NCBI RefSeq assembly: GCF_030684215.1
Contig: NZ_JAUXOV010000065.1
Location: 62,001-126,000 of the forward strand
Reading direction: 5' to 3'
Origin: Pseudotabrizicola sp.
Lineage (GTDB): Bacteria; Pseudomonadota; Alphaproteobacteria; Rhodobacterales; Rhodobacteraceae
DNA: 64,000 nucleotides
The position numbers were made by a program, and so were the translations under genes. Numbering within the stretch: the stretch's first letter is position 1; the number at the start of each line of letters is the position of its first letter. Below are positions 1 to 64,000 of the stretch, one piece after another. The notes beneath the pieces are model-generated. The model did not search any database. It was not told the DNA's origin and worked only from the letters and a program-made list of their open reading frames with translations.

Positions 1-92
1 AAAATAGTCCCGATCAAAGCCACTGCAAGGATTATCCAGTATCGTCGCCGGACCAGACCAATCAGGTCTTCGATTGTTTGGATCGGACCCAT
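1..92 (-). CDS. Wzz-type chain-length determinant, N-terminus only
   Basis: The minus strand from position 92 reads MGPIQTIEDLIGLVRRRYW followed by a hydrophobic run (IILAVALIGTI) that leaves the window. A short amphipathic start, an arginine cluster and then a first membrane helix is the usual N-terminus of Wzz/Wzc polysaccharide co-polymerases, inner-membrane proteins that set polysaccharide chain length. The start lies 3 bases after the stop of the CpsD-like ATPase gene, so the two are very likely one operon; split Wzc systems pair exactly such a membrane protein with a CpsD-type ATPase. Only 30 codons are visible, so the family call rests on the N-terminal pattern and the neighbour. Confidence 0.6.
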   Translation of the reverse strand, partial: MGPIQTIEDLIGLVRRRYWIILAVALIGTI

Positions 93-95
93 TGA

Positions 96-968
96 TCAGT
101 CCCTGCCATAGCGCAGGCGGCCAAGGCCCCGGTCTTGCGCACGGTTCAGAACAATCCCCAAAAGCGGAATGCGATGTTCGAACAGCGCCTCGCAGGCGCG
201 GATGTCCTTGGCTGTTGTGATCTTGCCATCGGCTACCACCAGCACAGCGTCCACCTTGTCCCGCATTGCCAGCACATCGTCACTCAGAAGGGCAGGCGGC
301 AGATCCATCACTGTAATATCGGGGTCAAGTTGTGTTTCCATTGCTTCCAGCGCTTGTGTCGCGTCTGCGCTGTGCAGAACGTCACCTGCATCCGGCACGG
401 CCTCTCCATTGAAACCGATGGCCAAGGTTTTGCCAACGCGTGAGAAAAGCGACTCGAGCGGCTGAGAGCCATCCAGAAAATCGCGCAAGGCCCCCAAGGG
501 CGCAGCGCCAAACAATGTGTGCAGACTTGGCCGCCGCAAATCGAGGTCTAGCAGCACCGTCCGGCTGCCGGGGCGGCGCGCAAGAGCCATTGCAAGATTG
601 GCGGCCGTGAAGGACTTGCCGCACCCATGGGTGGGCGAGGTGATGCCAATGCGCTGCCAGCCGCGCTCGACCATGGCTTGCGAAATTCGGGTGCGCAAAA
701 TGTCAAAGGCAGTGCCGGCAAGGCTTTGGTCCGGATTGATAAACAAACCGTTTCCAGCAAGGTGGTCGGTATCAAGGCTGATCGCGTTGAGCGATTCCCA
801 TACGCGTGCCGGGCTGAACAGGGCCAGTGGGTAGGGCTCGGAAAAAATATTCCGACTCAAGTTAATATCAAACTGTTGCGGGCCGCGCTCGGCGTTCTTG
901 CCGGGGCGAAACACCGATACAGACATCGGCCGCTCACGCTGCGATGCGGCATTGTCCTCATCGGACAT
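96..968 (-). CDS. CpsD/CapB-family exopolysaccharide tyrosine-kinase-like ATPase
   Basis: The 290-residue protein resembles the cytoplasmic ATPase half of bacterial tyrosine kinases that control polysaccharide export. Visible motifs are Walker A SPTHGCGKS (about residues 111-119), Walker A' VLLDLDLRRPS (138-148) and Walker B ITVMDLPPA (218-226). The C-terminus ends LGRLRYGRD and has one tyrosine rather than the usual tyrosine cluster, so autophosphorylation may be reduced or absent. I chose the ATG at 968 because AGGGA sits about 9 bases before it; the frame stays open to 1196 but that extension looks non-coding, and an ATG at 926 is an alternative. It precedes the Wzz-type gene in the same operon. 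Confidence 0.85.
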   Translation of the reverse strand: MSDEDNAASQRERPMSVSVFRPGKNAERGPQQFDINLSRNIFSEPYPLALFSPARVWESLNAISLDTDHLAGNGLFINPDQSLAGTAFDILRTRISQAMVERGWQRIGITSPTHGCGKSFTAANLAMALARRPGSRTVLLDLDLRRPSLHTLFGAAPLGALRDFLDGSQPLESLFSRVGKTLAIGFNGEAVPDAGDVLHSADATQALEAMETQLDPDITVMDLPPALLSDDVLAMRDKVDAVLVVADGKITTAKDIRACEALFEHRIPLLGIVLNRAQDRGLGRLRYGRD

Positions 969-1287
969 CGGAAAATTCCCTATATCCAGTGCGTTTTCTG
1001 GTGGTATCGCCAAGTTGTTGCTTCGGGCCATCACCTGGCACGCTCCTGAAAAAGCGCAGCGCGGGGGCTGCTTGCCGATACGCCGGTCTGCACAATCGCA
1101 AACCAAACCCTTTGACCAATCTGATTGCGGCCTGCTGCACTTTGACCGTGTCGCCGTCGCCTCAGACTTGCCAGACCCCCGTCCAGTAAGAGACATGATT
1201 AGCAGATTATCTTCCGAATTGAAAGGCTTTGCCCCTTTTATCCGATGACGGCCATAGCGTTTGCCGCCTCTCGGTTTTAGGGTTGAA
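969..1287. other. Intergenic region between divergent polysaccharide genes
   Basis: About 319 bases separate the start of the CpsD-like gene (minus) from the start of the GT2 gene (plus). The stretch should contain both promoters. I see no RNA gene, repeat or convincing consensus promoter. An open frame on the minus strand (969-1196) is continuous with the CpsD-like gene but lacks a family-like N-terminal sequence. Confidence 0.5.
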
Positions 1288-2262
1288 ATGGGAGAGGCAG
1301 AAGCAGCGGAAATGACCTTGATCGTCGATGCAGTTGTGATTGGCAGAAACGAAGGCGACCGTCTGGTTGCCTGCCTTTCTGCGTTGCGCGGACGCGTCCG
1401 GCGAGTGGTCTATGTAGACAGCGGATCCACGGATGCCTCGGTCGCGGTTGCGCAGGGGTTGGGGGCCAAAGTCATTATCCTCGACATGGACCGCCCCTTC
1501 ACCGCGGCGCGCGCGCGCAATGCCGGACTGCTGGCGCTGGCCGAGACTCCGCCGACATTTGTGCAATTTGTCGATGGTGATTGCGTGCTTGACCCTGGAT
1601 GGCTTCCTGCAGCGATTGAAGCGTTTTCGCTTCATCCGACGGCAGTGGTGGTCTGTGGTCGGCGGCGTGAACGCTTCCCGGAAGCGTCGGCCTATAACGC
1701 GATGGCCGACCGTGAATGGAACACCCCTGTCGGTGAGGCCAAAGCCTGCGGCGGGGATGCGCTGATGCGCTTTGCCCCTGTGCTGGCTGCTGGTGGTTAC
1801 CGGGATGATCTGATCGCCGGGGAAGAACCCGAGCTGTGCTTGCGCTTGCGCCGCGCCGGTGGGACGGTCTGGCGGATCGATGCGGAAATGACCCTTCACG
1901 ACGCCGCATTGGTGCGCTTTGGCCAATGGTGGAAGCGAATGGTCCGGTCTGGCCACGCCTTTGCCGAAGGGGCCGAACTTCATGGCGCCGGACCAGAGCG
2001 TCACTGGGTCGTCGAAAACCGCCGGGCGTTGAAATGGGGCGTAGCCGGACCATTGATCGTGATCATCGCCGGGCTGTTTCATCCGGCGGGATGGGCGCTT
2101 GCCTTGGCCTATCCGGCGCAAGTGCTGCGGCTTTCCCGGCGCGGTGGCTGGACATGGGCGCTGCTGACGGTCGCGGGTCGGTTTGCCGAAGCGACGGGTG
2201 CTCTGGGCTTTTACCTCGGCCAGGCGTTTGGTCGCAGACGCAAACTGATCGAGTATAAGTAG
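1288..2262 (+). CDS. Family 2 glycosyltransferase
   Basis: A GT-A fold glycosyltransferase of about 324 residues. The N-terminal nucleotide-sugar domain has VVIGRNEGDRL (about 17-26), YVDSGSTDAS (42-51) and a DxD-type metal site in FVDGDCVLDPGW (94-105). The acceptor region is EEPELCLRLRRAG, and a hydrophobic C-terminal part (about 240-300) would hold the protein at the inner membrane. It probably adds a sugar to the lipid-linked polysaccharide repeat unit. The start could be ATG 1288, with AGGG 5 bases upstream, or ATG 1312. It is convergent with the WecG-type gene, whose stop is 2 bases away. Confidence 0.85.
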   Translation: MGEAEAAEMTLIVDAVVIGRNEGDRLVACLSALRGRVRRVVYVDSGSTDASVAVAQGLGAKVIILDMDRPFTAARARNAGLLALAETPPTFVQFVDGDCVLDPGWLPAAIEAFSLHPTAVVVCGRRRERFPEASAYNAMADREWNTPVGEAKACGGDALMRFAPVLAAGGYRDDLIAGEEPELCLRLRRAGGTVWRIDAEMTLHDAALVRFGQWWKRMVRSGHAFAEGAELHGAGPERHWVVENRRALKWGVAGPLIVIIAGLFHPAGWALALAYPAQVLRLSRRGGWTWALLTVAGRFAEATGALGFYLGQAFGRRRKLIEYK

Positions 2263-2264
2263 CC

Positions 2265-3068
2265 TCAGCCGACCCGTTGTTTCAGCGCCGCCGCGACCTG
2301 CCCCGGAAGGATGGCCGCGCAGGCTGCGTAACGCGGAACCAACCGGCGCGGGGCTGAAAGCGCGCGCCACAGCCATTCCAACGCCAGCTTGCGCATCCAG
2401 ACCGGCGCACGGATCTGCTGGCCCGCCACAAAGTCCAGCCCCGCGCCAAAGCCGCAAAAGCCGATCTGGGGCGTAAGTATTTGACCAAAGGCGGCAAACG
2501 CCTCTTGTCGGGGGGCGGAAAGCGAAACGATACACACCCGCGCGCCCGCCGCCTGCATCGCTTGCAACGCGGTTTGCGCCTCTGTGCCCGTGGGATCAAA
2601 CCCCATTTCTGGCGCGCCGGTCCAGACCACACGCAGGGTCGGGATCTCGGCCTGCAATTGCTGCGCTGCTTTTGCCAGCACATCTGGCTCAGAGCCGTAG
2701 AAGGCGACCGGCATCGCCTCATCGGCGGCAAGCTGCAACAGCGGGCGCAGCAGATCTGATCCGGGAACCAGCGCAACCGGACGACGGGCGATCCGGGACA
2801 GCCAGACAATCGGGTTGCCGTCTGCCACGATCAGATCCTGCGCCGCATAGGTTGCCCGGTAGCTGGCCGAGGCGCGAAGTTTGACAAGGTGATCAAGGTT
2901 GATCGTGGCCAGAGCAAAGCCCTGCCCCTTACGGAACCGCGCCCGGATTTCGACCAGCAGGCTGGGCTGGTCGGGCATGTTCACTGTAATCGTCTGATCT
3001 GGATAACGAAACTGCACGGCGGGCCTGCGAACTATGGACCGCGGCCTTTTAGCACGGCCAACTGGCAA
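2265..3068 (-). CDS. WecG/TagA/CpsF-family glycosyltransferase
   Basis: 267 residues matching the WecG/TagA/CpsF family (GT26), which transfers a sugar such as N-acetylmannosamine onto a polyprenyl-linked primer. Recognisable segments are TINLDHLVKLR, the active-site block IVADGNPIVWLSR, PVAFYGSEPDVL, and CGFGAGLDFVAGQQIRAP towards the C-terminus, where the membrane-binding tail of the family lies. An internal methionine (MPDQPSLLVEI, residue 31) could be the true start because it matches the family N-terminus better. It lies in the exopolysaccharide locus on the strand opposite to its neighbours and is a likely early transferase of the repeat-unit pathway. Confidence 0.85.
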   Translation of the reverse strand: MPVGRAKRPRSIVRRPAVQFRYPDQTITVNMPDQPSLLVEIRARFRKGQGFALATINLDHLVKLRASASYRATYAAQDLIVADGNPIVWLSRIARRPVALVPGSDLLRPLLQLAADEAMPVAFYGSEPDVLAKAAQQLQAEIPTLRVVWTGAPEMGFDPTGTEAQTALQAMQAAGARVCIVSLSAPRQEAFAAFGQILTPQIGFCGFGAGLDFVAGQQIRAPVWMRKLALEWLWRALSAPRRLVPRYAACAAILPGQVAAALKQRVG

Positions 3069-3125
3069 AGGGCAGGGGGATCGACGCCGCGCCCGGTGTG
3101 CTGGCTCAGTGCGGCAATGGTTTGG

Positions 3126-3728
3126 TCAGTCTTCTTCACCTTGCCGCAGGCCGGTCTCGTCGGTCCACCAGCAGTAAAGCCGGCCCTCGTCGCGGTAGCG
3201 TTCGCTGTTTACCTGATCACCAAGGCTCTGGCTGCGGTGGCATGTCAGCCCGGCGATACTGATACTGCCGGTGGCCGCGTGGCCAAGGTGCGCCGAAATC
3301 ACCTTATCGATCAGATAGGGGCTAAGTTCGTCGGGCCGGGCACAGGCGGGGTTGGCGATGATGTCTGCCAGACGCAGGCGCTTTGCGTCGTCTGCCGCCA
3401 GAATACGCGCCACATCGGCCCGGAAAGCCGCCTCGGTTGCGATATAGGCCTCCAGCACGGGCATTGATTTTGCAGGCGGCTTTTTCAGCTTCAGCTGGCC
3501 AGCATCATGCAACATCTTCAGCACCCGCGCGCCGATGGGGGATGTCAGCTGCACATGGGCATCGTGAAACGCAAGCTCACGGTCTTCGTCGGAAAGCCGC
3601 ATCGTCGCCGGTCGCCCTTCCAGCACCGCGCGGCGCAAGGTGGCCAAAGCCGGAGTGCGGTGGATGTTCGGGATCATGTCGATGACCGCAAGCGCGGGCT
3701 TCATCCGCGTTCTGATATCCCAAAGCAT
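3126..3728 (-). CDS. Uncharacterised protein in the exopolysaccharide locus
   Basis: I do not recognise a family. The 200-residue product (starting MLWDIRTRMKPALAVIDMI) is mostly helical and charged, with no signal peptide or membrane helix. Blocks that may be conserved are LTSPIGARVLKMLHDAGQL, ARPDELSPYLIDKVISAHLG and GRLYCWWTDETGLRQ. The ATG at 3728 is preceded by GGAAAGG about 9 bases away; the frame extends 12 codons further upstream. It follows the WecG-type gene's promoter side at 57 bases and points the same way, so it may lead a two-gene minus-strand transcript. A role in polysaccharide assembly is suggested only by position. Confidence 0.6.
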   Translation of the reverse strand: MLWDIRTRMKPALAVIDMIPNIHRTPALATLRRAVLEGRPATMRLSDEDRELAFHDAHVQLTSPIGARVLKMLHDAGQLKLKKPPAKSMPVLEAYIATEAAFRADVARILAADDAKRLRLADIIANPACARPDELSPYLIDKVISAHLGHAATGSISIAGLTCHRSQSLGDQVNSERYRDEGRLYCWWTDETGLRQGEED

Positions 3729-3921
3729 GGTTTTCTGGCCTTTCCGCAGCGCAGCGTGCCGCAAGACTTAGCCCTATAGCCCATGATGCAATCCAATGCC
3801 ACGGGGGGGCCGTGCCGTCTGTCTGCCGCATTCAAGGCGCGGTTGTGCCGTTTTAACGCGTCAAGACAAGCCGGACGATCCATGCTATCGCCAACCCCCG
3901 GAGAGCAGACACCCAGACGCC

Positions 3922-5328
3922 ATGCCCATTGCCAATTCGCTTGCCTATACAATGCTGGTCTTGTGGCCCTTTGTTTCGTGGATCCTGTTCACGAAGCTGG
4001 ATCCGGCACGCGCGTTGATCTGGACGGTGTTGGGCGCCTACATGCTGCTGCCCCCGGTCATTGCCATCGACATACCGATGGTGCCGGGGTTCAACAAATA
4101 TGTGGTGGCAAATCTCTCGGCGACGGCGGCGGTTGTCTTCTTGCTCAAACAGCGGGTAGAGTTTTTGCCGCAATCGACGCTTGGGCGGACGCTGATCGTC
4201 GTGTTCATCCTCAGCCCGTTTGCGACCGTTCTGACCAATGGCGACCAAATCTGGTTTCAGGCATCAATGCTGCCCGCGATGCGGATTTACGATTCCGTCG
4301 CTGTGGTCACCAATCAGGTCATCGCCTTGTTGCCGTTTCTTCTGGCCCGCAAGCTTCTGGCAACCGAAGACGCAATGCGGGCGATCATCGTGGCGCTGAT
4401 GGCCGCAGGTCTGGTCTATTCATTGCCAATGCTGTGGGAGTCGCGCATGTCTCCTCAGTTGAATCTGATGTTTTACGGATACTTCCAGCATGATTTCAGC
4501 CAGGCGATGCGCTACGGATCTTTCCGGCCGTTTGTGTTCATGCCCCACGGGCTGTGGGTTGCGTTCTTTGGCATGATGACCTTTGTGGCATCGGTGGTGA
4601 TCATGCGGGTCGGCCCTGCGATGTCGCGGCCAAGGCAGTTTGTGGTGGCGGGCTACCTGTTTATCGTTTTGCTGCTTTGCCGCAGCACCGGGCCTTTGAT
4701 TTACGCGGCCTTGCTGGTGGCTCTGATCCTGTTGGTATCGCGGCGTTGGCAGGTGTTGTTTGCGGCGGCGATGGTAGCCGTGGTGATTGCCTATCCGCTG
4801 CTGCGCGGGCTGCATCTGGTGCCGGTTGATGACATCCTGAACTTTGCGATGAGCCTGAACGAAGACCGTGGTCGGTCCTTGGCCTTCCGTATCCGAAGCG
4901 AAGAACTGTTGCTGGTGCGCGCCGAAGAACGGCCTTGGTTTGGCTGGGGGAACTATGGGCGGGGCATGCTGCACGATCCGGTGACGGGCCAGATCAACGT
5001 GATTGCCGATGGTGGCTGGATCATTGTTTTGGGCATGTTCGGCTGGTTTGGCTATATCGGGATGTTCGGGCTGTTGTCGTTGCCCGTTGCTCTGATGGCG
5101 CGTGAAGCGTGGCGGCAGTCTTCAGATGCGATTTCCCCCTACGCGGCGGGGGTAGTTCTGATTTTGGCAGCCAACCTGTTTGATCTGTTGCCCAATGATA
5201 CCATCGTCGCCTTTACCTGGCTGATGGCAGGCGCCGTTCTGGGCCATGCCGAGATGCTGCGCGCCAAACGCAAAGCGCCAGACGCCGCGCCGCCTGTGCC
5301 TCTCAGGTCGCAAAGGACCATTTTGTGA
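3922..5328 (+). CDS. Wzy/WaaL-like O-antigen polymerase or ligase
   Basis: A 468-residue integral membrane protein with about ten or more hydrophobic segments spread over its whole length and a large polar loop (about residues 300-350) containing EDRGRSLAFRIRSEEL and RPWFGWGNYGRG. This arrangement is that of the O-antigen ligase/polymerase (Wzy_C) family, which joins lipid-linked repeat units in the periplasm. ATG 3922 opens directly on the first membrane helix (MPIANSLAYTMLVLW); the frame extends upstream but without a plausible N-terminus. Its stop overlaps the GTG start of the next glycosyltransferase by 4 bases, showing translational coupling. Polymerase versus ligase cannot be decided from sequence. 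Confidence 0.8.
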   Translation: MPIANSLAYTMLVLWPFVSWILFTKLDPARALIWTVLGAYMLLPPVIAIDIPMVPGFNKYVVANLSATAAVVFLLKQRVEFLPQSTLGRTLIVVFILSPFATVLTNGDQIWFQASMLPAMRIYDSVAVVTNQVIALLPFLLARKLLATEDAMRAIIVALMAAGLVYSLPMLWESRMSPQLNLMFYGYFQHDFSQAMRYGSFRPFVFMPHGLWVAFFGMMTFVASVVIMRVGPAMSRPRQFVVAGYLFIVLLLCRSTGPLIYAALLVALILLVSRRWQVLFAAAMVAVVIAYPLLRGLHLVPVDDILNFAMSLNEDRGRSLAFRIRSEELLLVRAEERPWFGWGNYGRGMLHDPVTGQINVIADGGWIIVLGMFGWFGYIGMFGLLSLPVALMAREAWRQSSDAISPYAAGVVLILAANLFDLLPNDTIVAFTWLMAGAVLGHAEMLRAKRKAPDAAPPVPLRSQRTIL

Positions 5329-6617
5329 CCCCGAACTTCCGCCCGCGTGTCCTGTTGATTGCCGAAGCGGCAAACCCGGAATGGGTCTCTGTGCCGTTGG
5401 TCGGCTGGTCTTTGGTGCGCGCCTTGGCCAAGGTTGCGGATGTGCATGTCGTGACACAGGTGCGCAACCGTGATGCATTCCTGCGCGCGGGCATGGTCGA
5501 GGGCGCAGACTTTACCGCAATCGATTCCGAGGCACTCGCGCGTCCCTTGTGGAAGCTGGGCAACTTTTTGTCAGGCGGGCGCGGCGGCTGGACAATTCAG
5601 CAGGCAGTAGCGACGATCAGTTACCCGTATTTTGAACGGCTGGTCTGGCAACGCTTTGGCGCGAATATCCGTGCAGGGCACTATGATCTGGTGCACCGGG
5701 TCACGCCGTTGTCGCCCGTGCAACAAAGCCCGATTGCGACCAAGTGCAGGCGTGCAGGCGTGCCCTTTGTGCTGGGGCCGATCAATGGTGGCGTGCCTTG
5801 GCCAAAGGGCTTCGAGGCCGAGATGAGGCGTGAACGCGAATGGTTGTCCAAGGTGCGGGGCCTTTACCGCGCACTTCCGGGGCGGCAAGGCACGCTGCGG
5901 GCCGATGCCATTCTGTGCGGGTCACGTCAGACCATGCGCGACATTCCGGCAGCGCATCAGGACCGGGTGATCTACCTGCCGGAAAACGCGATTGATCCGG
6001 CGCGGTTCAATGCAACCGCCGTGCACGGCGGGCACGGGCCGATGCGCGCTTGTTTCATCGGGCGACTGGTGCCGCTCAAGGGCGTTGACATGTTGATCGC
6101 AGCGGCAGCGCCTTTGCTGCGCAACGGGCGTCTGGTGCTCGACATCATCGGTGACGGTGACATGATGGAACCGCTGCGCGCGCAGGCTGCCCCGTTTGGC
6201 GATGCGGTTGTGTTCCATGGCTGGAAAGACCACGCACAGGTGCAGGATATCGCCGCGCGCTGTCAGGTGCTGGCTTTCCCGTCAATCCGTGAATTTGGCG
6301 GTGGTGTCGTGCTGGAGGCGATGGCCCTTGGCCTTGCGCCGATCGTGGTCGATTACGCAGGTCCGGCAGAGTTGGTGACTGAAGATACCGGCTGGAAGGT
6401 GCCCATCACCGGGCGAAACGCTGTCATTGCGGGGCTGGCCGCGCGGTTGGCGCATTGCGTGGATCATCCGCAAGATGTGGCCGCCAAGGGCGCGCTGGCC
6501 CGCGCGCGCGTCGATGAACTTTTCACATGGAACCGCAAAGCCGCGCAGATTTTGCGCGTCTATCACTGGGTTCTGGACCCGGATTCACCCAAGCCAAACC
6601 TATTTGGGCAAGAATAA
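5325..6617 (+). CDS. Family 4 glycosyltransferase
   Basis: A 430-residue GT-B glycosyltransferase. The C-terminal nucleotide-sugar domain shows ACFIGRLVPLKGVDMLI (about 240-256), LDIIGDGDMMEPL and the GT4 signature EFGGGVVLEAMALGLAPIV (about 324-342), where the ExxxxE pair would bind the donor diphosphate. The N-terminal acceptor domain includes VHRVTPLSPVQQS and FVLGPINGGVPWP. The start is GTG, overlapping the stop of the polymerase gene (GTGA). It lies 53 bases before the polyketide synthase on the same strand, so the polysaccharide and polyketide genes may share a transcript. Confidence 0.9.
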   Translation: MTPNFRPRVLLIAEAANPEWVSVPLVGWSLVRALAKVADVHVVTQVRNRDAFLRAGMVEGADFTAIDSEALARPLWKLGNFLSGGRGGWTIQQAVATISYPYFERLVWQRFGANIRAGHYDLVHRVTPLSPVQQSPIATKCRRAGVPFVLGPINGGVPWPKGFEAEMRREREWLSKVRGLYRALPGRQGTLRADAILCGSRQTMRDIPAAHQDRVIYLPENAIDPARFNATAVHGGHGPMRACFIGRLVPLKGVDMLIAAAAPLLRNGRLVLDIIGDGDMMEPLRAQAAPFGDAVVFHGWKDHAQVQDIAARCQVLAFPSIREFGGGVVLEAMALGLAPIVVDYAGPAELVTEDTGWKVPITGRNAVIAGLAARLAHCVDHPQDVAAKGALARARVDELFTWNRKAAQILRVYHWVLDPDSPKPNLFGQE

Positions 6618-6670
6618 GTCAGGGCAGGTTCCTTAATTTGGTCAGGTTTGCTAGATAGTTGAGGGGTCGA

Positions 6671-9600
6671 ATGCGCTTGCCGAGTGTTACCCCCATGTCC
6701 GATTCCCTGTCGCCTAATAACCTGTCCGAAACCGACATCGCGATTGTCGGCATGGCGGCGCATGTTCCGGGGGCGGCCGATATCGGAGCCTACTGGCAAA
6801 ATCTGCGTGACGGGATCGAGTCTATCCGGGTGCTGGACGAGTCTGCCTTGCTTGCGGCAGGTGAATCGCCTGCGCGGATCGCAAAATCAAACTATGTGCC
6901 CGCCGCCGCTGTGCTGGACGGCTTCGAAGGGTTCGACGCCGATTTCTTCGGTTTTTCCCCGAAAGAGGCCGCGATCCTCGACCCGCAGCACCGCCATTTC
7001 CTTGAAGTCGCTTGGGAGGCGCTTGAAAACGCTGGCCATCCGCCCGAGAAATTCCCCGGCCAGATCGGCGTCTGGGCTGGTTGCGGGATGGGGTCGTATT
7101 TCTATTTCAACCTGTGTTCCCACCGCGATCTGGTCGATCAGACCGGCATGTTCCTGTTGCGCCACACCGGGAACGACAAGGATTTTCTGGCCACCCGCGT
7201 CAGCCATATCCTTGATCTGAAGGGGCCAAGCATCAATGTGCAGACCGCCTGTTCCACCAGTCTCGTGGCGGTGCATTACGCCACGCAGGCGCTGTTGAAC
7301 GGCGAATGTGACATGGCCTTGGCGGGCGGCGTCACCATCGAATTGCCTCACGCGCGCGGCTATCTCTATACCGAGGGCGAAATCCTGTCGCCCGATGGCC
7401 ATTGCCACGCCTTTGATCACCGCGCCCAAGGCACGGTCTTTGGCTCGGGCGCGGGCTGCGTGGTGCTGCGTCGCGCGGTCGATGCGGTGCGCGATGGCGA
7501 TCATATCTGGGCAATCATCAAAGGGTCTGCTGTCAACAATGACGGCGCTGCCAAGGCTGGCTATCTTGCACCATCGGTCGATGGTCAGGCCCGCTGCATT
7601 GCCGAAGCGCAGGCCATGGCCGGGGTATCGGCCGACAGCGTCAGCTATATCGAATGCCACGGCACCGGCACCTATCTGGGCGACCCGATAGAGGTCGCCG
7701 CGCTCACCGCCGCCTTTCGCGAAACTACCGATGCGGTCGGGTCATGCCGTATCGGCTCGGTCAAAACCAACATCGGCCATCTGGACACCGCCGCCGGGGT
7801 CGCCAGCCTGATCAAGGTGGCACTGGCACTGCATCACCGCGAACTGCCGCCCAGCCTTGGCTACGAGTCTCCGAACCCCGCCATCGACTTTGAAACCTCG
7901 CCCTTCCGCGTCAATGACCGGCTGACCGCCTGGAATGCGCCAGTGCTGCGCGCCGGTGTGAACTCGCTGGGCGTCGGCGGCACCAATGCCCATGCCGTGC
8001 TTCAGCAAGCCCCCGACCGCGCACCTTCTGCCCTCAGCGACTGGCCGTTTCAGCCTCTGGTCCTGTCGGCCCGCTCAAAGACGGCGCTCGATGCGGCCAG
8101 CACGCGCCTTGCCTCCCATCTGCGTGCCAACCCCGATCAACCTCTGGCCGATGTGGCCTATACCCTGAAAGACGGCCGCCGCGCCTTCGACAAACGCCGC
8201 GTGCTGGTGGCTGCCACCCATGCCGAGGCCGCAGCCATCCTTGACAGCGCCGATCCCCGCCGTGTCTTTACGCATGACTGGCTGGGTGATGACCCCGAGG
8301 TCGTCTTCATGTTCCCCGGCGGTGGCGCGCAATATGCGGGGATGGCGCGCGACCTGTACGAAACTGAACCCGTCTTTGCCGACTGGATGGATCGCGGCCT
8401 TGCCGTGCTGGAACCCAAACTCGATTACGACATACGTGCCCTCTGGTTGCCCGAAAAAGGCACCGGGGCGGCAGCGTCCGAGGCGCTGAAAAAGCCTTCG
8501 GTGCAACTGCCGCTTATCATGATCACTGAATATGCACTGGCCAAACTCTTTGAGTCATGGGGCGTCACCCCGACTGCCCTCGTTGGTCATTCAATGGGCG
8601 AAAACACCGCCGCCGCCCTCGCCGGCGTGATGAGCTTTGAAGACTGCATCGGTCTTGTCCACCTGCGCGGCACCCTGTTCGACACCATCGCACCGGGCGG
8701 TATGCTTTCGGTCCCCTTCTCCGAGCCCGACCTGCGCAAAGCCCTTGTCGATCTTGGCTTTTACCTTGGCGAAAACACTCCGGGGGGCGACAGTGCCGCG
8801 CCATTGGTCCAGAAACCACTGACGACGGGGTTGGCCCCCGGTTCGACACATCAGCTCGACATCGCTTCGGTCAATGCGCCCGATCTCTGCGTCGTCTCCG
8901 GCCCCGATCACACCCTCACAGCCCTTGCCGGAAGGCTCGCCGCAACAGGCGTCGAGACTCAGCGCATCGCCATCGACATTGCCGCCCATTCCGCAATGCT
9001 CCAGCCGATCCTTGCGCGCTTTGGCGATTATCTGCGCTCAATTCCCCTGCACCCGCCGCGCCTGCCGATCATCTCGAACCAAACCGGGGTGGCTCTGACG
9101 ACAGCACAGGCCACCGACCCCGACTATTGGGTGCGGCACCTGCGCGGCACGGTGAATTTCCGCGCTTGCATGGCCACGCTGATGGCAGAGCCGGGCCGCG
9201 TCTATATTGAGATGGGGCCGGGCCGGGCGCTCTCGTCGCTGGCGCAGGCCAATGGCGTGGCCTCGGGTCAGGTCATCCCGGCCTTGCGCCACCCCGACCA
9301 GCTTATGGCGGATGACGCATGGCACATGGTCACGCTGGCGCGGCTCTGGGCCTGCGGTGTTGCGGTGGACTGGGATCAGATCTGGGGCGAAGGGCCGCGC
9401 CAGCGTGTGCCGCTGCCAACCTATGCCTTTCAAAAAAAGCCCTATTTCATTGCCCCCGCCGTCGGCCAGACGGTAGAGGCAGCGGCCTTGCCCGCCCGCA
9501 TCAATGATGTGTCCGGCTGGGGCTGGGCCGCGCATTGGCGGCCAGTTGCGGCGGGCTTCGATCTGGATGATCTGGCCGACGCCCCGCCCGAGACGTGGCT

Positions 9601-12600
9601 GTTTTTTCTTGATGATACCGGGCTTTGTGCCACGGTCGCAGACCGTCTGGCTGCAGCAGGGCACCGGGTGGTGCGGGTGCGGTCTGGTGATGCCTTTTCC
9701 CGTGACAGCCGGGGCGATTACCGCCTGTCGCCAGAGCGCGGCCGCGAGGGTTACGACAGCCTGATCCGCGATCTGGTGTCGCGTGGGCTGGCCCCTTCAC
9801 GCATCGTGCATGGCTGGCTGGTGACGGACAAAGAAAGCTTCCGCCCCGGTTCCAGCTTTCTGCACCGCAATATTGAACAGGGCTTCTATTCCCTGCTGTT
9901 TCTGGCTCAGGCCCTTGCCGAAGAAAATCTGCCGCGCCCGATTCGTGTGACAGCGCTCACCTCTGGCGCAGCGCAGGTCCGGGGTGAGCCGTTGGCTTAT
10001 CCTGAAAAGGCGATGGTTCTTGGCCCGGCACGGGTGATCCCCCGCGAAGTTCCGGGCGTGCAGGTGGGGTTGCTCGATATTGGTCCCGGCGATGCCATTG
10101 GCGCGGTGCTGGAAGAGGTGTTGTCCGACGTGCCCACGATTTCCGCATGGCGGGGTGGGCGGCGCTATGAATCCGGGGTCCGGGCTGTGCCCCTGCCGGA
10201 TGGTGGCTTTGATTTGCCCAAAGGGGCCCATGTCCTGATCACCGGGGGCTTTGGAGGAATCGGGCTTACGGTGGCCGAAAGCCTGATCCGTCGCTTTGGT
10301 GCGAAGATAACCCTGATTGCGCGGCGCGCCCTGCCAGAGCGTGGGCTTTGGCCTGCCGCCCTTGCCAAAGCAGGCCCCGATGATCCGGTGGCACGGCGCA
10401 TTCTGGCACTGCAACGGCTAGAGGGCTTGGGTGGTGAGGTTCTGGTGGCCCGTGCAGATGTGGCCAATCTGGATGACATGCAGACGGCAAAGGCGGCGGG
10501 CGAAGCGCGCTTTGGCCCGGTTCATGCGGTCATTCATGCGGCTGGCGTGGTTGATGACGGGCCACTGATGACCAAATCCCCTGCCGAGGTCGAAGAGGTC
10601 TTTGCGCCCAAACTGCACGGCACGCAGGTGCTGGAACGGCTGTTTGCGGATGGGTCTCTGGCGCTGATGGTGCTGTTTTCCTCGACGTCGACCATCACCG
10701 GGCCTGCGGGACAGATCGACTATGTTGCGGCCAATGAATACCTTAATGCCTATGCAAAGGCGCGCGCTGGTGGAAAAACCAGAGTTGTCGCGCTGAACTG
10801 GGGCATCTGGCAGGGTGTGGGCATGGCCGCCGAGGCGCTGGCCGACCGCACAGGGCGCCCCGAGGCTCCGCGCATTCCGATCACAGCGCCGATGCTGGAC
10901 GAGCAAGGCTTTGACCGTCACGGCAACCGGGTGTTCTGGGCCAGCTATGGCCCTGACCGTTGGGTGCTGGATGGCCACCGCACCAAGGACGGCACGGCGC
11001 TTATCCCCGGCACCGGCTATCTGGAAATCATGGCCGAGGCATGGGCCGCCCAAGGCGAAGGCGATGCGTTCGAGATCCGCGATCTGACATTCTTCCGCGC
11101 TTTGGACGTGCCCGGCGACGCGCGTGAGGTGCGGGCGCGGCTGGTCCGTTCAGACGAAGGATATGGCTTTGATCTGCACTCGGGCCAACAGGTCAAAGGG
11201 CGCATGGGCTGGCTTCAACATGCGTCTGCCCGGTTGATGCCTTTGGCGGGCGTGGCCCCCCGGATTGATGTCACTGCAATTGCAGCGCGCTTGCCCGCGC
11301 CAGAGCTCGGCGCAGGGCTGGTCAGCCCACAAGAGGCACATCTGAACTTTGGCCCACGCTGGCGCGTGCTGTCGTCCCGGACCATTGGCGCGGGCGAAGG
11401 TCTGGCGCATCTGGCGCTTCCGGGCGCGTTCCAGCCAGAAACGGATCAGGGCTGGAAGCTTCACCCCGCGCTGCTCGATCTTGCGACAGGCTGGGCGATG
11501 GGGCTGATTGATGGCTATCGGCCCGATCACCTGTGGGTACCGGTGTCTTATGCCGGGGTGCGTGTCTATCGCCCTCTGCCCGCACAGATTGTCAGCCACG
11601 TGCGCAATTCGGGGGCCAATTCGGCAGCGCGTGGTACGGCGGCATTTGATGTGACACTTGCCACACCAGATGGAGAAGTCTGTATTGAAATCAACGGCTT
11701 CACCATTCATCGCCTGGAGGGTGGGTTAAAGCTGGCCCCACCCGATCCGCGCGGGTTGGAATATGACGCGCCGCAGTCAAAGGCGATATCGCCCGCCGAA
11801 GAACGCCTGCTGCACGCATTTTCGCAAGGCATTCGCCCCGAAGAAGGCGCAGACGCCTTTGGTCGGGCCGTCGCTCTGGGTCGCAGTCAGATCATCGTCT
11901 CGTCACTGGACCTGCCCGCACTGATCCGCGGGGCGGTAGCAGTCGAGGAGACACGGGCCGAAGGCACCAGTTTTGAGCGTCCCGATCTGGACAGCGATTA
12001 TACCGAACCACGCAATGATATAGAGCGGACGCTGGTCGGTTTTTGGCAAGACCTGCTGGGCGTGGCCAAGGTCGGGGTGGACGACAGCTTCTTTGACCTT
12101 GGCGGTCACAGTCTGATAGCGGTGCGGCTGTTTGCGATGGTCAAAAAGGCCTACCGCATTGATTTCCCGATCTCGGTGCTGTTTGAGGCGCCCACAATTG
12201 CCGCCTGCGCCGCACTGATAGACGATCAGATCGGCCCGCAGGACAGTGCCGAACCCAAACCCGAAGCGGCGAAGGCCCCGACGCGGCGGTTTACCCATAT
12301 TGTGCCGATGCACCGGGGCGAAGGCGGCGCGCGCACGCCGTTCTTCCTTGTGGCGGGCATGTTCGGCAATGTGCTGAACCTGCGGCATCTGGCGCAGCTT
12401 TTGGGCGGAGACCGGCCGTTTTACGGGCTTCAGGCGCGGGGGCTTTATGGCGATGCGGTGCCGCACACCGATTTTGTGACGGCTGCGCGCGACTACATTG
12501 CGGAAATGCGGCAGGTGCAGCCGGTCGGCCCGTATCTGCTGGGCGGCTTTTCGGGTGGCGGGCTGATCGCATGGGAAATCGCGCGTCAGCTAGAGGCTGT

Positions 12601-13132
12601 GGGCGAAGCCGTGCCGCTGGTGGTGCTGCTGGACACTCCGGTGCCGTTGCGGCCCGCGCTGTCAAAGGCGGATAAACTGATGATCCGGCTGGCCGAACTG
12701 CGGGCCGAGGGGCCAGCGTTCTTTGCGCGCTGGTGGCGCGAAAAACAGGCGTGGAAGCGCGCGCAGGCGGATGTATCCGATCAGGGCGAGGCCGAGTTCC
12801 ACAATGCTGCCATTGAGTCAGCCTTCCGGGCGGCGCTGCCCCTGTATGACATGACGCCGCGCAACGGCGCGACGGTGCTGTTCCGCCCGCCGCTGGACAA
12901 GCACTGGCAGGTGACGGGTGGGCGCTGGGTAAGTGCGGCGCGCGAATTTGTGCTGCATGACAATGACCTGACACGCTTTGCGCCGGGGCTAGAGGTGATC
13001 GAGGTGCCGGGCGATCATGACAGCATGGTGCTGGAACCCAACGTGCGCGTGCTGTCGGCACGGATGCGCGTGGTGATCGAGTCGGTCGAGGGGCCGGAAC
13101 CCGTGACCCGGCTGGCAACGGCGGCAGAATAG
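6671..13132 (+). CDS. Type I polyketide synthase, KS-AT-KR-DH-ACP-TE
   Basis: One module on a 2153-residue protein. KS (about 18-440) has Cys194 in VQTACSTSL and the two histidine motifs ECHGTGTYLGDP and KTNIGHLD. AT (about 545-870) has Ser641 in GHSMGE, but AAHS stands where HAFH or YASH normally indicates the extender. KR (about 940-1400) has TGGFGGIG near 1191 and a putative catalytic Tyr1351. A DH-like domain follows, with His1436 (HRTKDGTALIPG) and Asp1603 (HPALLDLATG). The ACP has Ser1814 in DLGGHSL. The TE has Ser1961 in GGFSGGG and His2116 in PGDHDSM. Placing DH after KR is unusual for cis-AT modules. The start is ATG 6671 after GAGGGG; ATG 6695 is possible. A single condensation followed by hydrolysis or cyclisation is predicted. 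Confidence 0.95.
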   Translation: MRLPSVTPMSDSLSPNNLSETDIAIVGMAAHVPGAADIGAYWQNLRDGIESIRVLDESALLAAGESPARIAKSNYVPAAAVLDGFEGFDADFFGFSPKEAAILDPQHRHFLEVAWEALENAGHPPEKFPGQIGVWAGCGMGSYFYFNLCSHRDLVDQTGMFLLRHTGNDKDFLATRVSHILDLKGPSINVQTACSTSLVAVHYATQALLNGECDMALAGGVTIELPHARGYLYTEGEILSPDGHCHAFDHRAQGTVFGSGAGCVVLRRAVDAVRDGDHIWAIIKGSAVNNDGAAKAGYLAPSVDGQARCIAEAQAMAGVSADSVSYIECHGTGTYLGDPIEVAALTAAFRETTDAVGSCRIGSVKTNIGHLDTAAGVASLIKVALALHHRELPPSLGYESPNPAIDFETSPFRVNDRLTAWNAPVLRAGVNSLGVGGTNAHAVLQQAPDRAPSALSDWPFQPLVLSARSKTALDAASTRLASHLRANPDQPLADVAYTLKDGRRAFDKRRVLVAATHAEAAAILDSADPRRVFTHDWLGDDPEVVFMFPGGGAQYAGMARDLYETEPVFADWMDRGLAVLEPKLDYDIRALWLPEKGTGAAASEALKKPSVQLPLIMITEYALAKLFESWGVTPTALVGHSMGENTAAALAGVMSFEDCIGLVHLRGTLFDTIAPGGMLSVPFSEPDLRKALVDLGFYLGENTPGGDSAAPLVQKPLTTGLAPGSTHQLDIASVNAPDLCVVSGPDHTLTALAGRLAATGVETQRIAIDIAAHSAMLQPILARFGDYLRSIPLHPPRLPIISNQTGVALTTAQATDPDYWVRHLRGTVNFRACMATLMAEPGRVYIEMGPGRALSSLAQANGVASGQVIPALRHPDQLMADDAWHMVTLARLWACGVAVDWDQIWGEGPRQRVPLPTYAFQKKPYFIAPAVGQTVEAAALPARINDVSGWGWAAHWRPVAAGFDLDDLADAPPETWLFFLDDTGLCATVADRLAAAGHRVVRVRSGDAFSRDSRGDYRLSPERGREGYDSLIRDLVSRGLAPSRIVHGWLVTDKESFRPGSSFLHRNIEQGFYSLLFLAQALAEENLPRPIRVTALTSGAAQVRGEPLAYPEKAMVLGPARVIPREVPGVQVGLLDIGPGDAIGAVLEEVLSDVPTISAWRGGRRYESGVRAVPLPDGGFDLPKGAHVLITGGFGGIGLTVAESLIRRFGAKITLIARRALPERGLWPAALAKAGPDDPVARRILALQRLEGLGGEVLVARADVANLDDMQTAKAAGEARFGPVHAVIHAAGVVDDGPLMTKSPAEVEEVFAPKLHGTQVLERLFADGSLALMVLFSSTSTITGPAGQIDYVAANEYLNAYAKARAGGKTRVVALNWGIWQGVGMAAEALADRTGRPEAPRIPITAPMLDEQGFDRHGNRVFWASYGPDRWVLDGHRTKDGTALIPGTGYLEIMAEAWAAQGEGDAFEIRDLTFFRALDVPGDAREVRARLVRSDEGYGFDLHSGQQVKGRMGWLQHASARLMPLAGVAPRIDVTAIAARLPAPELGAGLVSPQEAHLNFGPRWRVLSSRTIGAGEGLAHLALPGAFQPETDQGWKLHPALLDLATGWAMGLIDGYRPDHLWVPVSYAGVRVYRPLPAQIVSHVRNSGANSAARGTAAFDVTLATPDGEVCIEINGFTIHRLEGGLKLAPPDPRGLEYDAPQSKAISPAEERLLHAFSQGIRPEEGADAFGRAVALGRSQIIVSSLDLPALIRGAVAVEETRAEGTSFERPDLDSDYTEPRNDIERTLVGFWQDLLGVAKVGVDDSFFDLGGHSLIAVRLFAMVKKAYRIDFPISVLFEAPTIAACAALIDDQIGPQDSAEPKPEAAKAPTRRFTHIVPMHRGEGGARTPFFLVAGMFGNVLNLRHLAQLLGGDRPFYGLQARGLYGDAVPHTDFVTAARDYIAEMRQVQPVGPYLLGGFSGGGLIAWEIARQLEAVGEAVPLVVLLDTPVPLRPALSKADKLMIRLAELRAEGPAFFARWWREKQAWKRAQADVSDQGEAEFHNAAIESAFRAALPLYDMTPRNGATVLFRPPLDKHWQVTGGRWVSAAREFVLHDNDLTRFAPGLEVIEVPGDHDSMVLEPNVRVLSARMRVVIESVEGPEPVTRLATAAE

Positions 13133-13134
13133 CC

Positions 13135-14100
13135 ATGGCAAGTGTTCTGACTGTCATCCTGAACTGGCGCACCGCCGAAATGACCCTGCGCGCAACCGAA
13201 GCAGCCCTTGTGGCGATGGACGGCATCGACGGTGGATTGACCATCGTGGACAACGACTCGGGCGATGGCAGTTTTGAAAGGCTGAGCGCCGAAGTTGCTG
13301 CGCGGGGATGGCGTCGGGTGCGCGTGCTGCAATCAGGGCGCAACGGCGGCTTTGGGGCTGGCAATAACTTTGGCATCCGCGCGGGTTTGCCCGCAGGTGA
13401 AACCCCCGACTACATCTACCTGCTCAATTCCGACGCGTTCCCCGCACCAGACGCAATCAAGGCACTGCTGATGCATCTGGAGTCGCATCCGCAAACGGGC
13501 TTTGCGGGCAGCCGTATTCACGGCGAAGACGGCCTGCCTCATCACACCGCCTTTCGCTTTCCCTCCATTGGCGGCGAATTCGAACAGGCGGCGCGGCTTG
13601 GCCCGATCTCGCGGATGCTGCGCGGGTCGATAGTGGCCCCGCCTTTGCCGGTGGTGACAGGCCGGGTGGACTGGCTGGCCGGGGCCAGTCTGATGATGCG
13701 GCAATCCGTGCTGGACCGCATCGGCCTGTTCGACGAGATGTTCTTTTTGTATTTCGAGGAGACAGAGCTTTGCCTGCGCGCGGCGCGGGCCGGGTTTCCC
13801 ACCGATTATGTGGTCGAAAGCCGGGTCGCGCATATCGGCTCCGTGTCCACGGGCATGAAGACATGGGCGCGGATTCCGCAGTTCTGGCTTGAATCGCGTT
13901 TGTATTATTACACCAAGTCGCATGGCAGGGCCTATGCGGTGGTGGCCACGTTGGCGCATGTGGCAGGCGGCTTGATCTGGCGAGCCAGGGCCTTGATTCA
14001 GCGCAAGGATTTTATCGATCCGGCATATTATCTTTACGACATGTCTGCCCATGCCGTGCGCTGGGTGGCTTCCGGGTTTCGGCCTGTTGCGGAAAAGTAA
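13135..14100 (+). CDS. Family 2 glycosyltransferase, rhamnosyltransferase-like
   Basis: 321 residues, GT2 of the WcaE/rhamnosyltransferase type. Motifs are SVLTVILNWRTAEM at the N-terminus, TIVDNDSGDGSFE, GAGNNFGIRAG, the donor or metal site YLLNSDAFPAPDA, WLAGASLMMRQS and the general-base block FDEMFFLYFEETELCLRA. It starts 2 bases after the stop of the polyketide synthase and ends 27 bases before the NRPS, so it sits inside the biosynthetic operon. It may glycosylate the assembly-line product or take part in the flanking polysaccharide pathway; the sequence does not separate the two. Confidence 0.88.
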   Translation: MASVLTVILNWRTAEMTLRATEAALVAMDGIDGGLTIVDNDSGDGSFERLSAEVAARGWRRVRVLQSGRNGGFGAGNNFGIRAGLPAGETPDYIYLLNSDAFPAPDAIKALLMHLESHPQTGFAGSRIHGEDGLPHHTAFRFPSIGGEFEQAARLGPISRMLRGSIVAPPLPVVTGRVDWLAGASLMMRQSVLDRIGLFDEMFFLYFEETELCLRAARAGFPTDYVVESRVAHIGSVSTGMKTWARIPQFWLESRLYYYTKSHGRAYAVVATLAHVAGGLIWRARALIQRKDFIDPAYYLYDMSAHAVRWVASGFRPVAEK

Positions 14101-14127
14101 GGTCGCATCTGCGGCAAGGAGAGAGTC

Positions 14128-17100
14128 ATGACCGTGTTAAGCGCACTTCTGATCGGCAATGAAAGCCTGACACAGGCTTGCGGTGCGGCGTGGTTGGCGC
14201 GGGGGCATCGGCTGGCGGCGGTGGTGACACGCCACGCCGATGTGCGGGCCTGGGCCGTGGCGCAGGGGTTGCGCGTAGAGACACCGGGCACGGGGCTGGA
14301 ACTGCGGCTGGCAGGTGTGGCCTGTGACTGGCTTTTGTCGGTCGCCAACCTGTCGCTGGTGCCAGCGGGCGTGCGCGCGATGGCGACACGCGGGGCGGTG
14401 AACTTTCACGATGGGCCGTTGCCGCGTTATGCAGGTCTGAACGCTCCGGTCTGGGCGTTGCTGGCAGCCGAAGCGCAGCACGGGATCACATGGCATCTGA
14501 TGACGGATGGCGTTGATGAGGGCGACATTCTGGAGCAGCGGCTGTTCGACATTGCCCCAGGGGAAACCGCGCTGTCGCTGAACACCCGCTGCTTTGAGGC
14601 AGGGGTAGACAGTTTTCCGGCGCTGATGGCGCAGCTTGAAGTCGGACTGCGCCCGGTGCCGCAAGAATTCAGCCAGCGCAGCGTCTATGCGCGGGCCGAT
14701 CGCCCTGCTGCGTTCGGGCGGCTGGATTTTGCTGTACCAGCAGGCGCGGTGGCGCAGATGGTGCGCGCGTTGGACCATGGCCGCTATTGGAACCCTCTGA
14801 CCACGGCAAAGATCGCCGGGTCGTTTGGGGTGCTGAATGTGGGAGCGGCGGATGTGGTTGCGGGCGCGGGCGTGCCGGGCACCGTGCTGTCGTCTTCGGC
14901 TGATGGTGTGGTTGTGGCGTGCGGGTCGGATGCTGTGCGGTTGCACCGGCTGACCTGTCAGGCGCGCGGTCTGGCCGTATGCCCGTCCACGGTGCGTGAT
15001 GTGTCGGCGCTGGCGGATGCAGAGGCATTGACGGCAGCCCTTGCGGCTTTGGTGCCGTTCGAAGCCAGGGTGCGCAAGCGGCTGGCCGCGATGGCTCCGG
15101 CTACGGTAACCGGGACAGGCTCCGGTCAGGGCTGGCTGCGGATTGACTTCGCGGGTGATGCGGCGTCGCTGGCCGTGGCTTGTGCGCGGGTATCGGGGCA
15201 AGACAACCCTGATCTGGCGTTGTCGCTCGCGCCGGGGCTGCCGGGGTATAGCAGCGGCTGGGTGCCGGTGCAGGTTGCAACAGATGGCACGGTGGCTGCG
15301 GCCAAGGCCGTGCTGCGGGCGGAACGCGGCCCTGGCTTTGCGTTGGACCTGATGACGCGCGACGTGGGGCTGGCCGATCTGGCCATGCCACAGGTCGGCG
15401 TGTCCCTGCACGGCGCGCCGGTGCCGGGCTCGGTGATCACGCTGACGGATGGCGCCCTGCTGGCCGACCTGTCGCGCATCTCTGAACCCGAGGCGCGGGC
15501 GCTGGCCGAGCGTCTGGCGTTTGTGGCTGCGGCAGCGGAAGATGACATGCCGGTGTCCGCGCTGCCGATGCTGTCGCCGCGCGAACGTCATGCTGTCTTG
15601 CATGACGTAAACCAGACGCTGGCCGCACGCGCATCATACTGTGTGCATCAGGCGTTCGAGGCACAGGTATCGCGCTCGCCGGATGCGCCCGCGATCAGTT
15701 TTGAGTCGGTAGCACTGACCTATACTGCGCTGAACGCGCGGGCGAACCGGGTTGCGCATGTGCTGCGCGGCATGGGCGTCGGACCGGGGGTTCTGGTCGG
15801 TCTGCACATCCGCCGCTCTGTGGATATGCTGGTCGGAGCCTTGGCCATTCAAAAGGCCGGAGGTGCCTATGTGCCAATGGACCCGGCCTATCCGGCAGAC
15901 CGGACGGCGCTGTATATTGAGGATTCCGGCTGTCCGGTGATCGTGACAACCAGCGATCTGGTGGGCGGCTTGCCGGGGCGCGCGGTCGCATTGTGCCTTG
16001 ATACCGACGGACGGGTTCCGTCAGCGTCTGACGCTAACCCCGACTCTGGTGTCGGGCCGGGCGATCTGGCCTATATGATCTATACCTCTGGCTCGACCGG
16101 GCGCCCCAAAGGCGTGATGGTGGAACACCGCAACGTGGTGAACTTCTTTACTGGGATGGACGACCGGATCGGCCCAGAGGCTGGCGTTTGGCTGGCTGTG
16201 ACATCGCTGTCGTTTGATATCTCGGTGCTGGAACTGTTCTGGACGCTGGCGCGCGGATTCAAGGTGGTGATCTCATCCGATGAGAACCGGGCCTTGGTGT
16301 CGTCTGGGCGGATCACATCGGCACAAAAGATGGATTTTTCCATATATTACTGGGGCAACGATGACGGCGCAGGGCCAAAGAAGTATGAGCTTTTGCTGGA
16401 AGGTGCCAAGTTTGCCGACACCCACGGCTTTGTTGCGGTCTGGACGCCCGAGCGGCATTTCCATGCTTTTGGCGGGCCATATCCAAACCCGTCGGTGACG
16501 GGCGCTGCGGTGGCTGCGATCACGAAGAATATCGGTGTGCGGGCCGGGTCTTGTGTGGTGCCGCTGCACCATCCGGCGCGGATTGCCGAAGAATGGGCGG
16601 TGATCGACAACCTGACCAACGGGCGGGCGGGGATTGCGATTGCCAGCGGCTGGCAGCCAGATGACTTCGTGCTGCGGCCTGAAAACACCCCGCCAAAGAA
16701 CAAGGCAGCGATGTATGAGGCAGCCGATCAGGTCCGCCGCCTGTGGCGCGGTGAGGGCGTTGATTTTGCCAAGGCGGACGGGTCGATGTTCACGGTCGTG
16801 ACGCAACCGCGCCCAGTATCTGCAGAGCTGCCCATGTGGGTTACAACGGCGGGTAACCCCGAGACGTGGCGCGAAGCGGGCGAGATGGGGGCCAATGTGC
16901 TGACCCACCTGCTGGGCCAGTCGGTCGATGAGGTAGCCGGAAAGATCAAAATCTACCGTGAAGCGCGCGCCAAGGCAGGGCATGACCCCGAAGCCGGGAC
17001 AGTGACCTTGATGCTGCACACCTTTGTCGGCCGGGACCGTGATCAGGTTCGGCGGGTGGCTGAGGGGCCGATGAAAGCCTATCTGGCGGCGGCTGTGGGG

Positions 17101-18636
17101 CTGGTCAAGCAATACGCCTGGGCCTTTCCGGCGTTCAAGAAACCGCAGGGCGTGACCAACCCGATGGACATCGACCTGCGCACGCTGAGTGCAGAGGAAA
17201 ACGATGCCATTCTTGATTTCGCCTTCCAGCGGTATTTTGAGGATTCGGGCTTGTTTGGCACCGTCGATGACGCGCTGGCACGGGTAGAGCAGCTCAAGCG
17301 TATTGGCGTGGGCGAAGTGGCCTGCCTGATCGACTATGGCATCGCGCCCGAACAGGTAATGGAGGCGCTTTATCCTCTGGCCGAGGTGGTGCGGCGGGCC
17401 AATGCCGGGGGGGGCGTCGAGGCGGATGATTATTCGATCGCCGCGCAGTTGATCCGGCACAAGGTCACGCATCTTCAATGCACACCGTCGATGGCGCGGA
17501 TGATTGCGATGAACGACGACTCGCGCGTGGCACTGGCGGGCGTTAAGACCGTTATGGTGGGTGGTGAAGCATTGCCGGGGGCCTTGGTGCAGGATTTGCG
17601 CAAGGCTTCCGGGGCGCGCATCCTGAACATGTATGGCCCGACCGAGACAACGATCTGGTCGTCGGTTGAGGAAGTGGGCGCAGTGGAAGGCGTGTCGAAC
17701 ATCGGCACGCCGCTGGCGAACCAGCAGATGTATGTGCTGGACGATGCGCTGACCCCGGTTCCGGTGGGCACGGCGGGCGAGCTGTGGATTGGCGGCGATG
17801 GCGTCACGCGCGGCTATTGGCAGCGCGATGACTTGACGGCGGAACGGTTTGTGGCCGATCGTTTCGTGACGGCGGAGCGCGCTTGCCCTTGGGGCGCCCG
17901 GATGTATCGTACCGGCGATCTGGTGCGCAGGCGGGGGGATGGCAAGATCGACTTCCTTGGCCGCACTGATCATCAGGTGAAACTGCGCGGTTACCGGATC
18001 GAGCTTGGCGAGATTGAATCGGTGCTGGAGGCGCAGCTGGGGGTGTCTCAGGCCGTGGTGGTGGCGCGCGAGGATACGCCCGGCGACCTGCGGCTGGTGG
18101 CCTATGTCACCGGCACGGCCCATGAGGCGGGGTTGCGGGCTGAACTGGCGACAGCCTTGCCTGAGCACATGATGCCCGCGCATTTCGTGACGCTGCAAAG
18201 CTTTCCCCTGACCCCGAACCGGAAGGTGGACCGCAAGGCGCTGCCCGCGCCGAGCGCGCGTCTGGCCGAAGCGGCGGCCTTTGTGGCACCCGACTCGGAT
18301 GTGGAATCGCAGATTGCCGCGATCTGGGCGCGGGTGCTGGGCGTGCCCAAAGTGGGGGCAAAGGACAATTTCTTTGCGCTGGGCGGGCATTCCTTGTTGG
18401 CCGTGCAGGCGCATCGTGAAATCCGCGATGCGCTGGGGGCGGCAAAGCTGTCGATCACAGATATCTTCCGCTTTCCCACATTGCAGGCGTTGGCGGCGCA
18501 TTTGGATGACGGACCAAAGCCTGTGATGGCGGCTGCGGCAAAGCCTGCCGGGCTGGCTGTGCAGGCCGATGCGCGCACTGACGCCATGGCGCGCAGGCGC
18601 GCGATGCGGGCCGGGCGGACCGGTGTAGATGCCTGA
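14128..18636 (+). CDS. NRPS: formyltransferase, A domain with inserted luciferase-like monooxygenase, PCP
   Basis: 1502 residues behind a strong AAGGAGAGA ribosome site. Residues 1-310 form a methionyl-tRNA-formyltransferase-like domain with Asn92, His94 and Asp130 spaced as in the catalytic triad of that fold. Residues 320-480 look like a shrunken condensation-type segment without HHxxxDG. The adenylation domain begins near 510: A3 is [12 protein letters not shown] (about 650) and A4 is [10 protein letters not shown]. It is interrupted at about 730-1090 by a bacterial luciferase-like, flavin-dependent monooxygenase domain of the MupA/Atu3671 type, then resumes with CTPSMARM, A5 NMYGPTETT (1166), A7 YRTGDLV, A8 [11 protein letters not shown] and A10 [17 protein letters not shown] follows, with Ser1422 in ALGGHSL. 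No thioesterase is present. Confidence 0.93.
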
Positions 18637-19258
18637 GGCAGCACTTCTGGCGGCCTTGCGCCAGATGGTGCCCGAGGGTGCCGGGCTGGGCTGGGCAGAT
18701 GCGGCGCTGGATCATCCCTTGATGCCGGGCGAAAGCCTGCCGGGGGCGGTGCCTGCCCGGCTGCGAGAGTTTGCTGCAGGCCGAACTGCGGCGCGCATGG
18801 CATTGGCGGCAATCGGAGCCGGTTCGGTGGCGCTACCGAAAGCGGCTGACCGGACCCCGGTCTGGCCTGCTGGCATAATCGGGTCGATCACGCATTCCGG
18901 GCGGCACTGTCTCGCCGTCGCGATGCTTGCTGGCCAGTTCCGAGGCATTGGCATTGATCTGGAAGAAGACGGCCCGTTGGACTCCGCGCTGTGGGACACG
19001 ATCCTGCGCCCGGAGGAACGGGGCCAGATGACGGGCGCGCTTGCCAAACGGGTGTTTAGTGCCAAGGAGGCTGCCTTTAAGGCGCAATATCCGGTCAGCC
19101 GCAGCCTGTTCGATTTTGATGTGATGCGGGTGGACCTGCAAGACACTCTGTTCACGGCGATCTTTATGCAGGCGGTGCCGCCATTTGCGTCGGGTGACCG
19201 GATTGCGGGGCGGACGGCGCGTGTCGGGGGACATGTGCTGACGCTGGCCCATGTGTAA
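18629..19258 (+). CDS. 4'-phosphopantetheinyl transferase, EntD/Sfp type
   Basis: A 209-residue enzyme that moves phosphopantetheine from coenzyme A onto the serines of carrier proteins. It carries the magnesium-binding [13 protein letters not shown] and the [13 protein letters not shown] block, together with [15 protein letters not shown], all diagnostic of the EntD/Sfp family. Its ATG lies inside the last codons of the NRPS gene (8-base overlap), so it is translationally coupled. It very probably primes the ACP of the polyketide synthase and the PCP of the NRPS, making the locus self-contained for carrier-protein activation. Confidence 0.93.
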
Positions 19259-19360
19259 TGCCGCAATGCAGAGACGAATTGTCGCGACAGGTATCCGCAA
19301 TACGCTATGACTTCAGACAGCTTTGTCTTGAGGCGGACAAGCGGTGTTTGGGGGTATGCT

Positions 19361-19570
19361 ATGAACAAGCTTGTCGCATTGGTCTGCGTGATCAGCTGGT
19401 CCGGGTTCTGGGCCTTTGGCTATCTGGCCCTGTCCGCCGATATTCAGGACCAGAACCAAATTCTGGTGGCCAGCCTGCTGGCGGCGCTTGGGTTTCTGAC
19501 CGGGGTTTTCGCCTACATCCAGTTGGCACGTGACAAACCGGTGGACTACACCCGCGCCCGGCAGGGGTAA
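19361..19570 (+). CDS. Small two-helix membrane protein
   Basis: 69 residues starting MNKLVALVCVISWSGFWAF, with two hydrophobic segments (about 4-22 and 32-50) and a polar tail ending DKPVDYTRARQG. GGGGG stands 6 bases before the ATG at 19361. The frame is open 54 bases further upstream, but that would put charged residues before the first helix. I recognise no family. It lies 60 bases before the SppA-type gene and on the same strand. Confidence 0.6.
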   Translation: MNKLVALVCVISWSGFWAFGYLALSADIQDQNQILVASLLAALGFLTGVFAYIQLARDKPVDYTRARQG

Positions 19571-19630
19571 TTCGCGGCCATAAGCCGCTTTACCCTTGTT
19601 CGAGGGCATGGACCGACTTACCTCTGGGCC

Positions 19631-20425
19631 ATGAAGCACCTCATCCCCTTTTTGCCCAAAGTGCCCGTGGTTCCCGTTATCCGTCTGCAAGGCGCGATTG
19701 GCACCGGAGGTCGTAGTCTTTCTGATCAAGCTCTGGCGCCACTGTTCGAGCGGGCCTTTTCGCGCGGCAAGCCGGCAGCGGTGGCATTGGTCATCAATTC
19801 GCCCGGTGGATCGCCTGTGCAGTCGTCGCTGATCGCTGCGCGCATCAGGCGACTGGCGGATGAGAAAAAGGTGCCTGTGCACTGCTTTATCGAAGATATC
19901 GCAGCCTCTGGTGGGTATTGGCTGGCAGTGGCGGCGGATCAGATCTGGGTTGATCCATCGTCTCTGGTCGGGTCCATCGGGGTGATCTACGCCAGCTTTG
20001 GCTTTCATGACTTGCTGCAGAAAAACGGGGTTGAACGTCGTGTGCATACGGCCGGCAAATCGAAATCCTTTGCTGACCCGTTCAAACCCGAGCGCCCCGA
20101 GGATGTCGCGCGGATCCATGCCATGCTGGCGCCCCTGCATGATACCTTTATCGCTCATGTGAAAGCGCGACGCGCGGAGCGGCTGAAGCCCGATGCTGAC
20201 TTGTTCAACGCTGATATCTGGGTAGGGCAGGCCAGCGTAGATCTGGGTCTGTCCGATGGCGTGGCGCATCTGGTGCCAAAGATGAAAGAGCTTTACGGTG
20301 ATAAAGTGCGGCTTGTGCCTTACGGTCAGCGCCGGGGCCTGTTGCAGCGCTTTGGGCTGGAGATGGCCGGCACGGTCATGGGATCGGTAGAGGAACGCGC
20401 CCTGTGGGCACGTTACGGGCTGTAG
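19631..20425 (+). CDS. S49-family signal peptide peptidase (SppA-like)
   Basis: 264 residues with the crotonase-like serine protease core of the S49 family: LVINSPGGSPVQS, the catalytic serine in DIAASGGYWLAVAAD, VGSIGVIYASFG, and the catalytic lysine in AGKSKSFADPF. No strong N-terminal transmembrane anchor is seen, so this is the short form, perhaps peripheral at the inner membrane, where the family clears cleaved signal peptides. It is followed with no gap by a 60-residue membrane protein (TAG then ATG), suggesting co-translation. Confidence 0.88.
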   Translation: MKHLIPFLPKVPVVPVIRLQGAIGTGGRSLSDQALAPLFERAFSRGKPAAVALVINSPGGSPVQSSLIAARIRRLADEKKVPVHCFIEDIAASGGYWLAVAADQIWVDPSSLVGSIGVIYASFGFHDLLQKNGVERRVHTAGKSKSFADPFKPERPEDVARIHAMLAPLHDTFIAHVKARRAERLKPDADLFNADIWVGQASVDLGLSDGVAHLVPKMKELYGDKVRLVPYGQRRGLLQRFGLEMAGTVMGSVEERALWARYGL

Positions 20426-20608
20426 ATGTTGTTCAAGATCATCATAATCTTTCTGCTGGCCATGGTGCTGGTTGGCATGATCGGCAAGCTGGTCTTTCCG
20501 TCGGCGATTGACCGGATGAAAAACAAGGCGCTGGGCCGCGGGCCTGTTTGTCGCACCTGCGGGCGCTACGTGATCGGCAAAAGCTGCGACTGCGGAAAAA
20601 AGGGCTAA
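20426..20608 (+). CDS. 60-residue membrane protein with C-terminal zinc-ribbon-like cysteines
   Basis: MLFKIIIIFLLAMVLVGMIG is a single N-terminal membrane helix. The tail carries CRTCGRYVIGKSCDC, a CxxC and a CxC pair that could bind zinc or be a redox motif. The start codon directly follows the stop of the SppA-type gene and the stop is 3 bases before the SDR start, so all three genes are tightly packed. The gene is too short for a family assignment, but its packing and clean start and stop support a real gene. Confidence 0.7.
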   Translation: MLFKIIIIFLLAMVLVGMIGKLVFPSAIDRMKNKALGRGPVCRTCGRYVIGKSCDCGKKG

Positions 20609-20611
20609 GGC

Positions 20612-21385
20612 ATGGCGGCATTGGTGACGGGTGCGGGCAAGCGGCTTGGCCGCGCTATGGCACTTTATCTTGCGCGGCGCGGGCATGATGTGGTGGTGCA
20701 TTACGCCTCCTCGCGCGTTGAGGCCGAAGCTGTGGTGGCTGAGATCGCCGCGCTGGGAGCGCGCGCCGTGGCGGTGCAGGCCGACCTGCTGGACGAGGTA
20801 CAGGTCGAAACGCTGGTGTCACGAGCTGCGGCGGCCTTGGGTCCGTTGACGGTGCTGGTCAACAACGCGTCGATCTTTGAACATGATACAGTGCAGACCG
20901 GCACGCGGGCCAGTTGGGACCGGGCGATGGAAAGCAACCTGCGCGCGCCGTTTGTGTTGATGCAGGGGTTCGCGGCGCAATGCCCAAGGGCCTTGGTCGA
21001 TGAAAACGGTGAACCTGTGGCACAAGGTCTGGTGGTCAACATGATCGACCAAAGGGTGCGTAAACTGACGCCAGAGTTTGCCAGTTATACCATTGCCAAG
21101 ATGGGCCTATGGGCCCTTACGCGGACGGCGGCACAGGGGCTTGCCCCTGATATCCGGGTGAACGGGATCGGGCCGGGGCCAACTTTGCAGGGGGAGCGAC
21201 AGTCGCCAGAGCAGTTTGCGACACAGCGCGCCGCGACGGTGCTTGGGCGCGGCGCAAACACGTCTGATATCACTGCTGCGCTGGGGTTTTTTCTCGATTC
21301 GCCGTCGGTCACAGGGCAATTGATTGCAGTGGATGGCGGGCAGCATCTGGCGTGGAAAACCACGGATGTGCTGGGGGTTGAGTGA
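20612..21385 (+). CDS. SDR oxidoreductase, FolM/pteridine-reductase-like
   Basis: 257 residues of the short-chain dehydrogenase fold. The cofactor loop is TGAGKRLGRA, the TGxxKRxG form common in pteridine reductases, and VNNAS and YTIAKMG are the other standard motifs. Where classical SDRs have a catalytic serine this protein has VNMIDQRV, placing an aspartate as in PTR1-type pteridine reductases, so I favour reduction of dihydropterins over acyl-ACP or sugar substrates. It is the last gene of a packed group with the SppA-type protease and the small zinc-ribbon protein. Confidence 0.82.
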   Translation: MAALVTGAGKRLGRAMALYLARRGHDVVVHYASSRVEAEAVVAEIAALGARAVAVQADLLDEVQVETLVSRAAAALGPLTVLVNNASIFEHDTVQTGTRASWDRAMESNLRAPFVLMQGFAAQCPRALVDENGEPVAQGLVVNMIDQRVRKLTPEFASYTIAKMGLWALTRTAAQGLAPDIRVNGIGPGPTLQGERQSPEQFATQRAATVLGRGANTSDITAALGFFLDSPSVTGQLIAVDGGQHLAWKTTDVLGVE

Positions 21386-21705
21386 TTCTGCGAAGGGCGG
21401 GCTGCAAAGTTGTCCACTTTTCGCACGACCTTCACATACACGTTACACAAGCCTCTGATTTTGCAAGTTTTTACTTGGTGGATAAAATTATTTTCTTTAG
21501 TATCAGCATGTTATTATTTTGCCTAAAAAATGAGCATGTTAACGAACTGGGCCAAAAACAAGGGAAATCTGCCAATCGTGAAACTTTTTCCGCAGGTTTA
21601 TCCACAGAAACGGTGGACTTCTTCCCCCTTGCCCCGCGCGCGATATCATTGCAGCGATAAGGCAGAATCGATGACTCTGGATGGGGTCTTTTCAGGGGGC
21701 TTCGT
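21386..21705. promoter_or_regulatory. A+T-rich intergenic region with DnaA-box-like sequences upstream of uvrC
   Basis: 320 bases with no credible gene. Unlike its surroundings, the middle (about 21450-21545) is strongly A+T rich. A perfect DnaA box TTATCCACA lies at 21598-21606 on the plus strand, an 8/9 match TTATCCACC at 21477-21485 on the minus strand, and a weak match TTGTCCACT at 21410-21418. At minimum the region holds the uvrC promoter; the combination also fits a DnaA-binding regulatory or replication-related site. AGGGGGC precedes the uvrC GTG start. Confidence 0.35.
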
Positions 21706-23580
21706 GTGACCGAGGAAAACCAGCAAACCGATGTAGCACAGACCGGGCAAGCGGTGATTCAGGGCTATCTGAAGACACTGGATGCGTCGCCCGGTGTGTA
21801 TCGCATGCTGAATCCGAAGGGTGAGGTGCTGTATGTAGGCAAGGCGCGCAATCTAAAGGCGCGCGTGTCGAACTATGCGCGCGGCACGGGTCATTCTGCG
21901 CGGATTGCGCGGATGATCTTTGAGACCGCCAGCATGATGTTCCTGACCACCCGGACAGAGGTGGAGGCGCTGCTCTTGGAGCAGAACCTGATCAAGCAGT
22001 TAAAGCCGCGCTACAACGTGTTGATGCGGGATGACAAGAGTTTTCCCAACATTCTGATTTCCAAGACCCATGCCTATCCGCAGTTGAAAAAGCACCGGGG
22101 GAAAAAGACCGAAAAGGGCGCGTATTTTGGTCCTTTTGCCAGTGCGGGCGCGGTGAACCGCACGCTGAATCAGCTGCAAAAGGTGTTCTTGCTGCGCAAC
22201 TGCACTGATGCGATGTTCGAGTCGCGCACCCGGCCCTGTCTGCAATTCCAGATCAAGCGATGTGCTGCGCCTTGTGTCGGCAAGGTGTCAGCCGAGGGCT
22301 ATGGGCAGCTTGTGGCCGACGCTGAGCGATTCTTGCAGGGCAAGACTACCACGGTACAGGCCAATCTGGCGGCAGAGATGGCACGCGCATCAGATGAGAT
22401 GGAGTTTGAGCGGGCGGCGGCGTTGCGCGACCGCATCCGCGCGCTGACCCAAGTGCAGCAAAGCCAAGGCATCAACCCGCGCGGCGTGGCCGAAGCAGAC
22501 ATCGTGGCGCTGCATCTGGAGGGCGGGCAAGCCTGTGTGCAGGTGTTTTTCATTCGCGCCAACCAGTCTTGGGGGAACCGTGATTTCTACCCGCGTACCG
22601 GGGCAGGGGCCGAGGAGGCCGAGATTCTGACTGCGTTTCTGACGCAGTTCTATGACGACAAGGAGCCGCCGCGCCTGATCTTGTTGTCGCATCCGGTGGA
22701 GGATGAGGATCTGGTTGTGCAGGCGCTGACAGACCGTGCCGGTCGCAAGGTGGAACTGGCGGTTCCCTTGCGCGGCGAAAAGGCGGAACTGGTGGAAAAC
22801 GCCACCCGCAACGCGCGCGAAAGCCTTGCCCGCAAGATGGCCGAGACGAGCACGCAGAATAAGCTACTGGCAGGTTTGGCCGAGGCGTTTGATCTGGACG
22901 CACCGCCTGCACGGATCGAGATTTACGACAACGCGCATATTCAGGGGTCTGACGCGGTAGGCGGCATGGTGGTGGCGGGCGCCGATGGGTTCGTCAAATC
23001 GCAATACCGCAAGTTCAACATCAAATCGGCGGCAGGGGCCAACTCGGACGACTTTGGTATGATGAAAGAAGTGCTGACCCGGCGCTTTGAGCGGCTGCTG
23101 AAGGAAGACCCCGACCGCAAATCGGATATGTGGCCGGACTTGCTGCTGATCGACGGCGGGGCGGGGCAGGTCTCGGCGGTGGGCGGGATTCTGGCCGAGC
23201 TGGGGGTGGATGATGTGCCATTTATCGGGGTTGCCAAAGGCATTGACCGCGATGCGGGCAAAGAAGAATTCCACCGCCCCGGCGTGCGGCCCTTTGCCCT
23301 GCAACGCAATGATCCGGTGCTGTATTTTGTGCAGCGCCTGCGCGACGAGGCCCACCGTTGGGCCAATGGCGCGCATGTGGCAAAGCGGGCCAAGCAGGTC
23401 GGGGTCACGCCGCTGGACGATATTCCGGGCGTGGGGGCCACGCGCAAGCGGGCGCTGTTGGCGCATTTCGGCAGTGCAAAGGCGGTGTCGCGGGCGGGGC
23501 TGTCGGACCTGACGGCAGTGGACGGCATTTCCGAGGCGATGGCGCAGGTGATCTATGACACGTTCAACGCACGAGGGTAA
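21706..23580 (+). CDS. uvrC: UvrABC system protein C (excinuclease subunit)
   Basis: 624 residues, the full length of UvrC, which makes both incisions in nucleotide excision repair. Domains in order are GIY-YIG nuclease ([20 protein letters not shown], about 27-46), a UVR helix pair that binds UvrB (about 220-255), the RNase H-like second nuclease ([29 protein letters not shown]) and a C-terminal helix-hairpin-helix pair ([20 protein letters not shown]). The start is GTG. Its last 17 bases overlap the end of the convergent YcaQ-type gene. Confidence 0.97.
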
Positions 23581-24775
23581 GCGGGTTGCGCTGCCAGTCG
23601 GGCGCATAAGCGCAGGTGGTGCAATTGGCGAAATCAGCCAGCCTGTCAAGCTCGCGGGCCAGTTTTGCGTGGCGGGCTTTGGTCGGGCGCAGGCCCGGTT
23701 CAGGCCAGAAGGCGCGAATGCGCAGCGTGGCGCTGCTGCGGTCCGCCTTGGCATCTATGCGGCCGATCAGCGTTGTGCCCTCTAGTACCGGAAAGACGTA
23801 GTAGCCGTATTGGCGCTTCGCCTCGGGCACGAACACCTCAATCCGGTAGTGAAAGCCGAACAGACGTTCGATCCGTGCGCGGTCGCGCAGGGCGGGGTCA
23901 AAGGGTGACAGGATGCGCAACCCGCTGGGCGTGTCAGGCAGGGCTTGCACTTGCGCGGGCAGGTCGGGGCGGGCGAGGGCGGGGCGGGTGCTGCCGTCTG
24001 CCTGTTCCACCGCGATGCGGATCAGGCGGCCAGCGGCGATTTCGCGCTGCGCCCAGTCTTGCACCGCCGGTTTGTCAACGGCGTGCCAGTAGCGGGCAAT
24101 TTCAGTTTCATCGCCAAAGCAGAGATTGGCGAGCGCCGAGGCGCAGGCCCAGTCGCGGTGGTCTTGGGCTGAGGTGTCGCGGCGGTAGTGCTCGGGCGGG
24201 ATGACGTTTTCGGTCAGGTCATAGACTTTGCGAAACGCGTCGCGGCGGGTAACGCTGATCTGCCCGGTGCGCCAAAGCCATTCAAGCGCCGTTTTTGACG
24301 GGTGCCAGTCCCACCAGCCGCCCTTGCCTCGCGCCTCGCCGATCCCCACGTCACTGCTGCTGACCGGGCCATGCGCCGCGATGTGGTTCAGGAGGGTGTC
24401 GAACTGCGCCTCATAACCATCGCGGAACCAGCGCTGCCAGTTGCCTTGCAGGCGGGTGGCGTCGCGGGCAAAGCGGTGCTTCCACTGCGGGAACAGCGCG
24501 ATGGGAACGACGGACGCGTCATGCGTCCAATGTTCAAACAGCGCGCGGTTTTGTTCCAGAAGGGATTTGAGCGCCGGAGGGCGGTAGTTGTGGCGGCGCG
24601 CCCAAAGGATCATGTGATGCGCGCGTTCCACGGTGGTGATGCTGTCGACCTGAACAAAGCCGATGCGGTCAATCAATGCCGCAAGGTCGGCCCCTTTGGC
24701 CGGACCATGGCGTGGCTCGGTCAGGGCGTGGTGATGCAGGAATAGGTGGCGGGCGGCAGAGTTGGGCAGATGCAT
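23564..24775 (-). CDS. YcaQ-type winged-helix DNA glycosylase
   Basis: About 403 residues of the HTH_42/YcaQ family, DNA glycosylases that unhook interstrand crosslinks. The family QxD catalytic motif is visible in [16 protein letters not shown]. Further family blocks are [52 protein letters not shown] and [18 protein letters not shown]. The start is uncertain: ATG 24775 ([10 protein letters not shown]) or GTG 24796. The gene ends inside the 3' end of uvrC, so two DNA-repair genes converge here with a 17-base overlap. Confidence 0.88.
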
Positions 24776-24823
24776 GGCGCATTGCAACTGCGCCACGCGG
24801 GAAAGGTCAAGCCCTTTGCCGGA

Positions 24824-25870
24824 TCAGGTTGCTTGTGCCGCCCAGACCTTGTGCGCTTCACGGAAAGTGACCAGACGGCGCCCGGCTTCGTCCCATAGGT
24901 GCAGACGCGCGCAGGACAGGCTTTCGCGCAGAGTCAGCACTTGTGCCTCGGCCAGCGATGGGTAGTCGCGCAGGATCTCGGACAGGCGGTAGAACGGAAT
25001 GCGGCTATACAGGTGATGGACATGGTGGATGCCGATATTTGCAGTCATCCAACGCAAAGGTTGCGGCAGTTTGTAATGCGAGCTGCCCAGCAGGGCGGCA
25101 TCATGCATCTGCCAATCCGCCTCTTGGTCCCAGTAGGTGTCTTCAAACTGGTGCTGCACAAAGAAAAGCCAGACGCCAATAGTGGCGGCGGAAACGACTG
25201 TTGGCAGGAAGATCAGCACTGGCACTTGCCAGCCACCCAGCAGGAACAGGACGGTAAGCATCGCGGCCAGGATCACATTGGTTCCCATGGCCGACAGCCA
25301 ATAGCGCCAGCCTGCGGTCATCAGACCCAAGGGCAGGCGGTATTCCAGAATGAACAGATAGGCCGGGCCGATGCCGAACATCACGATCGGATGGCGATAA
25401 GCGCGGTACATCAGGCGGCCCAGCCAGCTGCGCTGGTGATATTCCTCGACCGTCAGGGTCATCACATCGCCAATTCCGCGCCGGTCCAGATTGCCAGCAT
25501 GGGCGTGGTGGATCGAATGGGTGCGTTTCCACACCGTATAGGGGGTCATGGTCAACACGCCGATGGCGCGGCCCACCCAATCATTCACATCCCGATTGGC
25601 AAAAAACGACTGATGCCCACAATCATGCTGGATCAGGAACAACCGCACCAGCCAAAATCCGTTCAGAACCGCAATGGCCAGAGCCAGCCAAGGGCTGACC
25701 GACAAGGCCGACCAAGCCGCAGCCCAGAAGACCAGAAAGCCCGCCATTGTTACCGCCAGCTCAAACAAAGAGCGGCTGGTGGACGGATCACGGTATTTGG
25801 CCAGCAAGGGCACCCATTTTCTGGCGCTTGCCTCTTGGGCTTGCGCCAGATCGTTCTGCATCATCGTCAT
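24824..25870 (-). CDS. Membrane fatty acid desaturase
   Basis: 348 residues with the three histidine boxes of di-iron membrane desaturases: HDCGH (in LIQHDCGHQSFF), HSIHHAH (in KRTHSIHHAHAGN) and HVHH (in GIHHVHHLYSR). Between them lie two pairs of hydrophobic segments, giving the usual four-helix inner-membrane topology with the iron site on the cytoplasmic face. The last box type and the length fit omega-6/delta-12-like acyl-lipid desaturases, but regiospecificity cannot be read from the sequence. It stands alone, with about 140 bases to rlmN upstream. Confidence 0.9.
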   Translation of the reverse strand: MTMMQNDLAQAQEASARKWVPLLAKYRDPSTSRSLFELAVTMAGFLVFWAAAWSALSVSPWLALAIAVLNGFWLVRLFLIQHDCGHQSFFANRDVNDWVGRAIGVLTMTPYTVWKRTHSIHHAHAGNLDRRGIGDVMTLTVEEYHQRSWLGRLMYRAYRHPIVMFGIGPAYLFILEYRLPLGLMTAGWRYWLSAMGTNVILAAMLTVLFLLGGWQVPVLIFLPTVVSAATIGVWLFFVQHQFEDTYWDQEADWQMHDAALLGSSHYKLPQPLRWMTANIGIHHVHHLYSRIPFYRLSEILRDYPSLAEAQVLTLRESLSCARLHLWDEAGRRLVTFREAHKVWAAQAT

Positions 25871-26014
25871 TCAGGGGCCTTTGCGGCTTTTCGTTTGGGT
25901 GTCGTAGCAGTTTTGGGCCGCAGAAAAGCGGTTTCTGACTGGTATGTCGTGTAATATAAATAAGCTACAAAAATTTGAACAGAACCCGGAGCGCGGCAAA
26001 TTGCCCATCCGGCA

Positions 26015-27214
26015 TTATCCATGTGCGAGTCCCGCATCGGCTGCGATGGCGCGTGCGGATTTGCGCTCGCGCTCTGTGGCGGATTTCAACTGGCCGCAGG
26101 CCGCCATGATGTCTTCGCCACGCGGGGTGCGGATCGGGCTGGCGTAGCCGGCATTGTAGATGATGTCAGCAAAGGCATGGATGCGGTTACCGCTGGACCG
26201 TTTGTAGGGCGCGCCGGGCCATTCGTTGAACGGAATCAGATTCACCTTAGCCGGGATACCACGCAGCAGTTCCACCAGACGGTAGGCGTCTTCCTTGGTG
26301 TCGTTCACGCCATCCAGCATCACATATTCAAAGGTGATCCGTTCAGAATTCGACAGGCCGGGATAATCGCGCAGCGCATCCAGCAGCGTGGCGATGTTCC
26401 AGCGCTTGTTGATCGGCACCAACTGGTCACGCACCTCATCCGTGGTGGCGTGGAATGACACCGCAAGCAAACACCCGATTTCGGTCGCAGTGCGGGCAAT
26501 TTCCGGCACCACACCGCTGGTGGACAGGGTGATGCGGCGGCGGCCAAGGGCGATGCCCTCGTTGTCCATCACGACCTTCATCGCGTCACGGACGTTGTCG
26601 AAATTATACAAAGGTTCGCCCATGCCCATCAGCACGATGTTGCTGATCAGCCGGCCTTCATCCCTTGGCGCGCCCTGTACCGGCCATTCGCCCAGATCGT
26701 CACGGGCCAGCATGACCTGACCCACGATTTCACCCGCCGTCAGGTTGCGCACCAGTTTTTGAGTGCCGGTATGACAGAATGAACAGGTCAGGGTGCAGCC
26801 GACCTGAGAGGAAATGCACAGCGTTCCGCGGTCAGTCTCTGGAATGTAGACCACCTCTACCTCATGCCCGCCTGCGATGCGGACCAGATATTTGCGGGTG
26901 CCATCGGTGGAAACCTGCTTGCTGACCACTTCCGGCAGTTCGATCGTGAAATGCTCGGCCAGCAGGGCGCGGTAATCCTTGGCCAGATTGGTCATGGCGG
27001 CAAAGTCGCGCACGCCCCAGTGATAGACCCATTGCCAGACCTGGCCCAGACGCATCTTGGCCTGCTTTTCCGGCGTGCCGGCCGCGATCAATGCCGCGCG
27101 CAATTGGTCGCGCGTCAGGCCGACGATGTTGGTCAGCCCGCCCTCGGGCAGCTTGCGCGGCAAGGTCAGCACATCTTGGGTAATCGGGGCGGTCGGGGTC
27201 ATCGGCGTATCCAT
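26015..27214 (-). CDS. rlmN: 23S rRNA and tRNA adenine-C2 methyltransferase RlmN
   Basis: A 399-residue radical-SAM enzyme that methylates C2 of A2503 in 23S rRNA and A37 in some tRNAs. The Fe-S site is [11 protein letters not shown] (CxxxCxxC), preceded by [10 protein letters not shown]. The SAM-binding [12 protein letters not shown] and the C-terminal methyl-carrying cysteine in [10 protein letters not shown] are present. The start ATG 27214 ([11 protein letters not shown]) is preferred over an open frame reaching 27268, whose extra residues do not resemble the family. Confidence 0.96.
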
Positions 27215-27315
27215 TGGCGAAGCACGAGGATCATATAGGTGAAACCGGGCCAAAACGGAACCGGGCAAAACGAAACTGTGTCCCTCCGGCCAAGATACTG
27301 GCCTGAGGCGAACGC

Positions 27316-27340
27316 AAAACGCCCCGGATTCTCCGGGGCG
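27316..27340 (-). terminator. Intrinsic terminator after the IalB-like gene
   Basis: A perfect 9-bp stem CGCCCCGGA / TCCGGGGCG with a 3-base loop (27320-27340). Read on the minus strand it is followed by TTTT, so it would end transcription from the IalB-like gene 26 bases upstream and separate it from rlmN. Confidence 0.8.
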
Positions 27341-27365
27341 CGAGAACGTGACGTTTTGGGCCCGA

Positions 27366-27890
27366 TTACTTGCAGCGGGTTTCGGCCTCTTGCATGGCGG
27401 CAGTAAAGCCGCGCAGACTGAAGGTATCCTTGGTCTGGGTGCCGCGACCTGACGCGCCGGTCAGCACGGCAGTTGAACCGCGCTTCATTGCGTTCAGCAA
27501 GGCAGTGTCCGCCTCGGCGCTTGCGGGCCAAGCCCATTCGCCATCGGCAAACAAATCATAGCTCTGGCCGTCAATCTCGACCTTGACGGTCGATCCGGTT
27601 GCAAAAGGATAGCCGCCGGTAAACGACACTTCGCCCCGCGCGCCTGCGCCAGGACGGAATGTCACGAACAACAGGATATCCCCGCGGCGCACAGAAGCCG
27701 GCTGGCCACCACGGCTGTTCACGGTTTCCTTTGGGCTGGACACGCCCCAGCATTCCTTGGGATTGTTCTCAGTGAAAACGCTCCAATCCGTTTTGGTGGC
27801 GACGCGGTTCGTGGATTCTTGCGCGTATGTGGACGATGCGGCCAAGGCCATGGCAACGCCAAGTGCGGTGCGCACGAAGATGGATGTCAT
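27366..27890 (-). CDS. Invasion-associated locus B (IalB) family periplasmic protein
   Basis: 174 residues with a clear signal peptide ([20 protein letters not shown], cleavage near TYAQ-ES). The mature part has the IalB pattern: [19 protein letters not shown] near the N-terminus, FVTFRPG, a YPF...STVKVEIDG beta segment, and the [19 protein letters not shown]-terminus with a cysteine positioned to pair with that in ECW. IalB proteins are widespread in free-living alphaproteobacteria; their biochemical role is not established here. It is monocistronic, closed by the hairpin at 27316-27340. Confidence 0.85.
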
Positions 27891-28064
27891 AATGTTACAG
27901 CCTCCAAGCTGTCCTTTGCCTCTGCCCGTCTGCCGCCGTCTTTATCATACGGCTTTTCCTGTGGCATGGGGGCACTCAACCCGATATCCCATTCATAACG
28001 CAAAAAGACCAATCCGCGAAAGCCCCATGGGCAACAAATCGCGCATCTGTGACGGGGAGTGTAG

Positions 28065-29057
28065 ATGAAAAACGCGCAGCCGATGTTGGAGCTGTGGCGC
28101 GGAGGGCGGCTGGAAAGCCATCATGCGGGCCATGCAGTGATTTGGGGCGAGGGCGGTGTGGTGGAAAGCTGGGGAGATGCGGGTGCCATAATCTTTCCCC
28201 GGTCGTCGTGTAAAATGATCCAGGCATTGCCTTTGGTGGAAAGCGGTGCGTTTGATGCTGCTAGGTTGACACCGCGCCATCTGGCACTTTCCTGCGCCAG
28301 CCATCAGGGCGCGGCCCTGCATGTTGAGGCAACCAGACGCTGGCTGGAGGGACTTGGCCTGAGCGAGTCTGACCTGCGCTGCGGATCGCACGAGCCGTAT
28401 GATCGCGACGAGCGGAACCGACTGATACGTGCGGGTGAGGAGCCGTGCCAACTGCACAACAATTGCTCTGGCAAGCATTGCGGCTTTTTGACGATGACCC
28501 GGCACATGAAGACGGGGCCGGACTATGAGCAAATTGACCACCCGCTGCAAAAGGCGATTCGTCAGGCCACCGAGGAAGTAACGGGTGAGGCCGTGGCAGG
28601 CTACGGCATTGACGGTTGCTCGGCCCCCAATTTTGCAATGTCTCTGGCGGGACTGGCGCGGGCAATGCAAGCCTTTGCGGCCGCGCGCGACACGGGTGAC
28701 GGGCGGCAGCGCGCGATGGCGCGCCTGCGCGACGCAATGGCGGCGCATCCCGAGATGGTGGCAGGCGAAGGCCGGGCCTGCACCGAACTGATGCGCGCCA
28801 TGCGCGGACGAGTGGCGATCAAGACCGGGGCCGAGGCGGTGTTTGTGGCGATGATCCCCGAGAAGAAGCTGGGCATCGCGTTGAAGATTGCTGACGGCGG
28901 AACCCGCGCCGCCGAGGCTGCAATCGTGGCACTGTTGGTGCGGCTTGGCATGTTGGATGCCGCACATCCGCTGGCACAAAAGCGGCTGCCCGCAGTGCAG
29001 AAGAACTGGCGCGGGCTGGAAACCGGTGAATTGCGTCTGTCTGACGGCTTTGCATGA
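28065..29057 (+). CDS. Rhizobial-type L-asparaginase (asparaginase II family)
   Basis: 330 residues of the thermolabile Rhizobium-type asparaginase family, unrelated to the E. coli enzymes, which hydrolyses asparagine to aspartate and ammonia. Diagnostic blocks are FPRSSCKMIQALPLVESGA (containing SxxK), LALSCASHQGAALHVEAT, CQLHNNCSGKHCGFL, GYGIDGCSAPNFAMSL and GRVAIKTGAEAVFVAM. No signal peptide is present, so it should be cytoplasmic. Length matches the family. A strong hairpin follows the stop at 29065-29087. Confidence 0.9.
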   Translation: MKNAQPMLELWRGGRLESHHAGHAVIWGEGGVVESWGDAGAIIFPRSSCKMIQALPLVESGAFDAARLTPRHLALSCASHQGAALHVEATRRWLEGLGLSESDLRCGSHEPYDRDERNRLIRAGEEPCQLHNNCSGKHCGFLTMTRHMKTGPDYEQIDHPLQKAIRQATEEVTGEAVAGYGIDGCSAPNFAMSLAGLARAMQAFAAARDTGDGRQRAMARLRDAMAAHPEMVAGEGRACTELMRAMRGRVAIKTGAEAVFVAMIPEKKLGIALKIADGGTRAAEAAIVALLVRLGMLDAAHPLAQKRLPAVQKNWRGLETGELRLSDGFA

Positions 29058-29061
29058 CAGT

Positions 29062-29170
29062 AAAGCCCCCGTCGTTCTGACGGGGGCCCTCTGTCGCGGT
29101 GTGGCGGTCCGGAGACCGGGCATCTGGGCGGGGGCAGTCAACACCCGATCCCCGGACCTTACTCACACTA
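29062..29170 (-). ncRNA. Candidate structured RNA ending in a terminator hairpin
   Basis: On the minus strand the region folds as nested helices: CACAC/GTGTG (29064-29168 counterpart at 29099-29103 with 29164-29168) enclosing GGTCCGG/CCGGACC (29106-29112 with 29152-29158), with a further CGGG/CCCG pair inside. It ends with a 9-bp hairpin GCCCCCGTC/GACGGGGGC (29065-29087) followed by TTTACT. A small RNA antisense to nothing annotated, or a leader element, are both possible. The hairpin could also simply terminate the asparaginase gene. I recognise no known RNA family. Confidence 0.28.
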
Positions 29171-29302
29171 CGTAGGGCATGTATCGTGGGTTCATGTGTC
29201 ATCAATCGGGTGCACTAGCGGCAGTGACAGGGTCTTTCTGTGGTGGAACTGCGGCACCGGATGCGGGCTTGATTTCATCGGCATCGTCGGTAATCTGAAA
29301 GC

Positions 29303-29650
29303 ATGACGGTTCAACCCCCGAGCCACTTCCCCTTTACCACATCCCTGCCAGAGCAGGTCTGTTTCGACAGGCATGAACTGTCGATGATTCTGGGGCTGTA
29401 TGGCCGGATGGTGGCCTTGGGTGAATGGCGCGATTACGGCATTTCGACCTTGCGTGAATTCGCGGTGTTCGAGATCTATCGGCGGACTGCGGAGAATCCG
29501 CTGTATCGGATTGAAAAGCGCCCCAAGTTGCGCGGCAAGCAAGGTCTGTATGCTGTGGTCGCGATGGATGGCCAGATTTTGCGACGTGGGGGCGATCTGG
29601 CGCAGGTGCTGCGCGTGCTGGAACGCAAGCTGATCCGGCCCATCGACTAA
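29303..29650 (+). CDS. DUF2794 family protein
   Basis: 115 residues matching the DUF2794 family of alphaproteobacteria: VCFDRHELSMILGLYGRMVA, GEWRDYGISTLREFAVFEIY, YRIEKRPKLRGKQGLY and LAQVLRVLERKLIRPID. There is no signal peptide or membrane helix. The function is unknown. It stands alone on the plus strand, with the possible structured RNA region upstream and the convergent NlpC/P60 gene 60 bases downstream. Confidence 0.85.
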   Translation: MTVQPPSHFPFTTSLPEQVCFDRHELSMILGLYGRMVALGEWRDYGISTLREFAVFEIYRRTAENPLYRIEKRPKLRGKQGLYAVVAMDGQILRRGGDLAQVLRVLERKLIRPID

Positions 29651-29710
29651 GACACTTGTCCGCCCTTCCGGGCATCTTCGCTATGACGGTCCCTTGTGGA
29701 AGAACAACAT

Positions 29711-30535
29711 TCAGGGCGTGAAGACGCGCCGGCGGGCGATGACCGGGCCGCCGTCCTGGGCCAGAATGCGGCCGATGGCGCTGGCGATCGGCTCAAAGGC
29801 GACACTCATCGTATGGCCATTCGCATGAAGAATGCGCCTTGCATCGGCGACCCAGGCAACATGGCCTTTCCAGAACAGAAGATCCCCCCGTTGCAACGGC
29901 ATCTTATCCTCAAGCGCACGGCCAAGTGTTTGTTGCTGGTCACTGTCACCGGGACAGGCCAGACCACAGGCCAGCATCGCCGCCTGCACCAGCCCCGAAC
30001 AGTCTATTCCGGCCGCTGTGTTCCCACCCCACAGATAGGGCGTACCAAGAAGCGACTCGGCCACTGTCAGCGGATCGGTGGGGCGGTCGTTCAACCCGCG
30101 AAGATGGGCCAGCGGCACATAGCCCTGAGGTGTCTCCGCAAAGCTGTCATGAAGGGCTGTCACGGTCAGCGCTGCACCAAAGGGCAGGACGGCGCGTTCT
30201 GGGGCCTGAATCTTTGGTCGCGTGTAAAGATGGCTGGCCCGGGCGGCGATCCAATGAGTTGGTGTTGTGGCAGGGCCGATGGCAGCGGCATTGACCCAGC
30301 CGCAGTAACCGTCCTTTGCAGCCTGAACAAAGGCGTGATCGTCGGAAAGGTCGATCACCGTGACCGTATCCCCCAACAGCAACTGGCGCTCACGGGCGCC
30401 GTTGGGATGGGCCAACAGGTCGACGACGGGGTGCTTGACGCTGGCGGCCTCGCCTTGGACAAAAGTCGCCTCAACCAGCCCCCGCAATGACGGCAGGGCC
30501 AATCGGCCGGAAAAGGGTGTGGTGCGGCGATCCAT
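29711..30535 (-). CDS. NlpC/P60 family peptidoglycan endopeptidase
   Basis: 274 residues. The N-terminal half (about 20-150) has bacterial SH3-like repeats (DLLAHPNGARERQLLLGDTV and later LPFGAALTVTALHDSF). The C-terminal cysteine peptidase domain has the catalytic cysteine in AAGIDCSGLVQ, histidine in GHVAWVAD and a third polar residue in LHANGHTMSV. Such enzymes cut peptide stems of peptidoglycan. No signal peptide is evident, as in many alphaproteobacterial members. The ATG at 30535 follows AGGAGGAGAGA and lies 13 bases after the stop of the M17 aminopeptidase gene, so both form an operon. Confidence 0.9.
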   Translation of the reverse strand: MDRRTTPFSGRLALPSLRGLVEATFVQGEAASVKHPVVDLLAHPNGARERQLLLGDTVTVIDLSDDHAFVQAAKDGYCGWVNAAAIGPATTPTHWIAARASHLYTRPKIQAPERAVLPFGAALTVTALHDSFAETPQGYVPLAHLRGLNDRPTDPLTVAESLLGTPYLWGGNTAAGIDCSGLVQAAMLACGLACPGDSDQQQTLGRALEDKMPLQRGDLLFWKGHVAWVADARRILHANGHTMSVAFEPIASAIGRILAQDGGPVIARRRVFTP

Positions 30536-30548
30536 TTTGTCTCTCCTC

Positions 30549-31940
30549 CTAAAGCGCGAGCATTTCGGGCAGGGCGTAAAGCAGCGCCCGCGCTCCTTGT
30601 CCCGCGCCGCCCTTTGGTCGTGCGGGCAAGTCTGCCGGATTGTGTCCGTAGATGTCAAAATGCGCATAGTGCGGCGTATCGACAAATCGGCGCAGGAACA
30701 GTGCAGCGGTGATCGCCCCGGCAAAACCACCAGATGGCGCATTGTCCAGATCGGCGATGCCCGGCTCGATCATAGGCTCATAGGCATCCCAGAACGGCAG
30801 ACGCCAGACCGGGTCGAATCCAGTTGCCGCCCCTGCCGCGATGGCGCTGGCCATGATGGAGTCGTCGGTAAAGTAGGGCGCAAGGTCAGGCCCTACTGCA
30901 ACCCGCGCGGCCCCGGTCAGCGTGGCCATCGAGATCACGGTCGCGCCCCTCTCCTCACATGCATACGTCAGCGCGTCTGCAAGGATCAGACGGCCCTCGG
31001 CATCGGTGTTGTTGATCTCGACCGTCAGGCCCTTGCGGCTTGTCAGAATGTCACGCGGGCGCATGGCGCTGCCTGATACGCTGTTTTCGACTGCGGGCAC
31101 CAGAACCCGCAGGCGCAGCGGCAGTCCAAGCCGCATGATCATCAGTGCAAGACCCATGACCGTGGCGGCACCGCCCATATCTTTCTTCATCAAAAGCATT
31201 CCGGCGGATGGCTTCAGATCCAGCCCGCCAGTGTCAAAGCAAACCCCCTTGCCCACAAGCGTCAGCGCAGGCCCCTCGGTGCCCCAGCGCATGTCAAGCA
31301 GGCGGGGCGCGCGGGGTGATGCGCGACCCACCGCATGGATCATCGGGAAATTCTGCGCCAGCAGATCATCGCCCACAATGGCGGTTGCAGTTGCGCCATG
31401 CTCTTGGGCAAGCGCAAAGAACGCGGCCTGCAACTGCTCTGGCCCCATGTCATTGGCGGGCGTGTTGATCAGGTCGCGGGTCAGGTATTCACCCGCCGCC
31501 ATCGCCAGAAGGGTTTCGCCATCAACCCCGTCGGGCAACTTCAGGCGCGGCAACGCAGCAGGGGTTTTGCCGGGGCGGTAAGTGTCAAAGCGGTAGCTGG
31601 CCAACAGCCACCCCAACACTGCCTCATCCGCGGCGGCCCCGGCTATTTCACCTGTCAGATGCCAGTCACCCGCAGGCAGCGCCGCTACCGCCTTGGCCAG
31701 TCCAAACCTGCCACGGGCGCGGGCCTTTGCCGTGCCGGTGCCGATGATAGCCCCGGCAAGGCCGTCAGGCCCCGGCAACAATCGCAGTTCACCCAATGCA
31801 GCCTCAAAACCTGTGCCAGCCAGCCAGCCCGCCCAAGCGGCGCCCGGTCCGGTCAGCCAGTCGGGCAGATCATCGGGCGCGATGACATGCAGTGGCAATG
31901 AGACGGCATCAGCGGGGGCAAGGCTGGGAAGGTCGGTCAT
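30549..31940 (-). CDS. M17 leucyl aminopeptidase family protein
   Basis: 463 residues of the cytoplasmic M17 dizinc aminopeptidases. The C-terminal catalytic domain shows GKGVCFDTGGLDLKPSAGM, the metal-binding lysine in MKKDMGG, VPAVENSVSGSAMRP and the family signature NTDAEGRLILADAL. The N-terminal domain is more divergent, as in the PepB-like members. Start ATG 31940 (MTDLPSLAPAD) is chosen over an 18-codon upstream extension. It is co-transcribed with the downstream NlpC/P60 gene, which may process the released peptides or the cell-wall stems. Confidence 0.92.
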   Translation of the reverse strand: MTDLPSLAPADAVSLPLHVIAPDDLPDWLTGPGAAWAGWLAGTGFEAALGELRLLPGPDGLAGAIIGTGTAKARARGRFGLAKAVAALPAGDWHLTGEIAGAAADEAVLGWLLASYRFDTYRPGKTPAALPRLKLPDGVDGETLLAMAAGEYLTRDLINTPANDMGPEQLQAAFFALAQEHGATATAIVGDDLLAQNFPMIHAVGRASPRAPRLLDMRWGTEGPALTLVGKGVCFDTGGLDLKPSAGMLLMKKDMGGAATVMGLALMIMRLGLPLRLRVLVPAVENSVSGSAMRPRDILTSRKGLTVEINNTDAEGRLILADALTYACEERGATVISMATLTGAARVAVGPDLAPYFTDDSIMASAIAAGAATGFDPVWRLPFWDAYEPMIEPGIADLDNAPSGGFAGAITAALFLRRFVDTPHYAHFDIYGHNPADLPARPKGGAGQGARALLYALPEMLAL

Positions 31941-32000
31941 CTGACAGTTCCTTTTAGGATTGCCAAAGCCTAGCCGTTCCGGTGCTGCCTGCAAGCCCTG

Positions 32001-32390
32001 CTAGATCAGCGATTGATCCAGCAATTCCTTGTCCGGTGCCAGCGACCGTTCGGCAATCCGTAGCAAGCGCGCCCAAACTGCGGAAAAGGCAGTCGAGTCG
32101 CCACTGGCCAGACAGGTGCGCACATCAATGGCAACCAAACCCAGTGACACCATGCCCAGATTTTCCGACATGCGCTGCAAGCGCCGCAACTGGCGCGCCA
32201 GGTCGGCCATATCATGCGCGCGCACCTGACTGGCCAGCCCGGCCATCGTCAGCGCCAATTCACCAAGCGCGCGCGACACCACTTGTTCCGCCGAATCCGT
32301 GCCCAGATTACGGTAAATCGTGGCAATCGGTTCGCCATCCTGCCGCACCCGTTCCATCGGACGCAGCCGCACCACATTATCAGCCTGCAT
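32001..32390 (-). CDS. Uncharacterised helical protein
   Basis: 129 residues (MQADNVVRLRPMERVRQDGE) with a long helical centre, LGELALTMAGLASQVRAHDM then LARQLRRLQRMSENLGM, which resembles a four-helix or Hpt-like arrangement but lacks a convincing phosphotransfer histidine motif. No signal peptide. The alternative start at 32417 adds nine residues. It lies 60 bases upstream of the M17 aminopeptidase gene on the same strand. I cannot name a function. Confidence 0.65.
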   Translation of the reverse strand: MQADNVVRLRPMERVRQDGEPIATIYRNLGTDSAEQVVSRALGELALTMAGLASQVRAHDMADLARQLRRLQRMSENLGMVSLGLVAIDVRTCLASGDSTAFSAVWARLLRIAERSLAPDKELLDQSLI

Positions 32391-32533
32391 GGCCCACACC
32401 TCTTGTTTCACACCCAAAGCCAGACTGCGCCCGGCATCCTGAAGAAAAGGTTGCAGGTGCAGAATAATCCCTCTCGAATTTTCTGCGATTGCTGCCTATT
32501 AGGTCTGTTGCCCTTTTGCGGAGGCCGTACGGC

Positions 32534-33178
32534 ATGGATGCAGCTCGCCCCCTTCCCCAGTATCTGATCCAGCGGTTTCATGGCTGGCGCGCAACGACCT
32601 ATCAGGACAACAAGGCATGGTTCCGCCGTCTGGCCGAAAGCGGCCAGCATCCGCGTGCCATGGTGATTTCGTGCTGTGACAGTCGGGTGCATGTCACCTC
32701 GATATTTGGCGCAGATGAGGGAGAATTTTTCATTCACCGCAACGTGGCCAATCTGGTGCCGCCGTTTTCCCCCGATGGGACCTATCACGGTACCTCGGCG
32801 GCGGTCGAGTATGCGGTGACCTCTCTGGGTGTCGCGCACATCGTGGTGCTGGGCCATTCCAACTGCGGCGGGGTCAAGGGCTGCGACGACATGTGCATGG
32901 GCCATGCCCCGGCGCTGGAAGAAAAGACATCCTTTGTCGGGCGCTGGATGGATATTCTGCGCCCCGGATTTGAACGGGTAAAGCACCTGCCAGACGCCGA
33001 CCGCGCGCGTGCGCTGGAAAAAGAGGCGGTGTTGGTCAGTCTGGAAAATCTGATGAGCTTTCCGTTCGTGCGCGATGCGGTCGGTGATGACAGGCTGACG
33101 TTGCATGGGCTGTGGAATGACACCGGGGCAGGCGCTCTGGAACATTTTGATCCGGCGCGGGGATTTGTCGCGGTCTGA
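32534..33178 (+). CDS. Beta-class carbonic anhydrase
   Basis: 214 residues that interconvert CO2 and bicarbonate. Zinc ligands are Cys47 in VISCCDSRVHV (CxDxR motif) and the His and Cys of GHSNCGGVKGC. FFIHRNVANLVPP and SAAVEYAVTSLGVAHIVVLG are the usual beta-class blocks. The start at 32534 has GGAGG 8 bases upstream. It is 50 bases before an SbtA-type bicarbonate transporter gene and its PII-like partner, so the three probably work together in bicarbonate supply. No signal peptide, hence cytoplasmic. Confidence 0.95.
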   Translation: MDAARPLPQYLIQRFHGWRATTYQDNKAWFRRLAESGQHPRAMVISCCDSRVHVTSIFGADEGEFFIHRNVANLVPPFSPDGTYHGTSAAVEYAVTSLGVAHIVVLGHSNCGGVKGCDDMCMGHAPALEEKTSFVGRWMDILRPGFERVKHLPDADRARALEKEAVLVSLENLMSFPFVRDAVGDDRLTLHGLWNDTGAGALEHFDPARGFVAV

Positions 33179-33228
33179 CCTTGTCAGAGTTTAAACGATT
33201 CCCATATCGCGGCTAACAGGGGGCTTTC

Positions 33229-34209
33229 ATGCACGATATTCTTTCGCTGGCGGCAGATAATCTGCTGTCTCCTATGATTTTGTGCTTTGCACTTGGTCTG
33301 TTTGCGGCACTGGCGCGATCTGAACTGACGGTGCCCGAGGCCGCGGCCAAGGCGTTGTCGATCTACCTTTTGTTTGCCATCGGCTTCAAAGGAGGCGTGG
33401 CGGTTGCGGATCACGGGGTGGACGGGCGGCTGATCTCGGCACTGCTGGCGGGGGTGGTCTTGTCCTTTGCGCTGCCCTTTGTGGCCTTTGGCCTGCTGCG
33501 CGGGATGACACGGCTTTCCATCACCGATGCCGCAGCGGTGGCGGCGCACTACGGGTCAATCTCTATCGTGACCTTTGTGACGGCGGCATCCGTGCTGACC
33601 TCGCAGGGGATCGCGTCTGAGGGCTATATGGTGGCCGTGGCCGCCGCGATGGAGGCGCCGGCGATCATCTCGGCGCTGTGGCTGGTCAGCCGGGCGGGCA
33701 GTGGCGCGCAGCGGATGGACGCCGATCTGTGGCGCGAAATCCTGCTGAACGGGTCAATCGTTCTGCTGGTCGGGTCCTTTGTGATTGGCATTGTAACCGG
33801 GCAGGATGGCATGGTGCGGATCGAAAGCTTTATCGTGTCGCCGTTTCAGGGGGTGCTGTGCCTGTTCTTGCTGGACATGGGGTTGGTCGCCGGTCGGGGT
33901 CTGCGCACGTCGCGCGGGGTTTTGACGCTGGGAGCTGTGGCCTTTGGCTTTGTAATGCCGGTGGTGGGCGCATTGATCGGGCTGGCGGCGGGGTTGCTGC
34001 TGGGCCTGTCCACTGGTGGTGTCGCGCTGATGATGGTGCTGGCGGCTTCTGCCAGCTACATTGCTGTGCCCGCGGCGATGCGGGTGGCGCTGCCCGAGGC
34101 GAACCCTTCGGTTTACCTGACGCTGTCTTTGGGCGTGACCTTTCCCTTTAACCTGACGCTTGGGATTCCGGCCTATGTCGCCATCGCCCAAGCCGTGACC
34201 GGAGGCTGA
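33229..34209 (+). CDS. sbtA: SbtA-type sodium-dependent bicarbonate transporter
   Basis: 326 residues with about ten hydrophobic segments in two inverted halves, as in the SbtA family (formerly DUF897). Family-like blocks are SPMILCFALGLFAALARS, LSIYLLFAIGFKGGVAVA, AAHYGSISIVTFVTAAS and, in the second half, ASASYIAVPAAMRVALPEAN, which includes the substrate-binding serines. It follows the carbonic anhydrase gene by 50 bases and is followed after 3 bases by a PII-like gene, the position of SbtB in cyanobacteria. The symbol reflects family membership; transport has not been shown for this protein. Confidence 0.88.
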   Translation: MHDILSLAADNLLSPMILCFALGLFAALARSELTVPEAAAKALSIYLLFAIGFKGGVAVADHGVDGRLISALLAGVVLSFALPFVAFGLLRGMTRLSITDAAAVAAHYGSISIVTFVTAASVLTSQGIASEGYMVAVAAAMEAPAIISALWLVSRAGSGAQRMDADLWREILLNGSIVLLVGSFVIGIVTGQDGMVRIESFIVSPFQGVLCLFLLDMGLVAGRGLRTSRGVLTLGAVAFGFVMPVVGALIGLAAGLLLGLSTGGVALMMVLAASASYIAVPAAMRVALPEANPSVYLTLSLGVTFPFNLTLGIPAYVAIAQAVTGG

Positions 34210-34212
34210 GTG

Positions 34213-34521
34213 ATGCAGACCCATATCGCCAAACGAGTCGAGATCATCATCGAAGCGCCGATGCAAGGCCGCCTGACCGATGCGCTGACCCGCGCCGGGG
34301 TAACGGGTTATACCGTGCTGCCGGTCTTGGGTGGTTCGGGCCGGTCGGGGGAGTGGACGCGCGAAGGGCAGGTCGGGCGCGGCGGTATGGTGGCCGTGGT
34401 CTGCCTGATCCGGGCCGAGCGGCTGGATATGTTGCTGGATGCGGCCTTTGCCGTGGTCGAGCGCCATATCGGCGTGGTGTCGGTGACGGAATGCGAAGTG
34501 CTGCGCGCCGAGCGGTTCTGA
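34213..34521 (+). CDS. sbtB: PII-like regulator of the bicarbonate transporter (SbtB-like)
   Basis: 102 residues with the PII ferredoxin-like fold: HIAKRVEIIIEAPMQGRLTD, AGVTGYTVLPVLGGSGRSG, a T-loop region GEWTREGQVGRGGM and VERHIGVVSVTECEVL. ATG 34213 lies 7 bases after GGAGG; GTG 34210 would add one residue. In cyanobacteria SbtB binds adenyl nucleotides and closes SbtA. The cysteine pair found at the end of some SbtB proteins is missing here, so redox control of that kind is not expected. Confidence 0.82.
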   Translation: MQTHIAKRVEIIIEAPMQGRLTDALTRAGVTGYTVLPVLGGSGRSGEWTREGQVGRGGMVAVVCLIRAERLDMLLDAAFAVVERHIGVVSVTECEVLRAERF

Positions 34522-34536
34522 GCGCAGCGCGCATGA

Positions 34537-34562
34537 AAAAGCCCGCCAAAGGGCGGGCTTTT
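34537..34562. terminator. Bidirectional intrinsic terminator
   Basis: A GCCCGCC/GGCGGGC stem with loop AAAG (34541-34558), flanked by an A-run on the left and TTTT on the right, so it can work on both strands. It ends the carbonic anhydrase-sbtA-sbtB transcript on the plus strand and asd on the minus strand, whose stop is at 34583. Confidence 0.85.
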
Positions 34563-34582
34563 GAAGGTTGTTGGAGCAGAGA

Positions 34583-35605
34583 TCAGCCCTTTTTCAGGCA
34601 GCGCTGGCCAAGCACTTCGGCAATCTGCACCGCGTTCAAGGCGGCACCTTTGCGCAGGTTGTCCGACACGACCCAGATGTTCAGGCCGTTTTCAATCGTC
34701 TCATCCTGACGGATGCGGCTGATATAGGTGGCATATTCGCCCACGCAGTCGATGGGGGTGATATAGCCGCCCGCCTCGCGCTTATCGACCACCAGCACGC
34801 CCGGCGCTTCGCGCAGGATGTCGGTGGCTTCCTCCCAATCGAGATAATCTTCAAACTCGATATTGATCGACTCGGAATGGCCCACGAACACCGGCACGCG
34901 CACGCAGGTGGCGGTGACCTTGATCTTTGGGTCGAGGATTTTCTTGGTCTCGACGACCATTTTCCATTCTTCTTTCGTATCGCCGGAATCAAGGAATACG
35001 TCGATATGCGGGATCACGTTGAAGGCGATCTGCTTGGGGTAGACGCTTGGCTTTACTTCCTGACCCGGCACATAGATGCCTTTGGTCTGGTTCCAAAGCT
35101 CGTCAATCGCCTCTTTGCCGGTGCCGGACACGGATTGATAGGTAGAGACAACCACCCGCTTGATCCGGGCGCGGTCGTGCAAGGGCTTGAGCGCCACAAC
35201 CATCTGCGCGGTCGAGCAGTTGGGGTTGGCGATGATGTTCTTGTTCTTGTAGCGCATAACATCGTCGGCATTCACTTCCGGCACGATCAGCGGGATATCG
35301 GGGTCGTAGCGGTAAAGCGACGAGTTGTCGATCACCACGCAGCCCTGCTTGGCCGCCTTTGGTGCATAGATTTTGGTCGCGTCTGAGCCGATGGCAAAGA
35401 GCGCAATGTCCCAGCCAGAGAAGTCGAAAGTGTCGAGGTCTTTGGTTTTGAGAGTCCTGTCCCCGAAAGAGACTTCAGTGCCCAGCGACTTGCGGCTGGC
35501 AAGTGCGGTGATCTCATCTACGGGAAACTCACGCTCGGCGAGGATGTTGAGCATTTCTTTGCCCACATTCCCCGTCGCGCCCACGACAACGACTCTATAG
35601 CCCAT
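34583..35605 (-). CDS. asd: Aspartate-semialdehyde dehydrogenase
   Basis: 340 residues. The enzyme reduces aspartyl phosphate to aspartate semialdehyde in lysine, threonine, methionine and diaminopimelate synthesis. The NADP site is VVVGATGNVGKEML at the N-terminus. The catalytic cysteine is in ANPNCSTAQMV, STYQSVSGTGKEAIDEL follows, and the catalytic histidine region is VFVGHSESINIEF. ATG 35605 follows GGAGGG by 4 bases; an upstream ATG at 35617 lies inside the ribosome-site region. Confidence 0.97.
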   Translation of the reverse strand: MGYRVVVVGATGNVGKEMLNILAEREFPVDEITALASRKSLGTEVSFGDRTLKTKDLDTFDFSGWDIALFAIGSDATKIYAPKAAKQGCVVIDNSSLYRYDPDIPLIVPEVNADDVMRYKNKNIIANPNCSTAQMVVALKPLHDRARIKRVVVSTYQSVSGTGKEAIDELWNQTKGIYVPGQEVKPSVYPKQIAFNVIPHIDVFLDSGDTKEEWKMVVETKKILDPKIKVTATCVRVPVFVGHSESINIEFEDYLDWEEATDILREAPGVLVVDKREAGGYITPIDCVGEYATYISRIRQDETIENGLNIWVVSDNLRKGAALNAVQIAEVLGQRCLKKG

Positions 35606-35679
35606 CTGGCCCTCCATGCGTCAAACGACGATGTCCCTTACCGCAAAGGGGGGTGAGGGGGAAGGGTTGAAAAGAAAGA

Positions 35680-35698
35680 GTGGGGGCGCTGCCCCCAC
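35680..35698 (-). terminator. Hairpin terminator after the MFS gene
   Basis: An 8-bp perfect stem GTGGGGGC/GCCCCCAC with loop GCT. On the minus strand it is followed by TCTTTCTTTTC, a pyrimidine-rich run suited to intrinsic termination of the MFS gene that ends at 35728. It is joined to the repeated element at 35701-35727. Confidence 0.7.
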
Positions 35699-35700
35699 AC

Positions 35701-35727
35701 CCCCGGGATATTTAAGAACAGAAAATG
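35701..35727. repeat. 27-bp intergenic repeat, copy 1
   Basis: A 27-base sequence beginning CCCCGGGATATTTAAGAACA is identical to 45013-45039. In both places it lies between the 3' end of a minus-strand gene and a GC-rich hairpin with a 3-base loop. It directly abuts the stop codon of the MFS gene. Confidence 0.85.
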
Positions 35728-36894
35728 TCAGTCGGTGCGATCCCGGGAGAAGGCATAGACAGCGAGGCCAGCGGCAAGCATCAGGGCGATGAAGCCGAAG
35801 ATGGCGGTGTAGGGGGCAGAGGCGTGGCTTGCGGCTGTGGTGGCGTGGATATGGCCGGTGGCAAGTTGCAACAAGCCCACGGGGGCGATGCCGAACAGGT
35901 TCAGCAGCGTCACGCCGCGCCCTGTGAGATGCGCGGGGATAAAGGCGCGGCCATGGGCGATGACCATGGGGAACGAGGCGCCGGCAAAGCCGAGACCTGC
36001 CAGCAGGGTGATGGTGATCGTGGGGCTTTGGGGCGAGAGCCAGAGGCCGATGATACAGGCCAACGCCATAGCATTGCCGCCAAGGATCAGCCATTTGCGG
36101 GTGCCAAACGCGCGCTCTAACGGGCCATAGGCAAAGCTGCCCGCCACCATGGCCAGTCCCATGATCAGGCTGACCTGACCGATCCATGCCGCATCTGCGC
36201 CGAACACATCGCGAAACAGTGGTCCGACCCAGAGGCCACGGATGGAGGCGGCGGGGGCATAGCAAACCGCCATCATGATAAGCATTGGCCAAAGCGCAGG
36301 CATGCGCAACAGGTCCAGCAGGCTGCCTTTTTGTCCGGCCTGCGCTCGGGGCGGGTCGCGCAGAAGTGCAAGGATTACAAGCGCAATCAGCGCTGTGATC
36401 GCGGCCAGTCCCCAGAGCGAGGCTCGCCAGCCGACCGCCTCGACCGCCATCGACAAGGGCAGGGACGAGCCGATGTTGCCCAGATTGCCGATGCCCACCG
36501 TGGCCCCGGCCAGCGTGCCAAACACGGAGGGTGAATAGCTGCGGGCAAAGATGTAATACGACGCCATCAACACAGACGAGCAGCCCACCCCGATCAGCAC
36601 CATGGCTAGTTTGATCGTCGCCGGCGTGGTGGCCGTGGCAAAAATCGCAGCCCCCGCCGCGCCGATGGCCATCAGAACGGCGGTGGTCAGGCGTGGGCCG
36701 ACACGGTCCAGCGCCTCACCCACCGGGATCTGCATGACGGCAAAGGCCAAAAACCACAGGCCGGACGCGGCGGCCAGATCGCTGGCGGTGGCCCCCAGAT
36801 CGGTGGCCAGAACCGGGGTCAGAACGGCGAGAAAGGCACGGTAAAACTGGCTGAGGACATAAGCCCCCAGAAGGGCAGCAATTCCGGCACGCAT
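35728..36894 (-). CDS. MFS transporter
   Basis: A 388-residue major facilitator with about twelve hydrophobic segments. The loop 2-3 signature appears as GEALDRVGPRLTTA, and in the second half GPLERAFGTRKWLILGG repeats it. The start ATG 36894 (MRAGIAALLGAYVLSQFYRA) follows AGGGAGA by 8 bases; the much longer upstream open frame is out of character and overlaps the divergent DUF4424 gene. The substrate is not predictable. It is a single gene with terminator and repeat at its 3' end. Confidence 0.88.
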   Translation of the reverse strand: MRAGIAALLGAYVLSQFYRAFLAVLTPVLATDLGATASDLAAASGLWFLAFAVMQIPVGEALDRVGPRLTTAVLMAIGAAGAAIFATATTPATIKLAMVLIGVGCSSVLMASYYIFARSYSPSVFGTLAGATVGIGNLGNIGSSLPLSMAVEAVGWRASLWGLAAITALIALVILALLRDPPRAQAGQKGSLLDLLRMPALWPMLIMMAVCYAPAASIRGLWVGPLFRDVFGADAAWIGQVSLIMGLAMVAGSFAYGPLERAFGTRKWLILGGNAMALACIIGLWLSPQSPTITITLLAGLGFAGASFPMVIAHGRAFIPAHLTGRGVTLLNLFGIAPVGLLQLATGHIHATTAASHASAPYTAIFGFIALMLAAGLAVYAFSRDRTD

Positions 36895-37032
36895 GGTCTG
36901 TGATCTCCCTGATGGATCGCGACCATTGCAGGGGGAGGCAGGCGGGTCAACAGGGGCTGGTGTGGGAAAGCTTACCTTGTCGAGCAGGCATGGCGCAGGC
37001 ACAGTGGCGGCGCGTTGCACAGGAGAAGTCGG

Positions 37033-38085
37033 ATGCGGTTTGCGGGTGTTCTGACGGTCGGGCTGGGATTGACTTGGGCACCTGTGGCGCAGGCCAATGA
37101 CGGCTTTGGCGGTCTGACGGCCACCGGGCTGACCTTTGGCCAGACGGATGCCATCGCGATGGAGGAAGAAGACCTGGTCATCAGCCGCGACGAGGTGCGG
37201 GTGGATTACGTCTTTCGCAACCTCACCGGGCAGGATGTGACAGGCGAGGTGATCTTCCCCTTGCCGCCGATCTCGCTGAGCCTTTTGTTGAACTCCGAAT
37301 TTAACTTGCCCGATGATCCCAGCCATCCCGATCTGGTGAATTTCCGCGCCGTGGTGGATGGGGCGGATGTGGCGGTCAGCATAGACCGCATCGCCGTTCT
37401 TGAACCGCCGTGGGAAGAAGACCGTCCGCAGGCTGAGCAATATGACACCCCCGGTCCCGATGTTACCGCAGCCTTACAGCGCTATGGTATGCCGATGACG
37501 CCGGATGTGGATGCTGTTCTGGTGGCCTTGTACGCTTTGAACGCGGTGCAACTGCGCAACATGGTGAACGACGGGTTGCTGGAGAGTTTTAACGACGGGC
37601 CAGACCTGAGCGCAGAAGATGTCATGCCGCTGTGGTCGATCGTTGCGCGCTACCACTGGACCCAGACCTTCCCGGCCGGAGAGGTGCTGCGCATCTCGCA
37701 CAGCTATGACAATCGCCCTCCGGGGGGGATTTTTGTCTGGCAAGATCCGCCAAAGGCCGAATGGCTGTCGGGACTGCGCGCACAATATTGCATTGATGCC
37801 GCCACCTCGCGGGGGATCGCAAAGCAACTGGCTGCATCGGAATATGATGGCATGGTGACCGGGCTTTCGTGGCACATATCATACGTGCTGCGCACCGCAA
37901 ATTCATGGGCCGGCCCTATCGGGCGCTTTCGGTTGACGGTGGACAAGGGCGACGCGGGGCATATCCTGTCACTATGCGCGAATGGCGTCAAAAAGACCGG
38001 ACCGACCACGTTTGAGGTGGAGTGGCGAGATTACACCCCGACATCAGATCTGGAAATCCTGATCGTCGCCCCGCTGGAGGGGTAA
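37033..38085 (+). CDS. DUF4424 family exported protein
   Basis: 350 residues with a signal peptide (MRFAGVLTVGLGLTWAPVAQ, cleaved near AQA-ND). The mature part has the DUF4424 pattern DGFGGLTATGLTFGQTDAIA, EEDLVISRDEVRVDYVFRN and the closing RLTVDKGDAGHILSLC with TFEVEWRDYTPTSDLEILI. The family is predicted periplasmic or outer-membrane associated and its function is unknown. AGGAGA precedes the ATG. It is transcribed divergently from the MFS gene at 36894 and converges with the next MFS gene 10 bases downstream. Confidence 0.87.
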   Translation: MRFAGVLTVGLGLTWAPVAQANDGFGGLTATGLTFGQTDAIAMEEEDLVISRDEVRVDYVFRNLTGQDVTGEVIFPLPPISLSLLLNSEFNLPDDPSHPDLVNFRAVVDGADVAVSIDRIAVLEPPWEEDRPQAEQYDTPGPDVTAALQRYGMPMTPDVDAVLVALYALNAVQLRNMVNDGLLESFNDGPDLSAEDVMPLWSIVARYHWTQTFPAGEVLRISHSYDNRPPGGIFVWQDPPKAEWLSGLRAQYCIDAATSRGIAKQLAASEYDGMVTGLSWHISYVLRTANSWAGPIGRFRLTVDKGDAGHILSLCANGVKKTGPTTFEVEWRDYTPTSDLEILIVAPLEG

Positions 38086-38095
38086 ACGTTGCGGT

Positions 38096-39337
38096 TCAGG
38101 CGGGCAAAGCCACCAGCGGCTTTTCCCGGATCGGCAGGTGGACGATGGCAGAAAATGCGCCCACACCCACGCCGATCCACCAGACCAACGTGTAATCCCC
38201 GGTGATGTCATACATCTTGCCCCCCAGCCAGACGCCCAGAAACCCACCGATCTGATGCGACAGAAAGACAAAGCCGTAAAGCGTGCCCATGTAGCGCAGG
38301 CCATAGATATGCGCGACCAGACCCGAGGTCAGCGGCACGGTCGCCAGCCACAAAGACCCCATCACGGCCGAGAAAATCAGCACCGACTCCGGCGTGATCG
38401 GCAGCAGGATAAAGGCAGCCGCCGCGATGGTGCGCCCGACGTAAATGCCTGTCAGCAGGTACTTCTTGGTATAGCGCTTGCCCAGCCAGCCCGCTGTCAG
38501 CGTGCCCGCAATATTGGCAAGCCCGATCACCGAAATCGCCACCGCCCCCAAGGCAGAGGTGGTGTTTATCCCCATTCCTGCGAGCATGCCGCCGGGATCA
38601 ATCGGGCCGCACAACTCGGTCACAAAGGCCGGGAAATGCGCGGTGATAAAGGCCAGCTGATAACCGCAACTGAAAAACCCAAGGAAAATCAAGCTGAACG
38701 ACGGATCTTTGAAGGCGCGGGTCAGTACTATGCCCATGCTTTCCTCCAACTCGGCCCGTGTCGCCACATTGGGCGAGCGGATGAAGGGCAGCGCAAACAG
38801 GCTGCACAGGATCAGGGCGGCAAAGATCACAAACACCTCTTGCCAAGCATAGGATTGCAGCAGGAATTCGGCCAAGGGCGCGCCAAAAACCTGCCCCATG
38901 GACCCTGCTGCGGTGGCAATCCCGAGCGTCATCGACCGATGCTCGGGAGCGGCAGCCCGGCCCACCACAGCCAGCACGACACCAAAGCCAGTGCCCGCAA
39001 TGCCAAAACCCACAAGAATTTCAAGAAACTGGTGCTGGCCGGGCGTCACCGCAAAGGATGACAGCACCAGACCGGCGGCATAAATCAGCGCGCCCGCAAC
39101 GATCGCGCGCCGGTCGCCAAAGCGTTCGGCCAGCGCGCCAAACAGGGGCTGGCCGATCCCCCAGGCAAGGTTCTGAATGGCGATGGCCAGCGAAAACTCG
39201 GCCCGCGCCCAGCCAAACTCTTCGGCAATCGGAATCTGGAACACGCCAAAGCTGGCGCGAATGGAAAAGCCAAGCATCAGGATCACACATCCGGCAATCA
39301 GGACAGGGGTGATCATGGGGGCTTTTGTCGGGGTCAT
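38096..39337 (-). CDS. MFS transporter, OFA/MCT-like
   Basis: 413 residues, twelve hydrophobic segments, with GQPLFGALAERFGDRRAIVA in loop 2-3 and LTAGWLGKRYTKKYLLTG in loop 8-9. The pattern FGVFQIPIAEEFGWARAEFS near the N-terminus is typical of monocarboxylate or oxalate/formate-type transporters, so an organic acid is a possible substrate. Its AGGAG ribosome site lies inside a perfect 17-bp inverted repeat (39341-39386), which could mask translation. Confidence 0.88.
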   Translation of the reverse strand: MTPTKAPMITPVLIAGCVILMLGFSIRASFGVFQIPIAEEFGWARAEFSLAIAIQNLAWGIGQPLFGALAERFGDRRAIVAGALIYAAGLVLSSFAVTPGQHQFLEILVGFGIAGTGFGVVLAVVGRAAAPEHRSMTLGIATAAGSMGQVFGAPLAEFLLQSYAWQEVFVIFAALILCSLFALPFIRSPNVATRAELEESMGIVLTRAFKDPSFSLIFLGFFSCGYQLAFITAHFPAFVTELCGPIDPGGMLAGMGINTTSALGAVAISVIGLANIAGTLTAGWLGKRYTKKYLLTGIYVGRTIAAAAFILLPITPESVLIFSAVMGSLWLATVPLTSGLVAHIYGLRYMGTLYGFVFLSHQIGGFLGVWLGGKMYDITGDYTLVWWIGVGVGAFSAIVHLPIREKPLVALPA

Positions 39338-39340
39338 GGC

Positions 39341-39386
39341 GGCGCTCCTGTCCGGGGGCGGAAGATGTGCCCGGACAGGAGCGCCG
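39341..39386 (-). promoter_or_regulatory. 17-bp perfect inverted repeat covering the ribosome site of the MFS gene
   Basis: The left arm 39341-39357 (CGGCGCTCCTGTCCGGG) and right arm 39370-39386 are exact complements with a 12-base loop. On the minus strand the arm next to the gene contains AGGAG, 7 bases before the MFS start codon at 39337, so a folded leader would hide the ribosome site. There is no T-run, so it is not an ordinary terminator. It could also be a protein-binding site. Confidence 0.75.
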
Positions 39387-39415
39387 TCAAATGCTATCTT
39401 GTGATGCGCACAATG

Positions 39416-39445
39416 AACCCAAGGCCCGGCAACCCAAGGCCCGGC
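39416..39445. repeat. 15-bp tandem duplication
   Basis: Two exact copies of AACCCAAGGCCCGGC lie head to tail directly before the stop codon (39446-39448, minus strand) of the aldo/keto reductase gene, on its 3' non-coding side. Confidence 0.85.
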
Positions 39446-40258
39446 TTAGCTGAACACCCGTGGGTCTGGCCCAAGCCGCGTGCCGTTGTCCAGCGTGGCC
39501 ATTGCGGCCATCTCATCCTCGGTCAGACTGAAGTCGAACACATCCATGTTCTGCGCCAGCCGCCCCTCATGCGTGCTGCGCGGAATCACCGAACAGCCCA
39601 GCTGAACATGCCAGCGCAGGATCACCTGCGCCGGGGTCTTGCCGCTGCGGTTGGCAATCGCCTGCACCGGGGCCGCATCAAAGGCCTGCCCCTTACCCAG
39701 CGGGGTCCAGCACTGCGTTGCAATCCCCAATCTGTCATGCAACGCCCGCAACTCAACCTGCTGAAAGCCGGGATGCAGCTCGATCTGGTTCAGAACCGGA
39801 GTCACGCCGGTATCTCCGATCAGGCGCTCCAGATGATCGCCCATGAAATTCGACACGCCGATGGATCTGACCCGACCCTCTTCGCGCAGCCGGATCATTG
39901 CGCGCCATGTGTCCAGATACAGCCCCTTGTCCGGGCAGGGCCAATGGATCAGCAACAGGTCCGGCTCCAGCCCCAGCCGCGCCACCGACTCGTCAAAGGC
40001 GCGCAGGGTCTCGTCATGGCCCTGACGGTCATTCCAGATCTTCGTGGTCACAAAAACCTGCTCGCGCGGCACAGCAGCGTCGCGCAACCCTTGGCCCAAA
40101 CCGACTTCGTTGCCATAGATCGCTGCCCCGTCGATCAGCCCGTAGCCCATGCCGATCGCCAAAGACACGATGCGCCCGGTCTGATCTGCCGGAATTTGCC
40201 AGATTCCCAGCCCAAGCGCCGGAATCCGGTTTCCATCATTCAGTTTCACCACAGTCAT
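39446..40258 (-). CDS. Aldo/keto reductase, AKR5-like
   Basis: 270 residues of the NADPH-dependent aldo/keto reductase barrel. The catalytic set is visible as DGAAIYGNE (Asp and Tyr), the lysine of VTTKIWND and the histidine of LLLIHWPCPDKG; the phosphate-binding end is SVIPRSTHEGRLAQNM. The length and motifs fit 2,5-diketogluconate-reductase-like enzymes (AKR5). ATG 40258 (MTVVKLNDGNRIPALGLG) is preferred; the longer frame upstream lacks family similarity. Confidence 0.93.
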   Translation of the reverse strand: MTVVKLNDGNRIPALGLGIWQIPADQTGRIVSLAIGMGYGLIDGAAIYGNEVGLGQGLRDAAVPREQVFVTTKIWNDRQGHDETLRAFDESVARLGLEPDLLLIHWPCPDKGLYLDTWRAMIRLREEGRVRSIGVSNFMGDHLERLIGDTGVTPVLNQIELHPGFQQVELRALHDRLGIATQCWTPLGKGQAFDAAPVQAIANRSGKTPAQVILRWHVQLGCSVIPRSTHEGRLAQNMDVFDFSLTEDEMAAMATLDNGTRLGPDPRVFS

Positions 40259-40407
40259 CGCCGTCCCCCGCAAGTCAGGGCCGCAGGGAACAGATTTCGG
40301 GGGGCGGATGCAAGAGAGAACTGCCCGCGATTGCTGCTTTCCCAAATACTCCGGGGGAGTCGCGCGTCGCTGCGATAGGGTCAGCCAATGGCGCAGCCTT
40401 GCGCGGC

Positions 40408-40457
40408 GGGGGCAGCGCCCCCCGAACAAACGGCTTGCCCCCGCCCTTCGCGGGGGC
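40408..40457. repeat. Pair of G/C hairpins in an intergenic repeat region
   Basis: Two palindromes stand 15 bases apart: GGGGGC-AGC-GCCCCC (40408-40422) and GCCCCCGC-CCTTC-GCGGGGGC (40437-40457). A CTCCCCCGGAGTATTTGGG-like stretch lies at about 40333-40354 on the minus strand. They fill the 208-base gap between the Gfo/Idh/MocA gene and the aldo/keto reductase gene. The first hairpin resembles those beside the 27-bp repeats at 35.7 and 45.0 kb. Confidence 0.6.
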
Positions 40458-40466
40458 AAAATCAGA

Positions 40467-41594
40467 TCACCTTTGGCCGATCACGCCTGTCGGCGTATAG
40501 GCGGCAACGGTCAGGTCAATCGCGCGACCCGTGGCGGCACTTTCCTGTGCGGCCATGCCGATGGCCACCGCCCACCAGCCATCAAGCAGGCTGACCTCTG
40601 GCCGCACTTTCCCACGCACTACACGGGCAAAGCCCTGATGCTGGTAAAAGGTACTGCCATTGTGATCCCCTGCCGCCAGCAATGCCGGGTCCACTGGTAC
40701 CTCCAGTTCATGCGGGCCTTTGGGGTTGCGCGGGCTGACGATCACCTTGGGCACCGGGGCTTCACCCAGATGCGCGGGCCAGAATCGGCCGGGTCCGGGG
40801 ACAAGGCATTCAATCTTGCCCTTTGGCCCCACCGCCGAGATTTCTTCCTGATAGCGCGCGCCTTCGGCGAACATACACAGCTCCAGCATCGCGCGCAGCC
40901 CGTTTGCGAACTCGACGATTACATAGGCATTGTCCCAGATATCCGGGGTCTGGCCGTCATAGCGCTCCTCCAGATGGTTCACCCCTTGGCCCGCCGATGC
41001 CATCACCCGCACCGGATCGCACCCGGCAATCAGTCGCATCAGGTCAAAGAAATGGCAGCATTTCTCGACCAGTGTGCCCCCAGTGTTGCGATTGAATCGG
41101 TTCCAGTCGCCCACCTTTTCCAGAAACGGAAAACGGTGTTCGCGAATGGTCAGCATCCTGATCCCGCCCGTCACCGCTTCGGCTTGCGCAATAAGACGGG
41201 CCACGGGCGGCATATAGCGGTATTCCATCGCCACCCAGATCGGGGCCGGATAAGCGTCGCGCAGCGCGGCCAGACGCGGCGCGTCGGCAGGGTCGGTGAA
41301 CAGTGGCTTTTCACACAGGATCGGCAGCGGCCTGATCGCGGCAATTTCCTCCAGTTGTGCCAGATGCATGAAATTCGGCGACACGATCAGCAGGCAGTTG
41401 ACTGCCGGATGCGCCACCACATCGGCCAGTGTGTTCATCATCACTGCCCCCGGTGCAAGCGCCGCCGCCAGCGCCCGCATCGCGGGATCAGGCTCAAAAA
41501 TCGCCGCGACGCTTGCGCCGTCAATCAACGCGATGTTGCGCAAATGCTCTTGCCCCATCATGCCGCAGCCGATGATGCCATATCTCAGAGTCAT
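40467..41594 (-). CDS. Gfo/Idh/MocA family oxidoreductase
   Basis: 375 residues. The N-terminal Rossmann fold has YGIIGCGMMGQEHLRN, followed by the family motif ILCEKPLF, in which the lysine of EKP is catalytic. The C-terminal domain contains RNTGGTLVEKCCHFFDLMR, where H and D act in proton transfer and sugar binding. These NAD(P)-dependent enzymes oxidise sugars, inositols or related polyols. It is 7 bases downstream of the GntR gene on the same strand, so it is probably controlled by that regulator. Confidence 0.92.
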   Translation of the reverse strand: MTLRYGIIGCGMMGQEHLRNIALIDGASVAAIFEPDPAMRALAAALAPGAVMMNTLADVVAHPAVNCLLIVSPNFMHLAQLEEIAAIRPLPILCEKPLFTDPADAPRLAALRDAYPAPIWVAMEYRYMPPVARLIAQAEAVTGGIRMLTIREHRFPFLEKVGDWNRFNRNTGGTLVEKCCHFFDLMRLIAGCDPVRVMASAGQGVNHLEERYDGQTPDIWDNAYVIVEFANGLRAMLELCMFAEGARYQEEISAVGPKGKIECLVPGPGRFWPAHLGEAPVPKVIVSPRNPKGPHELEVPVDPALLAAGDHNGSTFYQHQGFARVVRGKVRPEVSLLDGWWAVAIGMAAQESAATGRAIDLTVAAYTPTGVIGQR

Positions 41595-41601
41595 GAAAGC
41601 C

Positions 41602-42303
41602 TCATTTCAGGCGGGCGACATAAGCCACGCGGTCAGGGTCATACCAGGTGAAAGAGGCTTCGACCGACTGGCCGTCCTGCCCCCATGTAGTGCGGGTGAT
41701 TTTTGGCAGCGGAGTGCCTTGGGCGTGTGGAAAATCCGAAGGTGCCCAATCGGGCAGGGGGCCAAGGCCCACTCGGTCTTCGGCCCGTGCGATCCACAGA
41801 TTCAGGCGTTGGCGGTAGAACAGGTAAAGCGATTCTGACAAGTCTTCGGGTCCAATCCGGCCCACCAGCGCGCCATCCAGCCAGATCTCTTCGACCGCTG
41901 CCACGGTTCCCGATAGAAAGCGCAAACGGCGGATGCGGTGGCCTTCAGCACTGCGACCAAACTCTGGCAGGGTGGGGTCTTTGGGCAGGCGGTCCACCGA
42001 CAGCACGCGGGCGGTCGGCAATCCGCCACCTGACAGCAGTTCGATCCGCAACAGAGCATAAACCGACGTTGGGTCGGCCTTGGCGCGGATATAGTTGCCA
42101 GAGCCCTGGATGCGTTCCACCAGCCCTTTGTCAGTCAGCGTTTTGAGCGCCTGCCGCAAGGTGCCAACGGCAATGCCCAACCCGGCCGCCATCTCGCGCT
42201 CGGGCGGCAGACGTTCGCCGTCAATCAGCCGCCCCGCCGCGATATCGCGGATCAAAAGCTCGCTGATTTGCAGATATAGTGGCAATGCGCCGTGGGATGA
42301 CAT
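41602..42303 (-). CDS. GntR/HutC-family transcriptional regulator
   Basis: 233 residues. The N-terminal winged helix is typical: LPLYLQISELLIRDIAAGRL, GERLPPEREMAAGLGIAVGT and LRQALKTLTDKGLVERIQGSG. The C-terminal UTRA ligand domain (about 85-230) is of the HutC type and would bind a small metabolite. The ATG at 42303 is chosen over a TTG at 42318. The gene heads a transcript with the Gfo/Idh/MocA oxidoreductase and is divergent from the flavin monooxygenase operon, the usual layout for a local repressor. Confidence 0.92.
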   Translation of the reverse strand: MSSHGALPLYLQISELLIRDIAAGRLIDGERLPPEREMAAGLGIAVGTLRQALKTLTDKGLVERIQGSGNYIRAKADPTSVYALLRIELLSGGGLPTARVLSVDRLPKDPTLPEFGRSAEGHRIRRLRFLSGTVAAVEEIWLDGALVGRIGPEDLSESLYLFYRQRLNLWIARAEDRVGLGPLPDWAPSDFPHAQGTPLPKITRTTWGQDGQSVEASFTWYDPDRVAYVARLK

Positions 42304-42403
42304 TTTCTGGGTCGCCAATTGATATATGATTGATCTACATGAAATGCGGTGCTACGCAAGAGAAAAGATGCATCTCATTCGCGGATTATGTGGAGGGTTC
42401 GAC
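42304..42403. promoter_or_regulatory. Divergent control region with ATTGAT direct repeats
   Basis: The 100 bases between the GntR gene and the monooxygenase gene contain ATTGAT at 42318-42323 and again at 42329-42334, spaced 11 bp, about one helical turn, inside an A+T-rich patch. This is a plausible operator for the GntR protein, though UTRA-type regulators more often use palindromes. TGGAGGG precedes the monooxygenase start at 42404. Confidence 0.45.
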
Positions 42404-43561
42404 ATGACAGTGGTGCCAGTCACCTCGCCCGATCTGGATGCCAGCGAGATCAGTTGGTTTGCGGCGCTGTGTTCGGATGACTACGAATATCTGGGCGTGC
42501 CGGACGGGGCTCTGCGGTCAAGTTGGACACATTGTTCGGGCATCGTCAAGCGGGCGGAAGGGCACGGCTTTCGCAACATCCTGTGCCCGTCGTCCTATCA
42601 GGTGGGGCAGGATACGCTGTCTTTCGTGGCAGGCTGCGTACCGATTACCTCCTCGATCAACTTTCTGGCTGCGATCCGCTGCGGCGAGACGCAGCCCGTG
42701 ATGCTCGCCCGAACCGTGGCGACGCTGGACCATATGTTGCAAGGGCGGCTGACCCTGAATGTCATCAGCTCGGACTTTCCGGGCGAGGTCGCGCAAAGCG
42801 CCTTGCGCTACAAGCGCAGCCACGAGGTGGTGGAAATCCTCCGGCAAGCCTGGACGCGCGATCATATCGAATACGCGGGTGACGTTTATCAGATCACCAA
42901 GGTTTGTGCTGACCCTGCCCGGCCATATCAGCAGAACGGCGGGCCTTTGTTGTATTTCGGCGGCTATTCCCCCGATGCGCTGGAACTCTGCGGCGCGCAA
43001 TGCGATGTTTATCTTATGTGGCCGGAAACCAGGGACATGCTGGCGCAGCGGATGCGCGATGTGCATGCCCGCGCGGCCGCCCATGGACGGACATTGGATT
43101 ACGGCTTGCGCGTTCATATGATCGTGCGTGACACCGAGGCCGAGGCTCGGGAGTACGCCGAGCATATCGCGAGCAAGCTGGACGATGAATACGGCAAACT
43201 GATCCGCGACCGCGCGCATGATTCCATTTCGCTAGGTGTGGCGCATCAGGCGCGGGCGCGCAAACTTGCCGATCAGTTCGGCTATACCGAGCCGCATTTA
43301 TGGACAGGTATCGGCCGGGCGCGGTCTGGCTGTGGCGCGGCGATTGTCGGGTCCACCGATCAGGTGCTGAGCCAGATTGAAGAATATCGAAAAATGGGCA
43401 TCCGCGCGTTTATCTTTTCGGGCTATCCTCATCTTGATGAATGTGACCATTTCGGCACCAAAGTGATGCCGCAACTGAAAACCTGCTCTTTGCCCCACGC
43501 TTATGGCCGTGTGCCCGCCAGCACGCCTGCCACACCTTTAGGAAACGGACCCCGCCGCTGA
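42404..43561 (+). CDS. Luciferase-like FMN-dependent monooxygenase, SsuD-like
   Basis: 385 residues of the bacterial luciferase-like superfamily. Blocks recalling alkanesulfonate monooxygenase are ISWFAALCSDDYEYLG, SWTHCSGIVKRAEGHGF, LAARI-type flavin region FLAAIRCGETQPVMLARTVA, HMLQGRLTLNVIS and the C-terminal VGSTDQVLSQIEEYRKMGI. Such enzymes use reduced FMN from a partner reductase to hydroxylate or desulfonate substrates. GGAGGG precedes ATG 42404. The stop overlaps the next ATG (TGATG type), and a flavin reductase gene lies two genes on, supporting a two-component system. Substrate unknown. Confidence 0.9.
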   Translation: MTVVPVTSPDLDASEISWFAALCSDDYEYLGVPDGALRSSWTHCSGIVKRAEGHGFRNILCPSSYQVGQDTLSFVAGCVPITSSINFLAAIRCGETQPVMLARTVATLDHMLQGRLTLNVISSDFPGEVAQSALRYKRSHEVVEILRQAWTRDHIEYAGDVYQITKVCADPARPYQQNGGPLLYFGGYSPDALELCGAQCDVYLMWPETRDMLAQRMRDVHARAAAHGRTLDYGLRVHMIVRDTEAEAREYAEHIASKLDDEYGKLIRDRAHDSISLGVAHQARARKLADQFGYTEPHLWTGIGRARSGCGAAIVGSTDQVLSQIEEYRKMGIRAFIFSGYPHLDECDHFGTKVMPQLKTCSLPHAYGRVPASTPATPLGNGPRR

Positions 43562-44454
43562 TGGATAAAATCGCCCTTACGCCCGAAGTCTCTCTGTCGC
43601 GTCTTGTCTATGGCATGTGGCGGTTGGGGGATGACGAAAACACCACCCCCGCTTATGTGCAGGCCAAGGTTGAGGCGTGCCTTGCGCAAGGCATCACCAC
43701 CATGGATCAGGCCGATATTTATGGCGGCTACACTGCCGAGGCGATCTTTGGCGCGGCACTGCACTCGGCTCCCACTCTGCGCGACCAGATCGAGATTGTG
43801 ACCAAATGCGATATCGTTGCCCCCGCAGGGCGGCACGCGGCAGCGCGGGTGAAGTATTATGACACCGGGGCCGCGCACATCAACGCTTCGGTCGAGGCAT
43901 CTTTACGTGATATGGCAACCGACCGGATTGATCTGTTGCTGATCCATCGCCCCGATCCGCTGATGGATCATCACGAGACTGGGGCGGCGCTGGATGCGAT
44001 GGTGGCTTCGGGCAAGGTGCTGGCAGTCGGCGTGTCCAACTTTCGACCTTGGGATTTTGAATTGCTGCAATCGGCGATGGCTTCAAAGCTGGTGACCAAC
44101 CAGATCGAAGTAAGTCTGAGCGCCCATGCTGCGTTAACCAACGGGGATGTAGCCTTTCATCAGCGCCATGGCCAACCTTTGATGGCGTGGAGCCCGCTGG
44201 CTGGGGGCAGCCTGTTGTCGGGGGCCGATCTGCGCCTGCGCGATGCGCTGCACCGGATCGGCGCAGAGCAAGGCACCGATTGGTCAGCTGTGGCTGTGGC
44301 ATGGCTGTTGCGGCATCCCGCGCGGATACTTCCGGTGATGGGGACCAACAGCCTTGACCGGATTGCAAAACTTTCCGACGCCTGCCGTGTTGAAATGGAT
44401 CGCCAGACGTGGTTCGAGCTCTATACCCATGCGATGGGTCATGAGGTGCCGTAA
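43561..44454 (+). CDS. Aldo/keto reductase, YdhF-like
   Basis: 297 residues. Catalytic residues appear in TMDQADIYGGYTAE (Asp, Tyr), IVTKCDIV (Lys) and LLLIHRPDPLMDHHET (His). VGVSNFRPWDFELLQSAM and WSPLAGGSLLSG are further barrel motifs. It resembles E. coli YdhF more than the AKR5-like enzyme at 39446-40258. Its start overlaps the monooxygenase stop by 1 base and its stop overlaps the next start by 1 base, so it is firmly embedded between monooxygenase and flavin reductase and probably reduces an aldehyde or ketone in that pathway. Confidence 0.93.
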   Translation: MDKIALTPEVSLSRLVYGMWRLGDDENTTPAYVQAKVEACLAQGITTMDQADIYGGYTAEAIFGAALHSAPTLRDQIEIVTKCDIVAPAGRHAAARVKYYDTGAAHINASVEASLRDMATDRIDLLLIHRPDPLMDHHETGAALDAMVASGKVLAVGVSNFRPWDFELLQSAMASKLVTNQIEVSLSAHAALTNGDVAFHQRHGQPLMAWSPLAGGSLLSGADLRLRDALHRIGAEQGTDWSAVAVAWLLRHPARILPVMGTNSLDRIAKLSDACRVEMDRQTWFELYTHAMGHEVP

Positions 44455-44969
44455 TGGCTGATGGAGCGATGATGACAGAACAGGTGTTCACCCCCGAAGG
44501 CAATCCGCGCGCGTTCCGCGACGCGTTGGGCCGTTATGCCACCGGGGTTACCGTGGTTACCTGCACCACCGCAGACGGGCCGATGGGGTTTACCGCCAAC
44601 AGCTTTGCTGCCGTGTCGCTGGACCCAGCCCTGGTGCTGTGGTCACCCGCGAAAACCTCCAGCCGGTTTGAGCATTACGCGCAGGCGCGCCACTACTCGA
44701 TTCATGTGCTGGAGGCGACCCATGCAGGATGGCTGCCGCGCTTTGGTCGCGGTGGCGCTGGCTTTCATGGGTTGAGCCATGAGCTGAACGCCGAAGGCGT
44801 GCCAGTGATCCACGGCGCACTGGCCCGGTTTGATTGCGCCCAGCACGCCACTTATGACGGCGGCGATCATCTGATCGTTGTGGGCCGCGTACTGCGCGCG
44901 GCTTACCGCGACGGCGCACCACTGGTGTTTTCGCAGGGCGGCTACGGACAGTTCGTGCAGGGGGGCTGA
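44454..44969 (+). CDS. Flavin reductase family protein (FMN reductase partner)
   Basis: 171 residues of the flavin reductase-like (DIM6/NTAB) fold. The FMN-binding core is GPMGFTANSFAAVSLDPAL and WSPAKTSSRFEHYAQA, with GDHLIVVGRVL towards the end. It would supply reduced FMN to the luciferase-like monooxygenase two genes upstream. TAATG overlap with the preceding gene marks translational coupling; ATG 44469 or 44472 are internal alternatives. Confidence 0.92.
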   Translation: MADGAMMTEQVFTPEGNPRAFRDALGRYATGVTVVTCTTADGPMGFTANSFAAVSLDPALVLWSPAKTSSRFEHYAQARHYSIHVLEATHAGWLPRFGRGGAGFHGLSHELNAEGVPVIHGALARFDCAQHATYDGGDHLIVVGRVLRAAYRDGAPLVFSQGGYGQFVQGG

Positions 44970-44994
44970 AGGCGGACTTGTGGCTGAGGGCGGA

Positions 44995-45039
44995 CTGGGG
45001 CTCTGCCCCAGACCCCGGGATATTTAAGAACAGAAAATG
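44995..45039. repeat. Hairpin plus 27-bp intergenic repeat, copy 2
   Basis: The hairpin CTGGGGC-TCT-GCCCCAG (44995-45011) is followed at 45013-45039 by the 27-base element that is identical to 35701-35727. It lies between the convergent flavin reductase and panC genes, again 3' of a minus-strand gene. The hairpin may help end transcription. Confidence 0.85.
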
Positions 45040-45081
45040 GGCAAAGAGCAGGGTAGGGTGCGGGAACGCGCCGCGCCTTTT

Positions 45082-45927
45082 CTAAACCGGAATATTGTCG
45101 ATCAGGCGCACGCCATCCAGCCAGCAGGCTGCCAGCATCCGGCGTGGGCTGTCGGGATCGTCAGACGGCATCAGCGTGGCGGCATCGCGCAATTCGATAT
45201 ATTCCACCCGGTCAAACCCAGCCGCACGGATCGCTTCAGCGGCCTCACGAATGGCCATCCGGTCGGATTGCCCGGCACGGATGTCATCAGCTGCCGCTGT
45301 GATGGCCGCGAAAAGCACCCCTGCCTTGGCCCGACCCGCATCGGTCAGCCGCACATTGCGCGAGGACATGGCCAAGCCGTCCGTCTCACGGATAGTCTCG
45401 CAGCCCACGATATGCACCGCCAGATTAAGGTCGCGTACAAGGCGCAGCACCACCTGCAACTGTTGCCAGTCCTTTTGGCCAAAATAGCCCCGGTCGGCCA
45501 TCGTCATGCCCATGAGTTTGGTGACGACTGTGGCCACGCCGTCAAAATGACCAGGGCGCATCCGGCCCTCCAAGGGTTCGGACACGCCGCTGACGGAAAC
45601 CACCGTCTTGAACCCATCAGGGTAGACCTCATCGCGCGATGGCGCAAAGATCAGGTCCACGGGAACAGTCGCCAGCAAAGCCGCGTCGGCCTCTTCTGTG
45701 CGGGGGTATTTCAGCAGGTCATCGGGGTTGTTGAACTGCATCGGGTTCACGAAAATCGTGGTGATCACCCGGTCACAGTCTCGCCGTGCTGCGCGGGCAA
45801 GGCTCAGGTGGCCGTCATGCAACGCGCCCATGGTGGGCACGACGCCAATGGTGTCACCGGATGCCCGCCAGGCGCGGGTGTGTTGGCGCAGCTCGGCGAC
45901 AGTGCGAACGATTTGGGGAAGGGTCAC
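45082..45927 (-). CDS. panC: Pantoate-beta-alanine ligase
   Basis: 281 residues. PanC joins pantoate and beta-alanine with ATP to form pantothenate. It shows the nucleotidyltransferase motif [63 protein letters not shown] and the second nucleotide motif MSSRNVRL. The start is GTG and overlaps the panB stop by 4 bases (GTGA), so panBC form one operon transcribed panB first. Confidence 0.97.
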
Positions 45928-46760
45928 GATTTGGCTTTCGCTGGCAGCACATCCGCAAAGGCGTGTTCCGCGGCTGGAAACTCGCGCGCGCGGACTTCTG
46001 CGGCATAGGTAGAAATCGCGGCATCGGCCAGCTTGCCCAGTTCGGCATAACGTTTGACGAATTTGGGCCGGAAATCAGTAAACAGGCCCAGCATATCGTC
46101 GATCACCAGCACCTGACCGTCGCAATCCACCCCGGCGCCGATGCCGATCGTGGGGATGTTCAATGCCGCTGTGATCCGACTTGTCAGCCCCTGCGGCACT
46201 TTTTCCAGCACAATGGCAAAGGCCCCCGCCGCCTCGCATGCCTTGGCATCGGCCATCACCTTGTCGGCCTCACCGTCGCGGCCAACCACCTTGTAGCCGC
46301 CAAGGGTATTCACCGCTTGTGGGGTCAGGCCGATATGCGCCATCACCGGCACCCCGCGCGTTGTGAGAAAGGCGATGGTTTCCGCCATATGCGCACCACC
46401 TTCCAGCTTCACGCAGGGCGCGCCGGTTTCGGCCATCAACCGGGCGGCGTTGCGATAGGCCTGCTGCGGGCTTTCCTCATAGCTGCCAAAGGGCATGTCG
46501 ATGATGGCCATCGCCTTTGACAGCCCGCGCACGACCGAACGGCCATGCAGGATCATCATCTCCATCGTCACGCCCACGGTCGACGGCATGCCGTGCAGCA
46601 CCATCCCAAGGCTGTCGCCCACCAGGGTCATATCGCAATGCGGGTCCACCAGCCGAGCCATCGGTGTGGTATAGGCGGTCAGCACCACCAGCGGCTGCCC
46701 GCCCTTGCGGGCTTTTATGTCGGGCGGCAGAACCGGGCGAACAGAGGTGGTGGCGCTCAT
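45924..46760 (-). CDS. panB: 3-methyl-2-oxobutanoate hydroxymethyltransferase
   Basis: 278 residues. PanB makes ketopantoate from 2-oxoisovalerate and methylene-tetrahydrofolate, the first step of pantothenate synthesis. Family blocks are [85 protein letters not shown] and [20 protein letters not shown]. Start ATG 46760 follows GGAG by 7 bases; a longer frame upstream is not family-like. It is coupled to panC. Confidence 0.97.
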
Positions 46761-46931
46761 CTTTCGTCTCCTGCCAGTGACGCCATGGGGGGCGTCCATA
46801 AACTGCCTGTCATCAGTGCATGACCGCGACCAGATGCGCAAGATTTTTGCGCTGCGCTGCGGCAACTTCGGTGGGCTTGACGTTGCGGCCTTTGGCATGC
46901 CCCATAGCCACTGCAAAAACCGGAGGCTTGC

Positions 46932-47273
46932 ATGTCCCTGATCGAACGCGTGACCCAAAGCGCAACCTTGCCCGAAGTAGATCGCCCAGACCCTGCCAAA
47001 CTGGTGTCAGGCGACCCGGTGCATACCACGTGGAATATCGAGGATGTGGATGGTCTCTATTGTGGCATGTGGGAATCGACCCCTGGTGCGTGGCAGGTGT
47101 CTTATGCGGAATGGGAATATATTCGCATCCTGTCGGGGTATTCCATTCTGCGCGGCGAGGACGGGTCGGAAACGCATCTGCGCGTGGGCGACAGCTATAT
47201 CATCCGGCCCGGCTTTGCGGGTGTGTGGGAAGTGGTGGAAACCACGCTGAAAGATTACGTCATTCGGGCTTAG
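46932..47273 (+). CDS. Small single-domain cupin
   Basis: 113 residues of the Cupin_3 (DUF861) type: [38 protein letters not shown] and [20 protein letters not shown] form the beta-barrel core. It lacks the two-histidine metal motif of classical cupins, so metal binding is doubtful. GGAGG lies 6 bases before the ATG. Its last 14 bases overlap the end of the convergent EamA transporter gene. The ligand or reaction is unknown. Confidence 0.85.
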
Positions 47274-48156
47274 GCACAGGCTTGGGCTTGCGGCTGACCA
47301 TCGCCACCCCTGCACCCGCCAAGGCCAGCCCCAGCCATGCCAGCGGCGGCATCGCCTCACCCAACAGGGGCCATGCAAACAGCGCTGACATCGCGGGCAC
47401 AAGATAGAACAGCGCTGACACCCGGCTGACCTCACCCACCCGGATCATCGCCAGCAACAGCGACATGGCCAGCAGTGAATTGCCGATAACCAGATAGGCC
47501 ATTACTGCAATGAATTCGGCATCCCAAGTGATGCGGAAGGTTTCGGTCAACAGTGCAAGCGGCAGCGTAAACCCGGCCCCAACTGCGTACTGGATCATGT
47601 TTGATGTGACCGGATGCAGGCTGATGCCAAACCGCTTTTCATATAGCGTGCCTGCAGTAATGCCGATCAGCCCGCCGACGGCCAGCAGCAGGCCCCACGG
47701 GTTTTCCGCCTGCACCTGCGACCGTGCAAGGATTACCACCAACGCCCCCGCCAGCCCAAGCCCAAGCCCCGCCCAAGCGCGACGGCTGACGATTTCCCCC
47801 ACAAAGCGCGGTGCGATCAGCGCGACAAGGATGGGCTGGAGGCACACCACAATTGCGACGCCCGCTGCGGAAACCCCGGATTTGAACGCCAGATAGCACA
47901 GGCCGAAATAGCCCACCTGAATCAGAAAGCCGACCACCGCGACATCTACCCAACCGCGCAGAGTGGCCGGCATCGGTGGGCGCAAGGCGACGACAAAAGG
48001 AAGCAGCACCACCAGCACAAGGCAGTAACGCAGCGCCAGAATGGTCATCGGCTCGGCATGCGTAAGCCCCAATTTGGCAATGGCAAAGCCAGCCGACCAC
48101 AAGACCAGAAACACGGCCGGGGCGACGATCAGCCAAAGGGGGCGGGAAGGGTTCAT
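47260..48156 (-). CDS. DMT superfamily EamA transporter
   Basis: 298 residues with ten hydrophobic segments in two EamA repeats. Typical features are SAGFAIAKLGLTHAEPMTIL in helices 1-2 and WPLLGEAMPPLAWLGLALAG in the second repeat, and a lysine- and proline-rich end ([11 protein letters not shown]). Members export amino acids and other metabolites; the substrate here is unknown. Start ATG 48156 (MNPSRPLWLIVAP) fits the first helix; a longer frame upstream is not used. Confidence 0.9.
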   Translation of the reverse strand: MNPSRPLWLIVAPAVFLVLWSAGFAIAKLGLTHAEPMTILALRYCLVLVVLLPFVVALRPPMPATLRGWVDVAVVGFLIQVGYFGLCYLAFKSGVSAAGVAIVVCLQPILVALIAPRFVGEIVSRRAWAGLGLGLAGALVVILARSQVQAENPWGLLLAVGGLIGITAGTLYEKRFGISLHPVTSNMIQYAVGAGFTLPLALLTETFRITWDAEFIAVMAYLVIGNSLLAMSLLLAMIRVGEVSRVSALFYLVPAMSALFAWPLLGEAMPPLAWLGLALAGAGVAMVSRKPKPVPKPE

Positions 48157-48210
48157 GACGTGGACTATCGCGGGGCCCGCGCAGAAAAGAAAGGGGCCCC
48201 GCACGCCATA

Positions 48211-49041
48211 TCAAAGCGTTACGTAGTCACCATCACCGCCAGTGACCGGCGCGCCATCGCGCGGATCATCAAATACCGGGGCCTGTGTGTTGGCATTGGG
48301 GCCATAGATCACATCAGGATCAACGGTGCGGGATGGCAGGTCGATCCCGCGCCCGAAATTCTCGGGATCAACTCGCAGGGCTTCGGCTTCGGTGCGGACA
48401 TGAACAGGCGTACCCAGCGGCACCAGTTCAAACAGGTCGATGATGTCTTGATTGAACATGCGGATACAACCCGCCGACCCTGAATTCCCGATCGACTCCA
48501 TGTCATTGGTGCCATGGATACGGAAATAGGTGTCGCGCCCGCCTTTATAGAGATACAGCGCCCGCGCACCCAAGGGGCTACGCAGGCCGCCCGGAATACC
48601 TCTGGAAAAGGGGCCATAAACACTTGGCTCACGGCGGATCATATTCTGTGTCGGCGTCCAGCCCGGCCATTTGCGCTTTAGCTGGATCGTGCCGTTCCCG
48701 GCAAAGGCCAGACCGGCGCGGCCGACCCCAACGGGGTAGCGCACGGAATTGGACCCTTCACGTACGAAATACAGGAACTTTGAATAGGGATCGACGTCAA
48801 TCGTGCCAATAGGCTGCTCGCCCAGATATTGACCAGTGATCCGGCGGTTCGGGCTTTGCGTGTATTCGGCGGGAATGCCGGGCAATGAAAAACCGCTGTC
48901 AAAGATCGGCCCATATCCTGGCAGGTAGTTAGCAGACAGTCCGGGTTGATTGTCCCCCGACACGGCGGGCGCACAGGCGGAAAGGGCGGCAAAACCAGAC
49001 AAGGCAAGAAAGCTGCGGCGGTTGATTGGGGCAAAGGACAT
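48211..49041 (-). CDS. L,D-transpeptidase, YkuD family, exported
   Basis: 276 residues that would form 3-3 peptidoglycan crosslinks or attach proteins to the wall. The N-terminus NRRSFLALSGFAALSACAP combines a twin-arginine pattern with a possible lipobox (LSAC), so export by Tat and lipid anchoring are both possible. The catalytic domain has FRIHGTNDMESIGNSGSAGC followed by IRM, giving the His and Cys of the YkuD HxGx(n)ShGC motif. Upstream LGEQPIGTIDVDPYSKFLYF opens the domain. A single gene. Confidence 0.92.
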   Translation of the reverse strand: MSFAPINRRSFLALSGFAALSACAPAVSGDNQPGLSANYLPGYGPIFDSGFSLPGIPAEYTQSPNRRITGQYLGEQPIGTIDVDPYSKFLYFVREGSNSVRYPVGVGRAGLAFAGNGTIQLKRKWPGWTPTQNMIRREPSVYGPFSRGIPGGLRSPLGARALYLYKGGRDTYFRIHGTNDMESIGNSGSAGCIRMFNQDIIDLFELVPLGTPVHVRTEAEALRVDPENFGRGIDLPSRTVDPDVIYGPNANTQAPVFDDPRDGAPVTGGDGDYVTL

Positions 49042-49096
49042 GTGAAGCCTTATAAAACGAGTCGTCTGTTACCTATCATGCGAACTTGCTTAACGA

Positions 49097-49130
49097 AAAG
49101 ACCCGGGAAGAAGTTCCTTCCCGGGTCTTT
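49097..49130 (-). terminator. Strong intrinsic terminator
   Basis: A 14-bp perfect stem AAAGACCCGGGAAG/CTTCCCGGGTCTTT with a 6-base loop. On the minus strand it ends in TCTTTTCG, so it terminates the long phytase-like gene whose stop is at 49182. The matching A-run allows some function on the plus strand. Confidence 0.88.
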
Positions 49131-49181
49131 ACTCATATAGTGTTCATGTCACTGTCATGCAGCAGTCGTGACCTGCAATGA

Positions 49182-51350
49182 TCACTCGACCTTGCCGATT
49201 GACCAGAACAGGGTCTCGCCGGACGAGTCGGCCACGCCATCGTTGTCGGTGACAACCCAGCCCGTCCCGGTCGCATCGATGGCAAAGCCTTCGACCTTGT
49301 CCACGATATAGCCGTTCAGCACCGCCAGATCTGGCAGGAAGTCGCGTACCAGTTCCTTGGTCACAACCGGCAAGGCGCCGCCCAGTTCGGCGGGCTGCAT
49401 TTCCGTCACTGCCACGCGGTACAGCTTTTTGGTCACGGCCTTGTCTGCGATCTGATTGTCCCGCTCGATGATATAGACCCAATCGCCATGCAGGGTGATT
49501 TCCGACAGACCCATCCATGCGCCCGTCGTGGGGGTGTCCAGCGGGTAATGCACCGCCCCCCATGTCTTGTCGGCTGTGTTATAGGCCAGCAGTTTGGCCA
49601 TGCCCTTGGGGTCGTCCTTCCACTCACGCTGCACAGCCATCCACAGCCAGTCACCGGCCACGGTGATGCCCTCAAATCCGAACCGGATTTCATGCGGCAG
49701 CAGGGTTTCGGGCAGGGCTATTTCTTGCTTGATCTCTCCATTCTCGTTCACATTGTAGATCGCATGCGGGATCAAACGGTCGCTGCGGCCCTCTGATGCC
49801 AGCCAGAAGCCACCCTTGCCGTCGGGCGCGATGCCTTCGATGTCAAGTTTCTGCGCCGGATGGCCGCCGCGGGTGATGTCCAGCGCGGCGGTAATTCGGG
49901 CTGGCGTCTGCATGGCGTCGATGGTGTAGATGCGTGGCATCGCGCCATACACACTGTCAGACACGGCATAAAGCTGGCCGGGTTCTGTGCCCGCGGTCAG
50001 GCCAGACAACGCGCCCCAGCCGATCAGCGGATCAGACCCTGGGCTGGTCAGCATCGGGTAGGCGGCGGGTGCCTCGGTCCGCTCGTAGATCATGACATGC
50101 GCCGGGGCGAGACCATCTGCGCGCAGGTCCACCTCATTTGCGGTGATCAGCAGGTTGCGCTCCGGGATGGTCGCGATGCCTTCGGGCGACACGCCCGACG
50201 GCAGCAGCTGGCGCAAGATCGGGTTGGTCGGGTCGGTCAGGTCATAGACCGCGATCACAGACCCACGTTCGGACGCCACGAACGCCATCGGCACACCGTC
50301 AAAGGTGTCGAACTTCACCGATTCCAGCTCTGTGCCCTTGGTGTGGCTCCGGTGTTCCGGGTAGTGGCCGATCTCGGCAATCGCACGCTCCAGCGAGGCG
50401 CCTGAATCCCAGACCAGCGTGCCATCCTTGTGGAAAATCGACCATGTGCGGCTGCCACCCTTCCAGTCGCCTTCATTCGCCATTGCGACATGATCGCCGT
50501 CGATCCATGCAATTGCATCAGGCTCGCGTGGCACAGCGCCCTTGGTTTCAGCAAAGTCCAGACGGCCATCGCGCTTGGTGTCGATGCCCGACACCCCTAA
50601 CTCGCCCGCGTTGAAATGGCTGGTCACGGTGCCATCTGCCCCGATTACCACGATGTGGTTGTTTTCCTGCAGGGTGACAACAATTTCACCCGCAGCGTTC
50701 ACATCTACATATTCCGGCTCTGGATCTTCAGGCGCGATATCGGCCAGCCCGGTCAGGTTGATGCGCAGTTGTGCCGCGCAATCAGCCACACCGTCCACGA
50801 CTGGCAGTTTGACGACATATCCTGCAGGCATCTGCGGCAAGCCACCATCGCCCAGATCCTCGTCACGCTCATTCTCGATGGCAATGGCGAGGAATGACCC
50901 GTCCGGTGCCTTGGCCACCGCATCCGGCTGGCCGCCGATGTCGCATTCAGCAGTGATTCTGCGGGTGGCCGGATCAATCGTCACCAGCTTGCCCGACGGG
51001 TTGGTAAAGCTCTCGCTGGTGTTCACGCCAGCAAAAATCTTGTCGCCGATGAACACGGCGGTCGTTGGCTCACCACCCACGTCGATATTGCCCATGGCCT
51101 TCGGCGCACTTGCGTCGCTGATGTCGATCAGGCCGACCACGCCCAACGGGCTGTCGGTGTAGACCAACGTCATTCCATCCTCGGACGCAGAGATGATCTC
51201 GGCGCTGGTTTCGCGCGCTGCATCTTCGCCCGTAGCCATGTTCTGAGGCGTGGCAAAGCTTGCAATGCGGTTGAAGTTCATGTCAGCCAGTGCTGGGAAC
51301 GCGGCAAAAATGGCCAGCGCAGACGTTAGGCCAAGGGGTTTGATCGGCAT
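49182..51350 (-). CDS. Exported beta-propeller protein with esterase-like/phytase-like domain
   Basis: 722 residues with a signal peptide (MPIKPLGLTSALAIFAAFPA, cleaved near ALA-DM). Residues about 25-420 look like an LVIVD/choice-of-anchor-I beta-propeller (VVGLIDISDASAPKAMGNID, SVIAVYDLTDPTNPILRQLL). Residues about 430-720 match the esterase-like activity of phytase family (LIGWGALSGLTAGTEPGQLY, DIEGIAPDGKGGFWLASEGR, FGFEGITVAGDWLWMAVQ). The protein is probably periplasmic or secreted and metal dependent, possibly a phosphoesterase; substrate and activity are inferred only from the family. It is monocistronic, with a strong terminator downstream. Confidence 0.85.
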   Translation of the reverse strand: MPIKPLGLTSALAIFAAFPALADMNFNRIASFATPQNMATGEDAARETSAEIISASEDGMTLVYTDSPLGVVGLIDISDASAPKAMGNIDVGGEPTTAVFIGDKIFAGVNTSESFTNPSGKLVTIDPATRRITAECDIGGQPDAVAKAPDGSFLAIAIENERDEDLGDGGLPQMPAGYVVKLPVVDGVADCAAQLRINLTGLADIAPEDPEPEYVDVNAAGEIVVTLQENNHIVVIGADGTVTSHFNAGELGVSGIDTKRDGRLDFAETKGAVPREPDAIAWIDGDHVAMANEGDWKGGSRTWSIFHKDGTLVWDSGASLERAIAEIGHYPEHRSHTKGTELESVKFDTFDGVPMAFVASERGSVIAVYDLTDPTNPILRQLLPSGVSPEGIATIPERNLLITANEVDLRADGLAPAHVMIYERTEAPAAYPMLTSPGSDPLIGWGALSGLTAGTEPGQLYAVSDSVYGAMPRIYTIDAMQTPARITAALDITRGGHPAQKLDIEGIAPDGKGGFWLASEGRSDRLIPHAIYNVNENGEIKQEIALPETLLPHEIRFGFEGITVAGDWLWMAVQREWKDDPKGMAKLLAYNTADKTWGAVHYPLDTPTTGAWMGLSEITLHGDWVYIIERDNQIADKAVTKKLYRVAVTEMQPAELGGALPVVTKELVRDFLPDLAVLNGYIVDKVEGFAIDATGTGWVVTDNDGVADSSGETLFWSIGKVE

Positions 51351-51531
51351 GGGGGCATCCTCGTTCAGTCAAAAAGTCCTGCCGAGGCTTGGGCTGCTTA
51401 GATCAAGATCTGATGATGAGCGTGTGACCGTTGCATGAATTTCCGCATCGGCGAAACTTTGCCGGGAACCATTTGGCTGTCACAAGTGTTAGTCAGCATA
51501 GCCCCCGCAAGCGGGGCGTCAGAAAGGGACT

Positions 51532-51789
51532 ATGATGGCCATTGAATCACTTCTTATCATTCTGCTCGTCGGCGCAATCGCAGGCTGGCTGGCCGGACAG
51601 ATCGTCAAAGGCTACGGCTTTGGTCTGTTGGGCAACATTGTTGTCGGGATCGTCGGCGCACTGATCGCTGGCTTTTTGTTCCCGGCCATCGGCCTTGGCC
51701 TTGGCGGCGGCATCCTCGGTTCGATCATCGCGGCCACGCTTGGCGCTGTGATCTTGCTGTTCCTGATCCGCCTGATCAAGCGCGCCTGA
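51532..51789 (+). CDS. GlsB/YeaQ/YmgE-family membrane protein
   Basis: 85 residues with three hydrophobic helices and the glycine-rich family pattern: ESLLIILLVGAIAGWLAGQI, VKGYGFGLLGNIVVGIVGA and ILGSIIAATLGAVILLFLIR. Members respond to stress in various bacteria, but their action is unknown. Start ATG 51532, or ATG 51535; AGAAAGGGAC precedes both. It is followed 20 bases later by a strong terminator. Confidence 0.93.
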   Translation: MMAIESLLIILLVGAIAGWLAGQIVKGYGFGLLGNIVVGIVGALIAGFLFPAIGLGLGGGILGSIIAATLGAVILLFLIRLIKRA

Positions 51790-51809
51790 GCGCTTTGCCA
51801 GCACAGACA

Positions 51810-51835
51810 AAGGCCGGGGAGACCCCCGGCCTTTT
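51810..51835 (+). terminator. Intrinsic terminator after the GlsB-type gene
   Basis: A 10-bp stem AAGGCCGGGG/CCCCGGCCTT with loop AGAC, continued by TTTTCATTT on the plus strand. It ends the GlsB-type transcript before the convergent creatinase gene. Confidence 0.9.
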
Positions 51836-51855
51836 CATTTACTGCCCTTTTTCGT

Positions 51856-53070
51856 TTATCCCACCACGTTGAAATCTGGTCCGTAGGGATAGTGCGTTAT
51901 GTCTTCGGGCGCATCTTCGGTCACGACAAAGATATCATGCTCGCGGTAGCCGCCCGCACCCGGCTGGCCATGGGGAATGGTCAGCATCGGCTCCATTGAA
52001 ATCACCATGCCGGGTTCCAGCACTGTGTCGATATCTTCGCGCAGCTCCAGCGCCGCCTCGCGTCCGTAGTAGTGCGACAGGATGCCGAAACTGTGGCCAT
52101 AGCCAAAGGTCCGGTATTGCAGCATGTCACGCTCGGCCAGGAAGGTGTTGATCTTGGACGTAATCTCGGCACAAGACGCACCGGGCCGCAGCAACGTCAT
52201 GCCGTATTCATGCGCATCGATGTTGTGCTGCCACACTGCCATGGATGCCGCGTCCACCTCACCCACAAACAGCGTGCGTTCAAGCGCAGTGTAATAGCCC
52301 GAGATCATCGGAAAGCAGTTCAGGCTAAGGATATCGCCGCGCTTCAGCTTGCGGTTTGTCACCGGGTTATGTGCGCCATCGGTGTTCAGCCCTGACTGGA
52401 ACCAGACCCAGGTGTCACGGTATTCCGCATCGGGAAATCGCTTGGCAACCTCGCGTTCCATCGCGTCGCGGCCCGCTATTGAAATCTCCAACTCGGTCGC
52501 CCCAACTGCAATGGCCTCTCGGATGGCATAGCCGCCCACATCAGCCACATTGGCCCCGTGCTTGATCAGCGCAATCTCGGCGGGTGATTTCATCATCCGT
52601 TGCTGCATGGTTGCGGGGGCGATATCCATGCCGCGCTTCGGCTTCAGGAAAGCGTTGAGCTTTTCGGCCCGCTCCATCGTCAGATGATCGGCTTCACAGC
52701 CGACCGCCTTTCCGGTTCCGGTGATGCTGGACACGACGCGCCAGAAATTGTCGCGCGTCCAGTCGGTATAGGTGATGTTGTCGCCCACAGACCGGCGCCA
52801 CGGCTGGCCCGCATCAATGCCGGCGCTGACGGTGACGCAGTCGGTTTTGGTGACGACACAGGCATAAGGCCGGCCAAAGGTGCAATACAAAAAGCCTGAG
52901 TAATAGGCGACGTTGTGCATGCTGGTCAGCACCACTGCATCAAGGCTGTGCAGTTCCATGATATCGCGCAGACCGGCGAGACGGTCTTCGTAGTCGCTAG
53001 CCGCAAAGGGCAGCGCATCTTTGGCATCGCCATTGTGGAAACGGTAATGTTCAGGGCGGATCAGTTCCAT
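51856..53070 (-). CDS. Creatinase (creatine amidinohydrolase)
   Basis: 404 residues, the length of Pseudomonas creatinase, which splits creatine into sarcosine and urea. Similarity runs end to end: FLYCTFGRPYACVVTKTD, DAGQPWRRSVGDNITYTDW, WVWFQSGLNTDGAHNPVTNR, GDILSLNCFPMISGYYTALE, LQYRTFGYGHSFGILSHYYG and VLEPGMVISMEPMLTIPHG. The catalytic His of DGAHNP and the Glu residues of ALERTLF and SMEPML are present. It belongs to the pita-bread M24 fold without metal. ATG 53070 (MELIRPEHYRFHNGD) is chosen over TTG 53082. No creatininase or sarcosine oxidase gene is nearby. Confidence 0.9.
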   Translation of the reverse strand: MELIRPEHYRFHNGDAKDALPFAASDYEDRLAGLRDIMELHSLDAVVLTSMHNVAYYSGFLYCTFGRPYACVVTKTDCVTVSAGIDAGQPWRRSVGDNITYTDWTRDNFWRVVSSITGTGKAVGCEADHLTMERAEKLNAFLKPKRGMDIAPATMQQRMMKSPAEIALIKHGANVADVGGYAIREAIAVGATELEISIAGRDAMEREVAKRFPDAEYRDTWVWFQSGLNTDGAHNPVTNRKLKRGDILSLNCFPMISGYYTALERTLFVGEVDAASMAVWQHNIDAHEYGMTLLRPGASCAEITSKINTFLAERDMLQYRTFGYGHSFGILSHYYGREAALELREDIDTVLEPGMVISMEPMLTIPHGQPGAGGYREHDIFVVTEDAPEDITHYPYGPDFNVVG

Positions 53071-53304
53071 GTCAGACCTCAATCATGGGGCCGGACACAC
53101 TGCCCGGAACCCCGAAAGGTCCCGGCGTGCAGGACGAAAGCGGCGAGGCCGCAAGCAGCGGAAAGAATTTTCCTTGTGGCGACGCCATCGCCACGGCTCG
53201 CGCGCATCATGCCCGTACCGGATAATTGCCGCAAGGGGCTGGTTGTGGGGTGGGGCGGGTACTTTTGCACGCATCAAAGAGGTACCCGCACCCACCACCC
53301 GCCG

Positions 53305-54147
53305 TTACAGCGCGTCCAAATCTGCCGCTGAATGGCGCTCTGGCAATTGCTCATGCGGCTCGCCCCAGTTGCGGTTGACCTTGCGGCCGCGCGTCACCGC
53401 CGGGCGGGCGTCAATCTTTTCGGCCCAAGCCATGACGTGTTTGTAAGACGTCACATCCAGAAACTCTGCGGCATTATAGGCCCGGCCCAGCACCAGCCCG
53501 CCATACCACGGCCAGATCGCCATATCGGCAATGCTGTAGTCATCGCCCGCCACATAGGCATGTTCGGCCAGCTGCCGGTCCAGCACGTCAAGCTGGCGCT
53601 TGGTTTCCATTGCATAGCGGTTGATCGGGTATTCATACTTCTCTGGTGCATAGGCGTAGAAGTGGCCAAAGCCTCCTCCCAGAAACGGCGCCGATCCCAT
53701 CTGCCACATCAACCAGTTCATCACTTCAGTCCGCCTCGCACCTGAAGCGGGCAGGAATGCCCCGAACTTTTCGGCAAGATGCAGCAGGATCGACCCGGAT
53801 TCGAACACACGCAGCGGTTCAGCGCCCGAGTAATCCATCAATGCAGGAATCTTCGAGTTGGGATTCGCGGCGGTAAAGCCCGAACCAAACTGGTCGCCAT
53901 CACCTATCTTGATGATCCACGCGTCGTATTCAGCGGCATGCCCTGCCTCTAGCAGTTCCTCGAACATCACGGTGACCTTCACCCCGTTCGGTGTCGCCAG
54001 TGAATACAGCTGAAACGGATGGTCTCCGCGTGGCAGATCCTTGTCATGCGTGGCCCCGGCAATCGGCCGGTTGGTGCTGGCAAACTGCCCGCCGTTTTCT
54101 TTGTCCCAAGTCCAGACCTTTGGCGGAACGTAGGTGGTGTCGGTCAT
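53305..54147 (-). CDS. yghU: YghU-type glutathione S-transferase
   Basis: 280 residues of the Nu-class disulfide-bond reductase GST family. The long N-terminal arm TYVPPKVWTWDKENGGQFAS and NRPIAGATHDKDLPRGDHPF is the YghU hallmark. The thioredoxin-like domain has QLYSLATPNGVKVTVMFEEL and PNSKIPALMD, with the glutathione-binding FESGSILLHLAEKFG. The helical domain contains FLGGGFGHFYAYAPEKYEY and ADMAIWPWYGG. These enzymes reduce disulfides with bound glutathione. Start ATG 54147 (MTDTTYVPP). Confidence 0.93.
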   Translation of the reverse strand: MTDTTYVPPKVWTWDKENGGQFASTNRPIAGATHDKDLPRGDHPFQLYSLATPNGVKVTVMFEELLEAGHAAEYDAWIIKIGDGDQFGSGFTAANPNSKIPALMDYSGAEPLRVFESGSILLHLAEKFGAFLPASGARRTEVMNWLMWQMGSAPFLGGGFGHFYAYAPEKYEYPINRYAMETKRQLDVLDRQLAEHAYVAGDDYSIADMAIWPWYGGLVLGRAYNAAEFLDVTSYKHVMAWAEKIDARPAVTRGRKVNRNWGEPHEQLPERHSAADLDAL

Positions 54148-54249
54148 GGTGGTCCCCATTTGATTGGTCGCGCTTTGGACAAAAACCTAAGCGCTCGGTC
54201 CGTTGTCGGCAATGGCCGCAAGTTGCAGGGTCACTGTGCGCCCCTGCTG

Positions 54250-54615
54250 TTATCGCCAGATCACAAGTCGCCCCGGCCCCTGCGCGGCCAAAATCAGCAA
54301 GCCTCCCGCAACCGACCAGTTCTTGACCATGATTGTCACTTGCCAGTGGTCTGCCCGAAGCTGCCAATGGAAAAAGCTGGTCATCAGACAATAACCTGCC
54401 AGCCCTGCCGCCCAAAGCGCTACGCGCGGCCCCAGCACCAACCCAAGCGCTGCAATCAGGTTGAACAGCGACACTGGCCAAGCCAAAGCCCCCGGCAATC
54501 CCACGCCCGCCAGCATCGCCTGCACCGGCGCCGGATCGGCCAGCTTTTGCACCGCTCCGCCAAAAAACAACAGCGCGATCAGAACCCGTCCGGTAAAGTT
54601 GAGCCAGTCCGCCAT
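54250..54615 (-). CDS. DoxX family membrane protein
   Basis: 121 residues with four hydrophobic segments and the DoxX pattern: RVLIALLFFGGAVQKLADPA at the N-terminus, LFNLIAALGLVLGPRVA and MVKNWSVAGGLLILAAQGPG at the end. Members are quinone- or redox-related membrane proteins of poorly defined role. Its ATG overlaps the stop of the upstream SDR gene by 1 base (GTG 54618 would give a 4-base overlap), so the two are co-translated. Confidence 0.88.
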   Translation of the reverse strand: MADWLNFTGRVLIALLFFGGAVQKLADPAPVQAMLAGVGLPGALAWPVSLFNLIAALGLVLGPRVALWAAGLAGYCLMTSFFHWQLRADHWQVTIMVKNWSVAGGLLILAAQGPGRLVIWR

Positions 54616-55313
54616 CACACCGACCGCATAATCCCGCCATCCACCCGCAGGTTCTGCCCGGTGATATACCCCGCCGCGTCCGACGCAAGGAACGCCACCG
54701 TTGTCGCAATCTCCTCGACCCGGCCATAGCGGCCCATCGGGATGCGGGCGCGGAACGCCTCTTTCTCGGGCAGGCTGTCGATGAAACCGGGCAGCACATT
54801 GTTGATGCGAATGCCCTTGGGCGCGTATTGATCGGCATAAAGTTTTGTAAATGCCGCCAGCCCCGCCCGCGCCACGCCACTGGTGGGAAAGGTCGGGTCC
54901 GGCTCGAACGTGGCGAATGTGGTGATGTTGATAATCGCACCCTTACCCTGCGCCGCCATGATCGGGGTCACGGCGCGGATCGGGCGCACGGCCGACAGGA
55001 AATAGATCTCGAACCCCTGATGCCAGCCCTCATCGGTGATCTCGACCAGCTGCGCGCGTGGCCCATGGCCTGCGCTGTTCACCAGCACATCAATGGGCCC
55101 GAAACGCTCCATTGTGGCGGCGATCAGCCGGTCCACATCGGCCTGCACCTGATTTGACCCTGTAACACCCACGCCGCCCAGTTCTGTCGCCAATGCCTCG
55201 CCCTTGCCGGATGAAGACAGGATCGACACGGCATAGCCGTCAGCAGCCAGCTTGCGCGCCGATGCTGCCCCCATGCCGGACCCGCCGGCCATTAAAACCG
55301 TTACCTTTTGCAT
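54615..55313 (-). CDS. SDR-fold protein with a degenerate active site
   Basis: 232 residues with a Rossmann dinucleotide loop MAGGSGMGAASA, VLVNSAGHG and the C-terminal SDAAGYITGQNLRVDGGIM of FabG-like SDRs. Where the catalytic YxxxK should be, the sequence is FPTSGVARAGLAAFTK: by alignment with YSASKAG the tyrosine is serine and the lysine arginine, and the catalytic serine region reads NITTF. It may act as a non-canonical enzyme or a binding protein. It is coupled to the DoxX gene downstream and divergent from the P1 peptidase gene. Confidence 0.85.
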   Translation of the reverse strand: MQKVTVLMAGGSGMGAASARKLAADGYAVSILSSSGKGEALATELGGVGVTGSNQVQADVDRLIAATMERFGPIDVLVNSAGHGPRAQLVEITDEGWHQGFEIYFLSAVRPIRAVTPIMAAQGKGAIINITTFATFEPDPTFPTSGVARAGLAAFTKLYADQYAPKGIRINNVLPGFIDSLPEKEAFRARIPMGRYGRVEEIATTVAFLASDAAGYITGQNLRVDGGIMRSV

Positions 55314-55408
55314 TTGCGTTCTCCCGTGCCCCTCTGCTGCACCCTGCCATGCCCCGCGCGGCGGTGAAAGGTCTTGCCAAAGCCCGCGATTTGCGGCCCC
55401 CTTGGCCC

Positions 55409-56404
55409 ATGCGCCCCGGACCCAGAAACCTGATCACCGATGTAGACGGACTGCGTGTCGGCCAGTCGCAAGACTCGGCCCTGCGCTCTGGCGTTACGGT
55501 GCTGACAGCGGACCGCCCCTTTACGGCGGCGGTGCATGTTATGGGCGGTGCGCCCGGAACGCGAGAGACGGATCTTCTGGCACCCGATCGGTTGGTGCAA
55601 CAAGTCGATGCGCTGGTGCTGTCAGGCGGATCTGCCTTTGGCCTCGATGCCTGTTCGGGTGTGGCCGATGCGCTTCGGCTAATGGGGCGCGGCTTTGCGG
55701 TTGGCGATCAGCGGGTGCCGATCGTGCCGGGGGCGATCCTGTTTGACCTGCTGAATGGTGGCGACAAGGCATGGTCCCGCAACCCTTATGCTGCATTGGG
55801 TGCGGCGGCCTTGCACGCCGCTGCCGCAGATTTCGCGCTGGGCACCGCAGGCGCAGGCTACGGTGCCACCACGCAGAACTGGAAAGGTGGCATCGGCTCA
55901 GCCTCTGCCGTGCTGCCCTCGGGCCTTACCGTCGGTGCCTTGGTTGCGGTCAACGCGCTTGGCTCTGCCACAGCCGGTGACAGCCGCCACTTCTGGGCCG
56001 CCCCGTGGGAAGAAGATGACGAATTTGGCGGCCTTGGCCCCGCCCCGCGTCAGCCCCCCCAAGATGCACCCCTGCCGCGCAAACGCACGGGCCTTTCAAC
56101 CACCATCGCCATCGTCGCCACTGATGCCGCGCTGACGCAGGCGCAGGCCCAACGCATGGCCATCGCCGCGCATGATGGTATGGCCCGCGCCCTACTGCCC
56201 TCGCACACTCCGCTTGATGGCGATCTGGTCTTTGCCGCCGCCACCGGTGCGCGTGTGCTGACCGATCCGCTGACCGACAGCTTCCAACTCGGCCACGCTG
56301 CCACCACCTGCCTTGCCCGCGCCATCGCCCGTGCCGTTTACCTTGCCACGCCTCAGCCGGGTGATGTGCAGCCAGTGTGGCGTGGCCACGGTCAAACGCC
56401 TTGA
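55409..56404 (+). CDS. P1 family (S58/DmpA-NylC-like) peptidase
   Basis: 331 residues of the DmpA/P1 N-terminal nucleophile family, whose members cleave themselves and act as aminopeptidases or amide hydrolases (NylC). Blocks are MRPGPRNLITDVDGLRVGQS, VQQVDALVLSGGSAFGLDA, VPIVPGAILFDLLNGG, GTAGAGYGATTQNWKGGIGS and GLSTTIAIVATDAALTQAQA, where the Thr of TTIAIVATD corresponds to the NylC nucleophile. Start ATG 55409 begins exactly at the family N-terminus; ATG 55349 would add 20 residues. Confidence 0.9.
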   Translation: MRPGPRNLITDVDGLRVGQSQDSALRSGVTVLTADRPFTAAVHVMGGAPGTRETDLLAPDRLVQQVDALVLSGGSAFGLDACSGVADALRLMGRGFAVGDQRVPIVPGAILFDLLNGGDKAWSRNPYAALGAAALHAAAADFALGTAGAGYGATTQNWKGGIGSASAVLPSGLTVGALVAVNALGSATAGDSRHFWAAPWEEDDEFGGLGPAPRQPPQDAPLPRKRTGLSTTIAIVATDAALTQAQAQRMAIAAHDGMARALLPSHTPLDGDLVFAAATGARVLTDPLTDSFQLGHAATTCLARAIARAVYLATPQPGDVQPVWRGHGQTP

Positions 56405-56455
56405 TCCACCGCTGATTCTCTGTTCCGCTTGTGGTGCATTTACAATGTAGTTTGG

Positions 56456-57970
56456 ATGATCCGCTTTGCCGCCATCCTGTTTCGATTGAGCGTGATGGCA
56501 TTTTTGTGGACCATTGCGCAAAATCTGTCAGGCATGGCGTTGGCAGAGGGCCGGCATGCCTTGCTTGTCGGAATAGACAGATATGATCGTCTGGATGATC
56601 TGCAAAAGGCGCGAAACGACGCCCGCGCAATGGATCAGGCACTGCGCCGCGCGGGGTTCAGCACCACACTTCTGGAAGATGCCGACCAGATCAGCTTCCT
56701 TCAAGCCGTCGCCGATTTTTCGGCCCGCATCGAACCGGGTGACGAAGCCGTGGTGTACTTTGCCGGCCACGGAGTCGAAATCGACGGCAAGAACTAACGT
56801 TTGCCCGCTAAAACCCCGGCGGCTGATCCGGGTTCACAAATTGTGCTGTCCGCCCGGTCAATCGCGGTTGATGCGCCGGTGGATGCCCTTCTGCGTCTTG
56901 GTGCGCGTCTGAGCCTGTTGATTCTGGATGCGTGGCGGGACAACCAGTTTCCGCATCGGGGTATGCAAAGCATAGGCGGCACGCGCGGTCTGGCTCGGGG
57001 TAAGTGCGACCGAAGGCACCTGTATCCTATACTCCGTCGGGGAGTGGGCAACCGCGCTTGACCGGCTTTCCAATTCTGACATCAACCCGAATTCGGTTTT
57101 CACCCGCGCGCTGTTGCCTTTGATCACCGGGTCGGTCTTGTCTTTGCGCGAGATATCGACACAGGTACGACACGAGGTCCGGGCGATGGCGGCGGCGGTA
57201 AACCATGCCCAGTTTCCGGCAGTTTACGATCAACTGGATGGTGATTTTTTTACCAAGGGTGACGCTGCCCGACCCGGCCGATGCCGATCCTTGCGCTGCC
57301 GCCCGCGCTTCTGGCCCTATGTAGAGACGTCCGGATCAGAGCCCGCCCAGCGCGCCTTTGTTGCGGCGTATCCGGGGTGTCAGGTGCAGCGTGCATTGGC
57401 CGAAGCAAAGCTGGCGAGCATTCGGCCTGTGGTGTCATCAGCCGCAACGCCCCCACCCGCAGACGTCGCCGCCCCACAGGCCCTGACCGAAGACGCGCCG
57501 CGTGACTGCGGTCTGGCCGAGGCCGAGCTTCAAAAGCTGGACCGCGACGACCCGGAAAAGGTCAAGGCCTTTGCCAACCGCTGGGCCGTCTGCGCCGCCA
57601 CTGCGGCCGAAGCAAGGGGCGATGCCCGCGCCTACCTTGGGGTCAGCGCGGCATGGACTGCGGTGGACCGGTCCTCCCGCCTGACGCTGGAAAGCTTTCT
57701 GCTTCTTTACTCCGGCTGCGCCCCACAAAATGCGATGGCCCAAGAGCGGTCAGCGCCTCGCAGGCCGCATAAGCACCGGATGCGGGCGCATGTGTCGGTG
57801 TCAGTCCGACTTGCGGGGCGGTGAACCGGGACTCCAAGGTGTCGGTGCAAAGCTTTCTGATCCGCTTTCCCGAATGCACGCCACAAAGCGCCACCGCGCG
57901 GGTGCGGCTGACCTATCTGACCACCAGTGCCGCTCAGCGCAGCGCTTGCAGAATTTCCAGACTGGCATAG
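56456..57970 (+). pseudogene. Decayed caspase-like (C14/metacaspase-type) gene
   Basis: Pieces of one caspase-family protein lie in order but in several frames. An N-terminal hydrophobic leader and GRHALLVGIDRYDRLDDLQK, then the catalytic His in YFAGHGVEIDG, are in the first frame. A TAA stop at 56795-56797 replaces the expected codon in GKN(Y)RLPAKTP. The cysteine site reads LILDAWRDNQF, Trp for Cys. An extra G near 56997-57000 shifts the frame before SATEGT; further shifts occur around 57270-57305 and 57730-57830. The rest has three imperfect FLxxYPxC-type repeats. At least four lesions plus the lost cysteine rule out activity. Its 3' end runs into the convergent transglycosylase gene. Confidence 0.85.
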
Positions 57971-59172
57971 CCATCCGGCACCCGCCCGTTCGCGCGCTGA
58001 AACGCCTTGACGGCTGCAATGGTGTTCGGCCCGATCCGGCCATCTACGCCCTGTGGGTCAAATCCCGCCGCGCCAAGCCGCTCTTGCAATTCCATTCGCT
58101 CATCAAGGCGGAGCGCGCGCAGCTCGCGCGGCCATGTCGCCTGAATGGCAGGACCGCCGCGCAAACGGTCGGCCAGATGGCCGATGGCAATGACATAGGC
58201 ATCGGCGGTATTATAGCGCTCGATTACCTGAAAGTTGGAAAAGATCAGAAACGCAGCCCCCCGTGCCCCCCCCGGCAACAAGACCGAGGCCAAGCCGTGA
58301 TCCGGCATATCGCCGCCCCCTACCGGGCGCACGCCCATCGCCAGCCAGTCAGCCACTGGCTTTTTCACACGCTCGGTGGTCTGGTCATAGTCGAAACCCT
58401 CTGGCAGCGTGATCTCCAGCCCCCAAAGCGCTCCGGGCGTCCAGCCCCAGTGTTGCAGATAGGCGGCCGCCGAGGCCAGCGCATCGGTCGGGTCATCTGA
58501 CCAGACATCCCGCTTGCCATCGCCGTCAGAGTCTACCGCATGTGCCCACCAGCTTGTCGGCATGAACTGGGTATGCCCCATTGCCCCGGCCCAACTGCCG
58601 CGCATCGCCTGCACTGTCACATCACCGTTCGCGATGATCTTCAGAGCCGCGATCAGTTGTTCCTCGAAAAACGCCGCCCGCCGCGCATCATAGGCCAGCG
58701 TGGCCAGCGCCTCGATCGTGGATATGTCGCCGCGAAAGCTGCCATAGGCTGATTCCAGCCCCCAGATCGCCGCCACCACATGCCGGTCAACGCCATATGC
58801 AGTCTCGATGCTGCGCAGCACGTCGTCGTGACGGGCCAGCGCCCGCTTGCCATTGGCCACCCGGTCCTCGGATACGGCGGTGTCCAGATACTCCCAGATC
58901 GTCTTGGTGAACTCGCTCTGGTTGCGATCACGCTCGACGATTTTGGGGTTGAACCGCGCTTGTGCCAAGGCACGGTCCAGCACGTCGGACGCGATCCCTG
59001 CGTCTTGCGCACGAGGGCGAAACGCCGTCAGCCACTCGGCAAAGCCCTGTTCGGTTCCGATGGGTTTCATCTCGATTCTCTGTGCAGGGGTTTCAGACTC
59101 AGACGTATTGGGCGATTGCGCCGCCAAGGGCTGCGCAAGACAGAGGAGACCGAAAAGGAGGAAAGCCCGCAT
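57934..59172 (-). CDS. MltB-type lytic murein transglycosylase with peptidoglycan-binding domain
   Basis: 412 residues with a signal peptide (MRAFLLFGLLCLAQPLAAQS). The SLT_2 (MltB) catalytic domain spans about 35-330, with FAEWLTAFRPRAQDAGIASD, the catalytic glutamate in AAIWGLESAYGSFRGD, and GSWAGAMGHTQFMPTSWWAH. The C-terminal 60 residues are a PG_binding_1 domain (LQERLGAAGFDPQGVDGRIG). It cuts the glycan strand to anhydromuropeptides in the periplasm. ATG 59172 opens the signal peptide; the frame upstream is ignored. Confidence 0.94.
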   Translation of the reverse strand: MRAFLLFGLLCLAQPLAAQSPNTSESETPAQRIEMKPIGTEQGFAEWLTAFRPRAQDAGIASDVLDRALAQARFNPKIVERDRNQSEFTKTIWEYLDTAVSEDRVANGKRALARHDDVLRSIETAYGVDRHVVAAIWGLESAYGSFRGDISTIEALATLAYDARRAAFFEEQLIAALKIIANGDVTVQAMRGSWAGAMGHTQFMPTSWWAHAVDSDGDGKRDVWSDDPTDALASAAAYLQHWGWTPGALWGLEITLPEGFDYDQTTERVKKPVADWLAMGVRPVGGGDMPDHGLASVLLPGGARGAAFLIFSNFQVIERYNTADAYVIAIGHLADRLRGGPAIQATWPRELRALRLDERMELQERLGAAGFDPQGVDGRIGPNTIAAVKAFQRANGRVPDGYASLEILQALR

Positions 59173-59386
59173 CGTTTGCCTCGTGTTTTGCCCAAAGCTA
59201 TCGCGTAGTGGCGCAAAGGGCAAATCGCGGCTTCTCGCTCCGGCCGTGCTCCGCTCGCGAAGTGCGACCGACTTGGAGCGATAAGCCTTTGCTCTGGCCA
59301 ATCCGCGACGACATATGTCGCAACAGGGGATGATCTTTGCGCGCGTTCCGTCTAGCTGATGTTCACGATACAAGGGACGGCAGGTG

Positions 59387-61405
59387 ATGGGTTATTTTCT
59401 GGGCGTGGACACGGGTGGCACCTATACTGATGCTGTCATCGTGGATGAGGCAGCAACGCGCGTCATCGGCAAGGCCAAAGCACTGACCACCCGCAATGAT
59501 CTGGCCATCGGCATCGGTGGCGCTGTCGATGCCGCTCTTGCGGCGGCGGGTGTTGCGGCCAATGACATCTCGCTCGTTTCGTTGTCCACGACTCTGGCCA
59601 CCAATGCGCTGGTCGAAGGGCAGGGCGGACGCGTGGCGTTGGTCTTCATCGGCTTTGACGAAGGCGATGAGGCCCGTGCCGGATTGGACGAGGCGCTGCG
59701 TGGTGACCCGATCCTGCGCCTGACAGGCGGACATGGACACGCCGGGCAGGAACTTGCAGCGCTGGACCTTGCCGCGCTGGAACAAAGCCTGCGAGACAGC
59801 GGCGATCAGGTGATGGGCTATGCCGTCGCCGCACGCTTTGCCACCCGCAACCCCGCACATGAAATAGCCGCGCGTGATCTGATCCGCCGCATCACCGATC
59901 GGCCAGTGACCTGCAGCCATGAGCTTTCCGCCAACCTCAACGGCCCCAAGCGCGCGTTGACGGCGGTGCTCAATGCCCGGCTGATTGGGATGATCGACCG
60001 TTTGGTCGCGGCCTGTGAGCGGCATCTGGACGCTATCGGCATCAATGCGCCTCTGATGGTGGTGCGTGGTGATGGCGCGTTGATTTCTGCCGCCATGGTG
60101 CGTGAGCGTCCGATTGAAACCATCCTGTCCGGCCCCGCCGCCAGCATCGTGGGCGCGCGCTGGCTGACCGGTGCCAGTGACGCGCTGGTCAGCGACATTG
60201 GCGGCACCACAACTGATGTTGCCCTGCTGCGCGGTGGCTTGCCAGAGATCGACCCGCAAGGCGCGCGGGTGGGCGGGTTTCGCACCATGGTCGAGGCGGT
60301 GGCGATGCGCACCACCGGCCTTGGTGGCGACAGCGAGGTGCATCTGATCACCGAAGGGCTGACGGGCGGCCTCCGCCTAGGCCCACGCCGGCTGGTGCCC
60401 GTTTCCCTGCTTGCCCAAGACCATGGTGCGATGGTCCATGCCGCCCTTGACCGAGCGCTGTCGAGTGATGTTTCTGGAGAACATGATGGCCGTTTCGTCA
60501 TTCCGATGCAAGGTGCACAGGGTGGGCTTACCGCGCGGGAAGCAACCCTTTTGGCGCGCATCACCCAGCCCATGCCACTGTCGCAGGCCCTGACCTCGCG
60601 GCTGGAGGCGGCGGCGCTGGACCGTCTGATCGCGCGCGGGCTGGTGATGATCGCGGGCGTCACGCCGTCGGATGCCAGCCATGCCCTTGGCCGTCTTTAT
60701 GCGTGGGATGCAGCGGCCTCGGAAAAGGCGCTGAAGCTTCTGGGGCGTCGTCGCACCGGCGCGGGAGAACGGTTTGCCGCCGACCCGGTCAAACTGGCGC
60801 AGGCGATCATTGACCAGCTTACCATCCAGACCGCCGATTGCCTGCTGGAAGCTGCCTTTGGAGAAGATCCCGCCTTTGCCGATGACTCCCCCGAAGCTCT
60901 GGCCCGCCATAGCCTCACCCGCGCCGGTCTGCGCGGCCACAGCGGTGTGATTCAGATGACGGTCCGGTTGGGCGTGTCGGTGATCGGTCTTGGTGCTTCG
61001 GCCCCGGCGTATTACGGCGCGGTTGGCGAGCGTTTGGACTGCCAGATGATCCTGCCCGAACATGCCGGTGTCGCCAATGCCATCGGCGCGGTCGTGGGGC
61101 AGGTCAGCCAGCGCGCAACCGGCACAGTCACCAGCCCGTCCGAGGGCCGGTTTGCCGCCCATCTTCCGGGTGGAATTGAGGTTTTCCCTGATTGCGATGC
61201 CGCGCTTGCCGCCCTTCAGGCCTCTTTGACCGATGACGCCACCGCCCGTGCCTTGCGCGCCGGGGCGGTTGATCTGCACCTGACCAGCACGCGCGACATT
61301 CGCGAAGCCGAGGTGGAAGGCCGCCGCATGTTCATCGAAGCTGTCCTGAGCGTCACCGCCTCCGGCCGCCCCCGCGTTGCCCACACGGCCGATGCGCAAA
61401 TCTGA
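59387..61405 (+). CDS. Hydantoinase/oxoprolinase family protein (HyuA-like)
   Basis: 672 residues of the ATP-dependent hydantoinase A/oxoprolinase family. The N-terminal actin-like ATPase motif is FLGVDTGGTYTDAVIVDEAA, followed by STTLATNALVEGQGGRVALV and VMGYAVAARFATRNPAHE. The second phosphate motif is LVSDIGGTTTDVALLRGGLP. The C-terminal half is divergent but contains LSGPAASIVGARWLTGAS. No hyuB partner follows; the next gene is a tRNA. Start ATG 59387 (or GTG 59384) lies after AGGGACGGCAGG. Substrate unknown. Confidence 0.88.
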   Translation: MGYFLGVDTGGTYTDAVIVDEAATRVIGKAKALTTRNDLAIGIGGAVDAALAAAGVAANDISLVSLSTTLATNALVEGQGGRVALVFIGFDEGDEARAGLDEALRGDPILRLTGGHGHAGQELAALDLAALEQSLRDSGDQVMGYAVAARFATRNPAHEIAARDLIRRITDRPVTCSHELSANLNGPKRALTAVLNARLIGMIDRLVAACERHLDAIGINAPLMVVRGDGALISAAMVRERPIETILSGPAASIVGARWLTGASDALVSDIGGTTTDVALLRGGLPEIDPQGARVGGFRTMVEAVAMRTTGLGGDSEVHLITEGLTGGLRLGPRRLVPVSLLAQDHGAMVHAALDRALSSDVSGEHDGRFVIPMQGAQGGLTAREATLLARITQPMPLSQALTSRLEAAALDRLIARGLVMIAGVTPSDASHALGRLYAWDAAASEKALKLLGRRRTGAGERFAADPVKLAQAIIDQLTIQTADCLLEAAFGEDPAFADDSPEALARHSLTRAGLRGHSGVIQMTVRLGVSVIGLGASAPAYYGAVGERLDCQMILPEHAGVANAIGAVVGQVSQRATGTVTSPSEGRFAAHLPGGIEVFPDCDAALAALQASLTDDATARALRAGAVDLHLTSTRDIREAEVEGRRMFIEAVLSVTASGRPRVAHTADAQI

Positions 61406-61416
61406 CGAATAGGACT

Positions 61417-61445
61417 TGACGCGCGGTGGCGGGCACAATACGACC
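61417..61445 (+). promoter_or_regulatory. Sigma-70 promoter of the tRNA-Met gene
   Basis: TTGACG at 61417-61422, a 17-base spacer and TACGAC at 61440-61445, with the tRNA starting 10 bases further on. The spacing is ideal for a housekeeping promoter. Confidence 0.7.
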
Positions 61446-61454
61446 CGCGCCAGT

Positions 61455-61531
61455 GGCTAGGTAGCTCAGCTGGTTAGAGCACGTGACTCATAATCACGGG
61501 GTCGGGGGTTCGAGTCCCCCCCTCGCCACCA
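61455..61531 (+). tRNA. tRNA-Met (anticodon CAT)
   Basis: 77 bases including the encoded CCA. Acceptor GGCTAGG pairs with CCTCGCC apart from one mismatch (position 4-69). The D stem is GCTC/GAGC. The anticodon stem CGTGA/TCACG carries loop CTCATAA, anticodon CAT. The variable loop is GGGTC and the T stem GGGGG/CCCCC with TTCGAGT. The lack of the initiator C1-A72 mismatch and the normal D stem favour elongator tRNA-Met; a tRNA-Ile2 read after lysidine modification cannot be excluded. An integrase gene lies 144 bases downstream. Confidence 0.9.
61508..61531 (+). other. Probable left attachment site at the tRNA 3' end
   Basis: The T arm and acceptor end of the tRNA (GGTTCGAGTCC through CCACCA) are the usual crossover site for tyrosine integrases that follow a tRNA gene in this orientation. 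The matching second copy would lie outside the window, so the boundary is inferred. Confidence 0.4.
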
Positions 61532-61642
61532 CTTCCTTATTTCATGTCATCCCGCACCCTATCGTTAAGCCTTTGGAAACAGAGCGTTGACGGGATTTTC
61601 TGTTTCAACAGCTTCCAAATTGTCCCGCCCAATCCCATGTTC

Positions 61643-61666
61643 AATGATGGGACAAATGATGGGACA
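61643..61666. repeat. 12-bp tandem repeat before the integrase gene
   Basis: Two exact adjacent copies of AATGATGGGACA end 8 bases before the integrase ATG. An inverted half (TGTCCC, 61621-61626) lies 16 bases upstream. They could be integrase arm sites or an autoregulatory operator. Confidence 0.7.
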
Positions 61667-61674
61667 GATTTTCG

Positions 61675-62847
61675 ATGCCAAAGCTGACCGTGCGCAAAAT
61701 CGACTCACTGACGGAACCGGGCATGTTCAGCGATGGTGACGGCCTCTACCTGCGCATTGGACCCACAGGTGGCAAATCATGGATACTGCGCACGGTGGTG
61801 TTCGGGCGTCGTCGTGACTTTGGCTTGGGTGCAGCTTCGCTTGTCAGCCTTGCAGAGGCGCGCGAGGCGGCACGGGCCTTGCGGAAGATGGCACGGGCTG
61901 GGGAAGACCCTGACACTGTGCGCAAGCGTGAGCACCTGACATTTGAAGCGGCGACACTGAGGGTGCACAAGTCCCTGATGCCGACTTGGCGAAACGCCCG
62001 GACGGCGCAAATCTGGCTGGGGTCCATGGAACGGTTTGCCTTCCCCACCTTGGCAAAGCGCCCCATCGCAACAATCGGTCCTGCCGACATTCATAAAGTG
62101 CTTGAACCCATCTGGACCGAAAAGCACGACACCGCGACCCGCGTCAAACAGCGTTTGGCAACCATTTTTGACTGGGCAAAGGGCGCTGGGCACTTCCCCC
62201 ATGAAAACCCGGTCAACGGCCTGAAAAAGGCATTGCCCATGGTCAGGGTGGAGGCCGAGCATATGGCCGCATTGCCTTGGCAGGATTTGCCCGCGTTTAT
62301 GGCCGAATTGGCTGACAGAGAAGGCACTTCGGCACGGGCGCTAGAGTTCATCATTTTCACGGCTTCCCGTTCCGGTGAAGTTCGCGGTGCACGTTGGGCC
62401 GAGATTGAAGACGGTGTCTGGACCGTGCCTGCCGAACGGATGAAATCAGGCAAGCCGCACCGTGTTCCCCTGACCGACGAGGCGTTGGCGGTGTTGGAAG
62501 CTGTGAAGGGCCTTGATGCAGATTTGATCTTTCCGAGCGTGAGCAAGACCAAGTTGGGGGAAAGCCGCCCCATGTCGGACATGGTCTTCAAAGCCTTGAT
62601 GGACCGAATGAAGCGCACGAGCATGACCACCCACGGCTTCCGGTCCACCTTCCGCGACTGGTGCAGCGAAAGCGCCCATGCAGACCGTGAAGTGGCCGAG
62701 GCGGCACTGTCGCACGCGCTGGGCAACCGCGTAGAGCGTGCCTACGCCCGTTCAGACCTGTTCGAACGGCGGCGGCACCTGATGGAGGCTTGGGCGCAGT
62801 ACGCCACCGGGAAGGCCGGAAAAGTGGTCCAGTTGGTGCGGGCGTAA
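61675..62847 (+). CDS. Tyrosine recombinase, P4-type integrase
   Basis: 390 residues. The N-terminal DUF4102-like arm-binding domain has LTVRKIDSLTEPGMFSDGDG followed by LYLRIGPTGGKSW and GLGAASLVSLAEAREAARAL. The SAM-like core-binding domain spans about 95-190. The catalytic domain carries Arg in TASRSGEVRGARW, His-x-x-Arg in THGFRSTFRDW, His in ALSHALGNRVERAYARSDLF and the nucleophile tyrosine in RAYARSD. The enzyme would integrate and excise the element at the adjacent tRNA-Met gene. The ATG at 61675 has only a weak ribosome site. Confidence 0.95.
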   Translation: MPKLTVRKIDSLTEPGMFSDGDGLYLRIGPTGGKSWILRTVVFGRRRDFGLGAASLVSLAEAREAARALRKMARAGEDPDTVRKREHLTFEAATLRVHKSLMPTWRNARTAQIWLGSMERFAFPTLAKRPIATIGPADIHKVLEPIWTEKHDTATRVKQRLATIFDWAKGAGHFPHENPVNGLKKALPMVRVEAEHMAALPWQDLPAFMAELADREGTSARALEFIIFTASRSGEVRGARWAEIEDGVWTVPAERMKSGKPHRVPLTDEALAVLEAVKGLDADLIFPSVSKTKLGESRPMSDMVFKALMDRMKRTSMTTHGFRSTFRDWCSESAHADREVAEAALSHALGNRVERAYARSDLFERRRHLMEAWAQYATGKAGKVVQLVRA

Positions 62848-62852
62848 TTCAA

Positions 62853-63533
62853 GTGAACCCGACTTGGTCCATAGACGAAGCGATAGAAGAAGTGACGGCA
62901 GTCTTTCGACATATCGAAAGGCAACCACGGTATAAGTGGGGTTTGACCGCCGAACGGCTTTTCTGGAAGTTGCACGTTGGGCGTCCGGTGTTTGACAATT
63001 GCCTTCCGTCTGCCGATGGAAAATCTTGGGTCTGGTTGTTTGAAGCAACACCCGAGGGCTGGACAGAGTTGAAGGATTACTCTGTTCGGGATGCGGAAGC
63101 CTATGATTTTTTCTGTGCCGTTTCGGAAAACTGGTTGCGATTTGGGGTGAATATTCCAGCACCTGTCTTGCAGTTTTCGGCAGACATAATAGCCGGAAAG
63201 ATTGAATGCCCCAAAAAAAGAACAAGGCGCTACGATACAGAGAGGAACATTCTGATCACTCGGCTAGTGCACCATGTGAGTGAAAAGACTGGTCTTCACA
63301 AGACGCACAATGCCGAGAAAAGCCAAAACTCTGCGGCGCGTCCAAGCGCCTGTGAAATTGTGGCTAAGGCATCCGAACGGTCTGCATTAGAATATTCTGA
63401 AGCCACCGGAAAAAGACCTTCCTTTCGGCTGAGTTCAAATGACGTCCGCTCTATCGTGGTAAACCGAAGAATTGCGGAGGAGTTCCGCAAGGTCAAATCT
63501 TTGATGGACGGGCATTTATTGAACAACCAATAA
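62853..63533 (+). CDS. Uncharacterised protein of the integrated element
   Basis: 226 residues from GTG 62853 (MNPTWSIDEAIEEVTAVFRH), 5 bases after the integrase stop. No family recognised. It is soluble, with several aromatic blocks: WGLTAERLFWKLHVGRPVFD, WVWLFEATPEGWTELKDY and YDFFCAVSENWLRFG, then a basic segment with KKRTRRYDTERNILITRLVHH and a C-terminal helix. Lower G+C than the chromosomal genes suggests foreign origin. The tight spacing implies co-expression with the integrase. Confidence 0.65.
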   Translation: MNPTWSIDEAIEEVTAVFRHIERQPRYKWGLTAERLFWKLHVGRPVFDNCLPSADGKSWVWLFEATPEGWTELKDYSVRDAEAYDFFCAVSENWLRFGVNIPAPVLQFSADIIAGKIECPKKRTRRYDTERNILITRLVHHVSEKTGLHKTHNAEKSQNSAARPSACEIVAKASERSALEYSEATGKRPSFRLSSNDVRSIVVNRRIAEEFRKVKSLMDGHLLNNQ

Positions 63534-63599
63534 GCGACCTGATCGGAAGTATTGATAGAGACAAGATGTCTGCATCTGAAACGAATCAGGATGCAGAAA

Positions 63600-63863
63600 A
63601 TGTCCAAGAGACAATTGCTTTCGACAACGAAGATTGACGAAGTGCACGCAAGACCCATCGCGCTTGGGGATGAAGCAAAGGCTTTGTTCACAGTGGATGA
63701 AGTTGCGTCTCACTTCAGGTGCGGCGTTTCAACCGTTTGGCGCTGGGCAAAGGAAGGGAAAATCCCGCAACCTATCCGCATCGGCGGCGTGACCCGGTGG
63801 AAGCTGGACGAAATCCAAGCCTGCATTGCGGCGGCAGAAGCCCAGCGCGACACTACACACTGA
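63600..63863 (+). CDS. AlpA-like helix-turn-helix regulator
   Basis: 87 residues from ATG 63600 (upstream frames from 63552 or 63591 are possible). The central winged helix is LFTVDEVASHFRCGVSTVWR followed by WAKEGKIPQPIRIGGVTRWK and LDEIQACIAAAE, the AlpA/excisionase-type DNA-binding fold found in P4-like elements, where such proteins activate or assist excision. Its position two genes from the integrase fits that role. Confidence 0.85.
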   Translation: MSKRQLLSTTKIDEVHARPIALGDEAKALFTVDEVASHFRCGVSTVWRWAKEGKIPQPIRIGGVTRWKLDEIQACIAAAEAQRDTTH

Positions 63864-63960
63864 AAAGCCCCCACCCACATTCGGGCAGGGGCCTTATCTC
63901 TTCGCTTTGCTCCCAAGGGATAACTCTGCCTGTCCGCGTGTTCAAGCATGAGGTCAGAAG

Positions 63961-64000
63961 ATGACAAGAAATCACGTTCCGTCGCTGTTCAAAATCTATC
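63961..64000 (+). CDS. Start of a further element gene, cut by the window edge
   Basis: ATG 63961 has GAGG 7 bases upstream and reads MTRNHVPSLFKIY to the end of the window. Thirteen codons do not allow identification, and the start itself is a judgement from the ribosome site. Confidence 0.35.
   Translation, partial: MTRNHVPSLFKIY

Follow-up and report, generated by a model that had tools for sequence, protein, structure and literature searches.

The window analysed here is a 64,000-nucleotide stretch of contig NZ_JAUXOV010000065.1 (positions 62,001 to 126,000, forward strand) from Pseudotabrizicola sp. assembly GCF_030684215.1. An NRPS-PKS pair in it forms part of an exopolysaccharide (EPS, slime) locus and belongs to the co-directional gene run Wzy-GT4-PKS-GT2-NRPS-PPTase. 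The genes and domains, numbered within the window, are as follows.

96-1196, minus strand: CpsD/BY-kinase-like polysaccharide tyrosine autokinase of the EPS locus (ParA/CbiA fold; TIGR03018 and TIGR01007 matches below their cut-offs)
1261-2262, plus strand: GT2 glycosyltransferase of the EPS locus (PF00535)
2265-3068, minus strand: WecG/TagA/CpsF glycosyltransferase (PF03808, 152 bits; TIGR00696 above cut-off)
3796-5328, plus strand: membrane protein of the Wzy-like polysaccharide polymerase / O-antigen ligase family (PF04932, under its cut-off at E 2.8e-5)
5325-6617, plus strand: GT4 glycosyltransferase, EpsH-like (NF041879, 475 bits, below the cut-off of 800)
6671-13132, plus strand: type I PKS, KS-AT-KR-DH-ACP-TE (Pfam; catalytic residues)
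6731-8008, plus strand: KS domain (PF00109/PF02801; Cys-His-His in 43/43 rows)
8303-9250, plus strand: AT domain (PF00698)
10229-10813, plus strand: KR domain (PF08659)
10922-11725, plus strand: DH domain, downstream of KR (PF21089/PF14765; His and Asp in 41/43 and 67/67 rows)
12029-12220, plus strand: ACP of the PKS (PF00550)
12344-13033, plus strand: thioesterase (TE) of the PKS (PF00975; Ser-His-Asp in 65/67 rows)
13135-14100, plus strand: GT2 glycosyltransferase between PKS and NRPS (PF13641/PF00535)
14128-18636, plus strand: NRPS with formyltransferase, putative condensation (C) domain remnant, A domain split by an LLM, and PCP (profile matches; AlphaFold2; Foldseek)
14128-14985, plus strand: formyltransferase with its C-terminal domain (PF00551, Formyl_trans_N; PF02911, Formyl_trans_C)
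14995-15642, plus strand: putative C-domain remnant, probably the C-terminal lobe (AlphaFold2, mean pLDDT 92.8; Foldseek matches to C domains)
15655-16332, plus strand: first half of the A domain, motifs to a4 (PF00501)
16336-17388, plus strand: LLM, a MupA/Atu3671-type FMN-dependent monooxygenase, between a4 and a5 (TIGR04020; PuwE 6KET, 349 bits)
17425-18243, plus strand: second half of the A domain, a5 to a10 (PF00501/PF13193; signature DILQMGMIWK)
18310-18504, plus strand: PCP of the NRPS (PF00550)
18629-19258, plus strand: Sfp-type phosphopantetheinyl transferase, PPTase (PF17837/PF01648)

The PKS reading frame spans 6659-13132, with a TTG at 6659 and an ATG at 6671. Pfam placed the domains in the order KS (residues 25-402), AT (from 549), KR (1191-1385), DH (1422-1689), ACP (1791-1854) and TE (from 1896), and the same scan found no loading domain. 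The KS Cys, AT Ser, KR K/S/Y, DH H/D and ACP Ser were intact in all 67 PKS rows from named genomes and the TE triad in 65 of them, so that the KS, AT, KR, DH and ACP residues of a reducing type I PKS extension module are all present. Fragments shorter than 1500 aa were omitted from the 43-row PKS alignment, and those shorter than 1300 or 1900 aa from the 67-row PKS and 69-row NRPS alignments; the 46-row NRPS alignment omitted fragments below 900 aa.

The NRPS begins with a formyltransferase whose catalytic N-H-D triad was retained in 44/46 and 69/69 rows of two alignments. Its best solved relatives are the Met-tRNA formyltransferase FMT (64 bits) and ArnA (54 bits), with LgrA at 22-23 bits. 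The domain profile scan of the NRPS gave neither a PF00668 nor a TE match. Between the formyltransferase and the A domain, however, a portion of a C domain appears to survive: for the AlphaFold2 model of residues ~290-505 (mean pLDDT 92.8), all 27 Foldseek matches at E<=0.001 were condensation-type chains. The fit was loose (TM by query 0.39-0.57, rmsd 5.9-9.3), the HHxxxDG motif is absent from the region, a profile-profile comparison with three C domains reached only 27% probability over the last 60 columns, and a search against solved chains gave a single weak match (E 0.22). The assignment is therefore based on the fold match together with a BLAST alignment of the second half of the region.

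The LLM occupies residues 737-1087 (TIGR04020, 484 bits; cut-off 244) between a4 (~697) and a5 (~1168), and PuwE (6KET, 349 bits) is its closest solved relative. All 69 NRPS rows carry the A-domain signature DILQ[M/L/F]GM[I/V]WK. In 16 of them it reads exactly DILQLGMIWK, the code common to four Gly A domains with MOX published earlier (PMC12283262). Glycine is accordingly the predicted substrate of the NRPS. The insert belongs to a kind reported to hydroxylate the alpha carbon of glycine, as described for the a4-a5 monooxygenase of myxothiazol and melithiazol (PMC10204066), and this is its predicted role here by analogy; for the PuwE monooxygenase, a 2-hydroxy acyl chain was the proposed product (PMC4219810).

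The original prediction, made from the window alone, had described both enzymes, and both are real. Its account of the PKS as one KS-AT-KR-DH-ACP-TE module without a loading domain agrees with Pfam, as does its start at the ATG, and the reduction and dehydration it proposed are supported by KR and DH catalytic residues present in all 67 named-genome rows. For the NRPS, the formyltransferase, the A domain with LLM, the PCP and the absence of PF00668 and TE matches all held, but the putative C-domain remnant had been overlooked. The PPTase gene does join the operon through an overlap, which amounts to 8 bases with the NRPS gene, and the specificity prediction it had called for returned a glycine-type signature. 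What it missed in presenting the two enzymes as a pair was the GT2 gene lying between them and the EPS setting.

The Wzy-like gene is the sole PF04932 match in the genome, and besides the operon PPTase there is one other PF01648 match, at C68. Promoter-like sites numbered 4 against 3.8 in shuffles and terminator-like sites 22 against 14.7 +/- 3.8; no conclusion is drawn from either count.

The gene order PKS-GT2-NRPS on one strand was retained in 70 of 80 named-genome loci. Because full-length homologues in many genomes keep the operon order and nearly invariant catalytic residues, the pair is not a product of chance or mis-annotation. EPS genes adjoined 36/37 operon regions and 0/20 control regions of the same genomes (Fisher 1.7e-14). 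Among the named-genome loci, a set that overlaps in part with the genomes of the 37 operons and is not independent of them, EPS genes were found in 59 of the 64 loci of at least 18 kb and in 64 of all 80; of the 16 loci without an EPS gene, five were at least 18 kb. All five annotated plasmid loci examined (three Rhodobacterales, two Hyphomicrobiales) carry EPS genes, as do four Hydrogenophaga loci. The neighbours vary, with Wzy upstream in some loci and Wzx in others.

Co-occurrence was scored with 109 of the 143 NRPS-matching genomes, a set that takes in fragments and G144, a genome of clade B; 34 were left out because, among the weak matches listed, theirs looked like A-domain-only matches to other NRPSs. 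The Wzy of the locus was present in 101/109 NRPS-positive and 11/186 NRPS-negative genomes, as raw counts that ignore kinship. Where the positions of Wzy and NRPS were compared (93 genomes), the two shared a contig in 80 and lay within 30 kb in 74. The operon is thus encoded and co-occurs with Wzy/Wzx, glycosyltransferase and BY-kinase genes, and is a component of a Wzx/Wzy-type EPS locus shared by many related bacteria. These data do not support the "near self-contained" small-molecule pathway first proposed, since both enzymes are encoded amid EPS genes and follow the distribution of the Wzy gene found there.

The working order of the two enzymes is indicated by relatives with a different arrangement. 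In G144, G632 and G574 an NRPS gene is followed directly by a PKS gene on the same strand, which supports an NRPS-to-PKS order with the NRPS as loading unit and the PKS as extender, as originally suggested. Of the two downstream PKSs scanned, that of G632 is KS-AT-KR-DH-ACP-TE and that of G144 is KS-AT-KR-DH-ACP-C-A-PCP-TE. At one locus, L071, LLM and DH have both been lost and the KR is dead; a search of 394 genomes at E<=1e-200 recovered no second such loss, only L071 itself, and as a single event it proves little about a dependence between LLM and DH. The LLM is also missing at L070, where the formyltransferase triad is lost and the PKS is split.

The reading we prefer, with a probability we place at about even, is that the pair is a constant part of the Wzx/Wzy-type EPS system and supplies the polysaccharide with a C4 acyl group or something derived from it. 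Under this model the assembly line probably couples malonate to a glycine that has been N-formylated and oxidised. The NRPS would load glycine onto its own PCP, the formyltransferase would formylate the amino group in place of an upstream acyl donor, and the inserted LLM would oxygenate the alpha carbon. The resulting unit may stay N-formyl-alpha-hydroxyglycyl or collapse to a glyoxylyl thioester with loss of formamide. Handed to the PKS, it would undergo one malonyl extension, ketoreduction and dehydration, yielding an alpha,beta-unsaturated C4 acyl group, which the TE would free or transfer and with which the polysaccharide would be substituted. We infer each chemical step, the use of malonyl and, above all, the attachment to the polysaccharide; no acyltransferase dedicated to that attachment was identified. 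The product is probably a chemical decoration of the slime and not a free antibiotic-like compound. A more speculative extension, which we regard as doubtful, is that N-formylglycine serves the A-domain monooxygenase as a sacrificial or retained acyl-glycine, giving a carbinolamide or glyoxylyl starter from which the PKS would make a reactive C4 enal or hydroxy-pyrrolinone-type acyl group on the EPS; such a group may cross-link or functionalise the polymer in alpha- and betaproteobacteria alike.

The strongest competing explanation, although an unlikely one, is a free small molecule: a C4 acid with an N-formyl and perhaps a hydroxyl group, or its cyclised form, which would be secreted or act as a signal and be co-regulated with biofilm matrix genes. 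A PKS with its own TE, its triad intact in 65/67 rows, suits release of a free acid. In the clade B relatives G144 and G632 this module pair occurs without any EPS-gene match nearby, and the chemistry therefore does not need a polysaccharide. Exporter genes lie near two annotated loci: a TolC gene adjoins the PKS of Aminobacter, so that a free product may be exported, and type I secretion genes lie a few kb off in Shinella. Against release stand the close tracking of the operon by Wzy across genera, the glycosyltransferase gene within the operon, and the EPS linkage kept in three orders despite changed gene order.

It is quite unlikely that a separate NRPS completes a three-part line, in which formyl-(hydroxy)glycine, one ketide and an amino acid would be joined, released by the TE of that NRPS and put to use in the EPS. 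Evidence that the NRPS works with a condensation domain encoded at another site had been named at the outset as refuting the two-enzyme scheme, and this applies in part: the only condensation-domain NRPS found by PF00668 search is a C-A-PCP-TE protein, encoded in one operon with the sole strong PF13440 flippase of this genome. Its joint action with the pair is at most the alternative set out here. Matches of at least 1000 bits to it occurred in 8 genomes, all with the NRPS-PKS operon (8/109 against 0/186; Fisher 2.9e-4). A gene of this type lies immediately downstream of the NRPS in G126 and 9 kb upstream of the PKS in P. liaowanqingii, and the PKS of G144 is fused to C-A-PCP-TE. However, only those 8 of 109 operon genomes carry the gene, and three weaker matches (404-515 bits), all in operon-negative genomes, reduce the contrast to 8/109 against 3/186 (p 0.016). 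No EPS query match was found near the C-A-PCP-TE gene in G038, G200, G178 or one G222 copy, the window PKS has its own TE, and the C-A-PCP-TE protein shares no more than about 28% identity with the G144 fusion.

A role for the product as primer, lipid-like anchor or terminator of the polysaccharide chain, and not as a repeating substituent, is very unlikely. The same EPS linkage data would fit, and the output of one module suits a stoichiometric cap, but initiation can already be served by a sugar transferase and a WecG-type transferase. Joint transfer of the genes with no functional tie to EPS is highly improbable: Hydrogenophaga sequences group with Rhodobacterales and separately from the two Hyphomicrobiales rows, and the locus therefore seems to move between classes, but the EPS genes are retained in three orders with differing neighbours, and Wzy co-occurs at the genome level even where it lies apart from the NRPS.

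Parts of the NRPS resemble known systems. The Gly A-MOx modules of myxothiazol and melithiazol are MtaG and MelG; like the window NRPS, they combine a glycine-type signature with an FMN monooxygenase between a4 and a5. Unlike them, the window NRPS has a formyltransferase in place of a working upstream C domain and no TE, its unit being thought to pass to the PKS and not to end the chain. Linear gramicidin LgrA (F-A-PCP), which ranks first among the solved matches to the entire NRPS, shares the N-terminal formyltransferase, A domain and PCP. LgrA is not known to have a domain between F and A or inside A, whereas the window NRPS has the putative C-domain remnant, the LLM, a glycine signature, the KS as next enzyme and a formyltransferase nearer to Met-tRNA FMT and ArnA. 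The TIGR04020 LLM domain is common to Atu3671/fabrubactin, a siderophore NRPS-PKS type, and other MupA/Atu3671-type LLM lines. A siderophore cluster is not favoured here: no siderophore, TonB receptor or iron uptake gene is listed at five annotated operon loci, the gene tables of which are incomplete.

A 225,058-base plasmid record of Paracoccus marcusii (from Cancer pagurus) matches the window NRPS in three pieces with 81% coverage and 55% identity, in a region annotated LLM-NRPS, PKS and GT2; in contrast to the window, it names a separate formyltransferase gene. The plasmid is probably pCP157_02, the 225-kb plasmid of P. marcusii CP157 on which a genome survey counted an uncharacterised NRPS/type 1 PKS hybrid, the operon or a relative, as a secondary-metabolite cluster and possible antimicrobial source; "polysaccharide" is absent from its main text (PMC8273931). 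In Phaeobacter inhibens, PKS Inhi_1972 and NRPS Inhi_1974 are a putative counterpart of the pair, with locus tags that suggest the order PKS, one gene, NRPS, as here (PMC4062626).

Literature searches did not contradict the view that this is no described pathway, and the survey entry just cited is likewise uncharacterised. The fusion of a formyltransferase and putative C-domain remnant before a glycine-type A domain with a monooxygenase insert was not found described in the literature searched, and no paper tying the genes of this operon to EPS was found in a search that covered few full texts and is weak evidence of absence. The small two-protein system makes the fate of an N-acyl-alpha-hydroxyglycyl thioester directly assayable. 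If the genes serve EPS synthesis, a block of Rhodobacterales "orphan clusters" would belong to matrix biology, and the product would have to be sought on the polymer and not in solvent extracts.

Both megasynthases, with the domain strings given in the note, were borne out by the ORF list and by Pfam and NCBIfam scans, as was the PPTase gene after the NRPS, which overlaps it by 8 bases in the ORF list. The genes before it are as follows.

3796-5328, + strand, Wzy-like gene
5325-6617, + strand, GT4
6671-13132, + strand, PKS, KS-AT-KR-DH-ACP-TE (Pfam/NCBIfam)
13135-14100, + strand, GT2, between the PKS and the NRPS
14128-18636, + strand, NRPS: formyltransferase, A domain split by a MupA/Atu3671-type LLM, PCP

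Because all six genes, through the PPTase, lie on the forward strand with intergenic gaps of no more than about 55 bases, the run reads as a single operon. To its left are WecG-type and GT2 glycosyltransferases and a CpsD-like kinase, and the contig before the window carries a sugar transferase and more glycosyltransferase-like genes. Of the genes on the right, three were scanned (S49 peptidase, SDR and UvrC), and none is related.

The predicted loading by the NRPS followed by extension by the PKS was supported by three more distant relatives (clade B; genomes G144, G632 and G574), in which the PKS lies directly 3′ of the NRPS on the same strand. In the two that were scanned, this PKS reads KS-AT-KR-DH-ACP-C-A-PCP-TE (G144) and KS-AT-KR-DH-ACP-TE (G632). 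Malonyl would be the extender assumed for the AT. Among the best 80 of at least 579 named-genome loci, all 67 PKS rows keep their KS, AT, KR, DH and ACP residues, and 65 of the 67 keep the TE triad. The first set, of 43 rows, had 42 with an intact KR, 41 with an intact DH and 41 with an intact TE; it takes in a row from outside the family (L068) and a truncated one (L056). The DH motif has the textbook spacing plus one residue, and because of that added residue DH activity is likely rather than certain. At L088:453-9692 the PKS is fused to C-A-PCP-TE directly after a formyl-A-LLM-PCP gene; an alpha/beta-hydrolase-like gene adjoins, and a similar one lies beside the G632 pair (L091:9260-10099).

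Motif anchors gave the window A domain the signature DILQMGMIWK, its residues numbered after PheA. D, I, L, Q, G and W stood at their signature places in 46 of 46 rows (window included), and all 69 further rows read DILQ[M/L/F]GM[I/V]WK. A signature survey gives four glycine A domains with MOX, each DILQLGMIWK (PMC12283262). According to two papers, the glycine A domain of the myxothiazol/melithiazol systems carries such a domain as an insert, which hydroxylates the alpha carbon, after which the N-C bond is cleaved to a glyoxylyl thioester; one of the two places this monooxygenase between a4 and a5, and in solanimycin, where hydroxyglycine is retained, between a8 and a9. The window LLM is inserted between a4 and a5, as in myxothiazol/melithiazol and unlike solanimycin. 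Its nearest solved relative is PuwE, whose monooxygenase has been proposed to act for a 2-hydroxy acyl chain (PMC4219810). Just one relative was found in which the LLM is missing from an otherwise whole NRPS (L071:4712-14964); its PKS has also lost its DH, with all three KR catalytic residues replaced.

The N-H-D triad of the formyltransferase was kept in 44 of the 46 rows and in all 69 of the further ones. Since the domain's best alignments are to Met-tRNA formyltransferase and ArnA, with a weak one to LgrA, it may instead formylate a sugar; its fusion to A-PCP, however, favours an aminoacyl group as the target. On an aminoacyl group, the formyl cap would stand in for the acyl chain otherwise delivered by a C domain, so that the LLM would encounter an N-acylglycyl thioester.

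A Pfam scan of NRPS residues ~290-505 gave no match. An AlphaFold2 model (23 sequences) had a mean pLDDT of 92.8, and Foldseek against the PDB returned 27 matches at E≤0.001, all to chains with condensation-type domains, including Txo1, McyB, RzmA, DhbF, EntF, PvdL, FmoA3 and X domains (we count the last two as condensation-type); the fit was loose (TM-score by query 0.39-0.57, rmsd 5.9-9.3). By BLAST, residues 387-718 align with the other NRPS of this genome, over the end of its C domain and its A domain. Sequence-profile tests of ~290-505 as a condensation domain were weak, and the HHxxxDG motif is missing from the NRPS. The region reads as a C-domain remnant in which, we infer, the formyltransferase took the place of the catalytic N-terminal lobe.

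NRPS matches occur in 143 of 295 family genomes (E≤1e-30), and 109 were judged carriers, fragments among them. A wider, class-wide draw of 385 genomes added six (E≤1e-200), four of the same family. A formyltransferase-region scan of named genomes yielded at least 590 pattern stretches, at least 579 of them relatives; the best 80 were used and include Hydrogenophaga pseudoflava and other Burkholderiales. The closest named relatives among the matches listed are Pseudotabrizicola, and plasmid records with relatives include Aminobacter, Shinella, Ruegeria, Parasedimentitalea and Paracoccus, among others. In these best 80 of at least 579 loci, the order PKS-GT2-NRPS on one strand is kept in 70; in nine more, PKS and NRPS adjoin and that GT2 either lies in another place or was not seen, and the last locus is too short to reveal a PKS. 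In a quick 46-row tree, five Burkholderiales sequences cluster (SH-aLRT 100), and a 41-row group of Burkholderiales and Rhodobacterales separates from the pair of Hyphomicrobiales rows (SH-aLRT 99). Branching at the root of this group is not resolved, so the tree does not show Burkholderiales nested inside Rhodobacterales. Sequence relationships suggest inter-class transfer of the locus. Four Hydrogenophaga loci (L193, L153, L156, L175) carry the PKS-GT2-NRPS-PPTase operon in Betaproteobacteria, preceded in L153 and L193 by an ATPase-like gene with a KPFSIQPDP motif. Some NRPS homologues (L015, L029 and other family-genome rows) contain a single in-frame TGA inside the match, possibly a draft error or the mark of a pseudogene.

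Polysaccharide machinery other than glycosyltransferases was sought in 37 operon regions of ~20 kb. At least one such exopolysaccharide (EPS) gene was present in 36 and at least two in 31, against 0 of 20 control regions drawn from 20 of the same genomes; the lone region without a match (L061, genome G276) has a Wzy match ~22 kb off on the same contig. Among the best 80 of at least 579 named-genome loci, 64 had an EPS gene (59 of the 64 of at least 18 kb). The six Burkholderiales-labelled loci in that set comprise four from Hydrogenophaga, all with a WecG-type gene and two also with a glycosylphosphotransferase, and L150 and L165, where the EPS search gave no gene. Annotated plasmid loci lay amid EPS genes in 5 of 5 cases. 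Wzy was present in 101 of 109 NRPS-positive versus 11 of 186 NRPS-negative genomes (295 genomes; Fisher 1.2e-55, kinship ignored), sharing a contig with the NRPS in 80 of the 93 genomes with positions compared and lying within 30 kb in 74. Against the EPS link, the search gave no match in clade B at G144 or G632, nor at G574, where some nearby genes look by eye like sugar-nucleotide enzymes.

Other neighbours include a TolC-family gene adjoining the PKS in Aminobacter (L073:11822-13165) and type I secretion genes close to it in Shinella (L074:6803-10325). A protein of ~300 aa with an HLGHSLVG-like motif recurs near the operon (L067:16249-17184, L075:24608-25501, L156:20081-21025); it looks SGNH-hydrolase-like by eye, and a Pfam scan of the L067 copy gave no match.

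The genome of the window has one condensation-domain match, on another contig.

L077:6843-12574 (= G000:C73:146842-152573), outside the window, C-A-PCP-TE NRPS, signature DVENIGGITK

This gene touches a flippase gene of the same orientation; for PF13440, the flippase family searched, that gene is the one strong match in the genome (161.8 bits; the other, 24 bits). The NRPS is operonic with a Wzx-type flippase, away from the EPS-locus contig. The window locus holds the genome's only Wzy_C match, below cut-off, and gave no match to PF13440. The pair is also present in the sister genome G135. The C-A-PCP-TE NRPS has matches in 11 of 295 genomes (E≤1e-120). All eight genomes with a match of at least 1000 bits have the operon; the three other matches (404-515 bits) are in genomes without it, and counting all 11 gives a weaker contrast (8 of 109 operon genomes versus 3 of 186 others, p 0.016). 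It lies directly downstream of the formyltransferase-bearing NRPS in genome G126 and 9 kb from the PKS in P. liaowanqingii; near the gene in G038, G200, G178 and one G222 copy, no EPS query matched. On this evidence, the NRPS-PKS pair may not be the whole assembly line in this genome.

In a survey, this operon or one related to it is listed among uncharacterised hybrid clusters (PMC8273931), and our literature search, in the partial texts it returned, turned up nothing on the product or on a tie to EPS. Of the original prediction, a near self-contained pair that could make a formylated, chain-extended amino acid derivative, the sequence facts are confirmed and the loading-then-extension order is supported, but a stand-alone small-molecule pathway is the less favoured reading. 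On genomic grounds, a role in polysaccharide is strongly suggested.
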